Shown: piece after piece, positions 1 through 64,000 of the stretch
Position numbering within the stretch: the first letter of the stretch is position 1
Layout of the letters: each line of letters opens with the position of its first letter
Origin: Pycnopodia helianthoides
Taxonomy: Eukaryota > Echinodermata > Asteroidea > Forcipulatida > Asteriidae
Reading direction: 5' to 3'
Length of the DNA stretch: 64,000 bases
NCBI GenBank assembly: GCA_032158295.1
Contig: CM063257.1
Coordinates: 12,851,303 to 12,915,302, forward strand
Notes under the pieces: model-generated
What the model was told of the DNA's origin: nothing
Databases searched by the model: none
Seen by the model: the letters and a program-made list of their open reading frames with translations, nothing else
Position numbers and translations under genes: made by a program

Positions 1-751
1 ATGGAAGGACGTCCAATGTTTCTACATGAGAGCATGATGTCCCATTCAAAAGTTACAAGTCGATCTCAGTATCACGCACAGGGGACCAGCCTCACAATCG
101 GTTAGGGATTCTTTTTTTGTTTTCATTTTAAACTTAAGCTTCAAAGGCATGGTACAATTTTGGTAGTTACTCCATAAATTAGATACGATAAAAATTTACT
201 TGAAAATGATCACTGGAGACCTGTTGATAGTATAAAATACATGTATTTTAAGAAATGACTCCCTTTGAAGTAACATAGTTTAGCAGAAAGAGATTCTTTT
301 TTTCCCAAAATGTCAATCTGAGAAAGGCTTCTCATGCATCTGAAAGCGCACAATTCTATGCAAAAGTTGCTTTTGTTTTCTTTCTTTATTTGTTCACTTT
401 TAATTTCTGATTGAGCCCAAATTTGTACATGTTTGCTAATTTATGCATGTATGTTGGGATGCACCAAGTGCCTGTAATACATTGAAAATCATTTTTCAAA
501 TAACAAAAGTAAAAACCATTTTACATGTAAATTTTTGCGAACATATGCAAAGTTTAAACAAGATTACAGCAAAACGAATTTGATAAATTTGTGTACAAAA
601 AGTTGTCGCAAACTGGCCCACAAAGTGTCCTTCCATACCTTCACTACACATTTCCGGTCTATCTGTAAAAGGGTCTATGTTGAATCTATGTATGAGCTGA
701 CATACTGGAAGGTCCACCAATAATGGGTTGTTGATTTTGTTATTTGTGCAG
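1..751. other. 5' flank or intron of the BRCT-recombinase gene; no supported exon
   Basis: AT-rich sequence upstream of the first exon I can support. The first BRCT exon begins in phase 0 and lacks the N-terminal strand and Ser-Gly phosphate-binding turn of a BRCA1-type BRCT, so at least one more exon must lie further 5'. Frame 1 is open from base 1 to a TAG at about 105 with a possible GT donor near 102, but that donor would be phase 1 and does not match the next acceptor. I do not call it. The minus-strand open frame at 496-915 overlaps the BRCT exon and looks like a shadow. Confidence 0.5.
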
Positions 752-842
752 AGGAAAGTTAAACAGCTGGCATTTTCAACCAATAGTAGGTGCACAAAAG
801 AATTTAACTCATCCACCACCCATGTGATCACTGACGATGCAG
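752..842 (+). CDS. BRCA1: BRCT1 exon a (BRCA1-like)
   Basis: Ninety-one bases open as R-K-V-K-Q-L-A-F to T-T-H-V-I-T-D-D-A. The acceptor is a TTTGTGCAG and the donor GCAG|GTAACA; it starts in phase 0 and ends in phase 1. The S-T-T-H-V-I-T stretch matches the conserved TTHV strand of the first BRCA1 BRCT, preceded by a helix of the right length. The Ser-Gly pair that contacts phosphate in human BRCA1 would be in the preceding exon, which I cannot find here. Confidence 0.7.
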
Positions 843-3800
843 GTAACATAACCAAAGCGTACATGGCTTTGAATATCTTGAATATTATTGACATATCAAA
901 GTGATTGTTATGCAATATAAGCCATTTAGATAAACAACAGCCACATGTCGTTACAAGCAGTTGTCAAGTTATCCTAATGTTTTACAAACTTGTAGAATTT
1001 TTCATATAAACAAATAATTTCTTCACAATTTTTTGAAACAGTCACAATTCTGATTCATGATTTTCATGAATTTTAGTAGGCCTGTTCAATATGCATACAA
1101 TTTGTATTTTTAAATCATAGATGGTGAAAACGTGGCCAGAAGGAGTTACAAGCTCTTCCAAGGACTGGCTGCCAAAGTGTGGGTGGTGAGCTACAAATGT
1201 AAGTGACTTTAACACCAATAAATGTGACGCTGTTATTATTGTCTTAAAGCTTGTGAGGTTTATAAGTAAAGATTTGAATGCTCAGTATAGTGCATCAATT
1301 TGCCATGTTACCAATTCTATATTTTTTGGCAACATGTGGTTGTACTTACTTGCACGTATGATGCTTGTGTTTACATCTCCTCATGAGAAGAACATGTACA
1401 ATTTATTGGATAGTCAGTTTGTTGTAGTTATATTTACATACACAGCACCGTACTTTGCGCAACAATGTCACATAAATGCATTGCTTTCGCTGGTGGTGAA
1501 TTATGCAATAGGAGGCGCTGAATATTCATTAGTAAGATAGCGTTGGACCAACGGCCGATTTAGGGTCTGTCCGTAGAATGTGGTCACGTGGACCAGGGAG
1601 TCCTTGTTGGTAACTACAAGTTATAGGAAATCTCCTTATGGCTCGATATGCTCATTGATTGATTGGATATTGGTATCTCACGAGAGGGCGTCATTATCCA
1701 AAAAGTTACAGTAAGTTTTTTAACACTATTGACATAAATTATTCAGTGTGCATAATAATAACTCGACAACTGTCAATCACTCCTCCATCATTTCCTTAAT
1801 TATTTGTGTATTGTTTGCAGGGGTAACAGCTTCGTTGAAAACGGGGGTCTTACTCCCAGAAAAGGACTTTGAAATCCAGAGAATTTGGACCAACGAGCTG
1901 AGTGAGGCAGATTTACCTTCACGGTGTGTACGGCTTGCCAGTACAAGCAAACTCTTTGCCAAGTACATGTTTTATGTTATTGGTCAATCTGTAGATATCA
2001 ATAAAGGTATGTATGTTTCAAGTTGATTAAAATTATGATGCATAATATGATCATGATAATATATACACCTGATGAGAAGATCCTTTTCATTAGATTGGAG
2101 GATTGGAGGTGGCACGGATTAGTCACACCATTTTATGGAGTGAAATAGAAAGTTGCACCCTCTTAATTTAAGTAATCCTATTATTGCTGATCCAGTTAAG
2201 GTTGTATTGAAAACCTGGATGTGACAGCAAAATTAAGGTTGAGGGTCTTTATGTGACATAGAGGTCAACAGGACCAGGTTAATACTTGGCTGCAGATTGG
2301 GCCACAGCACCTTTTAACCATTACATGGTGCTATAAAAAGGAACAGGTGTCATACTTAGCTATGCATACCTTAAAGGAAAACACTGAGCACTTTGAGACA
2401 CACGTCGGGTGTGATAAAGCTCTATATATAAGAATCGGTGTCATGCTTTACCCAGCACCCCTATCTGACTACAGAGGGCACTATTTCAGTTCTTTTCTCG
2501 TGCGTTTATCTTTTCTGTATGTTCGGCAGTTATTGTGTGACCATTAGTTTTGCTGTTGTGTTCCGAGTGAAGGTTGCACATACGGAATAAAAGCTTTTTC
2601 CTTTACAGTTACAATTATTAATATTATTATTATAATATAAAAACACAGATTTTATATAGTGCTTTATCACACCCGAAGGGCGTCTCAAAGCGCTCATTAT
2701 TTTGCTTCAAGGTATGTGGAGCTTTGATTGGACCCAGGTCCTTTACATAGCACCTTTTAATGGTTTACAAGGTGCTTGTGGCATAGTCTGCAGCCAGCCA
2801 GACCAGAAAACACCGGTACCAACAGCTTTACATCTTATCCGAAGGACAAAGCAATCATGGTTAAGTGTCTTGCCTCATGACACAAGTGTCACGAACAGGA
2901 CTCGAACCCACACTCTGCTAATAAGAATTAACTGAGCTTGAGTCTGGTGCTCTAACCGCTCAGCCACAACACCCCCTCCAAAAAAAAAAAAAACAAACAA
3001 ACAAACACCCCAACATCCCCCCAGTCTTTAAATAATTGATAAATGTTAATTTAATTGAAAAAAAGTGTGCTAAAAATTGCAAAAATATCTACTGAACTTT
3101 CAAATTTAAGCCCATTTTCCTTTAATTTGGTAGGGAAAAAAATGAGCAGTGGGAAGTGTTATTTTGGAGAATGCTAACCAAAAAGCAACTTTGGGTCAAA
3201 ATTGTCACTTTTCCATTTCCCAAACCCCTCCCCCAGTTGTTTGGGCAAGTTCAGAGATTGCCTGAAATGCTGTTAAAATTGTTTCTCTGGGCAGATCAAG
3301 TACTTCATCTGCTGAGTTTGTGTGGTGGATCTACTTGGAAATGGACGCCCGAACGTAGTTGCAGGACAGATACAAATGAATATGCTGTTGTATTCATTGG
3401 GTCAGATTGGAGAAATCATCCATTTTTCAGGATATTTAATGGTATGTGTATTCAATTATTTGTACATGTGTGTATGGTTCAAAACTAGAGAGATAAAAAT
3501 GAATTAATTTGTTTCAATGTGCAGAGGTGATGCTAAAAATGAAAGGAATGCAGTGTAAAATTACTACATGAATGCTAAAAAGTTGATAGTAAATACAGTA
3601 GTTGTGTATATTGTACATAAGTACATTAATGGAAAAACGGGTAAGCATTTTATCAACACTGTTTTTCAATAACTTGCAGGAAATTTTACCAAATCGGGGT
3701 TTTCTTGTCCTGAAAACACAAGCCCGAGCACTAATCGGTTTATGAATGGATTATTCAATGACTGAACTCTTCCTTGGCATGCGTCACATGTGATGTAGGC

Positions 3801-6796
3801 CTACAAGAGGTCAAATAGTAGCAAGTTACAATGTCAGGGAACATTTTTTACACAGGCTTCAGGAAATAGCAGGTTGGAATATTTTTTCAGTTACACTTGT
3901 TTCAACGGGAGGGAAAGGTCAAGTTGGGTCACATTCTGAAATAAGATCTTTTGAAATGTTAATCTTTGAATGTAGTTTCACACCCAATTGAGGTCATCTG
4001 CATTCAAATTTGTACATTTATTCGAGTGTTGGAGTCTCATGAGCTTTTTCTATTATGGCAATTTTGTTGTTAATTAGGTTCAGATAGAAGGAGAAAGCAA
4101 GGTAACAAAAAAAGAGTCCAGAACAATAGGTAACAATAGGTGTCAAAATTTTTTGTTTATTTTTTTTTTTTTTTCAGTCTTGTTTGATGTATTTATTTAG
4201 TGCTCAATAAATGAGCTGGGGCAGGTTGTGTACAATAAATTTTAACCCATTAACAATATAAATGAATAATGACTTGTGTTTCCTGTTGTTATAGCTTCAC
4301 CACACAATCATGTGCCAATCATCACATTAGACTGGGTGTTTGACTGTATCATGTTGTATGCCATCCAGCCCATAATAAACTACGCCGTACATATCCCAGA
4401 TGTTAATGCAGGTAGGCGTAACTGAAGATAGTCACTTACAGTTTGTCATGCCTTTCTTAATTTTTTGAATAAGCTTTTTGAAGAAATTTAAACTTATGAA
4501 TTAGCTTTTTGAAGAAATTATAATTTTCGCAGTTTAAGGAAGTAGTTTTAAATCAAAATTCTGGATGGTTTTGCATTATACATATCTTTTTTCCTTTTTT
4601 TTATGCAAATAGACTGGATATAAGTGCTCTTTGAAAAAAATGTAAATCTCTCAGTTATACTCCACATCTTCAAATAACCACTTACAAGAGTCCAAATTCC
4701 CAAACTTTGGAAATTGGGATGGGGAATGGCCCATAGGATCATTTTCCAAAATGTGCTTATTATTTGACTCGTTCATAAAAAGTAAACAAGCAAAAATGGG
4801 AGTATCTTGTCTCAAAATAACATGTACTCCTTACCATATCATGGGTCTGCCTTGACAAACAAAAAACGATAAGCATACATTATTTCAAACTGTCAAACTT
4901 TCAAACTGTCGTACAGACGTTTCAGAATCGTCCCCCACCCCCATGTTTCAACACACTTTTATGCCACCGACTACTTGAAAAAATGTGTTTTCATGTTATA
5001 TCAAAATAAAATATCAAAGCAAATGGACAATTCATGTGGGCACCACTGGGTCTCAATGACAACAAGTTATGCTGTATGAGTCACAGGTTTTTACATTATA
5101 TAGTACCTGCGAGCGGTTCATTGTTCCCTAAATTCACGAAACTTTGCTTTAAAGGAAAAATGCAACGGAGAGCAAATTTAATTTGATTGTGACCTGACAT
5201 CTTTTGATTGTGACCTGATCTAATTTCTTAGATCGAATATTGAGGACTTCCGGATCCTTATGCAGGTTAATTGTTATTATTGTTTTCAGTTGACAGGGAT
5301 GACTCTGATGAAGGAACTCAAGGAGGTGACTCCCATGATGGAGGTAAAGGAGGTGACTCCCATGATGGAGTTAAAGGAGGTGACTCTGATGATGGAGTTG
5401 AAGGAGGTGACTCTCATGAAGGAGGTAAAGGAGGTGACTTCCATGATGGAGTTGAAGGAGGTGACTCTCATGATGGAGGTAAAGGAGGTGACTTCCATGA
5501 TGGAGGTAAAGGAGGTGACTCTCATGATGGAGGTAAAGGAGGTGACTCCCATGATGGAGTTGAAGGAGGCGACTCTCATGATGGAGGTAAAGGAGGTGAC
5601 TTCCATGATGGAGGTAAAGGAGGTGACTCTGATGATGGAGGTATAGGAGATGACTCTCATGATGGAGGTATAGAAGGTGACTCCCATGATGGAGTTGAAG
5701 GAGGTGACTCCCATGATGGAGGTAAAGGAGGTGACTCTGATGATGGAGGTAAAGGAGGTGATTCCCATGATGGAGTTCAAGGAGGTGACTCCTCCCATGA
5801 TGGAGGTAAAGGAGGTGACTCTCATGATGGAGTTCAGGGAGGTGACTCTGATGATGGAGGTAAAGGAGGTGACTCTGATGATGGAGTTCAAGGAGGTGAC
5901 TCTGATGATGGAGTTCAAGGAGGTGACTCTGATGATGGAGTTCAAGGAGGTGACTCTGATGATGGAGTTCAAGGAGGTGACTCTGATGATGGAGTTCAAG
6001 GAGGTGACTCTGATGATTCAATTAGTGATGGAGGTGACTCTGATTATTTATTAAGTGATGGGGATGTCTCTGATGATGGAGTTGAAGGAAGTGACTCCCA
6101 TGATGGGGGAGATGAAGTTGATTCTCATGATGAAGATACAGGAGGTGAGTCTAGTCATTGTTCATTAGATGATGATAGAACAGTTTGTCAACTTCCAATA
6201 CCTGTGGAGGTAGTATGGACTGTTCTCCCTCCAACTATGTTTTATTTAGATATTAGTGAATCCCACCTAACCTTGTTTTGCCCAACCAGAATAAACAACC
6301 AGCAAGAGATCTGATATCATTTATTATATATGTGGTTTAATTGTACCCTTTTCAATAGACTCAAAGGCTATGTATATGAAGGATATTAAAACTTACTTTT
6401 TGAAATATTTTTTTTCATTTGTAAAGGAAATAAACATAGTGCTGAACCACAGGTAATACATATATTTTACTGTTTCTTAACATTAATCATGACAACTCTT
6501 GCCAAACCCAAGCACTTACATGTTAAAAGACAACCCCTTAAAAAAAAAAAAAAATAAATAAATAAATTGGGGGGGGGGGGGCTTCCATTGAGCACGGTTA
6601 AAAATTAAGTTAATCTTATAACCAATACAACCTTTAGATTGTTTTCCTCTTTTTATCTGTTTAAAATTTTGTGCCTAAATTAACACAGTTACTGTTCTTT
6701 TGTTTTAATTTTAACAAACAACATTAATTATAGTTTTGTTTATTTTTGTGTTTGCATTGAAACATGTTTATTGTTTTGTGTTTTTGTGTTTTTGTG

Positions 6797-6831
<35 letters not shown>

Positions 6832-9800
6832 CCCCTGGAAAGGAGTTTCCACTTAACTCTTGAAAAATCATGACATTTAAAGTTGTTATGTTCAAGAAGG
6901 AAATGCCTACTCATTGAGCTTTTTTATTTTTATTTTTATTTTTAAGGAGTCTTGAAAATTTTACCTTATAAGGAAAATAGCCTCAAATTTATGTGCAACC
7001 CCGCAAGATACATATTTTGCTTTAGGAGTTTCCTAGTCTGCATTAACTGTTCATCATGATGCATGCTCAACGTTTAAGTCAATGCAACAATGTGATGTCT
7101 TGGTCATGTTTGTCGTGGTCAGGGCTATTGTTTGTGGGTCAAACTAAAAGGGAATGGCACCTCTTTCATTCTCTCATTAGTGTAGGAGACTTAATATTAT
7201 TTTTATCTGTTGTTTTCATTTAAGGTTTTTGCTTGCATTTATTGCTTTTAATCGCTTTTTGCTAGTTTACCTTTATAGTGCAATCTTTACAACCTAGGCT
7301 GTTACTATGAACAAAAGAAAAAGGACTGGTTTGTTCGATATGTCTGTGGCTCTATCAACGATTACTTTCAACAATGAGTTGTACATTTAGACCTGCGTCT
7401 GTCTCCCTTTATACATGTACGTGTAGGAACATTATAGTTCCCTATTATTGAATGTAAAACATGTAAAGTGGTTGAATAATGAAAAAGCAAAGTTGTGCTC
7501 TTTAATTTACTGCATACATGTGAGGTTTGCAGGGTCCATTAACAGTGTTGCTGACTCGAATCGGTGACTTGGATGCGATTCTGACTTGTGTTACAATTGT
7601 TGAGAATTTGACTTTGCTTGGCTTTGCCTTGACTTAAAAAAACATTACTTGCAGCTTGATTTTATTTGAACAAAAATGACAGTAGACTTGACTTTGGGAA
7701 AAATTACTTGGTTACAACAGTTTATATTGGTATTTAGGGAATGAGGGTGGGTGCTTTTTGGTGATTATCAAAAAAGGAAAACAAAATCTGTATTTAAATC
7801 ATATTGGTGTGAATTTGGAATTTGCCTTTTGTACGGAAGAAAAGAAATTAGAGAGATGCACAGGTGGTCCTCTAGTAATAAAATTATGTTTTCTTGATTT
7901 CAAAATTAGGATGAGACACGGAATGAACCACTTAGAAGACCAAACCGACCTTGTATCTACTGCGGCCTAATGCAGACACAACTTAGCCGTCATCTAAAGA
8001 GAAAGCACAGAAAAGAAGAGGAGGTCAAAGCCGCACTCCAGCTACCTCGTACAGAAAGAATTGAAGCAATGAGTCAGATAAGGAAAGATGCAATCTTTCA
8101 AGAAAATGTTAAGAGAATAAGGACTGACTGTCGGCAGCCATTGTTGCGAGAGCGTCAACAAGGAGATGCAGAAGTTGTCATGTGTGGACAATGCCATGGA
8201 TTTTATAGCTGTTCCCGCATATGGCGCCACAAACAAGTTTGCCATAGGGCATGTAGTAATAAAGTGTCGTCAGTGCCTGTTACATCATTGCTTCAAACTG
8301 AAGTTGGAGGGCGATTTAATTCCGAGGTTCTTCTTCGTTTTCGTAATGACGACATTGGATCAATCTGCAGGAGTGATCCGATGATAGTCCATGTGGGAAA
8401 AAAGTTATGGGCAAAATCTGTGCAAAGAGCAAAAAGTATCATTATGAATGATATGAGGAAGTTGGGTAACTTACTTCACAAGATGAGGTGCATTTCAGAG
8501 AACACGACCCTCACAGGGGAGGATATTTTAAAGAGACAAAATTTCAGTTTATTGGAGAATGCTCTTGACAGGCTTACAGACAAATCTTGTGATGAGATTA
8601 AGGCAGGACTCCGATTAAGTTTGGGTTACCTTATTAAAAAAGGTGCAAAAGTCATGAAGGCAGTATACATCATGAATGACAGATTGGTCGATAGCCTGGA
8701 AATTGACAGATTTTTGTCAGTTTTGGACCTCAACTGGGACTTCCTGTTCAGTCGAAGCCTGCATGTGGTGGAAGCAAAACGACAAGCAGTTCTCAGAAAG
8801 CCTCAGTCCATGCCACTGGAAGAAGACATCTCAAGGCTTCGAAGTTACATAGTTAAATCAATGGAAGAAATTGTTAATGGTGATGAAGCATTGTTTAGTG
8901 GGAAATTTTTCAACAAGTTGAGATCCTTGGTCGTCAGTAGACTAACATTCTTCAACGCTAGACGGGGTGGAGAACCATGCAGAATGACGCTCAGTGAGTG
9001 GGAAGATGCAAAAAATCAGGCATGGGTTGATCCCCAGCAAATAGAAGCAGTAAAAGATCCATTGGAGAAAGCTCTTATGAACTCCTACAAGCTAGCTTAT
9101 CAACGGGGAAAGGGTTCTAGGAAACTAGTCCCTGTCTTGATCCCTAATGACACGGTTGCTCCTATTGAGATGCTAGTAAAGATGAGAAATGAGGTTGGTG
9201 TGTCTACAGATAACGTGTACCTTTTTCCATTTACACAGCGATCAGCTGGTCATGTGAATGGCTGGGCTGAGATGAAGAAAGTAACAGATCTAATGGGGGA
9301 ACAACTCAAAAAACCATCTCTGCTGACAGCCACTAAGTTTCGTCACAGGGCATCAACTTTGTATGCCCTACTAGATGTTCCGGAGAAAGACCGCACCATT
9401 TTTTACAAACATATGGGTCACTCAGCCGAAATAAATGCCAACATCTATCAGTGCCCTCTGGCGGTAAGGGAAATTACTTCAGTTGGACGTTATCTGCAGG
9501 GCATAGATGGCAAGTCCCAAACTGACAACTCAGGTGGGTATTTCTTTCTTTTTCTCTTTTTGTTCGCAACAGTAGTTGTAGCAATAAGTACATGGTTTTT
9601 AATGTTCAAGAACAAGTCGTCCTTGAAGCTTTGAAAAACTGCTGTTTGTGTCAACAAAGATGATAATATGTTTTTATTAGAGAATTTCAAAGGTTTTTTT
9701 TCTTCTCTTCCCTCAGCTGTGACGCAAAAAGAGAAGAGAAAAGTATCTGGACGACATATCAGTCAACAAAGACAAGACCATCTGTCATCAACCCAAGAGA

Positions 9801-12800
9801 CTGATTGTGACTCGCCACCAGGTAGTTATTTCATCTTGAATAAAGTGTTTACAAAACTGATTTTTAATTTTTTGGGTTTGTTTTAATGCTGATAGTTAAT
9901 TTGTCTCAAAAGAAAAACAACAAATAAGCCAAGCTAAATAATTATATTAAACACTCTTTTCCCTCAGCTGTGACCCCCAGAAAGAAGAGAAGAGTGATTG
10001 GTGGAAGAAAGGACCATCCGCAATCACTAACCCATGAAGCTGATTACAATTCATCACCAGGTAGTTATATTATTTTAACATACTTCACAAAACTTAAAAT
10101 TGTTTTGTAATGTCCTGTTTTTAATTGTCCCCATTACAAAAAAAATACCAACCTAAATAATTATATTAAACACTCTTTTCCTTCAGCTGTGACCCCTAGA
10201 AAGAAGAGAAGAGTGATTGATGGAAGAAAGGACCATCCGCAATCACTAACCCATGAAGCTGATTACAATTCATCACCAGGTAGTTATTTTTTAATTTTTT
10301 AATTATACTTCACGAAACTTAAAATTGTTTTGTAATGTCTTGTTTTGATTTGCTTCAATTACTAAAAAAGTACCAACCTAAATAATTATATTAAACACTC
10401 TTTTCCTTCAGCTGTGACCCCCAGAAAGAAGAGAAGAGTGATTGATGGAAGAAAGGACCATCCGCAATCACTAACCCATGAAGCTGATTACAATTCATCA
10501 CCAGGTAGTTATATTATTTTAACATACTTCACAAAACTTAAAATTGTTTTGTAATGTCCTGTTTTTAATTGTCCCCATTACTAAAAAAATACCAACCTAA
10601 ATAATTATATTAAACACTCTTTTCCTTCAGCTGTGACCCCTAGAAAGAAGAGAAGAGTGATTGATGGAAGAAAGGACCATCTGCAATCACTAACCCATGA
10701 AGCTGATTACAATTCATCACCAGGTAGTTATTTTTTAATTTTTCAATTATACTTCACGAAACTTAAAATTGTTTTTGTAATGTCTTGTTTTTGATTTGCT
10801 TCAATTACTAAAAAAATACCAAGCTAAATAATTATATTAAACACTCTTTTCCCTCAGCTGTGACCCCTAGAAAGAAGAGAAGAGTGATTGGTGGAAGAAA
10901 GGACCATCCGCAATCACTAACCCATGAAGCTGATTACAATTCATCACCAGGTAGTTATATTATTTTAACATACTTTACAAACTTAAAATTGTTTTGTAAA
11001 GTCTTGTTTTTCTTTGCTTCAATCACCAAACAAATACCAATCTAAATAATTATATTAAACACTCTTTTTCTTCAGCTGTGACCCCCAGAAAGAAGAGAAG
11101 AGTGATTGATGGAAGAAAGGACCATCCGCAATCACTAACCCATGAAGCTGATTACAATTCATCACCAGGTAGTTATATTGTTTTAAAATACTTTACAAAA
11201 CTTAAAAGTGTTTTGTATCGTCCTGTTTTTATTTGCCCCAATCACTAAAAAAAATACCAACCTAAATAATTATATTAAACACTCTTTTCCCTCAGCTGTG
11301 ACCCCCAGAAAGAAGAGAAGAGTGATTGATGGAAGAAAGGACCATCCGCAATCACTAACCCATGAAGCTGATTACAATTCATCACCAAGTAGTTATATTT
11401 CTTCAACGTACCTTACAAAACTGAAAATTGTTTTATATACGTTTTCTGTCACTGGTTTATTTTCCCCAATTCCGGAAAAAACAAGTCGACTGGTTAATAA
11501 TTGTATTGAACAATCTTCTCTTTCAGCTGTGACGCACCTAAAGAAAAGAAGAGTTGTTCCTCAACATATTAGTCAAGATAGACGGAAGGCGGAGTCCAGC
11601 TCATCTTCAAGTAAATATGTAGTTTTCAAGAAAATACCTTTTTTTTCGCAGCTTTTTTTGCATAGTCCCTTAGAATCAATTGCAATAAACTTGCAATGAT
11701 GAAATGCATTAGTGTAATAGTAGGAATATTACAATGACGTCATCCCCTGTAATGTGATGTCACATCTTACAGATATGTGTTTTAAATCTTTGAAAATCCG
11801 TATGAAATCAACCACAAGAGACAGTTTCTGTATACAAATGAATACAATTGAGTTCTAGTTAATTTATTTCTACCTTAGCTGATACGACCCCCCACAAAAC
11901 CAGGTGTGGAATCCCTCTGACACTACAAAGAAGAACAAAGCAACACTCCAAAAGATGTCATATTGACTCAGGTATTCAATTCATTTCAAAGTATTAATTT
12001 GCTAATATGACAATTACATCTCTTTTTGAAGGTTGTCCCAGTTTGTTATGTACTCGTTTGCACATTTTTCAGTGTTTGACCTCGTCAATGCTGATCTAAG
12101 CAAGGGTTCTAAAATCATCTGAACGTTTTTTTAATAAAAAAGATGAAACTCACCAGAAAAGGACACGAGGTAGAATTTAATGTTATGAGTGACACCCACA
12201 AAAACAAACTGCAACTATTGTTTGTTGGGGTGTTTGTATTCTTGTTTCCTTCTTTTTTTCTGAGAACTGCATATAAGAGTCAATGTATTCTTGATAGCAG
12301 TTAATCACAGTTCGATTTAATTAATCAATTGTTCTTACACACTTAAGTTTAGCGCACAAATTCTGGGCAGTGTTATCCATTTTGGATTTTAAGAAAATGA
12401 ATACAAAATCAAATACTATTTACTTGGGAATACAAAATGCAATTTTTTATTTTTTTATTTTTTTATTTTACAATTATCCGAAATTAGCAATAATAATATA
12501 ACAATTTGGGAGGCTAATCATCCTTACTGGCAGCTTAGAAGCTGAATTGCGAAGGATGCGGCTACAGTGTGTTCAAGTCATGCAAGGGCGCACTAGGCAG
12601 CCAGCCACGTTGACCCATAATTGAACACGGTGCAAAGCCTGAGATCGAAAGTGTTTGATTTTTTCGGGGGGGGGGGGCGGAGGAAAACCTTCGTAACATA
12701 GGAGAGAACCAGTCCACGTCTCTATTCACATAAGCCGGGAATGGAACCAGGGCCATATTGGTGAGAGACGAGCGCTTTAGCACAAGCCACCCATTCCACC

Positions 12801-13841
12801 CATACATAGGATTTTGTCATGAATACTAATTTAACTGTAAGCTTAATTTAGTGTTTTAATTTGTTGTACTAATCACACAGGGAGAGGTTATACAAAATGG
12901 TCAGCAAAGGATACAGCATATGTTAGAGAGGAATTCAAGACCTACATAATGGACAAGCAGTTTTTAGGCTCAAAAGGATCTCTCCCAGGTAAGATTAAAA
13001 AAATTAAGTCAAACAACCAGTGCTAAGATTGATCTTCAGTGCAAATAAATCTTAATTGCTAAGCAAAGTATGATGTCGCAATAGAAATCACTGTGGTAAC
13101 ACTGACTACTTATCTTAAGATCTTGGGCAAAACTAATTTTAAAAAGTGTAAAACATTTAATGTAAAAGAAAGACTTAGTTTAAGGAAAATAACAAAATAA
13201 ATACACGGTTTTTAATCTAGTATTTTATATTTTGGAAGCAGTCCTATATTGATGTGGTCTGCCAACATTTTAAAACATGCAAACGAATATATACTTGTTA
13301 CACAGAATAAATCCCACCTGCTTCCCAAGCCTTTATCAGAAAGAATAAAACTTCTTTTTGGCAACTAAATAGATGACACAACACATGATATCCCATCAGA
13401 ACGTTGAAGAAGTATGAATAATTGTATTGCTGTAGGACACCAGTGACCTGAACCCATCCACTAAAAACACTAGAATATGAGGTCAGTATACACACGTACA
13501 CTAAAATACTCGGCCACAACATTCCGCAATTGGGTTCACAAGTCAGCTGGCACTGCTCTTTTTAATGAGTTTCAAAGAAGAGTGTTTTTTTTTACAGATA
13601 CACGTGTCTGCTGAATCAGAAAGATTCCTTTAATCCCTGAAAGGCTTGATTTTTTGTTTTCCAATCTACAGGTAAAATTCAGGTGGAAAATTTCATGACA
13701 AAGTTTCCCCACATCTTGAAAGATGTGGGATCAAGGCAGAAGGTCCTCCTTATTAAAACTAAGGTGTTCAATGAGCGAGGGAAGGAGCGACGAATCCACA
13801 AGATGAAACAGGAAAGGAGGATATTTGTAATTGCACACTAA
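752..13841 (+). CDS. BRCA1: BRCA1-type BRCT / zinc-finger tyrosine-recombinase fusion gene (20 exons, 5' partial)
   Basis: Gene-level entry. Exons: 752-842, 1121-1198, 1821-2006, 3295-3441, 4295-4411, 5290-6144, 6427-6452, 7910-9533, 9717-9821, 9968-10060, 10187-10279, 10412-10504, 10631-10723, 10858-10950, 11076-11168, 11296-11388, 11527-11610, 11879-11971, 12881-12988, 13672-13841. Every junction is GT-AG, phases agree throughout, and the total of 4,335 nt is divisible by three and ends in TAA. Predicted order by residue: BRCT1 about 1-80, BRCT2 about 85-200, acidic repeats 207-491, zinc fingers near 515-533 and 592-612, recombinase core about 850-1015, basic repeats 1042-1321, Myb-like C-terminus about 1353-1420. 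BRCA1 family proteins bind phosphoserine ligands through the BRCT pair in DNA-damage signalling. The rest resembles Crypton-like tyrosine recombinases. Whether one transcript joins both halves is inference; nothing in frame offers an ATG between 5290 and 7969. Confidence 0.6.
1121..1198 (+). CDS. BRCA1: BRCT1 exon b (BRCA1-like)
   Basis: Seventy-eight bases, phase 1 to 1, acceptor ATCATAG, donor AAAT|GTAAGT. It encodes GENVARRSYKLFQGLAAKVW followed by V-V-S-Y-K. Alignment by eye to human BRCA1 places an Arg at the R1699 position and a Lys at the K1702 position. Those residues contact the phosphopeptide main chain and phosphate in the known structure, so the ligand-binding face seems kept. The frame is spliced directly into W-V-T-A-S-L-K of the next exon, giving the BRCT tryptophan motif. 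Confidence 0.75.
1821..2006 (+). CDS. BRCA1: BRCT1 end, linker and BRCT2 start (BRCA1-like)
   Basis: One hundred and eighty-six bases, phase 1 to 1, acceptor TTGTTTGCAG, donor AAAG|GTATGT. With the split codon it completes the motif W-V-T-A-S-L-K and then V-L-L-P-E-K-D-F-E, which matches the end of BRCA1 BRCT1 (a WVTxS helix and an acidic xDFE). After a linker of about 25 residues comes S-K-L-F-A-K-Y-M-F-Y-V-I-G, matching the first strand of BRCT2. The invariant BRCT tryptophan is present at the position of human W1718. Confidence 0.78.
2625..2975 (-). repeat. tRNA-derived SINE (intronic)
   Basis: On the minus strand the right end reads GTTGTGGCTGAGCGGTTAGA, a tRNA A-box region of Leu/Ser type, followed about 45 bases on by GGGTTCGAGTCC, a canonical B box. 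The body then runs left through CAAGACACTTAACCAT to an AT-rich tail with TTATTAT repeats at about 2620. A second copy lies at 40650-41045 and a tail fragment near 20850. Confidence 0.75.
3295..3441 (+). CDS. BRCA1: BRCT2 exon a (BRCA1-like)
   Basis: One hundred and forty-seven bases, phase 1 to 1, acceptor TCTGGGCAG, donor AATG|GTATGT. It encodes QVLHLLSLCGGSTWKW (helix 1 and the GG turn typical of BRCT folds) and later A-V-V-F-I-G-S-D-W. In human BRCA1 the same place reads as a helix ending in L-C-G-A-S. An overlapping open frame from 3322 could use a different acceptor at 3316, but its phase does not match the following exon, so this frame is preferred. Confidence 0.75.
4295..4411 (+). CDS. 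BRCA1: BRCT2 exon b with tryptophan motif (BRCA1-like)
   Basis: One hundred and seventeen bases, phase 1 to 1, acceptor TTGTTATAG, donor GCAG|GTAGGC. It encodes VPIITLDWVFDCIMLYAIQP, matching the last strand and helix of BRCA1 BRCT2 with the conserved Trp (human W1837 position), and ends in A-V-H-I-P-D-V-N-A. BRCA1 proteins normally stop shortly after this point. Reading into the intron gives a TGA at 4424-4426 after four more codons, so a conventional BRCA1-like C-terminus could form by intron retention. Splicing to 5290 instead gives GTT (Val) across the junction and continues the frame. Confidence 0.8.
4412..5289. other. Intron between the BRCT exons and the acidic exon
   Basis: About 880 bases of AT-rich sequence. 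I looked for an alternative first exon for the downstream recombinase: ATG-to-donor possibilities near 4796, 5070 and 5260 all end in phase 0, whereas the next exon needs phase 1. No convincing promoter, ATG exon or repeat is visible. This absence is part of the case for splicing from the BRCT exon. Confidence 0.45.
5290..6144 (+). CDS. Acidic 9-residue-repeat exon (GGDSxDGxx)
   Basis: A single 855-base exon, phase 1 to 1, acceptor TTGTTTTCAG, donor GGAG|GTGAGT. It encodes about 26 copies of a 9-residue unit, GGDS(H/D)DG(G/V)(K/E/Q), from a 27-bp DNA repeat, followed by about 45 degenerate acidic residues. The only visible length change inside the array is a 3-bp insertion near 5791, so the frame is kept. 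Low-complexity, strongly acidic and likely disordered, it would be a flexible linker between the BRCT pair and the zinc fingers. I know no function for this repeat. The reverse-strand and +2 open frames over it arise because 27 is a multiple of three. Confidence 0.7.
5305..6020. repeat. 27-bp tandem repeat inside coding exon
   Basis: About 26 copies of a unit beginning GGAGGTGACTC and containing GATGGAG. Variation is by single-base changes that give H/D, G/V and K/E/Q in the encoded unit. The last six or so units (about 5870-6010) are almost identical and read DDGVQ, suggesting recent expansion at the 3' end. Confidence 0.9.
6427..6452 (+). CDS. 26-bp microexon joining acidic and zinc-finger exons
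   Basis: The acceptor is a T-rich tract ending GTAAAG and the donor CACAG|GTAATA. It encodes roughly G-N-K-H-S-A-E-P-Q with the split codon. The acidic exon ends in phase 1 and the zinc-finger exon starts in phase 0, so direct joining would shift the frame. This exon has exactly the length needed (2 + 24 bases) to correct the phase. Support is the splice signals and phase only; a different small exon elsewhere in the 1.8-kb gap could do the same. Confidence 0.45.
6453..7909. other. Intron with homopolymer tracts
   Basis: Contains a poly-A/poly-G stretch near 6540-6580 and a T tract of about 30 near 6800-6828. The small open frame at 7758-7970 has a non-ATG start and runs across the true acceptor at 7909, so I treat it as chance. 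Confidence 0.5.
7910..9533 (+). CDS. C2H2 zinc fingers plus tyrosine-recombinase-like domain
   Basis: A 1,624-base exon, phase 0 to 1, acceptor AAAATTAG, donor TCAG|GTGGGT. The frame opens with a finger C-x2-C-x9-H-x4-H (R-P-C-I-Y-C to R-H-L-K-R-K-H). A second C-x2-C-x11-H-x3-C-H finger follows about 60 residues later. The C-terminal 170 residues fit the tyrosine-recombinase catalytic fold: ARRGGE gives box-I Arg and Glu (Arg codon at 8963), TKFRHRAST gives the second Arg (9341), MGHS gives the Gly-His (9416-9421), and NIYQ gives the candidate nucleophile Tyr (9446). The His of the usual HxxR is Thr here. The layout resembles a Crypton-like family of zinc-finger recombinases in fish and marine invertebrates, as I remember it. 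The first in-frame ATG (7970) would cut the first finger, so the start must come from an upstream exon. Transposon copy versus domesticated gene is unresolved. Confidence 0.85.
9717..9821 (+). CDS. Basic tail exon 1 (diverged repeat exon)
   Basis: One hundred and five bases, phase 1 to 1, acceptor TTCCCTCAG, donor CCAG|GTAGTT. It encodes A-V-T-Q-K-E-K-R-K-V-S-G-R-H and ends D-C-D-S-P-P-G. It is a diverged relative of the seven downstream array exons: same A-V-T start, same basic cluster, same Ser-Pro end. A cluster of the K-x-K-R-K type could act as a nuclear localisation signal. Confidence 0.7.
9968..10060 (+). CDS. Array exon 1 (93 bp, PRKKRRV motif)
   Basis: First of seven near-identical symmetric (phase 1-1) exons. 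It encodes A-V-T-P-R-K-K-R-R-V-I-G-G-R-K, then DHPQSLTHEADYNSSPG. The acceptor is TTTTCCCTCAG and the donor CCAG|GTAGTT. The basic heptad fits a monopartite nuclear localisation pattern. Confidence 0.72.
10187..10279 (+). CDS. Array exon 2 (93 bp)
   Basis: Same 31-residue unit as array exon 1 except I-D-G-R-K for I-G-G-R-K. The acceptor is TTTTCCTTCAG and the donor CCAG|GTAGTT. Its downstream intron is of a second sequence type (TTTTTTAATTTTT start) that recurs after array exon 4. Confidence 0.72.
10412..10504 (+). CDS. Array exon 3 (93 bp)
   Basis: Encodes the same unit with I-D-G-R-K. Exon and following intron closely match array exon 1 and its intron, supporting duplication of a two-exon block. 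Confidence 0.72.
10631..10723 (+). CDS. Array exon 4 (93 bp)
   Basis: Same unit with one change, H-L-Q-S in place of H-P-Q-S. The intron after it matches the one after array exon 2, consistent with a duplicated exon pair. Confidence 0.72.
10858..10950 (+). CDS. Array exon 5 (93 bp)
   Basis: Same unit with I-G-G-R-K, as in array exon 1. The acceptor has the TTTTCCCTCAG form also seen at exons 1 and 7. Splice signals are intact. Confidence 0.72.
11076..11168 (+). CDS. Array exon 6 (93 bp)
   Basis: Same unit with I-D-G-R-K. The acceptor is CTTTTTCTTCAG and the donor CCAG|GTAGTT. Its downstream intron has drifted more than those between exons 1 and 4. Confidence 0.72.
11296..11388 (+). CDS. Array exon 7 (93 bp, altered last base)
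   Basis: Same unit, but the last exon base is A rather than G (CCAA|GTAGTT). This weakens the donor and turns the split codon from Gly or Ala to Ser or Thr. The following intron is more diverged, marking the end of the near-identical array. Confidence 0.62.
11527..11610 (+). CDS. Basic tail exon 9 (diverged, 84 bp)
   Basis: Phase 1 to 1, acceptor CTTTCAG, donor TCAA|GTAAAT. It encodes A-V-T-H-L-K-K-R-R-V-V-P-Q-H and ends in a Ser-rich S-S-S-S-S. It keeps the A-V-T start and K-K-R-R-V basic cluster of the array exons, so it is an older copy. Confidence 0.62.
11879..11971 (+). CDS. Basic tail exon 10 (93 bp, strongly diverged)
   Basis: Phase 1 to 1, acceptor CTACCTTAG, donor TCAG|GTATTC. It encodes D-T-T-P-H-K-T-R-C-G-I-P-L-T and a basic Q-R-R-T-K-Q-H-S-K-R segment. 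It has the same length as the array exons and the same phases, so it may be an ancient member. The frame and splice signals are the main support. Confidence 0.5.
12540..12812 (-). repeat. tRNA-derived SINE in the intron before the Myb-like exon
   Basis: On the minus strand the head has GGTGGCTTGTGCTAAAGCGC and the B-box-like GGTTCCATTCCCGG, followed by GGTTCTCTCC and a body with a C-rich tract. This is a different SINE family from the one at 2625-2975. A 12-base G tract (about 12666) lies in its middle. Confidence 0.6.
12881..12988 (+). CDS. Myb/SANT-like C-terminal exon a
   Basis: One hundred and eight bases, phase 1 to 1, acceptor AATCACACAG, donor CCAG|GTAAGA. It encodes GRGYTKWSAKDTAYVREEFK and then T-Y-I. 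In the remembered zinc-finger recombinase family the C-terminus has a Trp-led helical segment of this kind (K-x-W-S/T-x-E-E). I read it as a Myb/SANT-like DNA-binding unit; the exact subfamily is not certain. Confidence 0.7.
13672..13841 (+). CDS. Terminal exon of the recombinase gene
   Basis: The acceptor is TTTTCCAATCTACAG. It continues GKIQVENFMTKFPHILKDVG, then basic N-E-R-G-K-E-R-R-I-H-K-M-K-Q-E-R-R, and stops at TAA 13839-13841. It completes the helical segment begun in the previous exon, and the basic end would suit DNA contact. No AATAAA is visible within about 2 kb downstream; a TTTATT lies just after the stop but on the wrong strand. Confidence 0.72.
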
Positions 13842-16043
13842 TTTTATTTCTCAAGTGCAAATACTTGGGTCATTCCAGGTCAATCCAACAGGCTTTTGGA
13901 CCTGACCATCACATAATCAAAGTTTGGTTTACTGGTTGGACTCATTAAGAAACCCCACTAAGAAAACTTTATGAAATTCAACTTTATTTCCGGAGACATA
14001 GGTTAGCGAACTTTTGACTAATTACCTCGACACTCTGTGTTTGGATAACCATACTTGAAAAGTAAAGCAGCTACATCATTTTAAAGTTCTTGAGATTGCC
14101 TTCATTTGCAAAATCTTCAAAGAATTTAAGCAAAAATTTGACATTTGACCTTAATTTGCAATTTTTTAACCATGGGTTTTTACATAAATTCTTGCATCCA
14201 CTCTGCTTAAAAATGATGAGCGTCAAAGCACTCATGGACATCAAGACACAAACTAATGTGCGAAACAGAACTCACAGTGATAAACAGCAGATTTACACCA
14301 TTTAAATCCATGTACATTGCATAAAATGCTATTTTATAGGTGTGTGCATTTGAACACAGGGTCAAGCTAATTAGTCAAAAGTTTGTTAACCCACATCTCA
14401 GAAAGTAATTGTCAGCATTATATAAAATATCGGTTCTTGGGGGTTTCTCAAGGAGTCCAACCAGCACACCAAATTTCACTTTCAATCTGTGACAGACGGG
14501 TCCAAAAGCATGTTGAATTAACATGGAATGACCTACTTGTACAAACATTTTATGACAAATTGCAAGGAATACTTAAAACGAAGGCTTCAGATACAGAAAA
14601 AAACCAAAAAACTTTCTCTTTCAATTTTTTTTAGTTTTGACCTTTACTTTAACCTCATGGATCTTGTGACCCTGAGCTCTAGTGAAAACACATGCCAATG
14701 TGTTTTCTACAAGTTAAACACAAAATCGTGGTTTAATATTATTTGTTTGCTTATTCATAAAATGATACGCCAACTTTGAGAAAAGGTAAAAAGCAAACAA
14801 TATTACTTTACCTCCAATTTTTTTTCTTCAGAAAACAGTGATTTTTAAAACTTGGACCTCTTGATTCTTAGGTCATATTTAAGGTCAAACTGTAAATTGT
14901 GTTTATAAAGACCAGCAGTGTGCCCAGGATTTTTTTCACTAAGGGGGCATGTTTTACAAACACAACACGTCATCAAAATACTTGACGTTTTCCTAAGTAC
15001 TAAGAAATTACTAACATAAATTGGAACATTTCAACTACAATACATGGTGTATGGACACACAAGTTTTTATTTTGCAAAGGCCATAAACAAATCAACACAT
15101 CAGAGATAGAAAACATGAGAGGATTTTATTATCACAGCTACATTTAAGGGTATGGTATGAATTTGTTACAGATATGTAAGTTTTCTTTCCCTTAAATCTG
15201 AGCCCTTGTTTAGGCCTAAGTTTTCTCAGAAAGGAAACAAAAAGATACTGATCGATCGAGAGATTCATTATGTAAATGATGTTAAGTTGTCGCCCTTTAT
15301 AAATTTATGATAGTTGGATTCTGAAGTGTGTTGTAATAATACAGTTTTCATGTTAAGTATCAAGTATCAAGTATAAAAAACATTTATAAAAATATAAAAG
15401 TCCAAAAAGATTCCTGGAAATGGGATAGTATAGTACGTTTGAGGCTTATACAGTATACAGTGTAATTCCAGTTGGTACACTGATAAATGGCTCTTAAAAG
15501 GGAGTGAGTAATCAAACTGGTGCTCTGAAGAAAACAAAAATACAGCGTATTGCCAGGGAGGTTTTTCTTTCAAGAGATCATTTTTTTTTATTGAATTCAT
15601 GTATTTGGAATCGTTTTATGAGGGACGCTTTAAATGTGTGGCGGGCAATACCATGTACCCTCGCCCCTACCCTCCCCATGTAGCTACACTGCTAAGTCAA
15701 AGGCAAATCACAGATTATTATAACAAGATTAAATAAATTAAACATGGTAGATAAACATTTGTTTCGGAAACGTTTATCTGTGTTTGGTATTTTTGTTTTC
15801 ATTAATATGTTTATAGGCAAAGACCCTATTTATTAAAAGAAACAAATTAAGACAATTTCACCAATAAAGCTATGTTTGTGTTTTTACAAGTTGAAAAATA
15901 AAAATTTTAAAGAAATTTATAGGAAATGTTGGTTTTCCTCTATCCTTCTGGTTCTTTTAAACATTTTTCTATTTCACCCCTGTTCGTCAAAAATCTTTGT
16001 TTTCATAAGCATAATCTTCCAGTGTTTTGATCTTTTGAAGTCG
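13842..16043. other. Intergenic, AT-rich, no supported gene
   Basis: No open frame here exceeds about 83 codons or shows a recognisable protein. A hAT-like end (CAGTGTGCCCAGG) starts at about 14921 and a possible partner end (GTAGCTACACTG) lies at about 15693, but the flanks do not match. I see no other structure. Confidence 0.4.
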
Positions 16044-16425
16044 TTAAAGGAACATTACAGAATTGGTATTAAAGAACAAAACTTGTTAAATATACTTTTT
16101 GATCACAGATTTACATTAAACTTACACGGTCTAATGATGATGATAGTAGAAAACATCCCTCGAAATATTTCTGTCTGAAATGCCATATTTGATGAGAAAT
16201 GAATAAACTAATTTTCCGATTGGAGTTTATCGCTCAGTGAGCGTTTTATTCATTTGTTGAATCTATATGATTTCATGCAAATGTGTAATCGGTTTTTCAC
16301 TAATTTCTCGTGACCCAGGTGGCCGATCGATCTCAAACCTCTACAGGTTTGTCAGTTTATGTATATGGTGGATTACATAAAGTGCTTACACTGACAGAAA
16401 CTGTTTTGTTAGCAACTCTTTTATT
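16044..16425 (+). mobile_element. MITE, 5' end and body (3' end lost)
   Basis: Starts TTAAAGGAACATTACAGAAT and matches the intact copy at 46650-47047 for about 370 bases, including CGCTCAGTGAGCG and GGCCGATCGATCTCAAAC. The right terminal inverted repeat has decayed or been deleted after about 16420. Confidence 0.8.
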
Positions 16426-16644
16426 GTACAAATACCTGTTTCAACTTGAAATTAAAATGTCGAGCAAAATTTACAGTTTTGGTTCAAGATTAGACAAATC
16501 TACATAGACAATACAGCCGAGAAAATAAGCATATGTACCTAAATTTACTGACTGCAGTAAAAGTTACTTTTAATCAAAAGACGAGAGGTAAGGAAGAGGG
16601 GGTATGAGTGCAGTTGACTAAAGTCACTTATTTTTTTTAACACT

Positions 16645-17570
16645 CATGGTCGCCAACTTAGCCTATTGGGTTCCAAGAAGGGTTATTATAGGAATAGTAT
16701 AGGGCGGTCGTCTATGTCGGCTAATACTATAGCAGAATCGGTTAATTCCAGATTTGATGGAGATTGCAATAAAGGGTTCTTTAATGCCAAAATATATAAA
16801 CAAAATAAAATAAAACATAAATAAAAAAATAAAAATTTGGTTGGCGCCCACTCGTGTGCCATAGATGTTCAAATTGGTCTTGGTCGACTTAAGACTATAA
16901 TTTCACTTGATTGGTCGTTCTAAGAACGGCTTTTTTATTGGGTGGTCGTCCTATGGCGGCTAAATCAACTATCAGATATTCGGGAATTATATTTCCTGTG
17001 CTGACCCTCAGAGAAAAAGGGACTATGATAAATCCCGTGACTGTGGCCTAAACTGCGGTTAATATGAAAATAACCATGATATTCCTCAGCGGGGAGTTTG
17101 GTTGATCATACTGGACTCGTGTGCCATGGATGTTCAAATTGGTCACGGTCGACTTAAGACTGAATTTAACTTGATTGATCGTTCTAAGGACGGAGTTTTT
17201 ATTGGCTGGTCGTCCTATGGCGGCTGAGATGTTCAGATGTTTGGGTACGCATAAAAACTGGGGTTGGGGGTTGGGGTGGGGGTGCGGAAGGGAGGGGCGT
17301 TATACTCATACTTTTTCATTTGGGTGGCCCACACAATCACATCCCCCCAACACACACAAACCAACCACCAACCACCCCCACCATCCTTGAAGACATTTTG
17401 TAGGGGTCACTTTGTCCCACCGTGAGCATGCACGGTTGTTCAAATTGGTCGTTAACTTATGGGTTCCAAGACGGGTTCTTGGATTGGCCGGTTGTCCTAT
17501 GGCGGCTAATACTATAGCAGATTCATCCAGGAATCATCAGTTAATTCCAGATTTGATACTCGGAGGTTGT
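16645..17570. repeat. Degenerate local repeats with GGTCGTCCTATGGCGGCTAA motif
   Basis: Two longer copies at about 16850-16965 and 17112-17226 share GATGTTCAAATTGGTC, GGTCGACTTAAGACT and GGTCGTCCTATGGCGGCT. Two further versions at about 16650-16755 and 17440-17545 share GGGTTCCAAGA and GGCTAATACTATAGCAG. Spacing is roughly 260-300 bases. They could be arms of a decayed, rearranged mobile element. A GT/AC-rich stretch lies at about 17255-17385. Confidence 0.65.
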
Positions 17571-18529
17571 AATAAAGTTACATTCGGCCAATTTAACAAA
17601 ATTTGCAATCAATTTAGCACCTGGTTCATTCAATTTAGATCGAAGTTGAAAAATCACGCAGATAGTAATTCAACAATTAAGAATAATGCTCCCAGAAGGA
17701 AAATGAAACCATACTTTGCTCCGGTGTGTAAAAATCGAGCCAACTTGAATGGTTGATAATGAAAAAGAACGAGGGAAAAATAGGACATCGACCGAGAACT
17801 GCAGCAGTCAATAATATCAATGATGAATAATTTTGTTGACGTTTCTGCCCACTTCCCAATCACAGCCCTACAATTATGTGATGGAAAAATGCTATTTCAC
17901 ACCACATGTATTATGAGACAGTCTACCTTCCAAAGAGCATTCGTAAATAACTGTCTGACATGGGATTCGAACAGCAAGAACAACTGAAGTATGGGTATAT
18001 CAAATAAATTATAGTATTTTATTTTAGGTGACTTGACTCTATTTTACAATGATCAAAATATGCATCAAAATGCTAGCCAAAATGCTGCTATCAATACTAA
18101 GTTTGGCGATTTTTAAAAGAATATTTCATGATATTACATGATTCACGATATTTATCTGCCTATTGTGAAGACATAACATTTTAAGCTTGTCCGGTTTGCT
18201 AGAAAATCATGTGCAGATTTACAGCTACACGCATACACATTGCTGGCGTTGTAGAACTTTCAAACCACGCCTCTTCGCGCATGCGCATTTTTGTAAGTGT
18301 AAACCCGCGACCTTCGAGTTGTGATGTCAGATGTTTTGGCTTGTACAAAATACACCGATGAGGGCGCTATGACTTTGACTGTTATTGAAATAATTGTGTT
18401 TTTATCAAAATAATCATTTTTAATTGTTAATTTTAAATTAGATTATCTTCAACAGCTACAAAAAACATGTCATGAATTTTGTTTCGAAAACGGATGAATC
18501 TTGATGGTTTTTATTCCACAATAATTACC
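17571..18529. other. Intergenic, nothing recognised
   Basis: Open frames on both strands near 17650-17860 overlap each other and resemble nothing known to me. No repeat pair found inside the window. Confidence 0.35.
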
Positions 18530-18771
18530 GGGCGCCCTATGACCATATCCAAGGTCGGCAAAAATTTTGGGGATCAAGTTACTGCCAAGTTACAAATAAC
18601 ATTTTTTTCTGAAAATGACACAAACTGTTACTCTAAAGTACCTCTTTTTAAAATAAAATTTGTCATCAAAATTTACATTGAAACTTACGAGGGAAAAGGG
18701 GTGTCGTTATGAAGACCGCATTTTGGTCCTCATAACGCAAGAGTGTTTCGCAAACCGGTCATAGGGCGCCC
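18530..18771. mobile_element. 242-bp element with 15-bp terminal inverted repeats
   Basis: Left end GGGCGCCCTATGACC at 18530 and its exact reverse complement ending at 18771. Inside is a shorter hairpin at about 18703-18738 (CGTTATGAAGACC paired with GGTCCTCATAACG). No clear target duplication is visible. Confidence 0.7.
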
Positions 18772-18794
18772 ATTGGTCGTCGTATTAGTGGTTA

Positions 18795-18799
<5 letters not shown>

Positions 18800-18831
<32 letters not shown>
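18800..18831. repeat. (TA)n microsatellite
   Basis: About 15 TA units, bordered by matching AT-rich text with GGTTAAACAA on both sides (about 18791 and 18862). Confidence 0.95.
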
Positions 18832-18834
<3 letters not shown>

Positions 18835-20092
18835 TGACCAAAGATCAAACAGTTTGATCTATGGTTAAACAATATTTTTTGAACTGTTCTGGTTAACTAT
18901 TTGTTTATTTGTATTTCCATTGTTAAATTTTCAACAAAATTGCCACTTTTTTGTTTTCACCATGAAAGTGGTGATGTTCGACGTGGTAATTCAAAATGGC
19001 CGCTGCTTTCTGTTTTCAGCCCGTATTTAGTAGTTCATACTAAATTATTTATTGTTAATCAATTAAATATTAGATACGCCACTCCCTTCCATCCCTCGTC
19101 CCATAAATCCAAACAAAGCTCGGCCCTGAGAGGTTTAATTAAACTGGCATTGTAAATGCCGAGCTCTTTGTAAAAACAAAATTACTAATCATGTACCATT
19201 CCATTTAAAGCACAAATATAATGTTATGGAAACCAATTAAAATCCATAAACCTAATTATATAATCAGAAGTAAATCAAATGTTCAATTTATACCACGTTT
19301 GCAACATTAATGTTGAACATGTCGCAATTCATTATAACAATTCATTGTATTTTTACCTGATAAATTAATTAGACGAAAGGCCCCGATCCGAAACAAACCA
19401 CATTATTATTCCTAACATCGGTAGTAAATGAACTCGTCAAGGATTTATGAAAATATAAAGTTTTTGCAAGACTACAGATACATAATACAGATACGGTTAC
19501 GTCCACTATTGGTGTGTTCGCTATCCGCGGCTTCCGTGCTTTGCATGCCCAATGACAACTGATCATGGAGCTCATACACGTACGTTAAAAAACGGATACC
19601 GTTTTGCAGATTTTAGTTGAATTTTTGCCCTAGATTAAAAACGATTTCACTGATGTCACTTTTAAAGGTGGCATTCATGCTAATATAAAAACTGTGTTGG
19701 TTATTTGTAATCAATCATTAAACAAACAAAAACATGCAGTGTAAACAGTGTCTCTATTTTGCCATGCTCGCTAGGAACTTCCTTTACACGCATTCAACGT
19801 GTGAGTCCGAAAACGAACAGTAAAAAAATACATATAAATACTGTTCGATCAAATTATCCAATGCAACAAGAACATTGTACGGAGTGTTTTGTGGATTTGT
19901 TTGGCTTGCAAAACTTATGCCAACATGTATCTTCACTTTGGCCTAGTCGTGACATAATATGACTCAGTGATTGCAAAAACTAAATCTGACGCGCATCCAA
20001 CGTGAACAAATACGGTCATCGTATCTGTATCTGTATTTGTATGTGCATCCGTGTACTGGCAAAACCTCCTCACGAAAGGGATACATTGCTTT
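18832..20092. other. Intergenic, nothing certain
   Basis: Includes scattered CAGATACGG-like words near 19485 and 20005-20050, which may be the decayed ends of an inverted-repeat element. No coding sequence recognised. Confidence 0.3.
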
Positions 20093-20290
20093 GGATGGGG
20101 CGCCTTGGGCTATAAAAAGCGTGCTTTTCCTTTCACTTCGTAAACTAACACCGTCCGACATTTTGTGGAACCATATTTCTGACTCCGCAAAATGGCGGAA
20201 CTTGTTAGCTTACACAGTAAAAGGAAAACCACGCAATGGTTGTGGCTTGTTTGTGTGGCTCACTGTACTCAAAAGCAAATCTCAAAAGCT
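20093..20290. mobile_element. Partial palindromic MITE (relative of 34209-34599)
   Basis: Shares CTATAAAAAGCG, a CGTAAACTAACACCGTC segment and its inverted partner (GGCGGAACTTGTTAGCTTAC), and AAGGAAAACCACGCAATG with the full palindrome at 34.2-34.6 kb. The outer arms are missing. Confidence 0.65.
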
Positions 20291-20364
20291 CATAAAATAA
20301 AGGTTAATCCTCGGGTATGACTACGTGCACTGTTGTATCAACTCTTTTTACCGCCCATTAAAAC

Positions 20365-20605
20365 CCTCCGATGGCCTACTGGTCTGCAACCTATAGACCG
20401 AAAACACCTTTTCCTCAATAAAAAAAGGTGACAGCCTCTATCCTCTTTCCTCAGACAGGCCCGATTTACGTGACCTATGACCCTTTAGGCAGTATGACCC
20501 ATGGACTCCGAATCCCCAGTTATAAAACACTTTCTTTACAGGGTAATGTACAACAGAAATCGCAGTTGTGCAGTGTTAAAACATAATACATAAAAATATA
20601 TAAAT
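20365..20605 (+). repeat. Interspersed repeat, copy A
   Basis: Matches 27930-28200. Shared blocks include CCGATGGCCTAC, GCAACCTATAGACC, CCTCAGACAGGCCCGATT, GGCAGTATGACCCATGGACT and CATAATACATAA. Family unknown; no ends identified. Confidence 0.75.
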
Positions 20606-20844
20606 ATATATATATTTTACATATATTTTTTGACCAAACTATCTCTACAACGTTTAGAAAGGTTATTAGTTTTGAACAAAACAAATTAACAGTTTATGGC
20701 ATTGCAAGGTTAATAACAACAAGTAAGTAATAAATGTACTTTTAATGTGTATCGTATTTTGTTTAAGAATTGATGGAGAGGAGTGATCGGAAAAAAAAGA
20801 AAGAAGAAAAAAAAAGAGGCCCATTAGCCGTCTAAGTGTATAAT

Positions 20845-21010
20845 TATTAATAATAATAATAAATAATAATGTGCGGTTTTTATATAGCGCTTTATACACC
20901 ATGTCTCAAAGCGCTTCCAACATTAGTACCCCGATCACTGGGCCATTTCATTCCTTAAACCATCTCAGCTCCCTGGGGAGTATACAGCCTGTGCTGCCAA
21001 ATATGTAGCG
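20845..21010 (-). repeat. SINE 3' tail fragment
   Basis: TAATAATAATAAATAATAAT followed by TTTTTATATAGCGCTTTATA and GTCTCAAAGCGCTTCC, as at the left ends of the SINEs at 2625 and 40650. The tRNA-like head is missing. Confidence 0.6.
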
Positions 21011-22817
21011 CACTAAGCTAAATCAATCACAAGAACTATCTCTTAAAACATCATCTCTAATGTAAAAACTAATACACTTTTCATTCATTCATTTATTCAA
21101 AATGGTTTCATATTATCATCCATCGCTGCCAACATGACGCGTGGGTTGAACAATTGTCAAAAGAGCAAAGTACTTAAAATACAGGAAACGATACAATTAC
21201 AAGAATGGGCAAGAAAACCAGCTAAACAGAATGAAGACTCTAATCGCCACGTGTTGGGAATCTGGGCAACTAAGGAATATGTTCTCCGACACAGTCCCAG
21301 TAAACCCACTATTAGAAGCGCGTGTTTTTCGGTTTAAAAATCACACTCTTATTAAAGTTGTTTATTACAATTTTTTGTCTGGGAAGTGAGTTGGACTGTC
21401 CTGTTATCGCGTGGTCCTGCTCCGCTCGGACTTCAGTTTATTTGAGTTGCGTAGTTGGCAACAACACAGCGGGTCAGCCAAACCCTAAATGTGCAAGAGC
21501 TCATCATGTTGTTGACAAATTTGGCAAATATATGGTTGCTCCTCGCTGCCCAAGGTACAAAGGTGACAAGATGTAAGGGTTTCATCGTTGGTAGAAAACT
21601 TCGACCCAATGATGGTCTAACATGAGCATTTTGGAATGCGTTCAATACATGTTTGCTGCGTGACTGTGACACAATAGGTCCATACTTCAGGTCCGTAGGA
21701 ACCTCACAAACACTGGTCAGGCCCATTTGAGAAGCGGACTTAGGAGTCAGTGAAGCCATTAATTTTAAGACGTAATGTATGGGGCCCTTAAGCGGGCCAG
21801 GAAAATGTTTTCTTTCTAGATGCTCTGTGGTGCAATATGACGTAACTCCTTGCCACTTTTCCCCTCACTTTTTAAGCCCCAAAAATGACAAGATTAATTT
21901 TGTTTACACTCAAATAAAGTTGATCAAGTACTCATATTTCCATCTTCAAAATAAGGAGGGGAATGTGTTGCTGCAATGATGCAATCAGCACTATATCCCT
22001 TGACATAATCGGAAAATAGGGGCACTATATAACAGCTAATAAATAAGGTCACTTCATTTACCGTTAAGATTTGGTGAGTTCAAGCAAAATTTAGAGATGC
22101 ACCAGCCTGTAGAAAAGAAAATCATGTGCCGATTTTTTGCATCATATTCAACACAGGCCAACACTGGATCTGGGCCAATTGGGGTAATACTACTCAATGA
22201 AAACACGTTGAAACTATACAAGTGCTAAACGGCTTTATTATGTAACCCCCCCCCCCCCCTTAAAAAAAAACCGGCCACACAAACCTCCTTTTTTTAAAAC
22301 TAGATACAAACAAAGACGCTACATGTAGATAAACAAAAAAAGAGATCGAGAGAAAGAGAGAGAGTGTGAAAATTTGGCTTTCACTTTACATTAAAACCCT
22401 GCATTTTGGGATCGCGCAGTCTGCGACTGTGCCGTTGTAAACAAATATCGCGAAATTTCACAAGATCCTTAATGGAACAATAGCCGGATAACACTAGTGC
22501 CAGTAGAATTAGCTTGGGGTGAGTCTTCGACGTACAGTCACCTTTAACTTCGAAGCTCCAAATAATTCCACATAGACTTTTGAAGCCCCATTAACATTGG
22601 GTATAAATCGTTGACATCATTTTTTAAAAGAGTGATATTTGTGACGGCTGTGAAATATTGAACAAAACGTGACTATATGTTTTTTGAAAGAAAAAAAAAA
22701 AACTTGAATATTTTGTTGTAGCTTTATCTCAAAAGACATTGCCCATACATGCTAGAAAACAATCAACGTTAATTTGTTCACCAAGCTATTTTTCCCCTTT
22801 TTCTTTGTTCGCTTGAT
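21011..22817. other. Intergenic; C/A tract and purine-rich runs
   Basis: Contains a C tract at about 22246 and a GAGA run at about 22350. A 108-codon minus frame (21433-21759) starts with a fair ATG context, but shows no domain I recognise and overlaps a plus frame, so I leave it uncalled. Confidence 0.35.
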
Positions 22818-24005
22818 TCAATTTTGATATCGAGCAAACAAAATATTGCCATTGAGGGAGGGGAGGGAGGGAGGGGGAAAGCTAAAATACAGGCCGTACT
22901 GCTTCCTACGGCCATGATACTGGGTGGCGTAATAAACCAGTGGTTGTATTGTGGCCGTTATAAATTGTGACTGAGGCTTCCACAGGCTGTCAACTCGTTT
23001 TACGACTTTCAATATGTGTAGACTGCCATTGTTTGTTTTTAACCATTTCAAACTGGAGGAAAGTTGGACTCCCAAAATATTTGTGGTATCAAGTTTATTG
23101 AGAGTGATATTGGTCAATCTGGGAGCAGGAACGTTGATTGAAAGGTTTTTGGAGAAGGAGATTGGCATGTAAGCGCAATTTTCAGATTAGTATTATTGTT
23201 TTTATTTTCTCCAGCTCTCAGTTGACCTTTTTGACAAATGTATGTTGTTATTTGTGCATGACACTTGGCTTGTTATTATTTTTTTTTGTAGCTTCATCGA
23301 CGGACTTGGGGCAGTAATTGACGATGGCGTGTCGTTAAGGGCTTCATTGATCAATACGAGAAATCCATTAGGGCCAAAAATCATACCTTGGGGGAAACCT
23401 CCGTTCAGTGAAATCCATGACCAAACTGTATCCCTGTACCGTACACATTGTGATCGTTGATGGAGAGAGCTGCTTAACCATGCGATTAAGGGGGATCTGA
23501 CGTTCATATGAAACAATTTGCGAATGAGGATGTTATGATCTTTGTGATCAACTGCTCTGCGAAGGTCATTAACAACTAAAGTGCGTTGAGAATCCCGTTT
23601 ATCTGCGTCCTTGTGTAGAGCGTCAGAAATCAACAGCCCAAATTTGTAGAGTTGGGCTGTTTTGCCCGTGGAAGGGCCAGCAGTTGTACTCCTGCAATTA
23701 CCGAATTCGGTTTGGGTCGCTATGCTGTTCAATGAGCGACCGATTACGAAAGGATTCGGCGAGCTTTGTGAAGTTTGACGAAGTTTGTTCCACACTACAG
23801 GCTTACTTGATGGAATTGGAACTAATACAGCTTTACGCTACTGTGGTGGGCACGACACTCTCAGCACAAGATTTATTTTAACATTTTTTTTTTTTTGCGA
23901 GAGGGGAACCCAATTCATATAAAAACTCACGAATTATCTTGCTGAGATTTCCATCAGGACCACCTGCTTTCCCACTTACATAGAATGCCGCTTATTATCG
24001 GAACA
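22818..24005 (-). pseudogene. Degenerate LINE reverse-transcriptase fragment
   Basis: Read right to left on the minus strand. The stretch near 23920-23990 gives G-G-P-D-G-N-L-S-K-I-I-R-E-F, the finger motif of non-LTR reverse transcriptases. The open frame at 23202-23795 gives DLRRAVDHKDHNILIRKLF, then G-G-F-P-Q-G-M-I-F-G-P-N-G-F (the PQGSxLGP block, altered). The frame at 22818-23168 gives T-N-I-L-G-V-Q-L-S-S-S-L-K-W and I-Q-P-L-V-Y-Y-A, typical of the thumb region in Jockey/CR1-like elements. The catalytic Y-x-D-D segment is not readable and frames are interrupted, so it is inactive. Confidence 0.75.
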
Positions 24006-27000
24006 GCGCTATGCTAATGTTGTTACCGTTGCTAATTTTATGAATGTTCTCAAAAATGTCTCCACAATATTTGTACAGATTTCAGGGCTTGGCTATATTC
24101 CTTTAAATCCCAGTTGGGTAGGGGCCGGGGGCAATGGACCCAAAGAATACAAACTAATTTCATTCGCATCTACAATGAAAATTACGACAGGAAAACAAAA
24201 TGGAACTTAAAACAAGCAAACTGATAGCTGTTCCATGCGAAAGAGAACGGGACAAATTTAGTGCTGAGAAAGAAAGTGGTCAATTCGAACCTCCCTCGCT
24301 GATTATTTAGGTTAAGCTTAATTTGCCAATCCCCAGAGAAAAATCTCCGTCAAAACCCTAATGTCAGAGTAAAAAAAAAAAAAAAAAAAAAAAACGGTTT
24401 ACTAAATAGGAGAAGAAGAAAGATAGAGAGAGAGAAAGAGAGAGATAGAAATACAAATGCAGTAACTAAAATATATGGGTAATGGGGTTCCAATATGTGT
24501 ATTTTTTATTTTTTTATTTTTTATTTATTTATTTTTAAGCGGACTAAGCATCAGTCACGAGTATCGTTAAAGATTACAACGTAAAGTTTGTTTTACATGT
24601 TTCCATGTTTCCCCCACTTGTTGCTGTTCAAGGTAGGCTATGTAGAAACTTGATTACCAGTATTAGATTATACCGGGAATGTTCAGCCTCAGTCTGTGTG
24701 TTGCATTATTCCTGTATCAAAGACCTGATGAGATTGTTTGCTCTTCATCTTAATGTTACTGCCTTGTTTTCAAGCAATGAGTGCGGGAAGACCGTTGCAT
24801 TTAGGTTGCTGCGGTCTTGCATGCTTTCTACACTTTCCCTATAAATATACTTGGAGATGTTCAGATTTGTTTGTGTAGGGGTTCACTAGAATCGATTTTG
24901 TTGTTGCATCCTTTTATTGTTCTTGATTTACAGGGAAGTAGTGTTGCGGGCCTGTCCTCGTTCAGTGTGGAACGGTGAATTGTCGCCAGAGTTGGACGCG
25001 TCGTCAGTCGTCATTAAGTAATGACCTACACCGAATGAAATATGCTATCTTTAGTTAGTTTCTAGTTTATGTCACTTGTGCAAACAAAGTATCTTAAGTG
25101 TTGCACAATATCAAGTTTAAGCGAGTTAGAAATAAGTTTAGGAATGTTTGTGTCAGTTTGATTAAAATAAGAATCAGAGCTTGAGTCATTGATGTTTGGG
25201 ATGGGGTTCCTTATTCTCCTCTTTTGTTTATTATTTTTTTCAGCAGTAGTGGTACATGTAGATTTGAACTTAGTCAATGTTTTTGTAAATTAGTTTACTT
25301 CTTGTACTCGTGAATCACACACAGTTGTTGAGTATTCTGAACTACTTTATCATCTCTACCACGATGTGTGTACTTTAATACTACAGTGAACTGTATTACA
25401 CCATATTACACATATTAATTAAAGATGTACAGCCAGTTTAGCGGGCGCTTTCTTATTGTCATTTTGCGACAACGTGTCAGATCTTTATGATCTCGTAACA
25501 TAGACTGCCACGTCTACCTACGTACACAGCAGCCCAAATGAAACCTAGGCAATTTGCCCCCCCCCCCCCCCCGTTTGATGAACTGTTTACTATCGGAGTG
25601 GGAATTGATTTACCTTGCTCCAATACCAACGAAGTTCGTGTGGCGTGTTATGTAATTCCTAATCGTCCCCTTCTATTTTTCCCCCTTCACCTTCTTCTTA
25701 TTATTTTAACCATTCCGCTCGACGAGAGAATGACGCGGAACGAGATAATTATGCTGTCCAGAACGCCCCAATTCCTGTTCGAATTCAATCCAATTCATTC
25801 AACCTTAGGTCGTAAACATTGAACGACTCAATAAACTGTTTCTGGATATAGCGGACGCACGTAAAGAGGAACCACTGTCAGTGTTTACCTTTATAAACTC
25901 AAGTACACAACGCTGTGTCTTCCATTAAGTCAATAAAATGACATTGTACTTTCCAAGGCTTTCTCTGGTAGGCAGAGGATTCGATGAGAGATTAAAAAAA
26001 AATACAAAATGTCATTTCCCATATGAAAGTTAGGATCATTCTTTAGTAAATGAATGGTCATAACATGTTACTTGGTGAAAAGCACTGCAGCTGTTGATAT
26101 CATAAAGTTATCGGACAATAATTGGTTTGGATATTATTTCAACACAAACACTTGAATGTGAAAAACGATTCATTAAGCATTTGTCGTTTTCTCAGATTTC
26201 TGAGGATTGGTGTCCATTCTCCAATGCTGCGGCCAGAGATGCGGTTGGTACCCGCAGTCACCTCGTTTGAAAAGAGCCTGGTGGTAGATTTTGTTTACTG
26301 ATTAAGCTTTCACACTCAGATGACTTTTACTGTATGTGTATTTACAATTGTACCTATAAATCAGCATTATATTCCCTAACACCTATAACCCAACATATCG
26401 ATTTTATTTGTCATTACCGGTATAAAAAGTTGATGGTGCGCAGCTGTTTGGCTTGGGTTCTTTTTGGCAGAAACGTGATATCAAATGTAGCATGGTCTAT
26501 TAACCAGCGTATACTAAACTAACAAGAATGCTTACAGTGTTTCTGCGGCCACGTTCTCTAGAAGTTCTAGCTGTTTTCGTTTTTCTGTGACATTGTCTTA
26601 CGTCCGCATTGTATTTATTAGGGATAGCAAATTCTCGCACGTGGTCGAGTTTCAAGCAAGAATAATTCTGAAGACAAATTGTAATAGTATCAAGTTTATT
26701 AAACAAACAATCGAACAAACACCCCTAATAACAGACAAACAGATGACAGTTTGAAATGTTTCAATTCGCTTTTCGCTTTCTTCAATCCTTGAACGTTATC
26801 TTAGGTACAGACTTTTATAATTGTGTTTGCGAACGAATTTTGAAGAAAAAAAAATGTGTAAACCTTTTTAACGAAGACCAAATTATTGAAGGAAACCGAT
26901 ACAAAAACATTACATCACGATTCCATTGGTCAAAATAACAACACGAGTAAAAGGCACTTTGTACTCTACAAATTATTTAACTTGTAATTCACTCAATAAG

Positions 27001-27299
27001 AAAAAAAAAATACATACATTAGCAAAAAAAAAAAAACACTCTTTAGCATTGCCTAGTGGTTTGCGATGTCAGACCTGCTGTCGCCGGATTTTTATTATAT
27101 TTTGTTTCGTGGTGACCGCTGACACTTTTTAATTCGGGTAAAAATAGAACATAATTGGACAGTTTTACGAATGCATGAGTCAAGTTAAGGCCGACTGCTC
27201 AGTGAAACAATGCCTTTCCTCAGCAGCTGTTTATCAGCAATACAACAACACACCAAGAACACGTTAGCTTCTTGTCTGTGAGGAATCTCCCCATAGACA
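24006..27299. other. Intergenic with decayed MITE text
   Basis: Poly-A near 24371-24395, GAGA run near 24420-24450, poly-C near 25556. The segment at about 26040-26275 (GCACTGCAGCTGTTGATA, later GCGGTTGGTACCCGC) resembles 39080-39320, both decayed members of the palindromic MITE group. No exon supported. Confidence 0.4.
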
Positions 27300-27385
27300 C
27301 CCCGACCCAAAACTAAACCGTGTCAAAATTGACCCGGATCTGAGTCCCAGGGTGCCTGGCTATTTGCTGGATCAATGTGACCGGA
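27300..27385. repeat. GGGTCA/TGACCC repeat family, fragment
   Basis: Has GTGTCAAAATTGACCCGGAT and GGATCAATGTGACCGG, as in the longer copies at 32378, 36165, 37318, 53565 and 55240. Confidence 0.55.
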
Positions 27386-27389
27386 CATG

Positions 27390-27740
27390 AAAGGGAAGGT
27401 GCACGATTGGTAATCACTCTAAAAATGCATGGCAATCAAAACTTACTGGGTTAGAAGTACAGCAACTTTCGATAGTATAAAGCATTTTGAGAAATATTTC
27501 AATTCAAAATAATGTGGATATGGAAAAACATTTAAGTTTTTATCCCCCAAAATTTGAATCTGAGAAACGTTTCTCAGATCGTGTATTTCTATTAGGGATT
27601 ATTCTTAATGCGTGGACATAATTCGCTGGGGATTTGGGCGATATTTCAAAAACGCGACCACCTATTGAAATGAAATTTGTACAGGTTAGTTTTATTGTAT
27701 TTATCTACATTTATATAGGATTAAAAAAATCAATCGGTCC
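27390..27740. mobile_element. Decayed palindromic MITE (relative of 40073-40454)
   Basis: Shares GATATTTCAAAAACGCGACC, CAGGTTAGTTTTATTGTAT and TACATTTATATAGGATTA with the element at 40.1-40.45 kb, in the opposite orientation. The left end is GGTGCACGATTGGTAATCAC, a mutated terminal repeat; the right end is not recognisable. Confidence 0.65.
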
Positions 27741-27929
27741 CAAAAACCCGAAGTATACTTTGCCTTCAATAAGATTTGAACAACTCTGCTGCAAGTGTCA
27801 TCTACAGCCACTTTACCGTCATATCTACCTGAACATAACCGTATCATTATTAGTGAGACTGTATATGAGGAGTTGCTTCCCTTTAACTGCCCCTTCTTTG
27901 TGGAGCAATACCGCAACATAGTCAAAACT

Positions 27930-28200
27930 TCCCAGGGTCTCCCCCGATGGCCTACAGGTCAGCAACCTATAGACCCAAAACACCTTTCATTTTATTACTC
28001 ATTAATTTTTGTGCCAAAAAAAGGTGAAACCTTTTAGGTTCTATCCTCAGACAGGCCCGATTGACACGGCCTACTACCCTTAAGGCAGTATGACCCATGG
28101 ACTCCGAATCCCCAGTTACAAAACACTTTATATATGGGTAAGTGAAAAAACAACCACAAAAACAGCGTTTTCGTAGTGAAAAAACATAATACATAACTGT
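27930..28200 (+). repeat. Interspersed repeat, copy B
   Basis: Second copy of the repeat at 20365-20605, same orientation, with internal indels. Lies directly after the decayed MITE at 27390-27740. Confidence 0.75.
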
Positions 28201-29415
28201 GTTTTGATTTTTTTTTTACATTGAAAGGAAGCGCAGGGTTAACTTAAATGTAGCTTCATTGTTTCTAATATCAACAGCTCTGCAGCGCTTACAACGAAGT
28301 ACGTTTTTATCGCCATTATTTTGTGAAGCACTTCTACAACCCTACATTTAAAGTATAGTGTATTTCAGTATGATTGAGACGTCACACTGTAGTTCGGGCC
28401 TGTGCATAGCGTATCGCGTTTTAACCCCGCGCTTCCAATAAACGACCCAAACTTACACCGTGGTGGCACCAGTGTCGCTAGGAGAAGCAGGTGGGTTTAT
28501 GCAATGTTACTCTCCAACCCTGTATACAATCCTTTGTTCAAGAGTCTAAATACATAAATGGGGGTCATCTCGACCTCCTCCCAATCGGTGATCCCCCCAC
28601 CCCCCCACCCCCACCCTTCAGCATAGCAATTACCCAAAAAGTGGCTGGTGGCTCAGGTACAAAGAAATGTGGTTAACAGTGTAAACTAATGGGGCGATGA
28701 CTAAGGCTGCCTTTTCCCTGGTGTCGCAAGTGCGTTCACCCAGGATTAAATGTGACTAAACCATGTTTTGGGGCATGGTTTGAAAGGGACATAACTGGAG
28801 TTTCACAGTATTGGGTTTTATTTTAAAAAGAAAAGAAACACAAAGAGTGTCTTCTGACGACACTGTAATGGTGGCGCAGGGTTAACACGTGAGACGTCTC
28901 GTGAAAAAGAATGACCTGATGCAGTGTGCAATGTGCTCTCTCTGAACAAACAGTTTACTTAACGAACACTTAACATTGATATGGAATTCGCACCATATGA
29001 GTGCATACATTTATGTATTCATTTGTCGACAATGCATAATGAAAGGACCAGGGATGAAATTAGAATAGGAATACTGCAACACCTGTGCAATGTGTGTGTG
29101 GACGTGAGTAGTCCTACATCGTGTTTCGAAACATTGCCTCATGCGAACCTCTTTTGTTGACAGGTCAACGATTTGTATGTAATGCTCACCCCTAACACAG
29201 ACATGGTATACAAAAGATACCACAGACGACAAACCCAAAACCACCCTCTCCCCGTTACACACCACAAGGCCCAGCTGCAGCACTCACAGAACCGAAACAT
29301 CCTAACACAAGGAAGGCCTTGAAAATGTGTTTGATTGTGCTTTATTGTTGCATCCAACAAACTCACCCATAATGATAGTATAAAACTTGTAAAGCGCAAC
29401 ATATCCACAAAATAG
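28201..29415. other. Intergenic, no supported gene
   Basis: Two minus-strand open frames (29011-29408) overlap in different frames and show nothing recognisable. C-rich tract near 28592-28615. Confidence 0.35.
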
Positions 29416-29757
29416 GCGCTCAGGGCGCGACAACAAATAACATTTTACATAAACGAGAATACATTTAGATTCCATGCCGCTGTAGGCAGCTGTCGTGAGG
29501 TGGGTTTTGATCTGAGCTATGAAATAGACCGAATGTTGCGAGGAAGGTTGTTTAACAAAACGAGGGTCAGCAATACAGAAAGATCTGTCCCTCTATATAA
29601 CAGCGATAAGATCTTAGTTCGGTCGCAAGATGATGACTTGCTGAATGAAGAACAGCTCGACTGGAGTTATAAATATGACGGCGCGGTACAATGTATCGAG
29701 CGGTACTTTAAGAAAATGAGTTGGTTAATGATGTATAATTTTATTGAAAGCCAGTGA
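29416..29757 (+). CDS. Possible internal exon or short ORF of unknown function
   Basis: Open for 113 codons after a TAG at 29413. It includes F-H-A-A-V-G-S-C-R-E-V-G-F-D-L, an acidic S-Q-D-D-D-L-L-N-E-E-Q-L-D-W, and a Y-D-G-A-V-Q-C-I-E-R-Y-F segment. The frame ends in TGA, but AGCCA|GTGAGT just before it is a strong donor (phase 2), so it may be spliced. Codon composition looks less repeat-like than its surroundings. I recognise no family, and no partner exon is found before the element at 29790. Confidence 0.28.
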   Translation, partial: ALRARQQITFYINENTFRFHAAVGSCREVGFDLSYEIDRMLRGRLFNKTRVSNTERSVPLYNSDKILVRSQDDDLLNEEQLDWSYKYDGAVQCIERYFKKMSWLMMYNFIESQ

Positions 29758-29789
29758 GTGCGTAAATAGGCGCGCTACTTTGGTTTGCA

Positions 29790-30779
29790 TTAAAGGTACA
29801 CACCGGCTTCGTTGGGCTATTTGGGCTACAGGATAGACTAAAACATGATTCTAAAGGTCTTCCTGAAATGGAGAAGGTTGGTTCATAAAAGAAACCATCA
29901 AATTTTGCCGTTTTTGAGCATTTTTCAAAAAACGAAGGTCACGTGACTTTTCGGAACCAACATGTGGTTCCGAAAAGTCACGTGATCTTCAGAATTAGTT
30001 TTACTTACAGCCGTATAAAAGTAAATTACTGAAACAAATTCAAGTATTTTTTTAAAAACAATTATTCATTAGTATTTGGCGAAAAAGACTATGTATTCAG
30101 TTTATGGATGCAAGTTGTAAATAATGATGAAAAATCGAACGTAAGATTCGCATTCAGAGATTCCGTGCACGGAATCGTGTTTTACGGCGCATCAGCGTGG
30201 GGAGCTAGCGGGTAAACCTTGGGGGCATGTCCCACACAGCCGGTGCAGTGTCTCGCCGGGCCAGAGAGACAAACCACGGAGGCATGAACTCGGAGCCTGT
30301 GGAGGGGTAGGGAGCCAGACCATTGATTACGTTTTGTTTTACGAGGGTTTTAGTCTGTAGCCCTAGCTATTATCCCCTAACTATTGTCACGTTACGTGAT
30401 GCATGCGCTACACACGCGGCGGGACGACGACATGATTTAGCTGCACGGTGTGGATCGGACTGTGTTTATGTCGGTTTTTTTAATTACACGTGAATTTGTG
30501 CTTGATGTATATGAAGACTGGATCCTTATGCCTCGCCATTGTTATAATTAATAAATAAACAGATCACTAGTCTACTTAAAACAATGTCACGTAAACTTGA
30601 CAGTTGCAAGGGCTGGTAAAGCGTATACGCTGACCTTTGACCGCGTTTTGTTTTTTCACATTTTTGGTTAATTACGTAACATTTTGATGATTTTTTTTTT
30701 ACAACAACCATCGAAAAATTATTGTCTGTGATTCAACATCACTAAATTAGGTAAACAGTAAGCCGGTGTGTCCCTTTAA
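29790..30779. mobile_element. 990-bp non-autonomous DNA element, TTAA-flanked
   Basis: Left end TTAAAGGTACACACCGGCTT, right end AAGCCGGTGTGTCCCTTTAA, near-perfect inverted repeats of about 20 bases. A strong hairpin at about 29934-29993 has arms built on CACGTGACTTTTCGGAACCA. No transposase frame is present. A rearranged relative, in reverse orientation, lies at about 56195-57215. Confidence 0.85.
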
Positions 30780-30979
30780 CTGACGACGGTCAAGTTTTTT
30801 TTAGTTTTTTTTATGAATTCCACAATGAAGCGAGTTGCACGTGGCAAAACGAGAGGTGATGGAAACTTGATCCGACTGTTTTGTTGGTTGATGGGAAATA
30901 AAATTTCGTATCCTGCTTAAACTTATTGGATTGTTGGATGTGGATTGTAGAACTTGACAAATGTTGAACTAATCATAAA

Positions 30980-31040
30980 CAGCGGCGTAAGCAGGAATTT
31001 TTCGGTAAGGGAGTGGCACATGGGGAAAAAGGGACAGTGA
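30980..31040. mobile_element. Isolated hAT-like terminus
   Basis: AGCGGCGTAAGCAGG followed by a TTTTT/GGGA stretch resembles the termini of the nested element at 47200. No matching right end was found nearby, so this is a fragment. Confidence 0.3.
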
Positions 31041-31643
31041 TGTGATCAATATAAGATAAGTATGTCAAATTTTATATTGACCCAATCAACAAAAATTCAG
31101 TTTTATCAGATAATTCATGTCCATCCAGTGACGTATCTCAGTTACAAGCGTCAATAATATGTTCCATCCACAACACCTCATATACAAACTCAGGAACCAA
31201 AATGACTCTGTAAAAAGTTCCAACTGGCAAGGCAAGCCCAAGCATGGTGGACATTACTTAATCAGTTAAAAAAAAAAAACACTCAATGATGCCATGGTAC
31301 TGAGTGTGTGTAAATAAATAGTGGAGATTCCAAATATTGATGTCTAGCCAGAAAGCATGTGTCTGAAAAGAAAATACCCTAGAAAAGAAATTGATCCTTT
31401 GACTAATGGCTTGTAGATGGCTTGACGGGTTAGAATGTTTATTTTTGTTTGTCTAAAGGCTCCTATTTGATGTTTTATATACCATTTGAAGGGGTCTAAT
31501 TCCAACCCCCCCCCCCCCCGTGACATGCTAACCAAAAGAAAATGGGTCATGTTGGAAACATTACCATGATATGAGAATGTGAGCTTATTCCGATACGGTC
31601 ACTAAGTGTTATTAACTATAATAAACTTACGGGTATATCATTT

Positions 31644-32294
31644 CGTCACCGTTTTCACGAAGAGACAATTCTGACAAAAAGTGTACTTTTTGGCAAACCG
31701 ATGTTTTTACATATTTTAAATGTTACTATTGACATCAACATTTTCCCCAAGTTTCAAGTGATAAAACGATATACTTTTTGAATTACACTGATTAGCACAA
31801 GGACAATTTGACCAAACTATAAGGTTTTCGTTTTCACGAACAGACAATTTTAGATTTGTCATTTGTTACATTTAAGTACATAGCGCTGGCACGGTGCCAA
31901 AAACGACTACTCTGCGTTTTACGTTTTCACGAAGGGACAATAATGTATGACCTAGATAAATTCGTTTTCACGAACAGACAATCATCGTTTACGCATTGGT
32001 TTGTACACAACGCGCACACGACGCGCTGCACACTCACCTCGTTTTGCAGTTTCACGAACAGACAATTGTGTTAAACAGTTAATTACTCATTAATAAAACC
32101 AACTATAATTAAAATAGCAAAAAATTTGCACGATTTAAGATCTCCACTTTCATGCTTGGAAAAATTTAAACGTTTCAATGACAAACAGTGTCCGAAACAG
32201 TGATTTCAAAAATAGTTTAACTTCAAACAGGGTTTTCTCCAAACAAGAATGTTTGTTGAATGGCCTAAATTGGCTCTTCGTGAAAACGGTGACG
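31644..32294. mobile_element. 651-bp inverted-repeat element, 4-bp TSD (copy 1)
   Basis: Ends CGTCACCGTTTTCACGAAGA and TCTTCGTGAAAACGGTGACG, flanked by ATTT at 31640-31643 and 32295-32298. Internal direct copies of TTTCACGAACAGACAAT or close variants occur near 31829, 31923, 31963 and 32050. No coding frame. Sister to 54528-55174: same length class, same outer 8 bases, shared TGACCTAGATAA interior, but a different word after CACGAA. Confidence 0.85.
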
Positions 32295-32377
32295 ATTTGT
32301 TTGGTCTACACCGATTTGAAGTGAATACACATCAGTGCTTTCTCGAGTCGTACGGACAAACCAATCCACGGGCTTAC

Positions 32378-32595
32378 TACACACTCTAAACACTTCCGGG
32401 TCAGAATTGACCAGGATCCGGTCCCCGTGGGGCCTGACCTCTATCTTGGTCAGTATGACCCGGAATTTGTCTCAAAATTACCAAGAAATAAGTCAAAATT
32501 ACGCAGAATCCAATAAAAAAAAATCCACTTTTAAACCACTCGATCAATCTGACCCAGAGAGAGGTTTATAATGGGATTTTAAATCAGATTCTACG
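32378..32595. repeat. GGGTCA/TGACCC repeat family copy
   Basis: Blocks TTCCGGGTCAGAATTGACCA, GTATGACCCGGAATTTGTC and ATCTGACCCAGAGAGAGG. The order of blocks matches 36165-36385 and 37318-37560. Confidence 0.65.
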
Positions 32596-32689
32596 TAATT
32601 TTGACATTTTAAAAACTTGGCAAATGCGAACCGGTTCGTCAGTAGGTACTGTACTCAAACTCAATGCAAACATCCCAACCGAAAAACAA

Positions 32690-32743
32690 ACAAACAAACA
32701 AACAAACAAACAAACAAACAAACAAACAAACAAACAAACAAAC
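32690..32743. repeat. (CAAA)n microsatellite
   Basis: About 13 CAAA units, with scattered further units to about 32910; it creates spurious reverse-strand V-C-L-F open frames. Confidence 0.95.
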
Positions 32744-33022
32744 ACCCCAACAAGCAACCCAACACAACAACAAACAATGGCTCCCTGTCATAGAGCTGTA
32801 TAAACAAAACAAGAGCAAACAAACAAACAAAACAACTAACAAAAACAAGCAAGCAAACACAAAATGATCATAATAACAACAACAAACGAACAAACAAACA
32901 TAAGTAAGACAAAACATGCAAACAAATGATGCTTTACAAGTTGTGTGTGATTATGATTAACAAAACTAAGCCGGAAACCAATTACAGACTCTACTCATAA
33001 CATGGTATTTGTTCAGGTTACC

Positions 33023-33071
33023 TTATTCTGATACCAAGCGAAATAGTGTTGTGCTATTTGAAAATGGACTC
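33023..33071 (-). CDS. Possible terminal exon of Cys-rich ORF
   Basis: Minus strand. The acceptor reads CTTATGCAG and the frame continues from the phase-2 donor at 33135 into S-P-F-S-N-S-T-T-L-F-R-L-V-S-E and a TAA at 33023-33025. The intron would be only 63 bases, short but possible. Confidence 0.3.
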
Positions 33072-33134
33072 CTGCATAAGTATGGACTTTTGAAAATTTG
33101 GTGGGTCATGGTTAGGAAACGAATGTTGACTTAC

Positions 33135-33373
33135 CTCCCTCGGTACACAGAAAGGTCAAACTGTGTAAAGTTAGAAGGACGAAGCATCCCTTCCACAACC
33201 CCATGACTCGATCGTCCAGTAAAACAAAACCCATACCGTTGCGTCAAACTGTCACCATAGATAAAGCCATTTCTCTTAGGAGTGCAACGAGCACACTGGT
33301 GCCGACCAGATACAGCACAGCTTCCCTGTGCATGACAGGTAATACCCACGTGTTGAATTGTGGAACTGCGCAT
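33135..33373 (-). CDS. Possible exon encoding a short Cys-rich protein
   Basis: Minus strand. ATG at 33373, open to a strong donor GGGAG|GTAAGTC (phase 2). It encodes HVGITCHAQGSCAVSGRHQC, then A-R-C-T-P-K-R-N-G and later Y-G-F-C-F-T-G-R. Spaced cysteines suggest an extracellular domain, but I cannot name a family. The frame is open about 11 codons further upstream, so the true exon may begin at an acceptor instead of this ATG. Confidence 0.38.
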
Positions 33374-33765
33374 CTTTAACACGCAACACGGAAGGCAGCG
33401 TATTACCGCATGTCAGCAACTAAAGGCCCAAGTCACGTGTGTTTATCCAAATATTCAGTGACAAACAAAATAATTTTAGATGTTCTGTTAAGGAGAATGG
33501 ACGAGAAAGCGTACATTCTATTCACGAATATACACTTTAGAGTCTATTCTCTGACTTAAACTATTTCCTGAAAGCCTTTGATTATGTAACAATGGTATCG
33601 ATAAATTCGATTTTCGATACTGGTATAGACTACTAAAAGTATTCATGCATGCTGTATGTTTAGGCTTGTGGTAAAGTACATTAAAAACTGTGTTTGGTGC
33701 ACATCATGTTATCCTTTCAATTTGGAAAGACAGTCATTTTCCCGTCGAACATTTCACTTTAGTTT

Positions 33766-33838
33766 GTAACGAATCCACTCAACCGTAGATTCGTTACGAA
33801 TCTACAGTTAAGTGTAGATTCGTAAAAATAATCTACAT
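33766..33838. repeat. Short inverted repeats around GTAGATTCGTTACGAATCTAC core
   Basis: Three or four copies of the word TAGATTCGT or its complement within 75 bases, able to fold into hairpins. Confidence 0.6.
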
Positions 33839-34208
33839 TTTGAACAATGGAGTGACGTCACAGAAATGGTTTAATTATTGCTACACTAGTGTTTATTTAT
33901 TCATTATGTCATACTATTTCATTCATTATCAATACTTTTGTTTCGTCATTTACCTTATTTTCAAAAAATTTGCTTCGCCGTGTAAAAACAAAATAAGGGC
34001 CAATCACATGTTCGTTTGTCATTAAAGTATTGGATTTAAAAATGGAATTAATATTTGTAAAAAATATATATAACAAAGTGAAATAAATAAATATTTAACC
34101 AGAGAGCTACAACAAGTTTAAAAATGAGAACTCAAACATTACAACGTTCATCATGGTGTAAATCCTACGGGGAATTTTTTTTTCTCTGGGATACTTTAAA
34201 GTCAAGAA

Positions 34209-34599
34209 TTTAAAGGTACACGTTGCCTTGAATCGGCAGAGTTGGTCTATAAAAAGCGTTTGTAAACCGTTTGTTATAAAATTCATATGGTTAGAAAGAT
34301 GTTTTAAAAGTATAGTACAATGATCCACACAAACATGCTTTGAAATTGCGTGGTTTTCCCTTTACATCGTGAACTAACACAGTCGGCCATTTTATGGAGT
34401 CAAACTTTTGACTCCACAAAAAGGCCGACCGTGTTAGTTCGTAAAGTTCAAGTAAAACCATGCAATTTCGAGGCATATTTGTGTGGATCATTGTAATCTA
34501 CTTTAAAACGTCTTTCTAACCATGCATTTTATAACAAACGGTTACAAACGTTTTTGTATAGACCAACTCGACCGATCCAAGGCAACGTTTACCTTTAAA
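34209..34599. mobile_element. Full-length 391-bp palindromic MITE
   Basis: From TTTAAAGGTACACGTTGCCT to AGGCAACGTTTACCTTTAAA the two halves are reverse complements almost throughout, centred near 34404 (CAAACTTTTGACTCC). Transcribed either way it would fold into a hairpin of nearly 195 bp. A truncated relative lies at 20093-20290. Confidence 0.9.
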
Positions 34600-35139
34600 T
34601 ATCTAGGCATTAGCCGTTGATAACAGTTACACAATTCAGCGCTTAACAGGGGAAATTAATACACAATACAGACATTACAATAATTACAAAATACAATATA
34701 AAAACATTTAACAGGTCTGGCGTAATATTCTTTCGATATCTTTGCCCTTGGACAAATCTGAAAAAAAAGTTTATTAATAAGGGACTAAATATCCTGCCCG
34801 ATTTAAGAAAGCCGGAATAATGGGTTTTCATCGGGGATTTGAACTGATTTTCAGTCTTTTAATTAAGTGTTCATGTGGTGTTGCATAGACTTACAGAGTG
34901 CAGGTGATAGGAGTGTGAGGAAGAGCCATGACCGTACGTTACTAGGTGTAAATGATGAGACAGAGCGAAGATTTCGAGATGGTTTGTGTGTGTGTGTAAA
35001 TGAGTTCCTGAGGGTACGCATGTGAAGGGCCTTCGATAAACGTATTAAAGCGCCAGCTTACCTTCGTTAATCTATCAAAATTATCAAGTAATAAACCACA
35101 GGAAAAACTGAATGGGTAAATTTATAAAAATAACAAAAT

Positions 35140-35300
35140 TGGTTGACCATAGACAACATGACTAGAGTGGGATTTAAACCAACGACATCCGGATTGATGT
35201 GCTGCTAAAATAGGGCTAGATAGCTCATTTGGTAGAGAACCGGTACGTTAATACGTTACTTAGGAGGTCTTTGGTTCAATTCCTGCTCTAGTCATTTTGT
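35140..35300. repeat. tRNA-like inverted pair (SINE head remnants)
   Basis: The plus strand at 35213-35293 has TAGCTCATTTGGTAGAG (A-box like) and GGTTCAATTCC (B-box like) closing with CTAGTC. Just left, at 35158-35200, ACTAGAGTGGGATTTAAACC is a reversed B-box region. Mismatches in both boxes make a functional tRNA unlikely. Confidence 0.5.
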
Positions 35301-36164
35301 CTTTGTTCAACCCGCAAAATTGTGCTTTGTGTAATTATTCCTCTTTATCCTCTTTAAAACCCTCGGAGAAGCAACGTGGTGAAAAAATTCTCCACATTTT
35401 CCAAATATGGTCATAATTTGTTTTTCAATGGGCCAAAAAAGCCACGATTTTCTGTATTCGACACCCCTTGTATACACCACAAGCCTGTAGACTCCCATTG
35501 GCCAGGCTATAACCACTGCCGAGTAAGAATTATTTAATGACAGCAGTCCCAATGGACAGCTATGCCCTTGGGAATTGTAACTTGATATCTTAGTGAGCCA
35601 ACTCCTTGTGCCATTATCTCTTTGTGTCAACCCTGTGCCGCCCAGAGCTAAAACAGGTCGTAAATAACACACACTGCTGGCCCAGACAAAAGCCCTGTGG
35701 AGATTAAAATTGCTTTGGGCTTGCAGGAGGGGGTCATTGACCTAAAAAACTGGGTGGTGAAAAAATTCTCCAACTGGATCCACCGCGTTTTACAGAAGGG
35801 CCCGCTGCTCCGAAGGTTAAGGGTTGTTCATGAGCAAAAACGCACGAGTGCATTAGGGATAGAGGTATCGAGAGGAACTCCTTTCCTACCACAAGCTAAC
35901 AAGTTGTTATATAAATGCTAAAGTAGAAGGCATAATTTTTAGAGTGCATGCACAAATAAATGCATTTGTCGGCCGAATTGGCGCTACAAGCTCAAGCGTA
36001 AACTGATCACCAAGCATTGGAAATTGTAACTGCGTTTCGTTTTGGTCCGGTTCGATGACGTAGCTGCCACTAAACCATAACCGATCTTTGGTTGACCTTG
36101 TTTTCAGATTATCTGATTCAACAAAAACTGAAATAACCGTAACTGTGATTTCAGAATTGACAAA
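35301..36164. other. Intergenic; minus open frame not called
   Basis: A 121-codon minus-strand frame (35307-35672) lacks recognisable motifs. I see nothing else. Confidence 0.35.
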
Positions 36165-36385
36165 GATTATGGGTCCCCGCGAGAACTGACTCGTTTCTGG
36201 ATCACCATGACCCAGAGTTTGTCTCAAAATTACCATTTAACGGATCAAATAGACACAGATCCGAGTTAGAATCCATTTTTAATACAAGTTTCCGGGTTAG
36301 CCTGACCCCAAAACGGGTCTGGCCACCAGCTCTTCGAATCGGGGCCAATCCAGTCCTGTGAGTTTTTAGAATGTAGAATTACTAT
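36165..36385. repeat. GGGTCA/TGACCC repeat family copy
   Basis: Blocks TGGATCACCATGACCCAGAG, TTTGTCTCAAAATTACC and TTCCGGGTTAGCCTGACCCC in the family order. Confidence 0.6.
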
Positions 36386-36674
36386 TGCCAACGTGTAACA
36401 ATAAAACAACACACAATCAAGAGATTGAGTTCAAGGGTTTACGAAAGTAAAACGCAAGTCAGAACATTACTTTTACGGATGGGAGTATTTCGTAACATTG
36501 TGTTTAATGGCTAGAACCGGCGCAGTGATCTGAAGTAGTTCCGGTCAGTGAACTTACCTCCAGTCACTTTGCACGGAGGGCAAAATTATTATTTTTGCCT
36601 GAACAAAATGTGCCTGCCGCGGAAAACAGCATGAAAAAAGGTCACACATTCAGTACATGCCTACATTCCATTAG

Positions 36675-36916
36675 GCCAGGGAAGCAATTGTTTTCTACAT
36701 ACAGAACAAAATGGGCTTTCCGCAGAAACAGTGTTGAAAAAATGCTCAATTCAGTACACGCCTACATTTTATTAGGCATGTTGTGAAGCAAACGTTGTCT
36801 GCATAGTGTCGTGATAACACGGTTTATATCTAATAAACACAAGCTTGTCCGTCTAGAAAACAACATTTACGGTCACTTCACCCGGCCAGGGAAGCAATTG
36901 TTTTCTACATACAGAA
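36675..36916 (+). repeat. 35-bp direct repeat pair in a degenerate tandem region
   Basis: The segment GGCCAGGGAAGCAATTGTTT plus CTACATACAGAACA occurs at 36675-36709 and again at 36882-36916. Weaker copies between (GTGAAGCAAACGTTGTCTGC near 36782) suggest an eroded array of about 105-bp units. Confidence 0.7.
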
Positions 36917-37317
36917 CAGGCGGCTATTGTAAAGCAACACACTGCGATTCCGAACGCACACAAGCGCTACGACACTACCGACTCTTTTAGGAAACACTAC
37001 CGTAATAAAAAAAAACAATAATAACATTTATAAAGAACCTTTTCCTGTGGTTGCAAAGCGCTCAGAGAATGACCAGGAAGAACACCCAACTATGGGTCCC
37101 GAATGATATCAGAAACCAAGTGAAAAACCACTGCCAGGCCCAGCCCGCAGTACTCAGACAGGAGAAGGGAGAGTCCAGCTAAAGCCGGGCTCTCTATGAC
37201 GTGTACGTGCATGCCAAGCAGGGGCTCAAACAAAATTACAGATGAAACAATTATATTTTCAGTGACCCTTTGAACTTGGCAACGGTAGTACAACTATACA
37301 AAAACACACTCCCGTGC

Positions 37318-37560
37318 CAAAATCGAACCGGAGACTGGGTCCTTAGGTGGCTTAATCTATTCCTGGGTAAGTATGACCCTGAATCTTTGTGGTCAAACTG
37401 ATCCAGAAACTGTGTGTCAAACTGACGTAGAATCCGAGTCAAAATCCTATTTGATGGCCAGTTTCTGGGTCAGCCAGACCCAGAGAGAGGGGTTAGCCCC
37501 CCCCCACCTCCTTGATCTGTAATCCGTGTAAATTTTGACAAGGGAGTTTGTAGAGTGTTT
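37318..37560. repeat. GGGTCA/TGACCC repeat family copy
   Basis: Blocks CTGGGTAAGTATGACCCTGA, GTCAAACTGATCCAG and TCTGGGTCAGCCAGACCCAG; ends in a C tract at about 37497. Confidence 0.65.
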
Positions 37561-37854
37561 TTCTTACGCACAAAGTTCTGATGTATTGAGCGCAACTACC
37601 CGCTTGCCAGTAAGGTGCTTTACGACAAATAGTATTTGCTTTATATTTATTTAGTATATGGTTATCTGTCTTGCCTGTCTTGGCTTAGCTAGAATTAATT
37701 CAGCTTAGTAATTTGTAATGATGTGCGGAAGAAAACAAACTATCGATAATTACATGATGCTCTGAGCACTGACAGATGCGAGCACAAACGCCGAACAAAA
37801 AATGTCAGCTATTTAGGAAGGGAAGAGCCTGTCGAGAATCAGATTTTTGCTCAT

Positions 37855-38032
37855 AAGAAAACAAAACAAACTTAAAAGATCTAGAAAGAACCAGTAAGCT
37901 CAGAGCTGAAATGACGTAAAAGACTATAAAAAAACCAGTTAAGTCAGAGCGGAATAACTTGTAAGACCTAGAAAGACTGAGTCGGCTCAGAGCAGATGAC
38001 CAATACCTTGAAAGACATTGGCCTAGAGCAGA
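37855..38032 (+). repeat. Degenerate tandem repeats before the 46-bp array
   Basis: Three eroded units of about 50 bases share CTAGAAAGA, CCAGTTAAGTCAGAGC-like and CTCAGAGC words, leading directly into the 46-bp minisatellite. They may be an older related array. Confidence 0.5.
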
Positions 38033-38710
38033 ACTGATTTATACCCCATTGTGTGTGCATGTCTTATAAGTTAGTTAAACTGATTTATACCCCATTGTGT
38101 GTGCATGTCTTATAAGCTAGTTAAACTGGTTTATACCCCATTGTGTGTGCATGTCTTATAAGTTAGTTGAACTGATTTATACCCCATTGTGTGCGCATGT
38201 CTTATAAGTTAGTTAAACTGATTTATACCCCATTGTGTGTGCTTGTCTTATAAGTTAGTTGAACTGATTTATACCCCATTGTGTGCGCATGTCTTATAAG
38301 TTAGTTAAACTGATTTATACCCCATTGTTTGCGCATGTCTTATAAGCTAGTTAAACTGATTTATACCCCATTGTGTGTGCATGTCTTATAAGCTAGTTAA
38401 ACTGATTTATACCCCATTGTGTGTGCATGTCTTATAAGTTAGTTGAACTGATTTATACCCCATTGTGTGCGCATGTCTTATAAGTTAGTTAAACTGATTT
38501 ATACCCCATTGTGTGTGCTTGTCTTATAAGTTAGTTGAACTGATTTATACCCCATTGTGTGCGCATGTCTTATAAGTTAGTTAAACTGATTTATACCCCA
38601 TTGTTTGCGCATGTCTTATAAGCTAGTTGAACTGAATTATACCCCATTGTGTGTGCATGTCTTATAAGTTAGTTAAACTGATTTATACCCCATTGTGTGC
38701 GCATGTCTTA
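38033..38710 (+). repeat. 46-bp minisatellite, 14.7 units, with 276-bp higher-order repeat
   Basis: The unit starts ACTGATTTATACCCCATTGT and ends CTTATAAGTTAGTTAA. Diagnostic variants (GTGTGCATG, GTGCGCATG, GTGTGCTTG, TTTGCGCATG; GTTAG or GCTAG) occur in the same order in units 2-7 and 8-13, showing that a six-unit block was duplicated. No coding role: the period is not a multiple of three and stops occur. Confidence 0.95.
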
Positions 38711-39079
38711 AAAAAAAATGTCCACTCTTAGCTGACGTTTTCTACATTGTTTAATAAGAAAATCATTTCATCAATTGCATTAAGCAATTTCGCGAATGGA
38801 CAAACTCCCCCAAATTGCATACCGAATGCTTTGTATCAAAATGAACGGGCATGAAAGGTCACCCGTCTAGTGTGTTTTCAGGAACAAACCTTTCAGCGCG
38901 CTTGTGATCGATCATACGACATGCCTGACGGTCATTGTGTAAGAACAACATACATCAAAGATGGGCGCAGAAAATGTGCTTGCCTGGTTTGCGTTTCACA
39001 AAGAGACGCGTCTGTTTGACTTAAACTCAAAGTATTGATGACTATTTTATGAACTTATTATTGATTGTCAAAGACTCAA

Positions 39080-39330
39080 ACAAATTAATGACCATAAAAA
39101 CTTCCTTTAGTGAGATGCACTGCAGCTGTTGATAGTGTCAGCTAGTAATTTGGGAAAAGATTCCCTTCGAAGTAGTGGTTGAAAATATTTTTCACCCCCA
39201 AAATTAGAGTCTGCTCATCATGCATAAACCGTCTCTCTGATTTGAGGGGGTCGTTGTCCGTTCGGAAATGCTGTGGCAAACAATGCGGTTGGTACTCGCG
39301 CTGTCACCTCGCCAAACGCGGATGGATTCG
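39080..39330. repeat. Decayed MITE-related text
   Basis: Shares GCACTGCAGCTGTTGATA, CAATGCGGTTGGTACTCGC and CTGTCACCTCG with 26080-26275. Ends are not definable. Confidence 0.45.
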
Positions 39331-39658
39331 ACGTTCTTGTGGAAATACCGTCACAGTTCTGTTTTGCTGTTTGGTTTCTCAGCAAGTAGAAACACTATTC
39401 CATTTAAACTTTCAGAGGCGACTTAAATTGTAACTGTCTTTAAAAAATGGGCCTATAAATCAACGCTGAGTTCACAACAATCAAACGATGACCCTGCCTT
39501 TAACGCCAATTCTACCACACAGAGGAACGTAACCGCGCGAGCTACTCGTCTGCAGGGTGGCTGTGCCGACAGTCAACAAAAACACGTGCCGATCGCATTA
39601 TTCACATACCTTTGCAGGTATCAATTATTTAAAAAGGGAATTTAAAAATACTTTTTTC

Positions 39659-39659
<1 letters not shown>

Positions 39660-39689
<30 letters not shown>

Positions 39690-39715
39690 TAATGGGGGGG
39701 GGGGTGTATTTTTTT
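39660..39715. repeat. T and G homopolymer tract
   Basis: About 20 T followed by AATGGGGGGGGGG. Confidence 0.95.
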
Positions 39716-40072
39716 TGACCTACATGGATGTGTACACAATACATTGGGGTCGAGTATTCACGCAGCTGAGCAGGCTGAACGAAGTTTCCCAGACAAGCGA
39801 ACTTGTTTAGTTACTAACTAGTTAGTGATTTGTGTGTGGTCAGCTACAGCTAGGGTTGCTGATGTGGTTAGAGTTATTGATTATTTGAAAACTGTCGTCC
39901 GTCTACCCTTTATAATATGCATGTCTTTATTCATTTGTATGCGTTTTGACAGGTCAGTCCCTTCGTGCAAACAGTTGCGAATCGGGTCACCGTCCATACT
40001 TATATTGAACCATTAGGTACACCGGGCCAGGATGGATAAACCAAAAATGGAAAATACATATTTAATTTTACC

Positions 40073-40454
40073 TTGAAGGCACAGTACACGTTTGGTAATT
40101 GGAGCCTACTGATTGTGTTAATCCTATATAAATGTAGGTACATACAATCAAACTAACCTGTGAAACTTTCACTTCTGAAGGTGGTCGCGTTTTTGAGATA
40201 TCACCGAAAAACCGGAGCGAATATTTCCACGCAGAAAACAAATATTCCCCATAGTAATACACAGTCTGGACAGAAATGCTTCTCAGATTCAAATTTTGGC
40301 GAATAAAAAGTGAAATATTTCCCTTAACCGTTGTACTTCAAAGTTAAAAGTATTTCAAAATTCATTATACCCATGGCTGCTGTACTTCTTACCAAGTAAG
40401 TCTGTATTGCCATTAATTTTCAGAGTCATTACCAAACGTGTACTGTGCCTTTAA
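40073..40454. mobile_element. 382-bp MITE with terminal inverted repeats
   Basis: Left end TTGAAGGCACAGTACACGTT, right end AACGTGTACTGTGCCTTTAA: about 24 of 26 terminal bases pair. The right flank is TTAA, and the left is TTGA, one change from TTAA. A related decayed copy lies at 27390-27740. Confidence 0.85.
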
Positions 40455-40649
40455 AACATTCATGCAGGCTTACTTATACTAAGATTGTTTATATTATCAC
40501 CCTTTAGGTAAAATTCAAGAGTTCCTGACAGTTTTCAGATACTAAAACTTAGCATAACAAACACAAAAATGTCCGGTTTTTCCTCATTATTGTGTGCATG
40601 GTGGGGACGCATGCGCTGCATCAAAGACGGGTCAAAGTGGAATATTAAT

Positions 40650-41045
40650 AATAGTAGTACAAGTTTTCTAAGCGCTGATATTTTTTTCCTTCAAGGTATG
40701 TGGAGCTACGTTTTTAAAGTATGATACCTTTTTTTCCTTGACGAAGTACCATATAATGGTTTAGAATGTGTTGTGGCGCAATATGCTGCCAATTAAACAA
40801 GGAACACCGGGGCGAACCCCTTCTCTTTAAGGTAAGTGTACTGGGTTCTTTTTCGTGCATTACACAACACACGGGACCTACGGCTTTACGTCCCATCCGA
40901 AGAACAAAGCAATAATGGTTAAGTGTCTTGCTTAAGGCACACAAGTCTCATGACCGGGACTCGAACCCACACTCTGCTGAACAGAAACACAAGAGTTTGA
41001 GTCCGGTGTTTTTGTCCGCTCGGTCACGACGTACGACACGCCACA
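40650..41045 (-). repeat. tRNA-derived SINE
   Basis: The minus-strand head has CGTCGTGACCGAGCGGACAA and GTGGGTTCGAGTCCCGG (B box), then AAGACACTTAACCATTATTG, and the tail at about 40655 is TTATTAATATTCC. Same family as 2625-2975, with an altered A box. Confidence 0.7.
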
Positions 41046-41644
41046 ATAAAGTGGAATACCAAATCGGGTCAAATTGAGGCAAGACGGGACAACAATTGTG
41101 TGACCATTACCAGAACTGTCAGTCATTAGTGTGATATGTAAAAAGAAAAGGAAAACAAATTAAAAAGTCGACAATACTTTACATGTTAGCATTATTTGTT
41201 TTACAATTTAAAGTGTCCACTAATTATGTCTCTACAGCTCATAACTCATAATAAGTTGTTGACAAAATTATTGACTCGTCATGCCCCACTCAAATGACTT
41301 CTGCGGTACAACAGGACAGCTCACAAGCCCACTGATATAGAATAATTCTGCATTAAGTCGGTATATGTAGATTTTATTTCTGAATAATGTGCTCACAAAA
41401 TGGGTCAAGTGCTGCGGTAAATGAATCTCGACAGTCCTTCACAGATACCCATAGTCATAGACAATGGTCACCCGCACGTACATTCTGACGCGTGAAAATC
41501 TGACAGCAGACACGCATATTTTTTGCCGCCACTTGCGCTAATAGAACAAGAAAAAAACGGTGCAAGGGCTACCGAAAAGGAGAGAGAATGTAATTGTATG
41601 GACCAAATTTGCTTTAATGGAAAAGGGGTTGGCAGAAACAATTA

Positions 41645-42038
41645 ATATTCGGTTTGCGGTAACACCATGTGTATATATATCTACTTTGCTGTGTAGATTT
41701 GTTCTTTAGAGAACTTGTCTTGCTACAGTCTCCTGACGATGACTAGAGCATGCTAGTTGAAACGTTGAGACCCAAAATAACTCACTCCGCGGCAGTGCAG
41801 TTAATTACGAGAAGTCCCCCCGATCCACAAAGCTAAAGCAGAAGCCCAGGCCGATTGCCTACCTCCCGCCTGGGTAGTAGTTAATAAGCAGGCAGTTCTT
41901 TTCAGAACTGAGAAGTCTCCCGAATTCCGAAAATCTACTCCGCGGTAGTAGAACAAATAGCAAGACAAGTTCTCTAAAGAACAAATCTACACAGACAAGT
42001 AGATACTTATACACATGGTGTTACCGCAAACCGAATAT
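41645..42038. mobile_element. 394-bp element with long (about 80-bp) inverted repeats
   Basis: The left arm starts ATATTCGGTTTGCGGTAACA and contains TAGATTTGTTCTTTAGAGAA. The right arm is its reverse complement, ending at 42038. The centre holds CTCCTGACGATGACTAGAGC and two CTCCGCGG(C/T)AGT words. It is flanked by AT-rich sequence and TA. Confidence 0.8.
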
Positions 42039-42410
42039 ATATTGATACCTCACCATGCAATGCCTCAAAACCCATTAAACAGAAACAATTTGGTGTATTT
42101 AAAAACACATTGAATCAGCAATGTCACATCTTCCCCCTGGTGTACGTCCCTACTCTTGGTTGGTACCCGTGCCACTCTATCCAAATCATACAAGGAAGTT
42201 TGCTTTGGACCATTTTTATTCGTAGTGACTTCAAGTCAGTGATACAAACTAAAATTGTGTATGCAACTAATACTTTGAAGGTACACACTTCACGGGGGTC
42301 TCTACGCGTCAAGCTCTGTTTCATGGAGACCCCCATCACCACTTAACCACATTTACTTTTATTCCTATCAATATATGAATTATTGATTGATTGAGTGGAA
42401 ATAACGTAGT

Positions 42411-42455
42411 TAATGATTGATTGATTGACTGATTGATTGATTGACTGATTGATAC
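42411..42455. repeat. (TTGA)n microsatellite
   Basis: About ten GATT/GACT tetramers; no coding role. Confidence 0.9.
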
Positions 42456-43036
42456 CAGGTACTTGGCGTTTCTTACTGCGCCATCGCAGCAATGGTTACG
42501 CCAGACCTCCCTCCCAATCCACGCCCCGCCCCGAGTTTTAGAAGTCATGAACACAGCCAGGTTTAATCTCATTGCCATTAGCATCTGAGTTACTGGTAGC
42601 CCTGAAAGCTTCCACTTAACCAGCCGCGGCTAATTTAATAAGTACCCAAACCATTGTTCGTGCAGATTAAATCAAGATATCACGTCGACCACACAGCGGA
42701 CAAAGCCGATGCGTTTTAACCCATTTTCAGCGGTGGACATAAAACACACTGCAAGCGATAAGCGAACTGGAAGATTCCATATATAGGTTCCTTCACGCAC
42801 AAGTAAACCTTCCGTAAAAAATATATATAAATAAATAAATAAAATCATATTGAATGTCCTTGTCACAATTCCTTTTCGTTTTTGGAATGTTGGATATTAT
42901 TAAGGCCATGACATTTTTGTTTTTCTGCATTTGTTTCCTCCTAAGAAAAAACAATCTCGAAGATGAACAAGTTAGTCAGATGAAAGGACTTTGTAAAATT
43001 ATTTCTAACAACCTTTTGTAAAGGTAGCAACCGATA

Positions 43037-43640
43037 AACCAATGATGTACCGTCCCTTTATGATATATTCTTGAAAACCAGAGGATTGGAATGAATGTAC
43101 CCTACTATAATAACCAATGGTGTGCCATCCCTTTATGATATGTTTCTAGAAAACCAGAGGATTGGAATGAATGTACCCTACTATAATAACCAATGGTGTG
43201 CCATCCCTTTATGATATGTTTCTAGAAAACCAGAGGATTGGAATGAATGTACCCTACTATAATAACCAATGGTGTGCCATCCCTTTATGATATGTTTCTA
43301 GAAAACTAGAAGATTGGAATGAATGTACTCTTCCAAAAACTATGTATCATACCTTAATGATATGTTTTTTGAAAACTAAATGGTTAGAATAAATGTAGGC
43401 CTAGTCTTCCGAAGCGAGAACCAACGATGTTTTTCGAAAACTAGAGGATTGGAATGAATGTTACTATTCCCAAAACCAATTATGTACCATCCCTAATGGA
43501 TTATTTTTTTTGAAAGCTAGAGGATTGTTATGATTGTACTCTTCCAAAAATCGATGATGCACTTTAAGGCATATTTCTTGAAAACTACATCATTTGAACG
43601 AAAGCACTATTACAAATTACAATGTTGTACCATACGTCAT
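43037..43640 (+). repeat. 76-bp minisatellite, 4 good plus about 4 eroded units
   Basis: Units start AACCAATGGTGTGCCATCCC at 43037, 43113, 43189 and 43265, containing GATTGGAATGAATGTACC. From 43340 the units decay progressively. The middle copies are the most alike. Confidence 0.9.
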
Positions 43641-46189
43641 CCATTTATTTGCTTTTGAAACCAGTGAGTTTATTAAGACACAACCACCAGCCTAAGTGAC
43701 AACAAAGAGGATGAATGTTCTTAAAAAGATGTTGAAAAATAGTAGTTTTATATTGTGGGAGGAAAACCTCATTAGGAAATTCAGGGCTGCAGTTCTAGTG
43801 TGGATTTGAACACATTATACGACAATAAATAGAAGGAAACCACCGAGCAGAAATAATCAAACAGTTGTGAAATGGATGCACTGTATTCACTAATAAAGAA
43901 GTAATAAACCTTTCCTGTCAACCTCCTTCTTTATGTTGTGCCCAAATAGAGAGTAATCTCATAACAACACGTTTTGGTTAACTGCAGCGTTTCCTGTAAT
44001 CAACTCAAAAACAGTCATCACAGAAAGTGAGTCCCTCTCAGAGAAAGATAACTGTTTTTAATGTAAGAGTAAATAACAGTGACGCTCGTAAAGGCAGCGC
44101 AATTGCGATAACAAAAGATTTTTTTTTATATTAAATTTGAAGTGAAGTTAAATCAATTTGGTCAGTGCGGAAAAGAATGTGATCAAATTTCAGGAGTCAG
44201 AATGAAGACAAACTGTCCAGTCTTATTGCATTTACCGAAACAAGAAAGCGAATAGAATTTAGCAAATTTGGTTATCTGGTTGTTGACTTGATAGCGGACA
44301 ACCTTGACGGCTCATGTCCAGGCCGCATCAAGAATATTAAAATAAAGTGGGTTTTCTTACGGATACGAGTCTTTGCAAGTTTCGAACATCTGGGTTACTT
44401 TGGATTCCAGTGTACTGTTGTGGGGCTATAATTGTTGTTTTTGGTGCACATTTTGAGGTAGTTTGTTACGCTAAGTTTGTCCACTTACAAATCAAAATTC
44501 CCGACAACCTTTTCTGATAAGGGTGCAACGATGAGGTATTTCTTCTTGGCATACACATTTTGAAAACTAGCATTGTTAATGTAGGGATCCCAAGTGCGCC
44601 CTCAGTGTTGAACTCCTAACAAGTTTAGAAAGAGTAACTTTTTTATTTGAGTGGTAATTCTCTCTTTTTTTATCGGGAGCATGGCTCTGGCCATGCTCCA
44701 AAAGCTATTCTTTTGGGAGGGGTAGTACCTAGGAGCTCTCTGTGAGTATTGTTTTACGTTTAAACCCTCTTTGTATACCTGACTTACTGTGATTTTTAGG
44801 GTCATATCTGGGGTCATATTTGGATCGTTTTATTTGTAAACCATGTGTGTAGTATTGTCAGGCAGCATCATGTGTGTGCGGCGTGTAGTTAGCTTCTGTG
44901 TGCTGACCTTTTTGTGAATTTTTACTGTGCACTGTGTAATGTAGGCTACATACTGTTGCGTTGTAACTTTTTGGATGTGTGCTATGGGTTACTATTAAAA
45001 CCTGTACAGGAGAAATTTATTTGTGAAAAAAGACGTCATTGATCGCTTTTATTATCATTGATTGTATTTTGGAAAATCCTCGTCCCTTTTAAATAGAGGA
45101 CCGGCCTCCTTCCCCGTGTCTCTACATTAACGAACTTGATAATTATTTTGAACACCTGTTTACAGGCTGAAATCACACAATTCAAAAGAGATGCTCATCC
45201 TGGCGGTCATTTTAAATCCCCACGAGGCATTAAACACTATTACGTGACACATCACAACCACTTTTTGGGGAAACAACAAAAAAGCGGAAAAAAAAACTTT
45301 TTCAAAGGACAAAGGAATATCATCCCCAAAACGTCACAAACGTTTGACCTAAGATCGTACAAACGGTTGCCATACTTACAGCTGAGCCCCTGATATTTTT
45401 GTTTTACATTTATTTATTTCTTTTTATTTTTTTCTACAACGGGACCATAAAAAGATTTCGAAAACTCGGAGGTGATTTGATGTGTGTGGGCAGGAATTAT
45501 TGGAACGCCCCCCCCCCTTAACCAAATGGCTGACATTAAAGATGCCTGGTCCAACAATTTTCGCGGAAGATGTTGTGTTTAATTTTGTTGTTTTCTTCTT
45601 CTTCATCATCTTCTTCTTCTCTTCCTCCTCCTCCTACTTATATTTCATGCATTGTCTGCATTCATGAAGTTCATTGCTGTCAATTCATTTTAATATTTGT
45701 CCTTCTTATTACTCCTTTCAGTTATTATATATATTATATAGTTTCATGTTTTTTTAAGGGGATCATGGAATAAAGTTTTAAAATAAAACAATAAAAAGGC
45801 CCTCGTCCTTCCTCTTTTCAAAAAGGCCGGACGCTAAAGTTGTTTGGTTTTAATTCATTTTGCCTTAACTCTCCGGGCACAGGTTCAATCAGAATTCTGC
45901 GGCGGAAACACGCGCGCTGTAGCTGTAGTAATAGTGACTTGTTTGTTTTCAATTAATACAACAATTTGAAAAGTCGATTTTCATTATAGGCATGTAAATG
46001 TCCGACAACATTAATTAATGTCTTTGCGGAATATTCCGCCTTTTCAGTCTATAATTATATTTATCAATACGTTGGCAGATTAAATACTACTTTTTTGTGC
46101 GTTTGGTTATTACACGTATTTCATTTTACGAACAACACCATGGCAAGTGCTTTACTTTACACACATCGGTGTACGGGTAAAACCACTGC
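43641..46189. other. Intergenic, no supported gene
   Basis: Contains a short hairpin GGAGCATGG/CCATGCTCC at about 44676-44699, a C tract at 45510 and a pyrimidine-rich run at 45588-45640. A GC-richer word CAAAAAGGCCGGACGCTAAA at about 45819 recurs at about 55941 (with AGGCAGG), marking the end of a shared repeat. Confidence 0.4.
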
Positions 46190-46194
46190 TAAAA

Positions 46195-46390
46195 TATAGG
46201 ATTCGAAATACCTCTACCTTCCGGTCAATCTCGGTATTCTAGTTGGTGAAACATCTTCTCTAGAATGGCAAAGGTCGTTGGTTCGAATCCCACCCGAGTA
46301 ATATGCCTGTGGATTTCCGTTCGCAAAAACCGGGGAAGTACCGAGTATACAGTGCTTTACACACATCGGTGAAAGGGTAAAAACCAATTA
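46195..46390 (+). repeat. tRNA-derived SINE, plus copy
   Basis: Head from about 46217: TCTCGGTATTCTAGTTGGTG, then GTTGGTTCGAATCCCACCCG. The first five bases (CTCGG) pair with CCGAG as in an acceptor stem. The tail reads ATGCCTGTGGATTTCCG and CAGTGCTTTACACACATCGG. Confidence 0.7.
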
Positions 46391-46649
46391 ATATTATTTA
46401 TCCCCGGTGCAAATTTAACTTATATCAAATACCGTGACAGTTTCCAAGGGTGAACAGAAAATAACCCCGTTTCAGTGACCCCCGTTTTGTTCGTTAAGAG
46501 ACGAGGCCTCGCATCATTGCCTCGCATCAAATATGTACGACTACGTCTAAAAGTAAACACAAGCTCAACCTCGGGGACAATGAAAACGTCACCTTGACTT
46601 TCATGGGAGAACAAAACACGTTTGCCTGTGGCTGGCTGAGCATGACAGT

Positions 46650-47047
46650 TTAAAGGAACATTACAGAATTGGTGAGAAGAAAAAAAACTTGTCAAATATA
46701 CTTTTTGATTACAGATTTACATAAAACTTACACGGTTTAATGATGATGATAGTAGAAAGCATCCCTTGAAATATTTCTGTCTGAAATGCCATATTTGATG
46801 AAAAATGAATAAACTAATTTTCTGATTGGAGTTTATCGCTCAGTGAGCGTCTTATTCATTTGTTGAATCTATACGATTTCATGCAAATGTGTAATAGGTT
46901 TTTGACTATTTTCTCGTGACCCAAATGGCCGATCGATCTCAAACTTCTACAGGTTTGTCAGTTTATGTATTTGGTGGATTACATAAAGTGTTTACACTGA
47001 CAGCAACTGTTTTGTTATCAAAAACCAATTTTGTAATGTTCCTTTAA
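46650..47047. mobile_element. 398-bp MITE, intact, TTAA-flanked
   Basis: Left end TTAAAGGAACATTACAGAAT, right end ATTTTGTAATGTTCCTTTAA. The interior matches 16044-16425 at roughly 90%, and part of it (ACATAAAACTTACACGGTTT) also matches the element near 61.0-61.24 kb. It has no coding capacity. Confidence 0.9.
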
Positions 47048-47114
47048 GCCTTGAGTTGTGTGGGTCTTTATATTACTAGTATAAATATACAGACTGATAT
47101 GGTTGGTCGGACAG

Positions 47115-47199
47115 AGTATTTTATCGCACACCATTATGTGTAAAGCACTGTAGGCCTACACTCAGTACTCTACGGGGTCATGTGAACAAAATCCACAGG
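47115..47199 (-). repeat. SINE tail, severed from its head by an insertion
   Basis: On the minus strand this reads CCTGTGGATTTTGTTCACAT and later CAGTGCTTTACACA, continuing exactly where the SINE head at 47785-47905 breaks off. Confidence 0.75.
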
Positions 47200-47784
47200 A
47201 TGCGGCGTACCCAGGTCTTTTTCGATGGTGGGGGGGGGGGGGCGAGGGGGAACGAGGGGTGGCATTGGTTTCAAGATGGGGGAAATACAGGGGTAGTGGG
47301 TTTGTTTAGTGTGGTGGTACATGGCTTTATTCGGAAGGGGACGTGCAGGGGGTCCCAACCATTATATTTTATTCTAGCATGTGTGGCCGTGGTAGTGATC
47401 CGATCGTGATCGTTCACCATTAATTATACAAACACGCATTCCTTTTTTCATTTCTTTTGTGAGCATTATCGCGATTTCGTTTAATTTTATTTATTTATTT
47501 TTTGTTATATTTTGTTTTATATTTTATTTTTAATATTTATTTGATTTATTTTTTTTTAGATATTTTTTATTTAATTTATTTATTTATTTATTTTATTTTT
47601 CATTTTATGTTATTTTTATTTATTTTATTTTGTTATTTTTTTTTAAATTATTTTGTATTTATTATTTTTAATTTTATTTATTGTATTTATTTTTTTAATT
47701 TTTTGTTCGGGGTGGGGGGGGGGCACTGTCAATTTGTGGGGAGGGGATACGCGTTACCACCCCCACCCCTTGGCTATGCCACCG
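47200..47784. mobile_element. 585-bp hAT-like element nested in a SINE, 8-bp TSD
   Basis: Flanked by TCCACAGG at 47192-47199 and 47785-47792, a perfect 8-bp duplication of SINE sequence. Left end ATGCGGCGTACCCAGG, right end CTTGGCTATGCCACCG; imperfect inverted repeats of the GGCGTAGCCAGG kind that I associate with hAT elements. The interior is G-rich at both ends and T/A-rich in the middle, with no transposase. Confidence 0.8.
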
Positions 47785-47905
47785 TCCACAGGCATTTTAG
47801 TCGAATTTGAATCGAACCCACGACCATTGCCATTCTAGAGAAGATGTCTTACGAAGTAGACCACCGAGATTGCGCTGTAGCTAAAGATGCAGTTCGTCTC
47901 CTTTA
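47785..47905 (-). repeat. SINE head, minus copy
   Basis: The minus strand reads ATCTCGGTGGTCTACTTCGT, then TCTAGAATGGCAATGG and CGTGGGTTCGATTCAAATTC, then ATGCCTGTGGA at the insertion point. Same family as 46195-46390. Confidence 0.75.
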
Positions 47906-48520
47906 TTTCAGCAGCGGGTACCGCAACGACTTTAATGAATGCTAAATTAACACAGGGACATTCATTTAGCTTAAATTGAGACAAACAGATGTGTGTAAAT
48001 AACTTTAGGCTATACTCAGTTATATCCTGATTCCTATGAAGAAGAACAACATAAACACATTCATAAGTATAGACTGATCCATTGAGCTCCACCCCCTTAA
48101 GTGTTGACCAATCACGACCTTGGCTACGCCACCGAAAGTCGGACAAAAGTTCGACTTATCGCTAATAAAAGAAGGGGTTTGTCTCGTGTTTTTCTGGCAG
48201 AGGCTGCTGAATGCCTCGCAGCACCTTGTAAACCCTTATAAGGTGTTACATAAATGGGTCTCTTAATAAAAAAAAATCACACATCAGTCTGGAAATAATT
48301 GATGATAAGCGCTCTCAGTTCATTCTTAAATTCTGGTGATATTCAGTCACAACAGCATATAATTTGAGCTCAAAAAGAAGACAGCAAGAAGGAAACACAA
48401 ATATGACGCAATGTTTCAAAATAGGAAACTTGGCAACAAAATATGGTTTATTTATACACTGTTCCCCAGCTCCTCAATCACCGTAGGTAGCGCCCTTTAC
48501 ACAACATTGAAGGAGGTCTA

Positions 48521-48680
48521 CGTCCCTTTTCGAATTCACGGCTTCGGCTCCAAAATCGGCTCAGGCTAGCTAGGCTCCCTCAATTATTTGAGCTTACGCA
48601 TGCTTTGCGGTCAGGGCTTCAGACAAGAAAACTGGGCATGAAGCCCAATCCGGAGCCGAAGCCGTGGATTCGAAAAGGGC
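48521..48680. mobile_element. 160-bp MITE with about 28-bp inverted repeats
   Basis: Left CCCTTTTCGAATTCACGGCT, right AGCCGTGGATTCGAAAAGGG, each continuing to CGGCTCC/GGAGCCG. One mismatch pair in about 28. A TA occurs on both sides within 4 bases. Confidence 0.8.
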
Positions 48681-48699
48681 CTATGACTCGCGACTCGGT

Positions 48700-50620
48700 C
48701 TGTAACGCACATGCGCATAAGATTTGAATGAAGCAGTTCAGGACTATAACAATACAAGGATGCCACCTCACACAGTTTGCACTGGTGGGTTCCAGTGTCG
48801 AATGGAACTCTGTCCCACGGAGATTCTGTCCCGTGTGAAATTAACATGGGTTGAAGGAGTATGATTCAAAAGAGGGCGCTATCAGAAGAAGCTTGTACAC
48901 AGTTCGCCTTATGGAGACAGAATGTCCTGCCACACCGGCAACACTACCGTAAGTTATTCGATCGCACGCACTTCGGGTAATAGCCTCACGCCCCTCCTCA
49001 TTCTAATCGATAGGCCACAGGAGAGTATAGAGTCACTGCCCAACGCAACTTGCGCTGCAGGGTTTCGGCAGAGATCCCTTTTTCCAATTGCACAAGGATC
49101 CCATGGCAATCTTATTATCTCCACAAAGCCTACCAAAATCCCTATAGACTATAGGGCATGGGGTCAAAATAGCTTCCTAAACTGATTTTTGTAGTCTCCT
49201 CCTTGTGACTACCTAAAATATGGCTTAAAATGTGGGTATTGTGTGTCATATCGAAATCCTGATAGTTCCCACCTCCACAAGTGGAGCACTTACGAAAAAA
49301 TGGCGCCTTAACCTTAGGGTGGGGGCACATTGGGCCCCTCCCCCCCACCACATTTTTGTTTGCCACGTCTACAGTTTATGTTTGATTCAAACAAAATTTT
49401 GTGAGTTTTCCTAAAATATGATACCAAACAATTTGATATGAAATTTGAATACATTCGTCAAATTCTTGTTGCCATGGCAACCAATATTTTTTAAATTTAT
49501 TTTCTTGATATGAACAAGTCAAAATGTAATTACTGAGGCAGTTTTTAGTGTTTTAATTTCAGAAATCACAATCACAATATTATCTTTTACTCTTAAAATA
49601 CCACTTTAAAAAAAACTTACTTTTTTCTTTGTGTTTTCATGAAAAATGGCGCCAAAAACAATAAAAAATAGTTAAACATATTTTTAAAAAGACATTTTTG
49701 ACCAATTTTGTTTCTAAATTGATGTGAATTTTATTTTGTGCATTATAATTAATTTTTAACTCAAATCAGATCAGTAAACCCATTTATACAGCTATTAAAT
49801 CATACAATCAGTTATATTATGTATTGATAAGCCAATGAAATGACATGTATCTTCAACTCAATGGGAATTTAAATACAAAATGGCATCCTAGGACCATCAA
49901 AAGATGTTAAAATACTTTCAGATCATTTGGAACCTTAAAGGATATAATTGCTTCATGGTAAGAAATTTATCCATTTACATACATAAAATTATCTTTTTAT
50001 GACCTAAAAACACTATAAATGTCTATATTTCATTGTATAATGGTAAATATCGCCCCCATGATATGGTGACCCTGAGAAATTGGAATGTTTGCATCTTGTA
50101 GATATTGAGTTGCTCTATTATGTGTGCCTAAAATTATAGCAATCAGACCAATAATATTAAAGAATTTGGACAGGGGGGCACAATGTGCACCCCCCCCCCT
50201 TCTTTGCCCTGGGAGTGCAAAAATAGCTTGGGTTTATTATAAAAGGAATGCATCTGGTGCAAGTGTTTTTCACTAATACATTGTGGGCCAACTTCATATT
50301 TATTTTACAAAATATTAAATGTGAAGGTGTACAGTGCGCCATTTCACAAAGCACTGTATAGTTCATGAAATTTGTCTGAAAATGATATTTTAAGACCAGA
50401 ACATAAGGCTGTTATTTTTCTGCCACAAAGCCTGTATTGATTTAACAACTATTTTGAATGAGGAAGTTCATTTAGAAACTAAAAATTTTAAGGTAAAAAA
50501 TAATCTACTTCAAGTGCTTTGTGCTGCTTCTTTACCAATTAAAACAAGGTTGATGACCAATACATACAACTTTTATTACACTGGTGGTAAGGCAGATCCA
50601 TTCTGCTACGAGCTGTTAAG
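48700..50620. other. AT-rich intergenic stretch
   Basis: No exon or repeat pair recognised. Two C tracts follow similar GGGGGCAC-type text at about 49320 and 50172, which could be decayed ends of one element, but they are in the same orientation. Confidence 0.35.
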
Positions 50621-50621
50621 A

Positions 50622-51013
50622 CTTGTTTCTCATACCGCACGTTGTAGTCTGCAGGGAGCTGTGAAGACCAGGGCTCAATTTCATAGAGCTGCTTAAGCAC
50701 AAAATATTGCCTAACAATTTACTGCTAAGCAGAAATGAGCAGGATACCAGTCACAAATTGTACATGTGACACGGTAGTTTGCCCTGTAACCTTATTCTGG
50801 TAAGCATAATTTTGTTGTGCTTATAGCTACTTTTTGTGCTTAAGCAGCTCTAAGAAATTTGGCCCTGGTTCTCATACCGCACGTTGTAGTCTGCAGGGAG
50901 CTGTAAGGACCTGGTTCTCATACCGAACGTTGCAGTCTGCAGGGAGCTGTAAGGACCTGGTTCTCATACCGAACGTTGCAGTCTGCAGAGAGCTGTAAGG
51001 ACCTGGTTCTCGT
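50622..51013 (+). repeat. 46-bp minisatellite interrupted by a MITE
   Basis: Units contain TTCTCATACCGCACGTTG(T/C)A and GTCTGCAGGGAGCTGTAAGG. One unit is at about 50628-50669 and three more run from 50867 to about 51004. The gap between is a complete small MITE. Confidence 0.85.
50670..50866. mobile_element. 197-bp MITE with about 35-bp inverted repeats
   Basis: Left end AGGGCTCAATTTCATAGAGC, right end GCTCTAAGAAATTTGGCCCT, inner arms CTGCTTAAGCACAAAA and its complement. The intact minisatellite unit (GGACCTGGTTCTC) shows the pre-insertion sequence. Confidence 0.85.
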
Positions 51014-51733
51014 GTCATCCTCATCTTTATGATAAAAAGACAAAAGAATAAAGAAAATTATAAGAATATTAGATATTGTGCAAAAATTTATTCATTGTTT
51101 TATCAAACTGCAGTATTCGCTATCGAAGTGTTACATGCAATATCATTATCACCGTGTCAACTGGATCAAGCTTTGAAAATGAATCACGATCGAAACAAAC
51201 GCCACACTAAAGTGCACTTCCGATACTCTTGTGCCTGAATGTGCATGGTTCAGTTACTAACTAACTATGGACTTGTGTAAACATTTCACTGGCGAATAGA
51301 GTGAAACATATAAACATTGTTTGTCAGCTTCAAGTTGGTTGCTTTGCACAAAACTGTTCTAACCAAGGTGAGAATACTAAATTATGAAGTAGAAAATTGA
51401 CTGTTTACTGCCGCAAATTATTTACTGTGAAAACTACACATTTACTTCATGTGCAAAAATCTTGCATCAAAATGTGGTAAATCAATCAGCAAAAAAATTC
51501 AATGATCATATTCCACAATATAAAACTAGTTTCAAAGAAAACTTCTCACATAAACCTATCCAAAAATGGTGACCTATTAACTATTTATTTCCTGTAAAAA
51601 ATAAGACTGTATTATTAACGGGATATATGAATTTCTGCTACCTACCTGAACATGTTAAAAAAACTCCTCTTCTTCAAAATTCTCCTCATCGTCACCGTTG
51701 TCACCTTCATTAGCTTCTGCTTCTTCTTCTTCT

Positions 51734-51966
51734 TCAATGAATGATAGGTTCCTCATCTGGCGCAGCCATGTCATTGCAGTTCTTGCACTTACACAGTTCT
51801 GCTGTGCAGGGAAGACCCAAAGACGCACAACACTGGTCATCTGCTTCTGTGATTTTACATTTTGACTTTTTGCACTTGCATGAAGTCAGTCCAAGGATGC
51901 TGTTGAGCATGTTGCATATCCATCCAGTCAATTCCAAGCCCTCCATTTTTATTGAATTGATTTTAG
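51734..51966 (-). CDS. CXC-type Cys-rich C-terminal exon (tesmin/TSO1-like)
   Basis: Minus strand. The acceptor GTCTTGCAG opens phase 1 and the frame ends in TGA at 51734-51736. It encodes W-I-C-N-M-L-N-S, then L-T-S-C-K-C-K-K-S-K-C-K, Q-C-C-A-S-L-G-L-P-C-T and E-L-C-K-C-K-N-C-N. The spacing fits a CXC (tesmin/TSO1-like) zinc-binding half. I recall such C-termini on transposon-linked hypothetical proteins of marine animals. A +1 frame over the end gives a long Glu-rich tail (to 51655), typical of that family as remembered, so a second frameshift near the stop is possible. Confidence 0.6.
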
Positions 51967-52075
51967 CTGCAAGACTAAAATAAGAAAATTCGATTGGTGT
52001 TGACTCAATTGCGATTGAAAAAAAATCGGACATTAATATTAGTCAATGTAAATGTAAGTTAAATGTATGGCTTAC

Positions 52076-52410
52076 CTGAAGTCTGACATGATGCAGCATC
52101 TGTTTGTTGTTTCTCTTTATTTAATTTCCCCCTCTCTTGCTCGGATGAAAAATTCTGGTACTGGTGGTAAGCTATCGCCCACCCAGCAGTATGGCCAGTG
52201 CATATCATCAGGTCCAACTTGAACTTCGTCTAAAAAGGCTCTCGCTATATCAGCCTGATACCCAACTAAATATCTCCAAATAATCACACTGCTTAGAAGA
52301 GTGTTCCACCGTTTGCTCGTAAAAGGTTTTATATCTTCGGAAACGCTAGAACAATGAGCAAAACACCTATTTCTTGACGATAACAGATAACATTTCGCAT
52401 CGGCAGACAT
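52076..52410 (-). pseudogene. First exon of CXC gene with probable 1-bp frameshift
   Basis: Minus strand. ATG at 52410 opens M-S-A-D-A-K-C-Y-L, later F-T-S-K-R-W-N-T-L-L-S-S and V-G-P-D-D-M-H-W-P-Y-C-W. The frame as written stops at TAA 52117-52119, yet a strong donor CTTCAG|GTAAGC follows at 52076. A shift in the run of five G (about 52130) opens the frame up to that donor with phase 1, matching the next acceptor. So either the run has gained a base in this allele or assembly, or the gene is decaying. Whether it belongs to a mobile element is inference. Confidence 0.5.
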
Positions 52411-52537
52411 GTTTACGGCAAACCGAGCGTCACTTGACAACAGTCCACGTGTCACGTGACGCAGTACCAAAGCCGGTTAATACAGCCTTTCTGATTAGCG
52501 GACTAGCGAGAATTTGTCATTTTGTCGATCTGATGGG

Positions 52538-52608
52538 CCAATCGGAAAAATTGATAGTCTTAGCATTTTTTTAGCAACGTGAGTGGATGAAATACGCGAT
52601 TTGATTGG
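52538..52608. promoter_or_regulatory. Two CCAAT boxes upstream of the CXC gene
   Basis: CCAAT at 52538-52542 (plus orientation) and CCAAT on the minus strand at 52604-52608, about 130 and 195 bases before the minus-strand ATG, with a CACGTGAC word at 52453-52460. A plausible promoter region; no TATA seen. Speculative. Confidence 0.3.
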
Positions 52609-52619
52609 GCGGTTTTATT

Positions 52620-53260
52620 GAACTAATATTTACCTTTTTCATCAAAATATTAAATAATGCTCCACTTCCCAGTGTGGGAACACATAAAATAATTTCTTTA
52701 AAATATTATTCTTAATTCTTAAATAAGTTTCAGGTAGTCACAACATGTGGAGTACAAGGCAAGCGTTAAAATCGGCTCGCCCTATGGTCTACTACTGCAT
52801 GGTACACAAGCAGGTTTTACCATGTTCCACCTGCCTGACTTGTTCGTGCATCAGCTATTCTCATATTCTGACACAAAACGACGCGCTTCATATAAAACTG
52901 TTGGACAGCCTCGCTGTACGCCGCACTTGAGCAAAACGATGACCTGCGTTGTCCACTCAGTGCACGTGCTGCTTCGCCTTTGTTTTTTTACACTGTGCCT
53001 ATCTTTGTTACACCACTTCGTGGCTACACGCTAGCGCCCTCAGTTGTGTGTCATACTCCTTAAACTTCCGTTTACAAATTTTAACATGTTTATTGACCAC
53101 CCTGTCTCATCACAATACTAACTATAGGAAACAGTATCAAAACAGAAGTGTTCACTGGAGGGCAATGACATTGAAATCTACTTTTCTAAGTAGTACTGCA
53201 GCTGTTGATTTTTGTTTATATTATTGCAAAATTATTACCTTCTACATACTTTGTTTTTAG
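52620..53260. other. Region upstream of the EGF exon; first exon not identified
   Basis: An ATG at 52939 opens a hydrophobic, signal-peptide-like stretch (V-L-L-R-L-C-F-F-T-L-C-L-S-L-L) that ends at TAG 53032. Only a poor GT donor lies inside it, so I cannot join it to the EGF exon. Confidence 0.3.
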
Positions 53261-53385
53261 TCCTGGGCCCCATGTAATTGTCTTCATTGTGAAAATGGTG
53301 GACGGTGTGTGGTTGTTGTGGACCAGCATGGCGTAGTCGAGTGCAACTGCCGGCGAGGGTTTACCAGAAAACTCTGTAAAAAAGG
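53261..53385 (+). CDS. EGF-like domain exon of a membrane protein
   Basis: Acceptor TTTGTTTTTAG, phase 0 to 2, donor AAAAGG|GTAATT. It encodes PCNCLHCENGGRC, a loop of about 11 residues, then E-C-N-C-R-R-G-F-T-R-K-L-C. This gives the EGF pattern C-E-N-G-G-x-C, C-x-C, G-F-x-x-x-x-C. Upstream exons are not identified. The next exon adds a single transmembrane segment, so the layout resembles membrane-bound EGF-family ligands, though a longer multidomain receptor cannot be excluded. Confidence 0.68.
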
Positions 53386-53566
53386 GTAATTTTTATTAGA
53401 AGTAATGTTAGATAAATGTTTCGAGATCAATACATTTGTGCAATTATTTCTTTCTAAGCTGGACGTGGCTCTTCCCACCTGTAAAAACTTTCCAAAATTT
53501 ACTTGTTTCTTACTCTTGTTTCCATATTTATTTATTTATTATTTTTTTTAATGTAATTCAAAGCAT

Positions 53567-53822
53567 ACACTGTAAAAACTGTTGGGTCAAAATTGACCCA
53601 TATTCTGGTTCACAGTGGGCCTTACCTATTTCTGGGGCATGCAGTCTGACCATTGAAGTGGCTTAACATTGTGTTTTGAATAGGTTTAAGCGTCAGCTTG
53701 ACTCATGTATGAGTCATTTTGACACAGATAGTGAGTAAAACTGACCCGGAAATGGGCCATGTCCCACGCGTAATGACCCGAATCTTGGTTAACTCTACCC
53801 GGATCTGTTTTTAAAGTGTACT
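53567..53822. repeat. GGGTCA/TGACCC repeat family, most complete copy
   Basis: Bounded by CACTGTAAAAAC at about 53568 and GTTTTTAAAGTGTA at about 53807, an inverted pair, so the family may be a short DNA element. Blocks GGGTCAAAATTGACCC and CTGACCCGGAAATGGG lie inside. It sits in the intron between the EGF and transmembrane exons. Confidence 0.65.
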
Positions 53823-53897
53823 TAATTACATCGCCAACGTTTGTGCCATTTTCTATACTTCTTTAAATTTTCCTTTTCATAAAATGTGATATACTAG

Positions 53898-54147
53898 ACA
53901 TGCTGATGTAACACCCCTCTTCTGCGCCTTCTTTCATATCACTGAAGGAGGACACAAACCACACTCTCGAGACTTGACGAAACGGATCATAGCGTTTAGT
54001 GTATTGGGCACATTGCTTCTCGCTGTTGTTGTCTTCACCATCGTCAGCGCTGTCAAAAAGACCAAGGATTCTAATAACACTGAGCTAGCTCCCCAATCAT
54101 TACGAAACTCCCTATTGAAATATCACGAGCTTGATGATGTCAAATGA
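53898..54147 (+). CDS. Transmembrane and cytoplasmic terminal exon
   Basis: Acceptor TGATATACTAG, phase 2, stop TGA 54145-54147. It encodes a juxtamembrane H-A-D-V-T-P-L-F-C stretch, then the membrane segment IIAFSVLGTLLLAVVVFTIV with a K-K-T-K stop-transfer, and a cytoplasmic tail of about 35 residues ending H-E-L-D-D-V-K. The start is the only acceptor that matches the phase-2 donor of the EGF exon; its pyrimidine tract is mediocre. Acceptors at 53947 and 53950 give phase 1 and do not fit. Confidence 0.6.
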
Positions 54148-54253
54148 AAGGCTAAGAAAAATGCATTTTTTTGCACTAATCAACACCACTTGTCTTTTTA
54201 CATGTACAGATCATGTAATTCAGCCTACTGGCTGTGAGATTGATTTTTATATT

Positions 54254-54259
54254 AATAAA
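54254..54259 (+). terminator. Poly(A) signal of the EGF-transmembrane gene
   Basis: AATAAA 107 bases after the TGA stop, within AT-rich sequence. Confidence 0.55.
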
Positions 54260-54527
54260 ACATTTCAAATTAAACCAAACTTCTTTATATGTTCTTGAAA
54301 TTATTTTCTCTTGTGTGGGTCATTTATTAAATAAAAAACAACAAATAAAAAATCACTTTATCTAGGGAAGGCAGCTGTTGTTTATTTTATTTAGTGTCTA
54401 ATCTGTATTATTAATATATCTGTAAACAAATATGCATTAGGGTCAAACATTCACACAGCTCAACAAAGTTTGCCAGACCAGTGACTTTTGGACTGTTTGT
54501 CTGTGTTGATAAGAGGATAGATTATAC

Positions 54528-55174
54528 CGTCACCGATTTCACGAAGTAGCACAGAGGTAGATACCAGTAAAAAGTAACAATCGGAGAAAACGGCGTTTAA
54601 AGCTGAACGCTTTTTAAAATCAAGCTTTCCTTGAAAATTTCAAGGTATTTTCAACTGGTTTTCTTACAGTGGAGACTTGAAGCATTCAACTTCTTATATG
54701 CGGTGCTTTTTAATGTTTTTCGTCCTAAATTAATAAGCAATAGAGTAAGAAAGATGCGTGCTACTTCGTGACGTCGAAAATTAACGAAAATTGACATTTC
54801 CGTTCGTTTTCACGAAGTAGCACAGCAAAGTATTACTATGCGTGTTTGTGACCTAGATAATATAGGTCACGCGCGCTACACACAAAATTGCAGTGCTACT
54901 TCGTGAAAACGTTTTTTCCAATTTTGAGGTGTGTGTGCGCCGTGTGTTTCAATGGTAAATTGAATCTCATTGCTACTTCGTGGCGTCAAAAAATGTCAGG
55001 TTCGGTGCAAAGTTGCAAAACCTAATTACCGTAATTAAAAAAGTAAAGCTCATGAAGCGTTGAAACTTCATGAAGTTGTAGGCTTCGGTTAAAATTGTTT
55101 AAATATGTAAAAAACTGAAATCTGGAAAAAAAATGGTTTTGTACACTGCGTGCTACTTCGTGGAATCGGTGACG
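54528..55174. mobile_element. 647-bp inverted-repeat element, 4-bp TSD (copy 2)
   Basis: Ends CGTCACCGATTTCACGAAGT and ACTTCGTGGAATCGGTGACG, flanked by ATAC at 54524-54527 and 55175-55178. Internal copies of CACGAAGTAGCAC or its complement occur near 54760, 54810, 54893 and 54972. It shares its outer 8 bases, overall size and a TGACCTAGATAA interior with copy 1 at 31644-32294. Confidence 0.85.
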
Positions 55175-55239
55175 ATACACAGCATTTATTTATTCGATAA
55201 CAAAATTAACCAGTTGTCAATTATTTTTAAGCTCACGAT

Positions 55240-55400
55240 TTGGAATCTTGGTCAGACAATACCAGATGTGTCAAACTGCCGCAGATGCTTACTTCAAATC
55301 AAATTTGTAAGCAGTTTCCCGGTCAGCCAAACTCAGAAATGGGTCAGGTCCTTTAAGACCCGAATTCTGGGTCAATTCTGACCCGGGAGTTCGGACAAAT
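55240..55400. repeat. GGGTCA/TGACCC repeat family copy
   Basis: Blocks CCCGGTCAGCCAAACTCAGA and CTGGGTCAATTCTGACCCGG, next to copy 2 of the 650-bp element. Confidence 0.6.
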
Positions 55401-56194
55401 TCTAGGGTATTTGTAACAGATAATTGATAAGTTATTGTGTCATGTAACCCCCCCCCCCCCCCCCAGCGAAGTTTACGCCATTCTTGTAAGATTCACGAAA
55501 ACGCAGGCAAAGTGGCATGGGTATAGTTATTTTTCTTTTCATCTTGTATTCCGAAAAGGGTTTTCTATAAGCTTGCTGTTTATTTGCTATGTAACTACTT
55601 TTCCCATGTGAGTTACGCAACCAACGTTGGGCTACCTTGGTCACAGGCATTCGACACTTGAACAGTGGTAATGTATTTTACCCCGTAAGCAAATCCGAGT
55701 ACCGAGAAAAAAACATGTTTATCGTTCCGCCAGTTTCCTTCTTAGGGGCCGTCTCCTTGTTTTTTTTTTTTTTATTTTTTTTATTCCCCCCCCCCAAAAA
55801 AAAAAAAAAAAATAACAAATAACAAATAAAAGTAAAAAAAATAATGATAATTTCTGTTACGATTTCTAAAAAAGAATTAAAAAACAAGACCATATTTTTA
55901 AACTTAAAAAAAAAAAAACGCCCTCCCTCCTCCTTTTTTTTCAAAAAGGCAGGACGCTAAACATGGTTTGTTTTTCTTGTTTTTCCTAAATCATTCAAAG
56001 GCGGTTTCTTTGTCGACTTGATTGTTTTAAAGAGCGGTTCTAAGATGTTCTAAAATATTTAGTTTAAATATTTTCCACCGGGTGGAGTCCACAAGGAATT
56101 GAACAGACACAATTAGTATGAGTGCCTTTATACCGCACAATAAAACGGGTACAAATGTATTTTCTCCGAAACACCCCCGGCCAAAAATCTGAGG
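55401..56194. other. Homopolymer-rich intergenic stretch
   Basis: C tract at about 55448-55464, T tract and C/A tracts at 55760-55815, A tract near 55905. Open frames here are low complexity only. Confidence 0.6.
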
Positions 56195-57215
56195 AAGAAA
56201 AAGACTTAGACTTAGAGCAGCTGTACTACCGCAATGAACAGTCCGTCGTAGTCCCGCCGCGTGTGTAGCGCAGGCAACACGTAACGTGACAATAGTTATG
56301 GGATAATAGCTAGTGGTACGGACTTTTAAAACCCTCGTAAAACAAAACGTAATTAATGGTCTGGCTCCCTACCCCCCTACAAGCTTCCAAGCGCAACACT
56401 ATTTAGACTTGATTTCAAGTCTGAGATAACGGTTATTGCTCTGCATCAGCCACAAAAAACGCCCCACAGACTCTCTATCAAACGCTTTAACTCGCAGTCT
56501 CAGACTTGACCCTCGTGTGTGTACTGGATATTCATTTATTAATAGCTGAAATTTACATAACAACACTGATACCAGAAAGATGACCAATCAGGAGGCCACA
56601 AAACCCATGTTGGCCTCGTCTATTGCAGGTAAGCAGGCCCATAACCGGGGGGTAGGGGGGCGCCCCCCCCCCCCCAAATGAAAAAAAAATAAATAATAAT
56701 ATATATAAATAAATAAATAAATAAATAATAAATACATAATAAATACATAAATAATCCTGGTTACGGGCCTGGCATACCTGATTCTTACTAGACATTAATC
56801 TATGGTCTGAATGGAATCGTCGAGTGATTTTTCTCCAACGTTTTTTTTTTGGGGGGGGGGAAAGTAAAATCTAGAATCGATTTGAATGTATGTTGTTTAT
56901 TTTAAACTCAATTTGAATTACTGAGCAGAGGCAGTTTAGTTACATTGTGCATCAATGTTGTAATACTGTACTTTATCTCCCGTGGAATAACGTTTGAATT
57001 TGAATATATATTTTATTGAAGGCTTCTGCAATTCTGATCAAGATTCCGAGGTCTGCGATCGTAGGCTAATGACGGAGGTTTATCCACAAGAGGGCGCTAT
57101 TTCAGGCAATAATTTATTGGCTATCGGGTAGACTAACAGCCACGATCGCAGACTTGGAACCAAGTCTAACGGCTAGTCGGTTCATGCCCCCGGGATTGCC
57201 TACGAGACACTGCAC
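56195..57215 (-). mobile_element. Rearranged relative of the 990-bp TTAA element
   Basis: In reverse orientation it shares ACGTAACGTGACAATAGTTA, CTAGCTATTATCCCAT-like, ACCCTCGTAAAACAAAACGT and ATGGTCTGGCTCCCTACC with 30300-30420, and GAGACACTGCACCGGCTGT with about 30237-30256. Unrelated sequence, including an AAAT-rich tract at 56680-56755, lies between. Confidence 0.55.
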
Positions 57216-57239
57216 CGGCTGTACGGGGTATGCTCCTAG

Positions 57240-57660
57240 GCTTACAATGTCCAATGTTACTTCTAACTGAAGTTACGGTCCGGATACCATTTACACAGCA
57301 ACTCACCAGTATGACCTTAACCCACAAAACAATGCCACCATTCCCTGAGCGCAACCCCCAACGTAAATTCCAGGTCCAAATACCACTTCTAACTGGATAT
57401 ACTGTTTGTAAACCATTTACCTAGCCTATTACTCACCACTGTGACCTTAACAGTTGACGTTTTCACCACAAAACAATGCCACCTTTCATTTCCCTGAGGG
57501 CAACCCCCAACGTAAGTTACAGGTCCAAATACCACTTCTGGATATACGGTTTGGAAACCATTTACCCATATAACTCACCACAGTGACCTTGACCCTTAAC
57601 CTTTCACCCTTAAAACAATCCTAACTTCCTTCCGCCAAAAAAGGTAAACACCCGACCAAA
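57240..57660 (+). repeat. Imperfect tandem repeat, about three units of 120-140 bp
   Basis: Recurring blocks are ACTCACCA(C/G)(T/A)(G/A)TGACCTTAAC, CACAAAACAATGCCACC, CCCTGAG(C/G)GCAACCCCCAAC and AGGTCCAAATACCACTTCT. The third unit is the most eroded. Confidence 0.75.
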
Positions 57661-59085
57661 CTTACAAAGCCAAATTTCACTTTTAACTTAAAGGATCTCT
57701 GTACTTCTGGTTTTGGGCCATTGCATGAATTCCTATTCACTGTGAATGAAGCTGTATATAATACAATTAACTTGTAGAAGTTTCAGCCTCAAAAGTTGTC
57801 AGGTTTTTTAGAAAAAAAGTGAAAATTACAGAGCCCTTTTTTCATGAAAGTCGTGTTTGTCCGTTGTAGATTACAGTTATTGACATAGCGCCCCCTTGCG
57901 GCAAGAGACACATGATTCGGGAATCGGCGATTCTGACTTGGTGTTTGAATTCAAAAGTTGACAGCGCCGGTCTAAAAATAGAGATCGACTTCGCGGTCAT
58001 AAGGTCGCTTGCCAACGATAACGCTGACATGTGTTGTTGCATAATGTACAGTACATGTATTGCGGCAAGATGTTTATGTTTGCGGTTAGCGTTCGAGTAT
58101 TGCTTCCGTGTATTAGAACTATACACGGCCGGTCAGCGCGGAACAATGTACTGCGTGCAAGCTTTTTATGCTCGCGGTTTGAGTTTGCCATGCATTGAGT
58201 ATTGCTGCTGTGTTGCTACATACATAAACAATTCATTTCGGGAAAATTGAACATTGTAACGAAAAACAAACATCACACAACGAAGCAATAATGTTTCATT
58301 GTACCTAGGAAAACTATGACACGATTTTCTGTGCTAAAAATAAAGAAATATGAGACCAAAAACATTACGGATTTTGTGCAGAAATAAGGGTCTCCGTAAA
58401 AGTCATGTTTATAATAGTTAACAAAATTGGGCCGGAAAATGTTTTTTATTGAGTGTTAGATACACTAATCATCTAGTATTTTACTATAACTATTCATTTT
58501 TCCTAAGGAAACTCGAAACAGTCAAGAACACTAACAGAATAATCGTCAGCGTAACCGTTCAGAATATAAATGTCCGGCATGACTCGCTTGCAAAATGAGA
58601 GCCCAAACGTGATTGGTCAGACTGTGCACCAAACTAATATAACCAATCAGCTGCTGCGTAAGAAAACGCTAGGCAAGTTGATTGTGTGCGGCTCCCTATT
58701 TACTACGTCATTCTGAAAGCTGTGTTTTTTTAAACATTGAGGTATCCGACTATTCAGGGAGAAGACTCTAGCGCCAGCAGTGCATGGTTTCGTTGTTATT
58801 AAAAAAAAAAACTTGTACTCCAGTCATAAACTGGGAAAACCAATATTGTTTTCCTTTTGGGTCTAACAAACTTTACACTTTGGCAAACGTTTGCCTTTTC
58901 AAATGTATGTTTTGTGCATTTTGTCATGTAGACCTAATGCTTGCTAAACCCATTAAAATAAACCAACAAATAACCATTTTTAGTCATGCATCAGAAGTTA
59001 AAAAAATCTCCATGGTTTATACTCTTATTTCAGATGCACTATTTTCTTGTAATACATCAACCATCACGAGCCCAATCCCACATAT

Positions 59086-59116
<31 letters not shown>

Positions 59117-60489
59117 TTTGCACCTCTTGTGAAGGGTCAGTAATCAATTTAATAATTATTTACCACCAAAATGAAAAAATGTCACATTTTTTCTGTTTTA
59201 TGGAAACATTTGTTTGATTTCAGTTTCTTCTTTCAGCTGCATGAATGTCTCACACAGTTACCAACATTTTAATTTACACACACGTATAAAATATATAAAA
59301 CATAAAAATAAGTATATATAAATGATTCACACACAAAGTATTGAGGAGGTATAACTGGTAAAAGTAAATACAGTTGAAGTTGAAATACATTCCACTTAAT
59401 ACTTATTTTCTTGCTTATCTTTATAGTATCACAACCCATTTGTAATACAACTTTTGGCACACTTTGGCATGTTGAGTACTGCATAAAATAAGTTAAATAT
59501 TAATAATGAAAACCCTGTAAAGAAATAAACATTGCTTTTTACCTTCAAGTTATTATACAGAATCGGTAAGGATAAAAAAATGTTGTTTTATTTCAGTTTT
59601 GACAATGAAGTTCATACTAGAGCCATTTTTTCCTGTGAAATACTTCCCTCTAAAATTAAGTCATGTTCGAGAAACTGTATCTGAAAACCGGAATGTTCAA
59701 AAAGCTTGAAGTAATGAATCTAGACTTGGAGTATTCTTCTTGTTGAATGCAAGTTTAGTTCATATTAACTTAATAAACACAACAAAGGGTTTTGAATCAC
59801 ATCCTTTCAATCAAACTGCAAAGTCATCTGGATCTACGTACGGGTATATACTTTAATTGATGGACACTTGGTAATGTATGTACGTCCTATTAAAAATAAC
59901 AAAAAGATCAATGAATTAATGAACACAAAAACTAACTTTCCACAAGGCACTATTCTAACCAGTATAACACCACCATATTCTAAACAACTGTAAATATGAA
60001 GAGTGCATGGCTGAACATGTAGGCAAGTTTTTAGTTTGCACCATAAACTTACACATCGGAATATTCTTAAATGTCCCCTTGAACATTTTCAGGTGCAGCT
60101 CCATGAGTTGTTGATGTAATCGGTAGAGCTCTCAAAAAGGGGCAGAGGTACTGATGATTGGACAGCAGATCTATAGTTAAAAATAATTGTGTTTATGTTA
60201 AATTTAATCAAGTATGCCTTATGAAAAAATATATCAATAGCAACCAATAAAAATACAAGAGCACATGAAAACTGAAAAGTACAAAGTCTTTGCAGCATTA
60301 TGTAAGTGTAATCTTAATCTGAAAGAAGTCGAATGGTACACAATATAGATATCAAAATTAAACAGGCCTAAAAACGTAAGTCAAGATTTCTGGCCAACCC
60401 AACCGCATTCTACAGACTGGTCTTATTGGTACTAATTTATTAATAATAAAGATTCATATATCATTATTAAGAAAACTCACTTCTGTGTG
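57661..60489. other. Intergenic; no supported exon
   Basis: TTAAAGGATCTCTGTACTTC at 57689 is a lone terminus related to the end at 61239. CCAAT boxes near 58612 and 58641 precede CTCTAGCGCCAGCAGTGC at 58768, so a promoter is possible but no clear first exon follows. The 112-codon frame at 57912-58250 shows no known domain. The minus-strand ATG at 60298 starts a signal-peptide-like run, unsupported otherwise. Confidence 0.35.
59083..59119. repeat. (TTTA)n microsatellite
   Basis: About nine TTTA units. Confidence 0.95.
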
Positions 60490-60729
60490 GGTAAATCTAG
60501 GAGCTATCTCGCCAGGTCAACGTTCGAAATACTCAGTTTCATGGCCTTGCTTCTCCAACGCTGTACCACCGACGACACGGGAAGTTTCATGCTGGAAGTA
60601 ACAACTTTTTTGAATTTTCAATTTTCACCTGGCGTTTCATGTACTCTTCTACCTTTTCCGGGCACTTTATGTCAACTTTGGCCTACCTCAGCACTCTTCC
60701 TCAGTTCATTGACAGCCTTTGAATCCATT
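60490..60729 (-). pseudogene. Possible broken coding fragment, unknown family
   Basis: Minus strand. ATG at 60729 in good context (AAAATGG) opens M-D-S-K-A-V-N-E-L-R-K-S-A-E. Further on, in other frames, come C-P-E-K-V-E-E-Y-M-K-R-Q and MKLPVSSVVQRWRSKAMKLS. The pieces read like one protein interrupted by two shifts and a TAG, or like small exons: a GAG|GTAGGC donor follows the first piece. I recognise no family. Confidence 0.28.
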
Positions 60730-61014
60730 TTAGAATTAGTAACTTGACATTTGAGTCTCTAACATCGATAAAAACCGTGGTATAACCATGGTATGACTTG
60801 CGAAGATTGCAAAGATTGTGTGAGTCGACGTGAGTCGAGTGTACACTACGGACGTCCACCACTCGAAATAACCTCGCACTCACGTAATCTGTGCTCACTA
60901 TACACGACCAACACAAAAATAGATATTCTCCTAGTTAACTGGGTACGAGGAAACATGACACGACCCATTTGCGAATCTTTCCAACTTAAAAGGTTAAACT
61001 ATTATCGGCGATGT

Positions 61015-61239
61015 GAGGGCGGCATTCAACGAAAAAAAGAAAGAAAGGATTTTCGTCTTCCTGACGACGAAAACTCTTTTCGTGATTTTGTTTTACTCAT
61101 TTCTCAAAAAGTACAGCACCTCAGCCAGTAATATTTCAAGGGTAGCTTTCTACCATCATTATCTTTAAACCGTGTAAGTTTAATGTAGATCTGTGAGCTT
61201 TTTTGTGTTGTGTTTTACCAGAAGTACAGAGACCCTTTA
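61015..61239 (-). mobile_element. Partial MITE related to the 46650 family
   Basis: On the minus strand it starts TTAAAGGGTCTCTGTACTTC, then has ATCTACATTAAACTTACACG and CTACCCTTGAAATATTACTG, parallel to the interior of 46650-47047. The other end is not identified. Confidence 0.65.
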
Positions 61240-62340
61240 AGTTATGGTCCGGAACACGAAAGCCGGACGGACGGACGAACGTTGTATTAGCAATAACAAT
61301 ACCCCCTTAATAGCTATGGGCTAATGGGTAAAAAGCGGACTAAAAAAAAGATCCGCATTTTGGATCGTCTGTTGAAATGATGACATTTCCACCAATTGGT
61401 AACCCCTGAAAATATGACTTTAATGAAGCTATTAAGTACAGCGCTTGTAAAGTCGAGATCAAATTATTATTATTTTTTTCCCCCACCACTTTTACACAAA
61501 AGAGAGTCTGAATTCAGAGCACAATATCGAATTTTTCATCCCTCTTCAATATACATTCTTTCCAATATCTTAAAAGGGCTTAATATTTTCCCATTATCAG
61601 CAATTTGCTGTGACCTTATTTTTCATGTCTGACTGAGAAGTGCTCGATATTTTATCAAGAAAAATAGCTAGATGCACTTTGTTTCTTATGTCTTTTACCA
61701 AACCATGCATGTTAGCAAGCGTTTGATGAGCTTTATACCACGTATAAGTGTAATTATTAATACCCATTTCACTACACTGTACAAGGTCAAACTTTGATGG
61801 TTCTTGTAGGCATTCGTAAGTGGACTTGAGGACAAAATATTTGAAAATTACATTACAGAACAAATTGATCCGCCAAGCTTGTAATGGGTTGGATACAATT
61901 GTTGTATAGATCTACAAGATTATTCCTCATTGCTATTAGCCTTGCTCCGAAAAAGACGCCGTAAAACCCACCAAAACTTATACATGTACTGTACTTATAC
62001 ATGTCCGTATTACTACTGTGCGCAGGTCATCCGCACTCGTATTACTGTCCGCATGCGGAGGCCGTCAGGCCGACAGCCTTGTACCGTTTGATTTAATGTG
62101 TTTCTTTATATTTCGTCCACTTTTGGACGAAAATGGGTGGGGGGGAGGCTCTCGGATATGCTGGTGGGGAGATCATGAATATTAAATTTTTTTCGTCAGA
62201 CCTATTACAGAAAACGCCGGATGGGAAGCACATGAATGATTCATTTTTGACGTCCAACCACGAGCTTCCCTCGTTATGACCTTTGCTCCTACCTTATCAT
62301 GCTTGCATACGCGTTCAAGATTCAAATGCAAGTGTTTACC
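61240..62340. other. Intergenic, nothing recognised
   Basis: Short CGGACGGACGGACG run at about 61264; no exon or repeat pair supported. Confidence 0.35.
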
Positions 62341-62376
62341 ATGGCGGATGAGACTGCTGGGACGAGTCCATTTTAT
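62341..62376 (+). CDS. Possible first coding exon (weak)
   Basis: ATG in an ideal context (TTTACCATGGCGG) encodes M-A-D-E-T-A-G-T-S-P-F-Y and meets a donor TTTTAT|GTGAGG in phase 0. A phase-0 acceptor GTCAACAG at 62577 could follow, opening A-K-N-I-A-I-V-H-G-M-Q-L. Start context and donor are the only support. Confidence 0.25.
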
Positions 62377-62805
62377 GTGAGGGTGGTGATATCTTCAAAT
62401 GTAATTAACACTCAATCTTTACACTAAAGAACATTCGTAAATTCGATTTTGTTTGCGTTGATAACTGCTTCAGTAATTGTAATAATTTAAACAAAATGAT
62501 ATATTCGGTGTAAACGACATTATAGGTGTGTACAATACCTCAGAATCATTACAGCAAATGTTCTTATTCGTCAACAGGCGAAAAACATTGCGATCGTGCA
62601 CGGAATGCAATTGAGTCAGCCAGAAACCATTTTCTCAATGAAAAATGAAAGAATAGTAAACATGACTTCCGCTATCGACCAATGGGGTGTTGTCTTTCGC
62701 GCACATTATAGTAATGACCTCATGGCTTCAACACCGAACCCTCAAGGCGTTGATTCAGTTAGTACACGCATACACACACAGGGCAGGCGCATACACGCAT
62801 GAAGT

Positions 62806-62807
<2 letters not shown>

Positions 62808-62846
<39 letters not shown>
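62808..62846. repeat. (CA)n microsatellite
   Basis: About 19 CA units, with further CACACG runs near 62765 and 62995-63010. Confidence 0.95.
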
Positions 62847-62849
<3 letters not shown>

Positions 62850-64000
62850 GTGTAATGACCTCCAATCGTGAACCCTCCTTTGTTCAACTCTTTGTCCCGA
62901 CAAACGTGGACCCCATTGTTTTCCTTGTGATAGCAAACGTGGACCTATTGTCCCTTTTGTTGTAAGTCCACGGTTTGAATGTCACTACAAACTCACACAC
63001 ACACGCACACGCGGCGCAAAGAATATCATAGTTTAGGCCTACATTGAAGTTTGGCAGCTAGCGCGGCGCAAATACAAAAATAACACTAGAAAACACATGA
63101 GCTGTATTTGAGCAAATACGGGTATTCCTGCCCAGCGGGGGTGGGGGGGGGGGTGGGAAGGGGCGGTAAGGATAATTTTGCATGGGTTGGTGTTGCTTTC
63201 GGGGAAAGGAATATCTGTGGTATAAACCTAATTACTGCGGCAGGCATAGCGTGTAATAATATCAATATAGTAACACTTGTCATACATACAATGCAGTTTT
63301 AATGTTGGTCAAACAGTTTGTAAGTTTTGTAATGGCTTGTTCAACAAAACGAGGTACGTTGTCAATATATTTATATTTCATTGGACCGATTGCGCGAGCA
63401 ACGTTTACGTATCATCACGTGACTTATAGTGGGTACCACGTCACATCGGCGGATGGCAAAGACGTGGAAAGACTTATTGGAGTAATATTTTCCTGTATTT
63501 TTATTTTTAATTGTTATTTTTGCCGCGCTACCCGCATGAACTAGGTGTGCATGTGTAGATGCATTTGTGTACACGGCACTGTATAGCATGCGTGTGAGTG
63601 CGTGTTCGAGCTAGCTGTGCACAGTATTACGTGCACTCTCTACAACTGACGGTCTCCGTATGCGGACAGTCATACGAGTGCGGATGCCCTACGCACAGTA
63701 GTAGTACGGGTGTCGTGCTCTGTGTGAATCTCACATTACGCAACAGTGCACAGTGCACAGTTTACACCGTCATTGAGCAAGGCTAGCCAATACTTTGTGA
63801 CAGAGCGAGCACACTGACAGTCGGCTTTATTTTTTGTAAATAATAACACATATAGTAAGCCCTCTCTTTAAAGTTGTATGTTGTGAAATCGATTCAAAAC
63901 GCATTACTGTTCCATAAATTACCACTAGTACTACACATGTGTTTATTTAGAGGATGCACTACCTGCGTCTTACGACGATAGCAACCCGCTCTTTTGCTAG
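62850..64000. other. Intergenic to window end
   Basis: G tract at about 63137-63152; CpG-containing, GTGTGC-rich text from 63540 to 63780. No supported exon. Confidence 0.35.

What the first reader, a model, noticed from the sequence alone, without database searches (positions are those of the whole stretch)
752..13841. BRCA1-type BRCT pair apparently spliced to a transposon-derived zinc-finger tyrosine recombinase
Seen: twenty plus-strand exons with GT-AG borders and agreeing phases give one open frame of 1,444 codons. The first five encode tandem BRCT domains with the K-V-W-V-V-S-Y-K-W and T-L-D-W-V-F-D-C-I motifs; later exons encode C2H2 fingers and R-E, R, G-H, Y recombinase residues. Known: BRCA1 normally ends just after its second BRCT, and Crypton-type tyrosine recombinases have repeatedly been recruited as host genes. 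Inference: a phosphoserine-reading, DNA-damage module may have gained a recombinase-derived DNA-binding partner. I know of no description of such a fusion.
Basis: partly seen in the sequence, partly recalled or inferred. Interest (0 to 1): 0.92.

Follow-up and report, generated by a model that had tools for sequence, protein, structure and literature searches.

The report
BRCA1 tail beside a recombinase gene
In DNA that likely comes from a sea star, the last exons of the DNA-repair gene BRCA1 are followed on the same strand by a predicted tyrosine-recombinase gene; they are likely two separate genes, but a strong splice signal just before the BRCA1 stop codon would let some transcripts fuse them.

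The parts
752..842 (+). BRCA1 exon: middle of BRCT1, frame 0, ends in phase 1; the start of BRCT1 would lie upstream of the window
1121..1198 (+). BRCA1 exon of 78 nt; encodes the equivalents of R1699, K1702 and F1704 and most of the motif VWVVSYKW
   Evidence: human numbering by the alignment to chain 1t2u; pocket residues named in PMC4747905 (one passage)
1821..2006 (+). BRCA1 exon: end of BRCT1, linker, start of BRCT2
3295..3441 (+). BRCA1 exon: BRCT2
4295..4425 (+). Last BRCA1 exon if not spliced: TLDWVFDCI motif, then ...IPDVNAGRRN and stop TGA 4423-4425
   Evidence: sequence; three of four vertebrate BRCA1 hits end at about model residue 200
4411..4412 (+). Exon/intron junction cag|GTAGGC, 10.24 bits, phase 1: the donor needed for the fusion
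   Evidence: 12 of 3,828 plus-strand GTs score as high; 0 of 229 GTs inside the model's exons
5290..6144 (+). Acidic, glycine-rich exon: 27-bp tandem repeats (GGDSHDGGK), no in-frame ATG; reading on past 6144 gives a stop at 6312-6314
6427..6452 (+). 26-nt bridging exon (phase 1 to phase 0)
   Evidence: first of 60 phase-compatible candidates by summed splice score
7741..7746 (+). Possible independent start exon of the recombinase gene: ATGAGG|GTGGGT, phase 0 to 7910
   Evidence: 14-17% of stretches of that length hold such a candidate
7952..8008 (+). Zinc finger 1, C2H2 (CIYC...H...H)
   Evidence: sequence; H28 and H33 nearly invariant
8183..8242 (+). Zinc finger 2, C2HC (C92, C95, H107, C111 of the exon)
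7910..9533 (+). Main recombinase exon, 541 aa; predicted YR fold at about residues 146-530 (8345-9499); R352, E355, K401, T475 (where the classical His is expected), R478, H504, Y513
9717..11610 (+). Nine small basic exons, seven of them 93-nt near-identical repeats that each encode PRKKRRV (resembles the SV40 nuclear import signal, recalled)
   Evidence: the Acanthaster relative P0005 has a comparable repeat linker, modelled with low confidence as if disordered
11879..11971 (+). Linker exon
12881..13841 (+). Two exons (12881-12988, 13672-13841, with an intron between) of the C-terminal domain of the recombinase family, with the stop codon
   Evidence: P0005 52% over model residues 1354-1442; helical domain in the P0005 model

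Best explanation
The window holds the 3' end of a BRCA1 gene and, right behind it on the same strand, exons of a widespread animal protein family with a predicted tyrosine-recombinase fold, and these are likely two tandem genes rather than one obligate fusion. BRCA1 would end at TGA 4423-4425, just after its second BRCT, as BRCA1 normally does. The downstream protein has two zinc fingers, a recombinase core with five of the six classical catalytic residues, a linker rich in nuclear-import-like motifs and a C-terminal domain predicted to be helical; it would bind DNA through its fingers and the recombinase core and may still cut and rejoin it. A strong, phase-matched donor at 4411 would let a fraction of transcripts skip the BRCA1 stop and splice into 5290 and on into the recombinase exons, making a BRCT-acidic linker-recombinase isoform. 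Shown: open frames, splice-site borders, homologies. Predicted: the fold. Inferred: which stop, start and splice sites are used, and all function.
For: The BRCT pair matches BRCA1 best (1.1e-19). Three of its four internal introns fall in the same codon and phase as human BRCA1 introns, and the fourth within three residues (human positions recalled; alignment), so this is a BRCA1 gene copy with its introns, not a retrocopy. Unspliced, exon 4295 meets TGA at 4423-4425, 29 codons after the conserved Trp (human 26, recalled); three of the four vertebrate BRCA1 hits end at the equivalent of residue 199-200 (the fourth, P0004, ends inside BRCT2). An AATAAA lies at 5005. None of the 120 listed recombinase relatives has a BRCT match at E 0.01, among them Acanthaster planci P0005, 831 aa, 63% identical; their lengths were limited to about 520-1670 aa by the search. 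An independent ATG exon with a good donor lies at 7741-7746.
Against: Donor 4411 is a rare strong site: 12 of 3,828 plus-strand GTs reach its score, 0.7-1.1% of 60-nt stretches hold one, and it also matches the phase of 5290. Acceptor 5290 is reached by only 42 of 3,368 plus-strand AGs. Exon 5290-6144 is open in only one of six frames and has no in-frame ATG, so if it is coding it needs an upstream exon; the only ATG exons of the right phase found in the gap (donor score 4 or more) are two short ones that share one middling donor, 6.66. A stop within five codons of an intron start has a 26% chance anyway. P0005 is an isoform model that starts inside the recombinase exon, so its true 5' end is unknown.
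Confidence: 0.55

Rival explanations
1. One gene: in this animal BRCA1 itself has gained a C-terminal acidic linker and a whole zinc-finger tyrosine recombinase, spliced as the 20 exons say. The BRCT pair would bring the recombinase-derived DNA-binding part to phosphoproteins at damaged or replicating DNA, or the recombinase part would tether BRCA1 to DNA.
For: Rare strong phase-matched donor 4411 and acceptor 5290; donor 6144 is the strongest of the plus strand; exon 6427-6452 is the best of 60 bridging candidates; no in-frame ATG in 5290-6144. Precedent: some members of a sister clade carry an N-terminal SET domain (KMT5A-type in P0098, the one tested), then a linker (tandem repeats in P0057), then the same finger-recombinase part. 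KMT5A-like genes with N-terminal SET domains and similar C-terminal ends, likely this family, are expressed in Hydractinia and sea urchin embryos (PMC10368294, passages).
Against: TGA four codons past the donor, near the normal BRCA1 end; acceptor 7910 is weak (-3.84), though two other acceptors of the model, 1121 and 12881, also score below -2; the bridging exon is only 26 nt. Donor 6144 is one base away from the repeat unit GGTGACTCT, so it could be chance (sequence). No BRCT-recombinase protein was found in searches covering 794-5054 aa, though no echinoderm BRCA1 was found either.
Confidence: 0.33
2. BRCA1 has gained only an acidic repeat tail: exon 4295-4411 splices to 5290 and the frame runs on past 6144 to the stop at 6312-6314. 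The recombinase gene is separate and starts at 7741.
For: The acidic pattern continues for about a dozen codons past 6144 in the same frame; the best-scoring independent start for the recombinase lies beyond it.
Against: Donor 6144 (GAG|GTGAGT, 12.21 bits) is the strongest of the plus strand; several relatives have tandem-repeat or acidic stretches in front of the first finger, which suggests that the acidic exon belongs to the recombinase.
Confidence: 0.09

Closest known systems
BRCA1 (BRCT pair)
   Same: Best PDB match over model residues 15-199; R1699, K1702 and F1704 equivalents kept; intron positions as in human BRCA1 (human positions recalled).
   Different: Four of the five residues of the Phe+3 pocket listed in PMC4747905 (passage) differ: L1701Y, N1774D, M1775I, L1839F. 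S1655 and G1656 lie outside the window. A strong donor precedes the stop.
SET-domain / recombinase genes of Hydractinia, Hydra, Clytia, sea urchin and Haliotis (P0075, P0102, P0112, P0057, P0098)
   Same: Same finger-recombinase family behind an N-terminal SET domain, in P0057 with a tandem-repeat linker; the SET of P0098 is KMT5A-type.
   Different: The SET-labelled rows sit in the other main clade; none of the 16 rows of the window's clade carried the label. Here the possible partner is BRCT. PMC10368294 reports KMT5A-like genes of this build without the word 'recombinase' in its main text.
Acanthaster planci LOC110983333 and LOC110990770 (P0005, P0006)
   Same: 63% and 58% identical recombinase; P0005 also shares a basic repeat linker and the C-terminal domain.
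   Different: Predicted without BRCT.
Cryptons and Crypton-derived host genes (KCTD1, ZMYM2-4, QRICH1; PMC3212892, passages)
   Same: Animal tyrosine recombinases recruited into host proteins; that paper also discusses a Crypton-like YR inside the ATF7IP gene that might be spliced into the host protein, without transcript evidence.
   Different: No Crypton-derived domain among the Pfam matches of 43 members.

Membership tests
BRCA1 | BRCA1-type tandem BRCT | tested here: met
   BRCA1 1.1e-19, BARD1 1.6e-6; Pfam BRCT and BRCT_2 above cut-off
BRCA1 | Phosphoserine pocket (S1655, G1656, K1702) | tested here: inconclusive
   K1702 equivalent kept; the S1655 and G1656 equivalents would lie upstream of the window; residues named in PMC4747905
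BRCA1 | N-terminal RING domain | not testable with these tools
   Would lie outside the window; the window's own genome could not be searched
BRCA1 | Protein ends just after BRCT2 | tested here: inconclusive
   Met if exon 4295 is not spliced (TGA 4423-4425), not met if donor 4411 is used
Tyrosine recombinase | Tyrosine-recombinase fold | tested here: met
Tyrosine recombinase | Catalytic R, K, H/K, R, H/W, Y | tested here: inconclusive
   Positions assigned by motif: R352 42/43, K401 40/43, R478 41/43, H504 43/43, Y513 43/43; the box-II His position is Thr (25) or Asp (12) and never His
Crypton | Match to a Crypton-derived domain (DUF3504, recalled as PF12012) | tested here: inconclusive
   Not among the six families listed for 43 members at E 0.01; the profile may have been renamed
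Host-transposase fusion gene | One transcript that carries both host and transposon exons | not testable with these tools
   No transcript data

The most novel reading that the evidence does not exclude
Sea-star BRCA1 has swallowed a whole zinc-finger tyrosine recombinase: one gene makes BRCT, an acidic repeat linker and a recombinase whose classical catalytic residues are nearly all in place. With the SET-recombinase genes of cnidarians, sea urchin and abalone, this would be a second kind of case in which the same recombinase family sits behind a chromatin or DNA-damage domain, pointing to a mobile family that repeatedly joins itself to machinery of newly replicated or broken DNA.
Probability: 0.33. 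Interest if true: 0.87.

Novelty: new variant of a known kind. Interest (0 to 1): 0.5.

Why it matters
If the splice is real, a core DNA-repair protein has a recombinase bolted to its phosphopeptide-reading end, which would be a striking host-transposon fusion and a natural experiment on BRCA1 targeting. Even if not, the work shows that a large, poorly named gene family of aquatic invertebrates, part of which was likely reported as expanded KMT5A-like methyltransferases, carries a predicted tyrosine-recombinase fold with nearly all classical catalytic residues conserved.

Tried and rejected
BARD1 instead of BRCA1: rejected. Sea-star BRCA1 or BRCT-recombinase proteins: two searches with the BRCT part (candidate lengths 794-2527 and 1588-5054 aa) returned 4 and 3 proteins, all vertebrate BRCA1s by name or domains. 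This says little about sea stars, because the S. purpuratus BRCA1 named in PMC8483008 (passages) was not returned either. Viral contigs with the recombinase alignment: 27 pattern matches, none a relative. A second recombinase or BRCT copy in the window: none by tblastn. Pfam and PDB sequence searches with the recombinase exon: no significant match; the family scan and the fold showed what it is. Source names without support: P0027 and P0107 are named SETD8-A and P0105 SET domain-containing, but Pfam found no SET in them. Openness of the acidic exon as proof of coding: weak, because tandem repeats keep frames open; it is nevertheless the only open frame of six. Neighbouring ORFs: seven scanned, one weak reverse-transcriptase match. 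Papers, judged from listings and abstract starts: BRCA1 + BRCT + 'tyrosine recombinase' gave two that look unrelated; 'tyrosine recombinase' + KMT5A none; BRCT + transposase + domesticated + fusion three, none on this by title; 'tyrosine recombinase' + metazoan + SET domain + domestication two reviews; tyrosine recombinase + crypton + echinoderm six. The main text of PMC12062965 has no occurrence of BRCT or tyrosine recombinase. I claim no wider absence from print. The four human splice names were not found together in one paper, so human intron positions are recalled.

Full report
What is there. The 20 exons of the finding were re-derived from the sequence. All borders are AG/GT, all phases agree, and the frame is open for 1,444 codons to a stop ending at 13841. 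The first exon begins at an acceptor 751 bases into the window, so the start of BRCT1 and the rest of the gene are missing.

BRCT part. The 206 residues match BRCA1 BRCT structures at 1.1e-19, BARD1 at 1.6e-6 and microcephalin at 1.2e-3, and Pfam BRCT above its cut-off. By the alignment, the residues equivalent to human R1699, K1702 and F1704 are kept, while L1701, N1774, M1775 and L1839 are Y, D, I and F. PMC4747905 (one passage) names these as phosphopeptide contacts; S1655 and G1656 would lie upstream of the window. The codons split by the introns correspond to human D1692, W1718 and D1778, all phase 1, and the fourth lies within three residues of A1823. The human exon ends are recalled, not from a call. 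This marks the five exons as BRCA1 gene structure.

Where BRCA1 would end. If exon 4295 is not spliced, the frame reads IPDVNAGRRN and stops at TGA 4423-4425. Three of the four vertebrate BRCA1 hits end at the equivalent of residue 199-200 (P0001, P0002, P0003); the fourth, P0004, ends inside BRCT2. AATAAA lies at 5005.

Splice evidence. 12 of 3,828 plus-strand GTs in the window score as high as 4411, and four of those 12 (4411, 6144, 9533, 12988) are donors of this model. No GT inside the model's exons reaches that score (0 of 229). Acceptor 5290 scores 4.32, reached by 42 of 3,368 plus-strand AGs. Exon 6427-6452 ranks first of 60 phase-compatible exons between 6144 and 7910. Acceptor 7910 is weak (-3.84), as are 1121 and 12881. 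Share of 60-nt stretches with so strong a donor: 1.1% on the plus and 0.7% on the minus strand; chance of a stop within five codons of an intron start: 26%. Possible independent starts with a donor score of 4 or more: 4993 or 5023 to 5035 for the acidic exon; 7741-7746 (ATGAGG|GTGGGT, 8.83) and 7082 or 7106 to 7117 (5.87) for the recombinase exon. Starts as good as the 5035 and 7746 ones turn up in 26-34% and 14-17% of stretches of that size.

Acidic exon. 5290-6144 is a 27-bp tandem array that frays towards its end. Only one of six frames has no stop, and it has no ATG; the clear repeat units are 9 residues, some 10, so length changes among them are in threes. 89 of its 284 residues are D or E.

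Family context. Of the 120 listed proteins, five carry a precomputed SET domain, confirmed above cut-off in those five among nine scanned; P0081 has a partial one below cut-off. The SET of Haliotis P0098 is KMT5A-type (3.3e-29); the others were not typed. 45 of 120 have more than 60 residues in front of the first-finger exon, several with tandem repeats. In a tree of 36 rows (37 of the 120 proteins chosen, 2 dropped as too short, plus the window) the window groups with the two Acanthaster proteins (100/100) in a 16-row clade without SET labels, and all six SET-labelled rows (P0081 included) lie in the other, 20-row clade (99/98; root drawn at the midpoint). Many rows are fragments, so a missing label is not proof of absence. 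PMC10368294 (passages) reports as many as 65 KMT5A-like genes in Hydractinia and 61 in S. purpuratus, most of the extra ones with N-terminal SET domains, with similarity between the two species at both ends; 'recombinase' does not occur in its main text.

Weighing. The strong phase-matched donor and the ATG-less acidic exon speak for splicing beyond BRCA1. The well-placed TGA, the independent start candidate, relatives without BRCT and the fact that BRCA1 normally ends here speak for two genes. I put two tandem genes with possible read-through at 0.55, one obligate fusion at 0.33, an acidic-tailed BRCA1 at 0.09.

Limits. No transcripts, no sister-species locus, and the window's genome could not be searched (15 unanswered calls, listed under Tried and rejected).

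Noticed in passing
window 13862-14539: A 666-bp element (13868-14533) with long inverted ends (GGTCATTCC...GGAATGACC), flanked by the 6-bp direct repeat TACTTG, begins 27 bases after the recombinase stop codon; it looks like a non-autonomous DNA transposon in the 3' UTR.
   Followed up: partly
window 9968-11388: Seven near-identical 93-nt exons in about 219-bp exon-plus-intron repeats, each encoding PRKKRRV; the Acanthaster relative has a comparable repeat linker, modelled with very low confidence.
   Followed up: partly
P0057, P0075, P0098, P0102, P0112: Genes with an N-terminal SET domain carry the same tyrosine-recombinase part; a reported expansion of KMT5A-like genes in Hydractinia and sea urchin may be this family.
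   Followed up: partly
window 23202-23837, minus strand: Reverse-transcriptase fragment (RVT_1, 7.7e-7, 29.5 bits against a cut-off of 29.6).
   Followed up: no
window 34208-34600: Inverted self-match of about 390 bp at 85% identity, possibly a palindromic transposon.
   Followed up: no
window 38032-38710: Minisatellite, 46-bp unit, 14.8 copies, 94% matches.
   Followed up: no
window 35214-35294: tRNA-like match barely above threshold (30.7 bits against 29).
   Followed up: no
window 16044-16415 and 46650-47021: 372-bp dispersed repeat, 93% identical.
   Followed up: no
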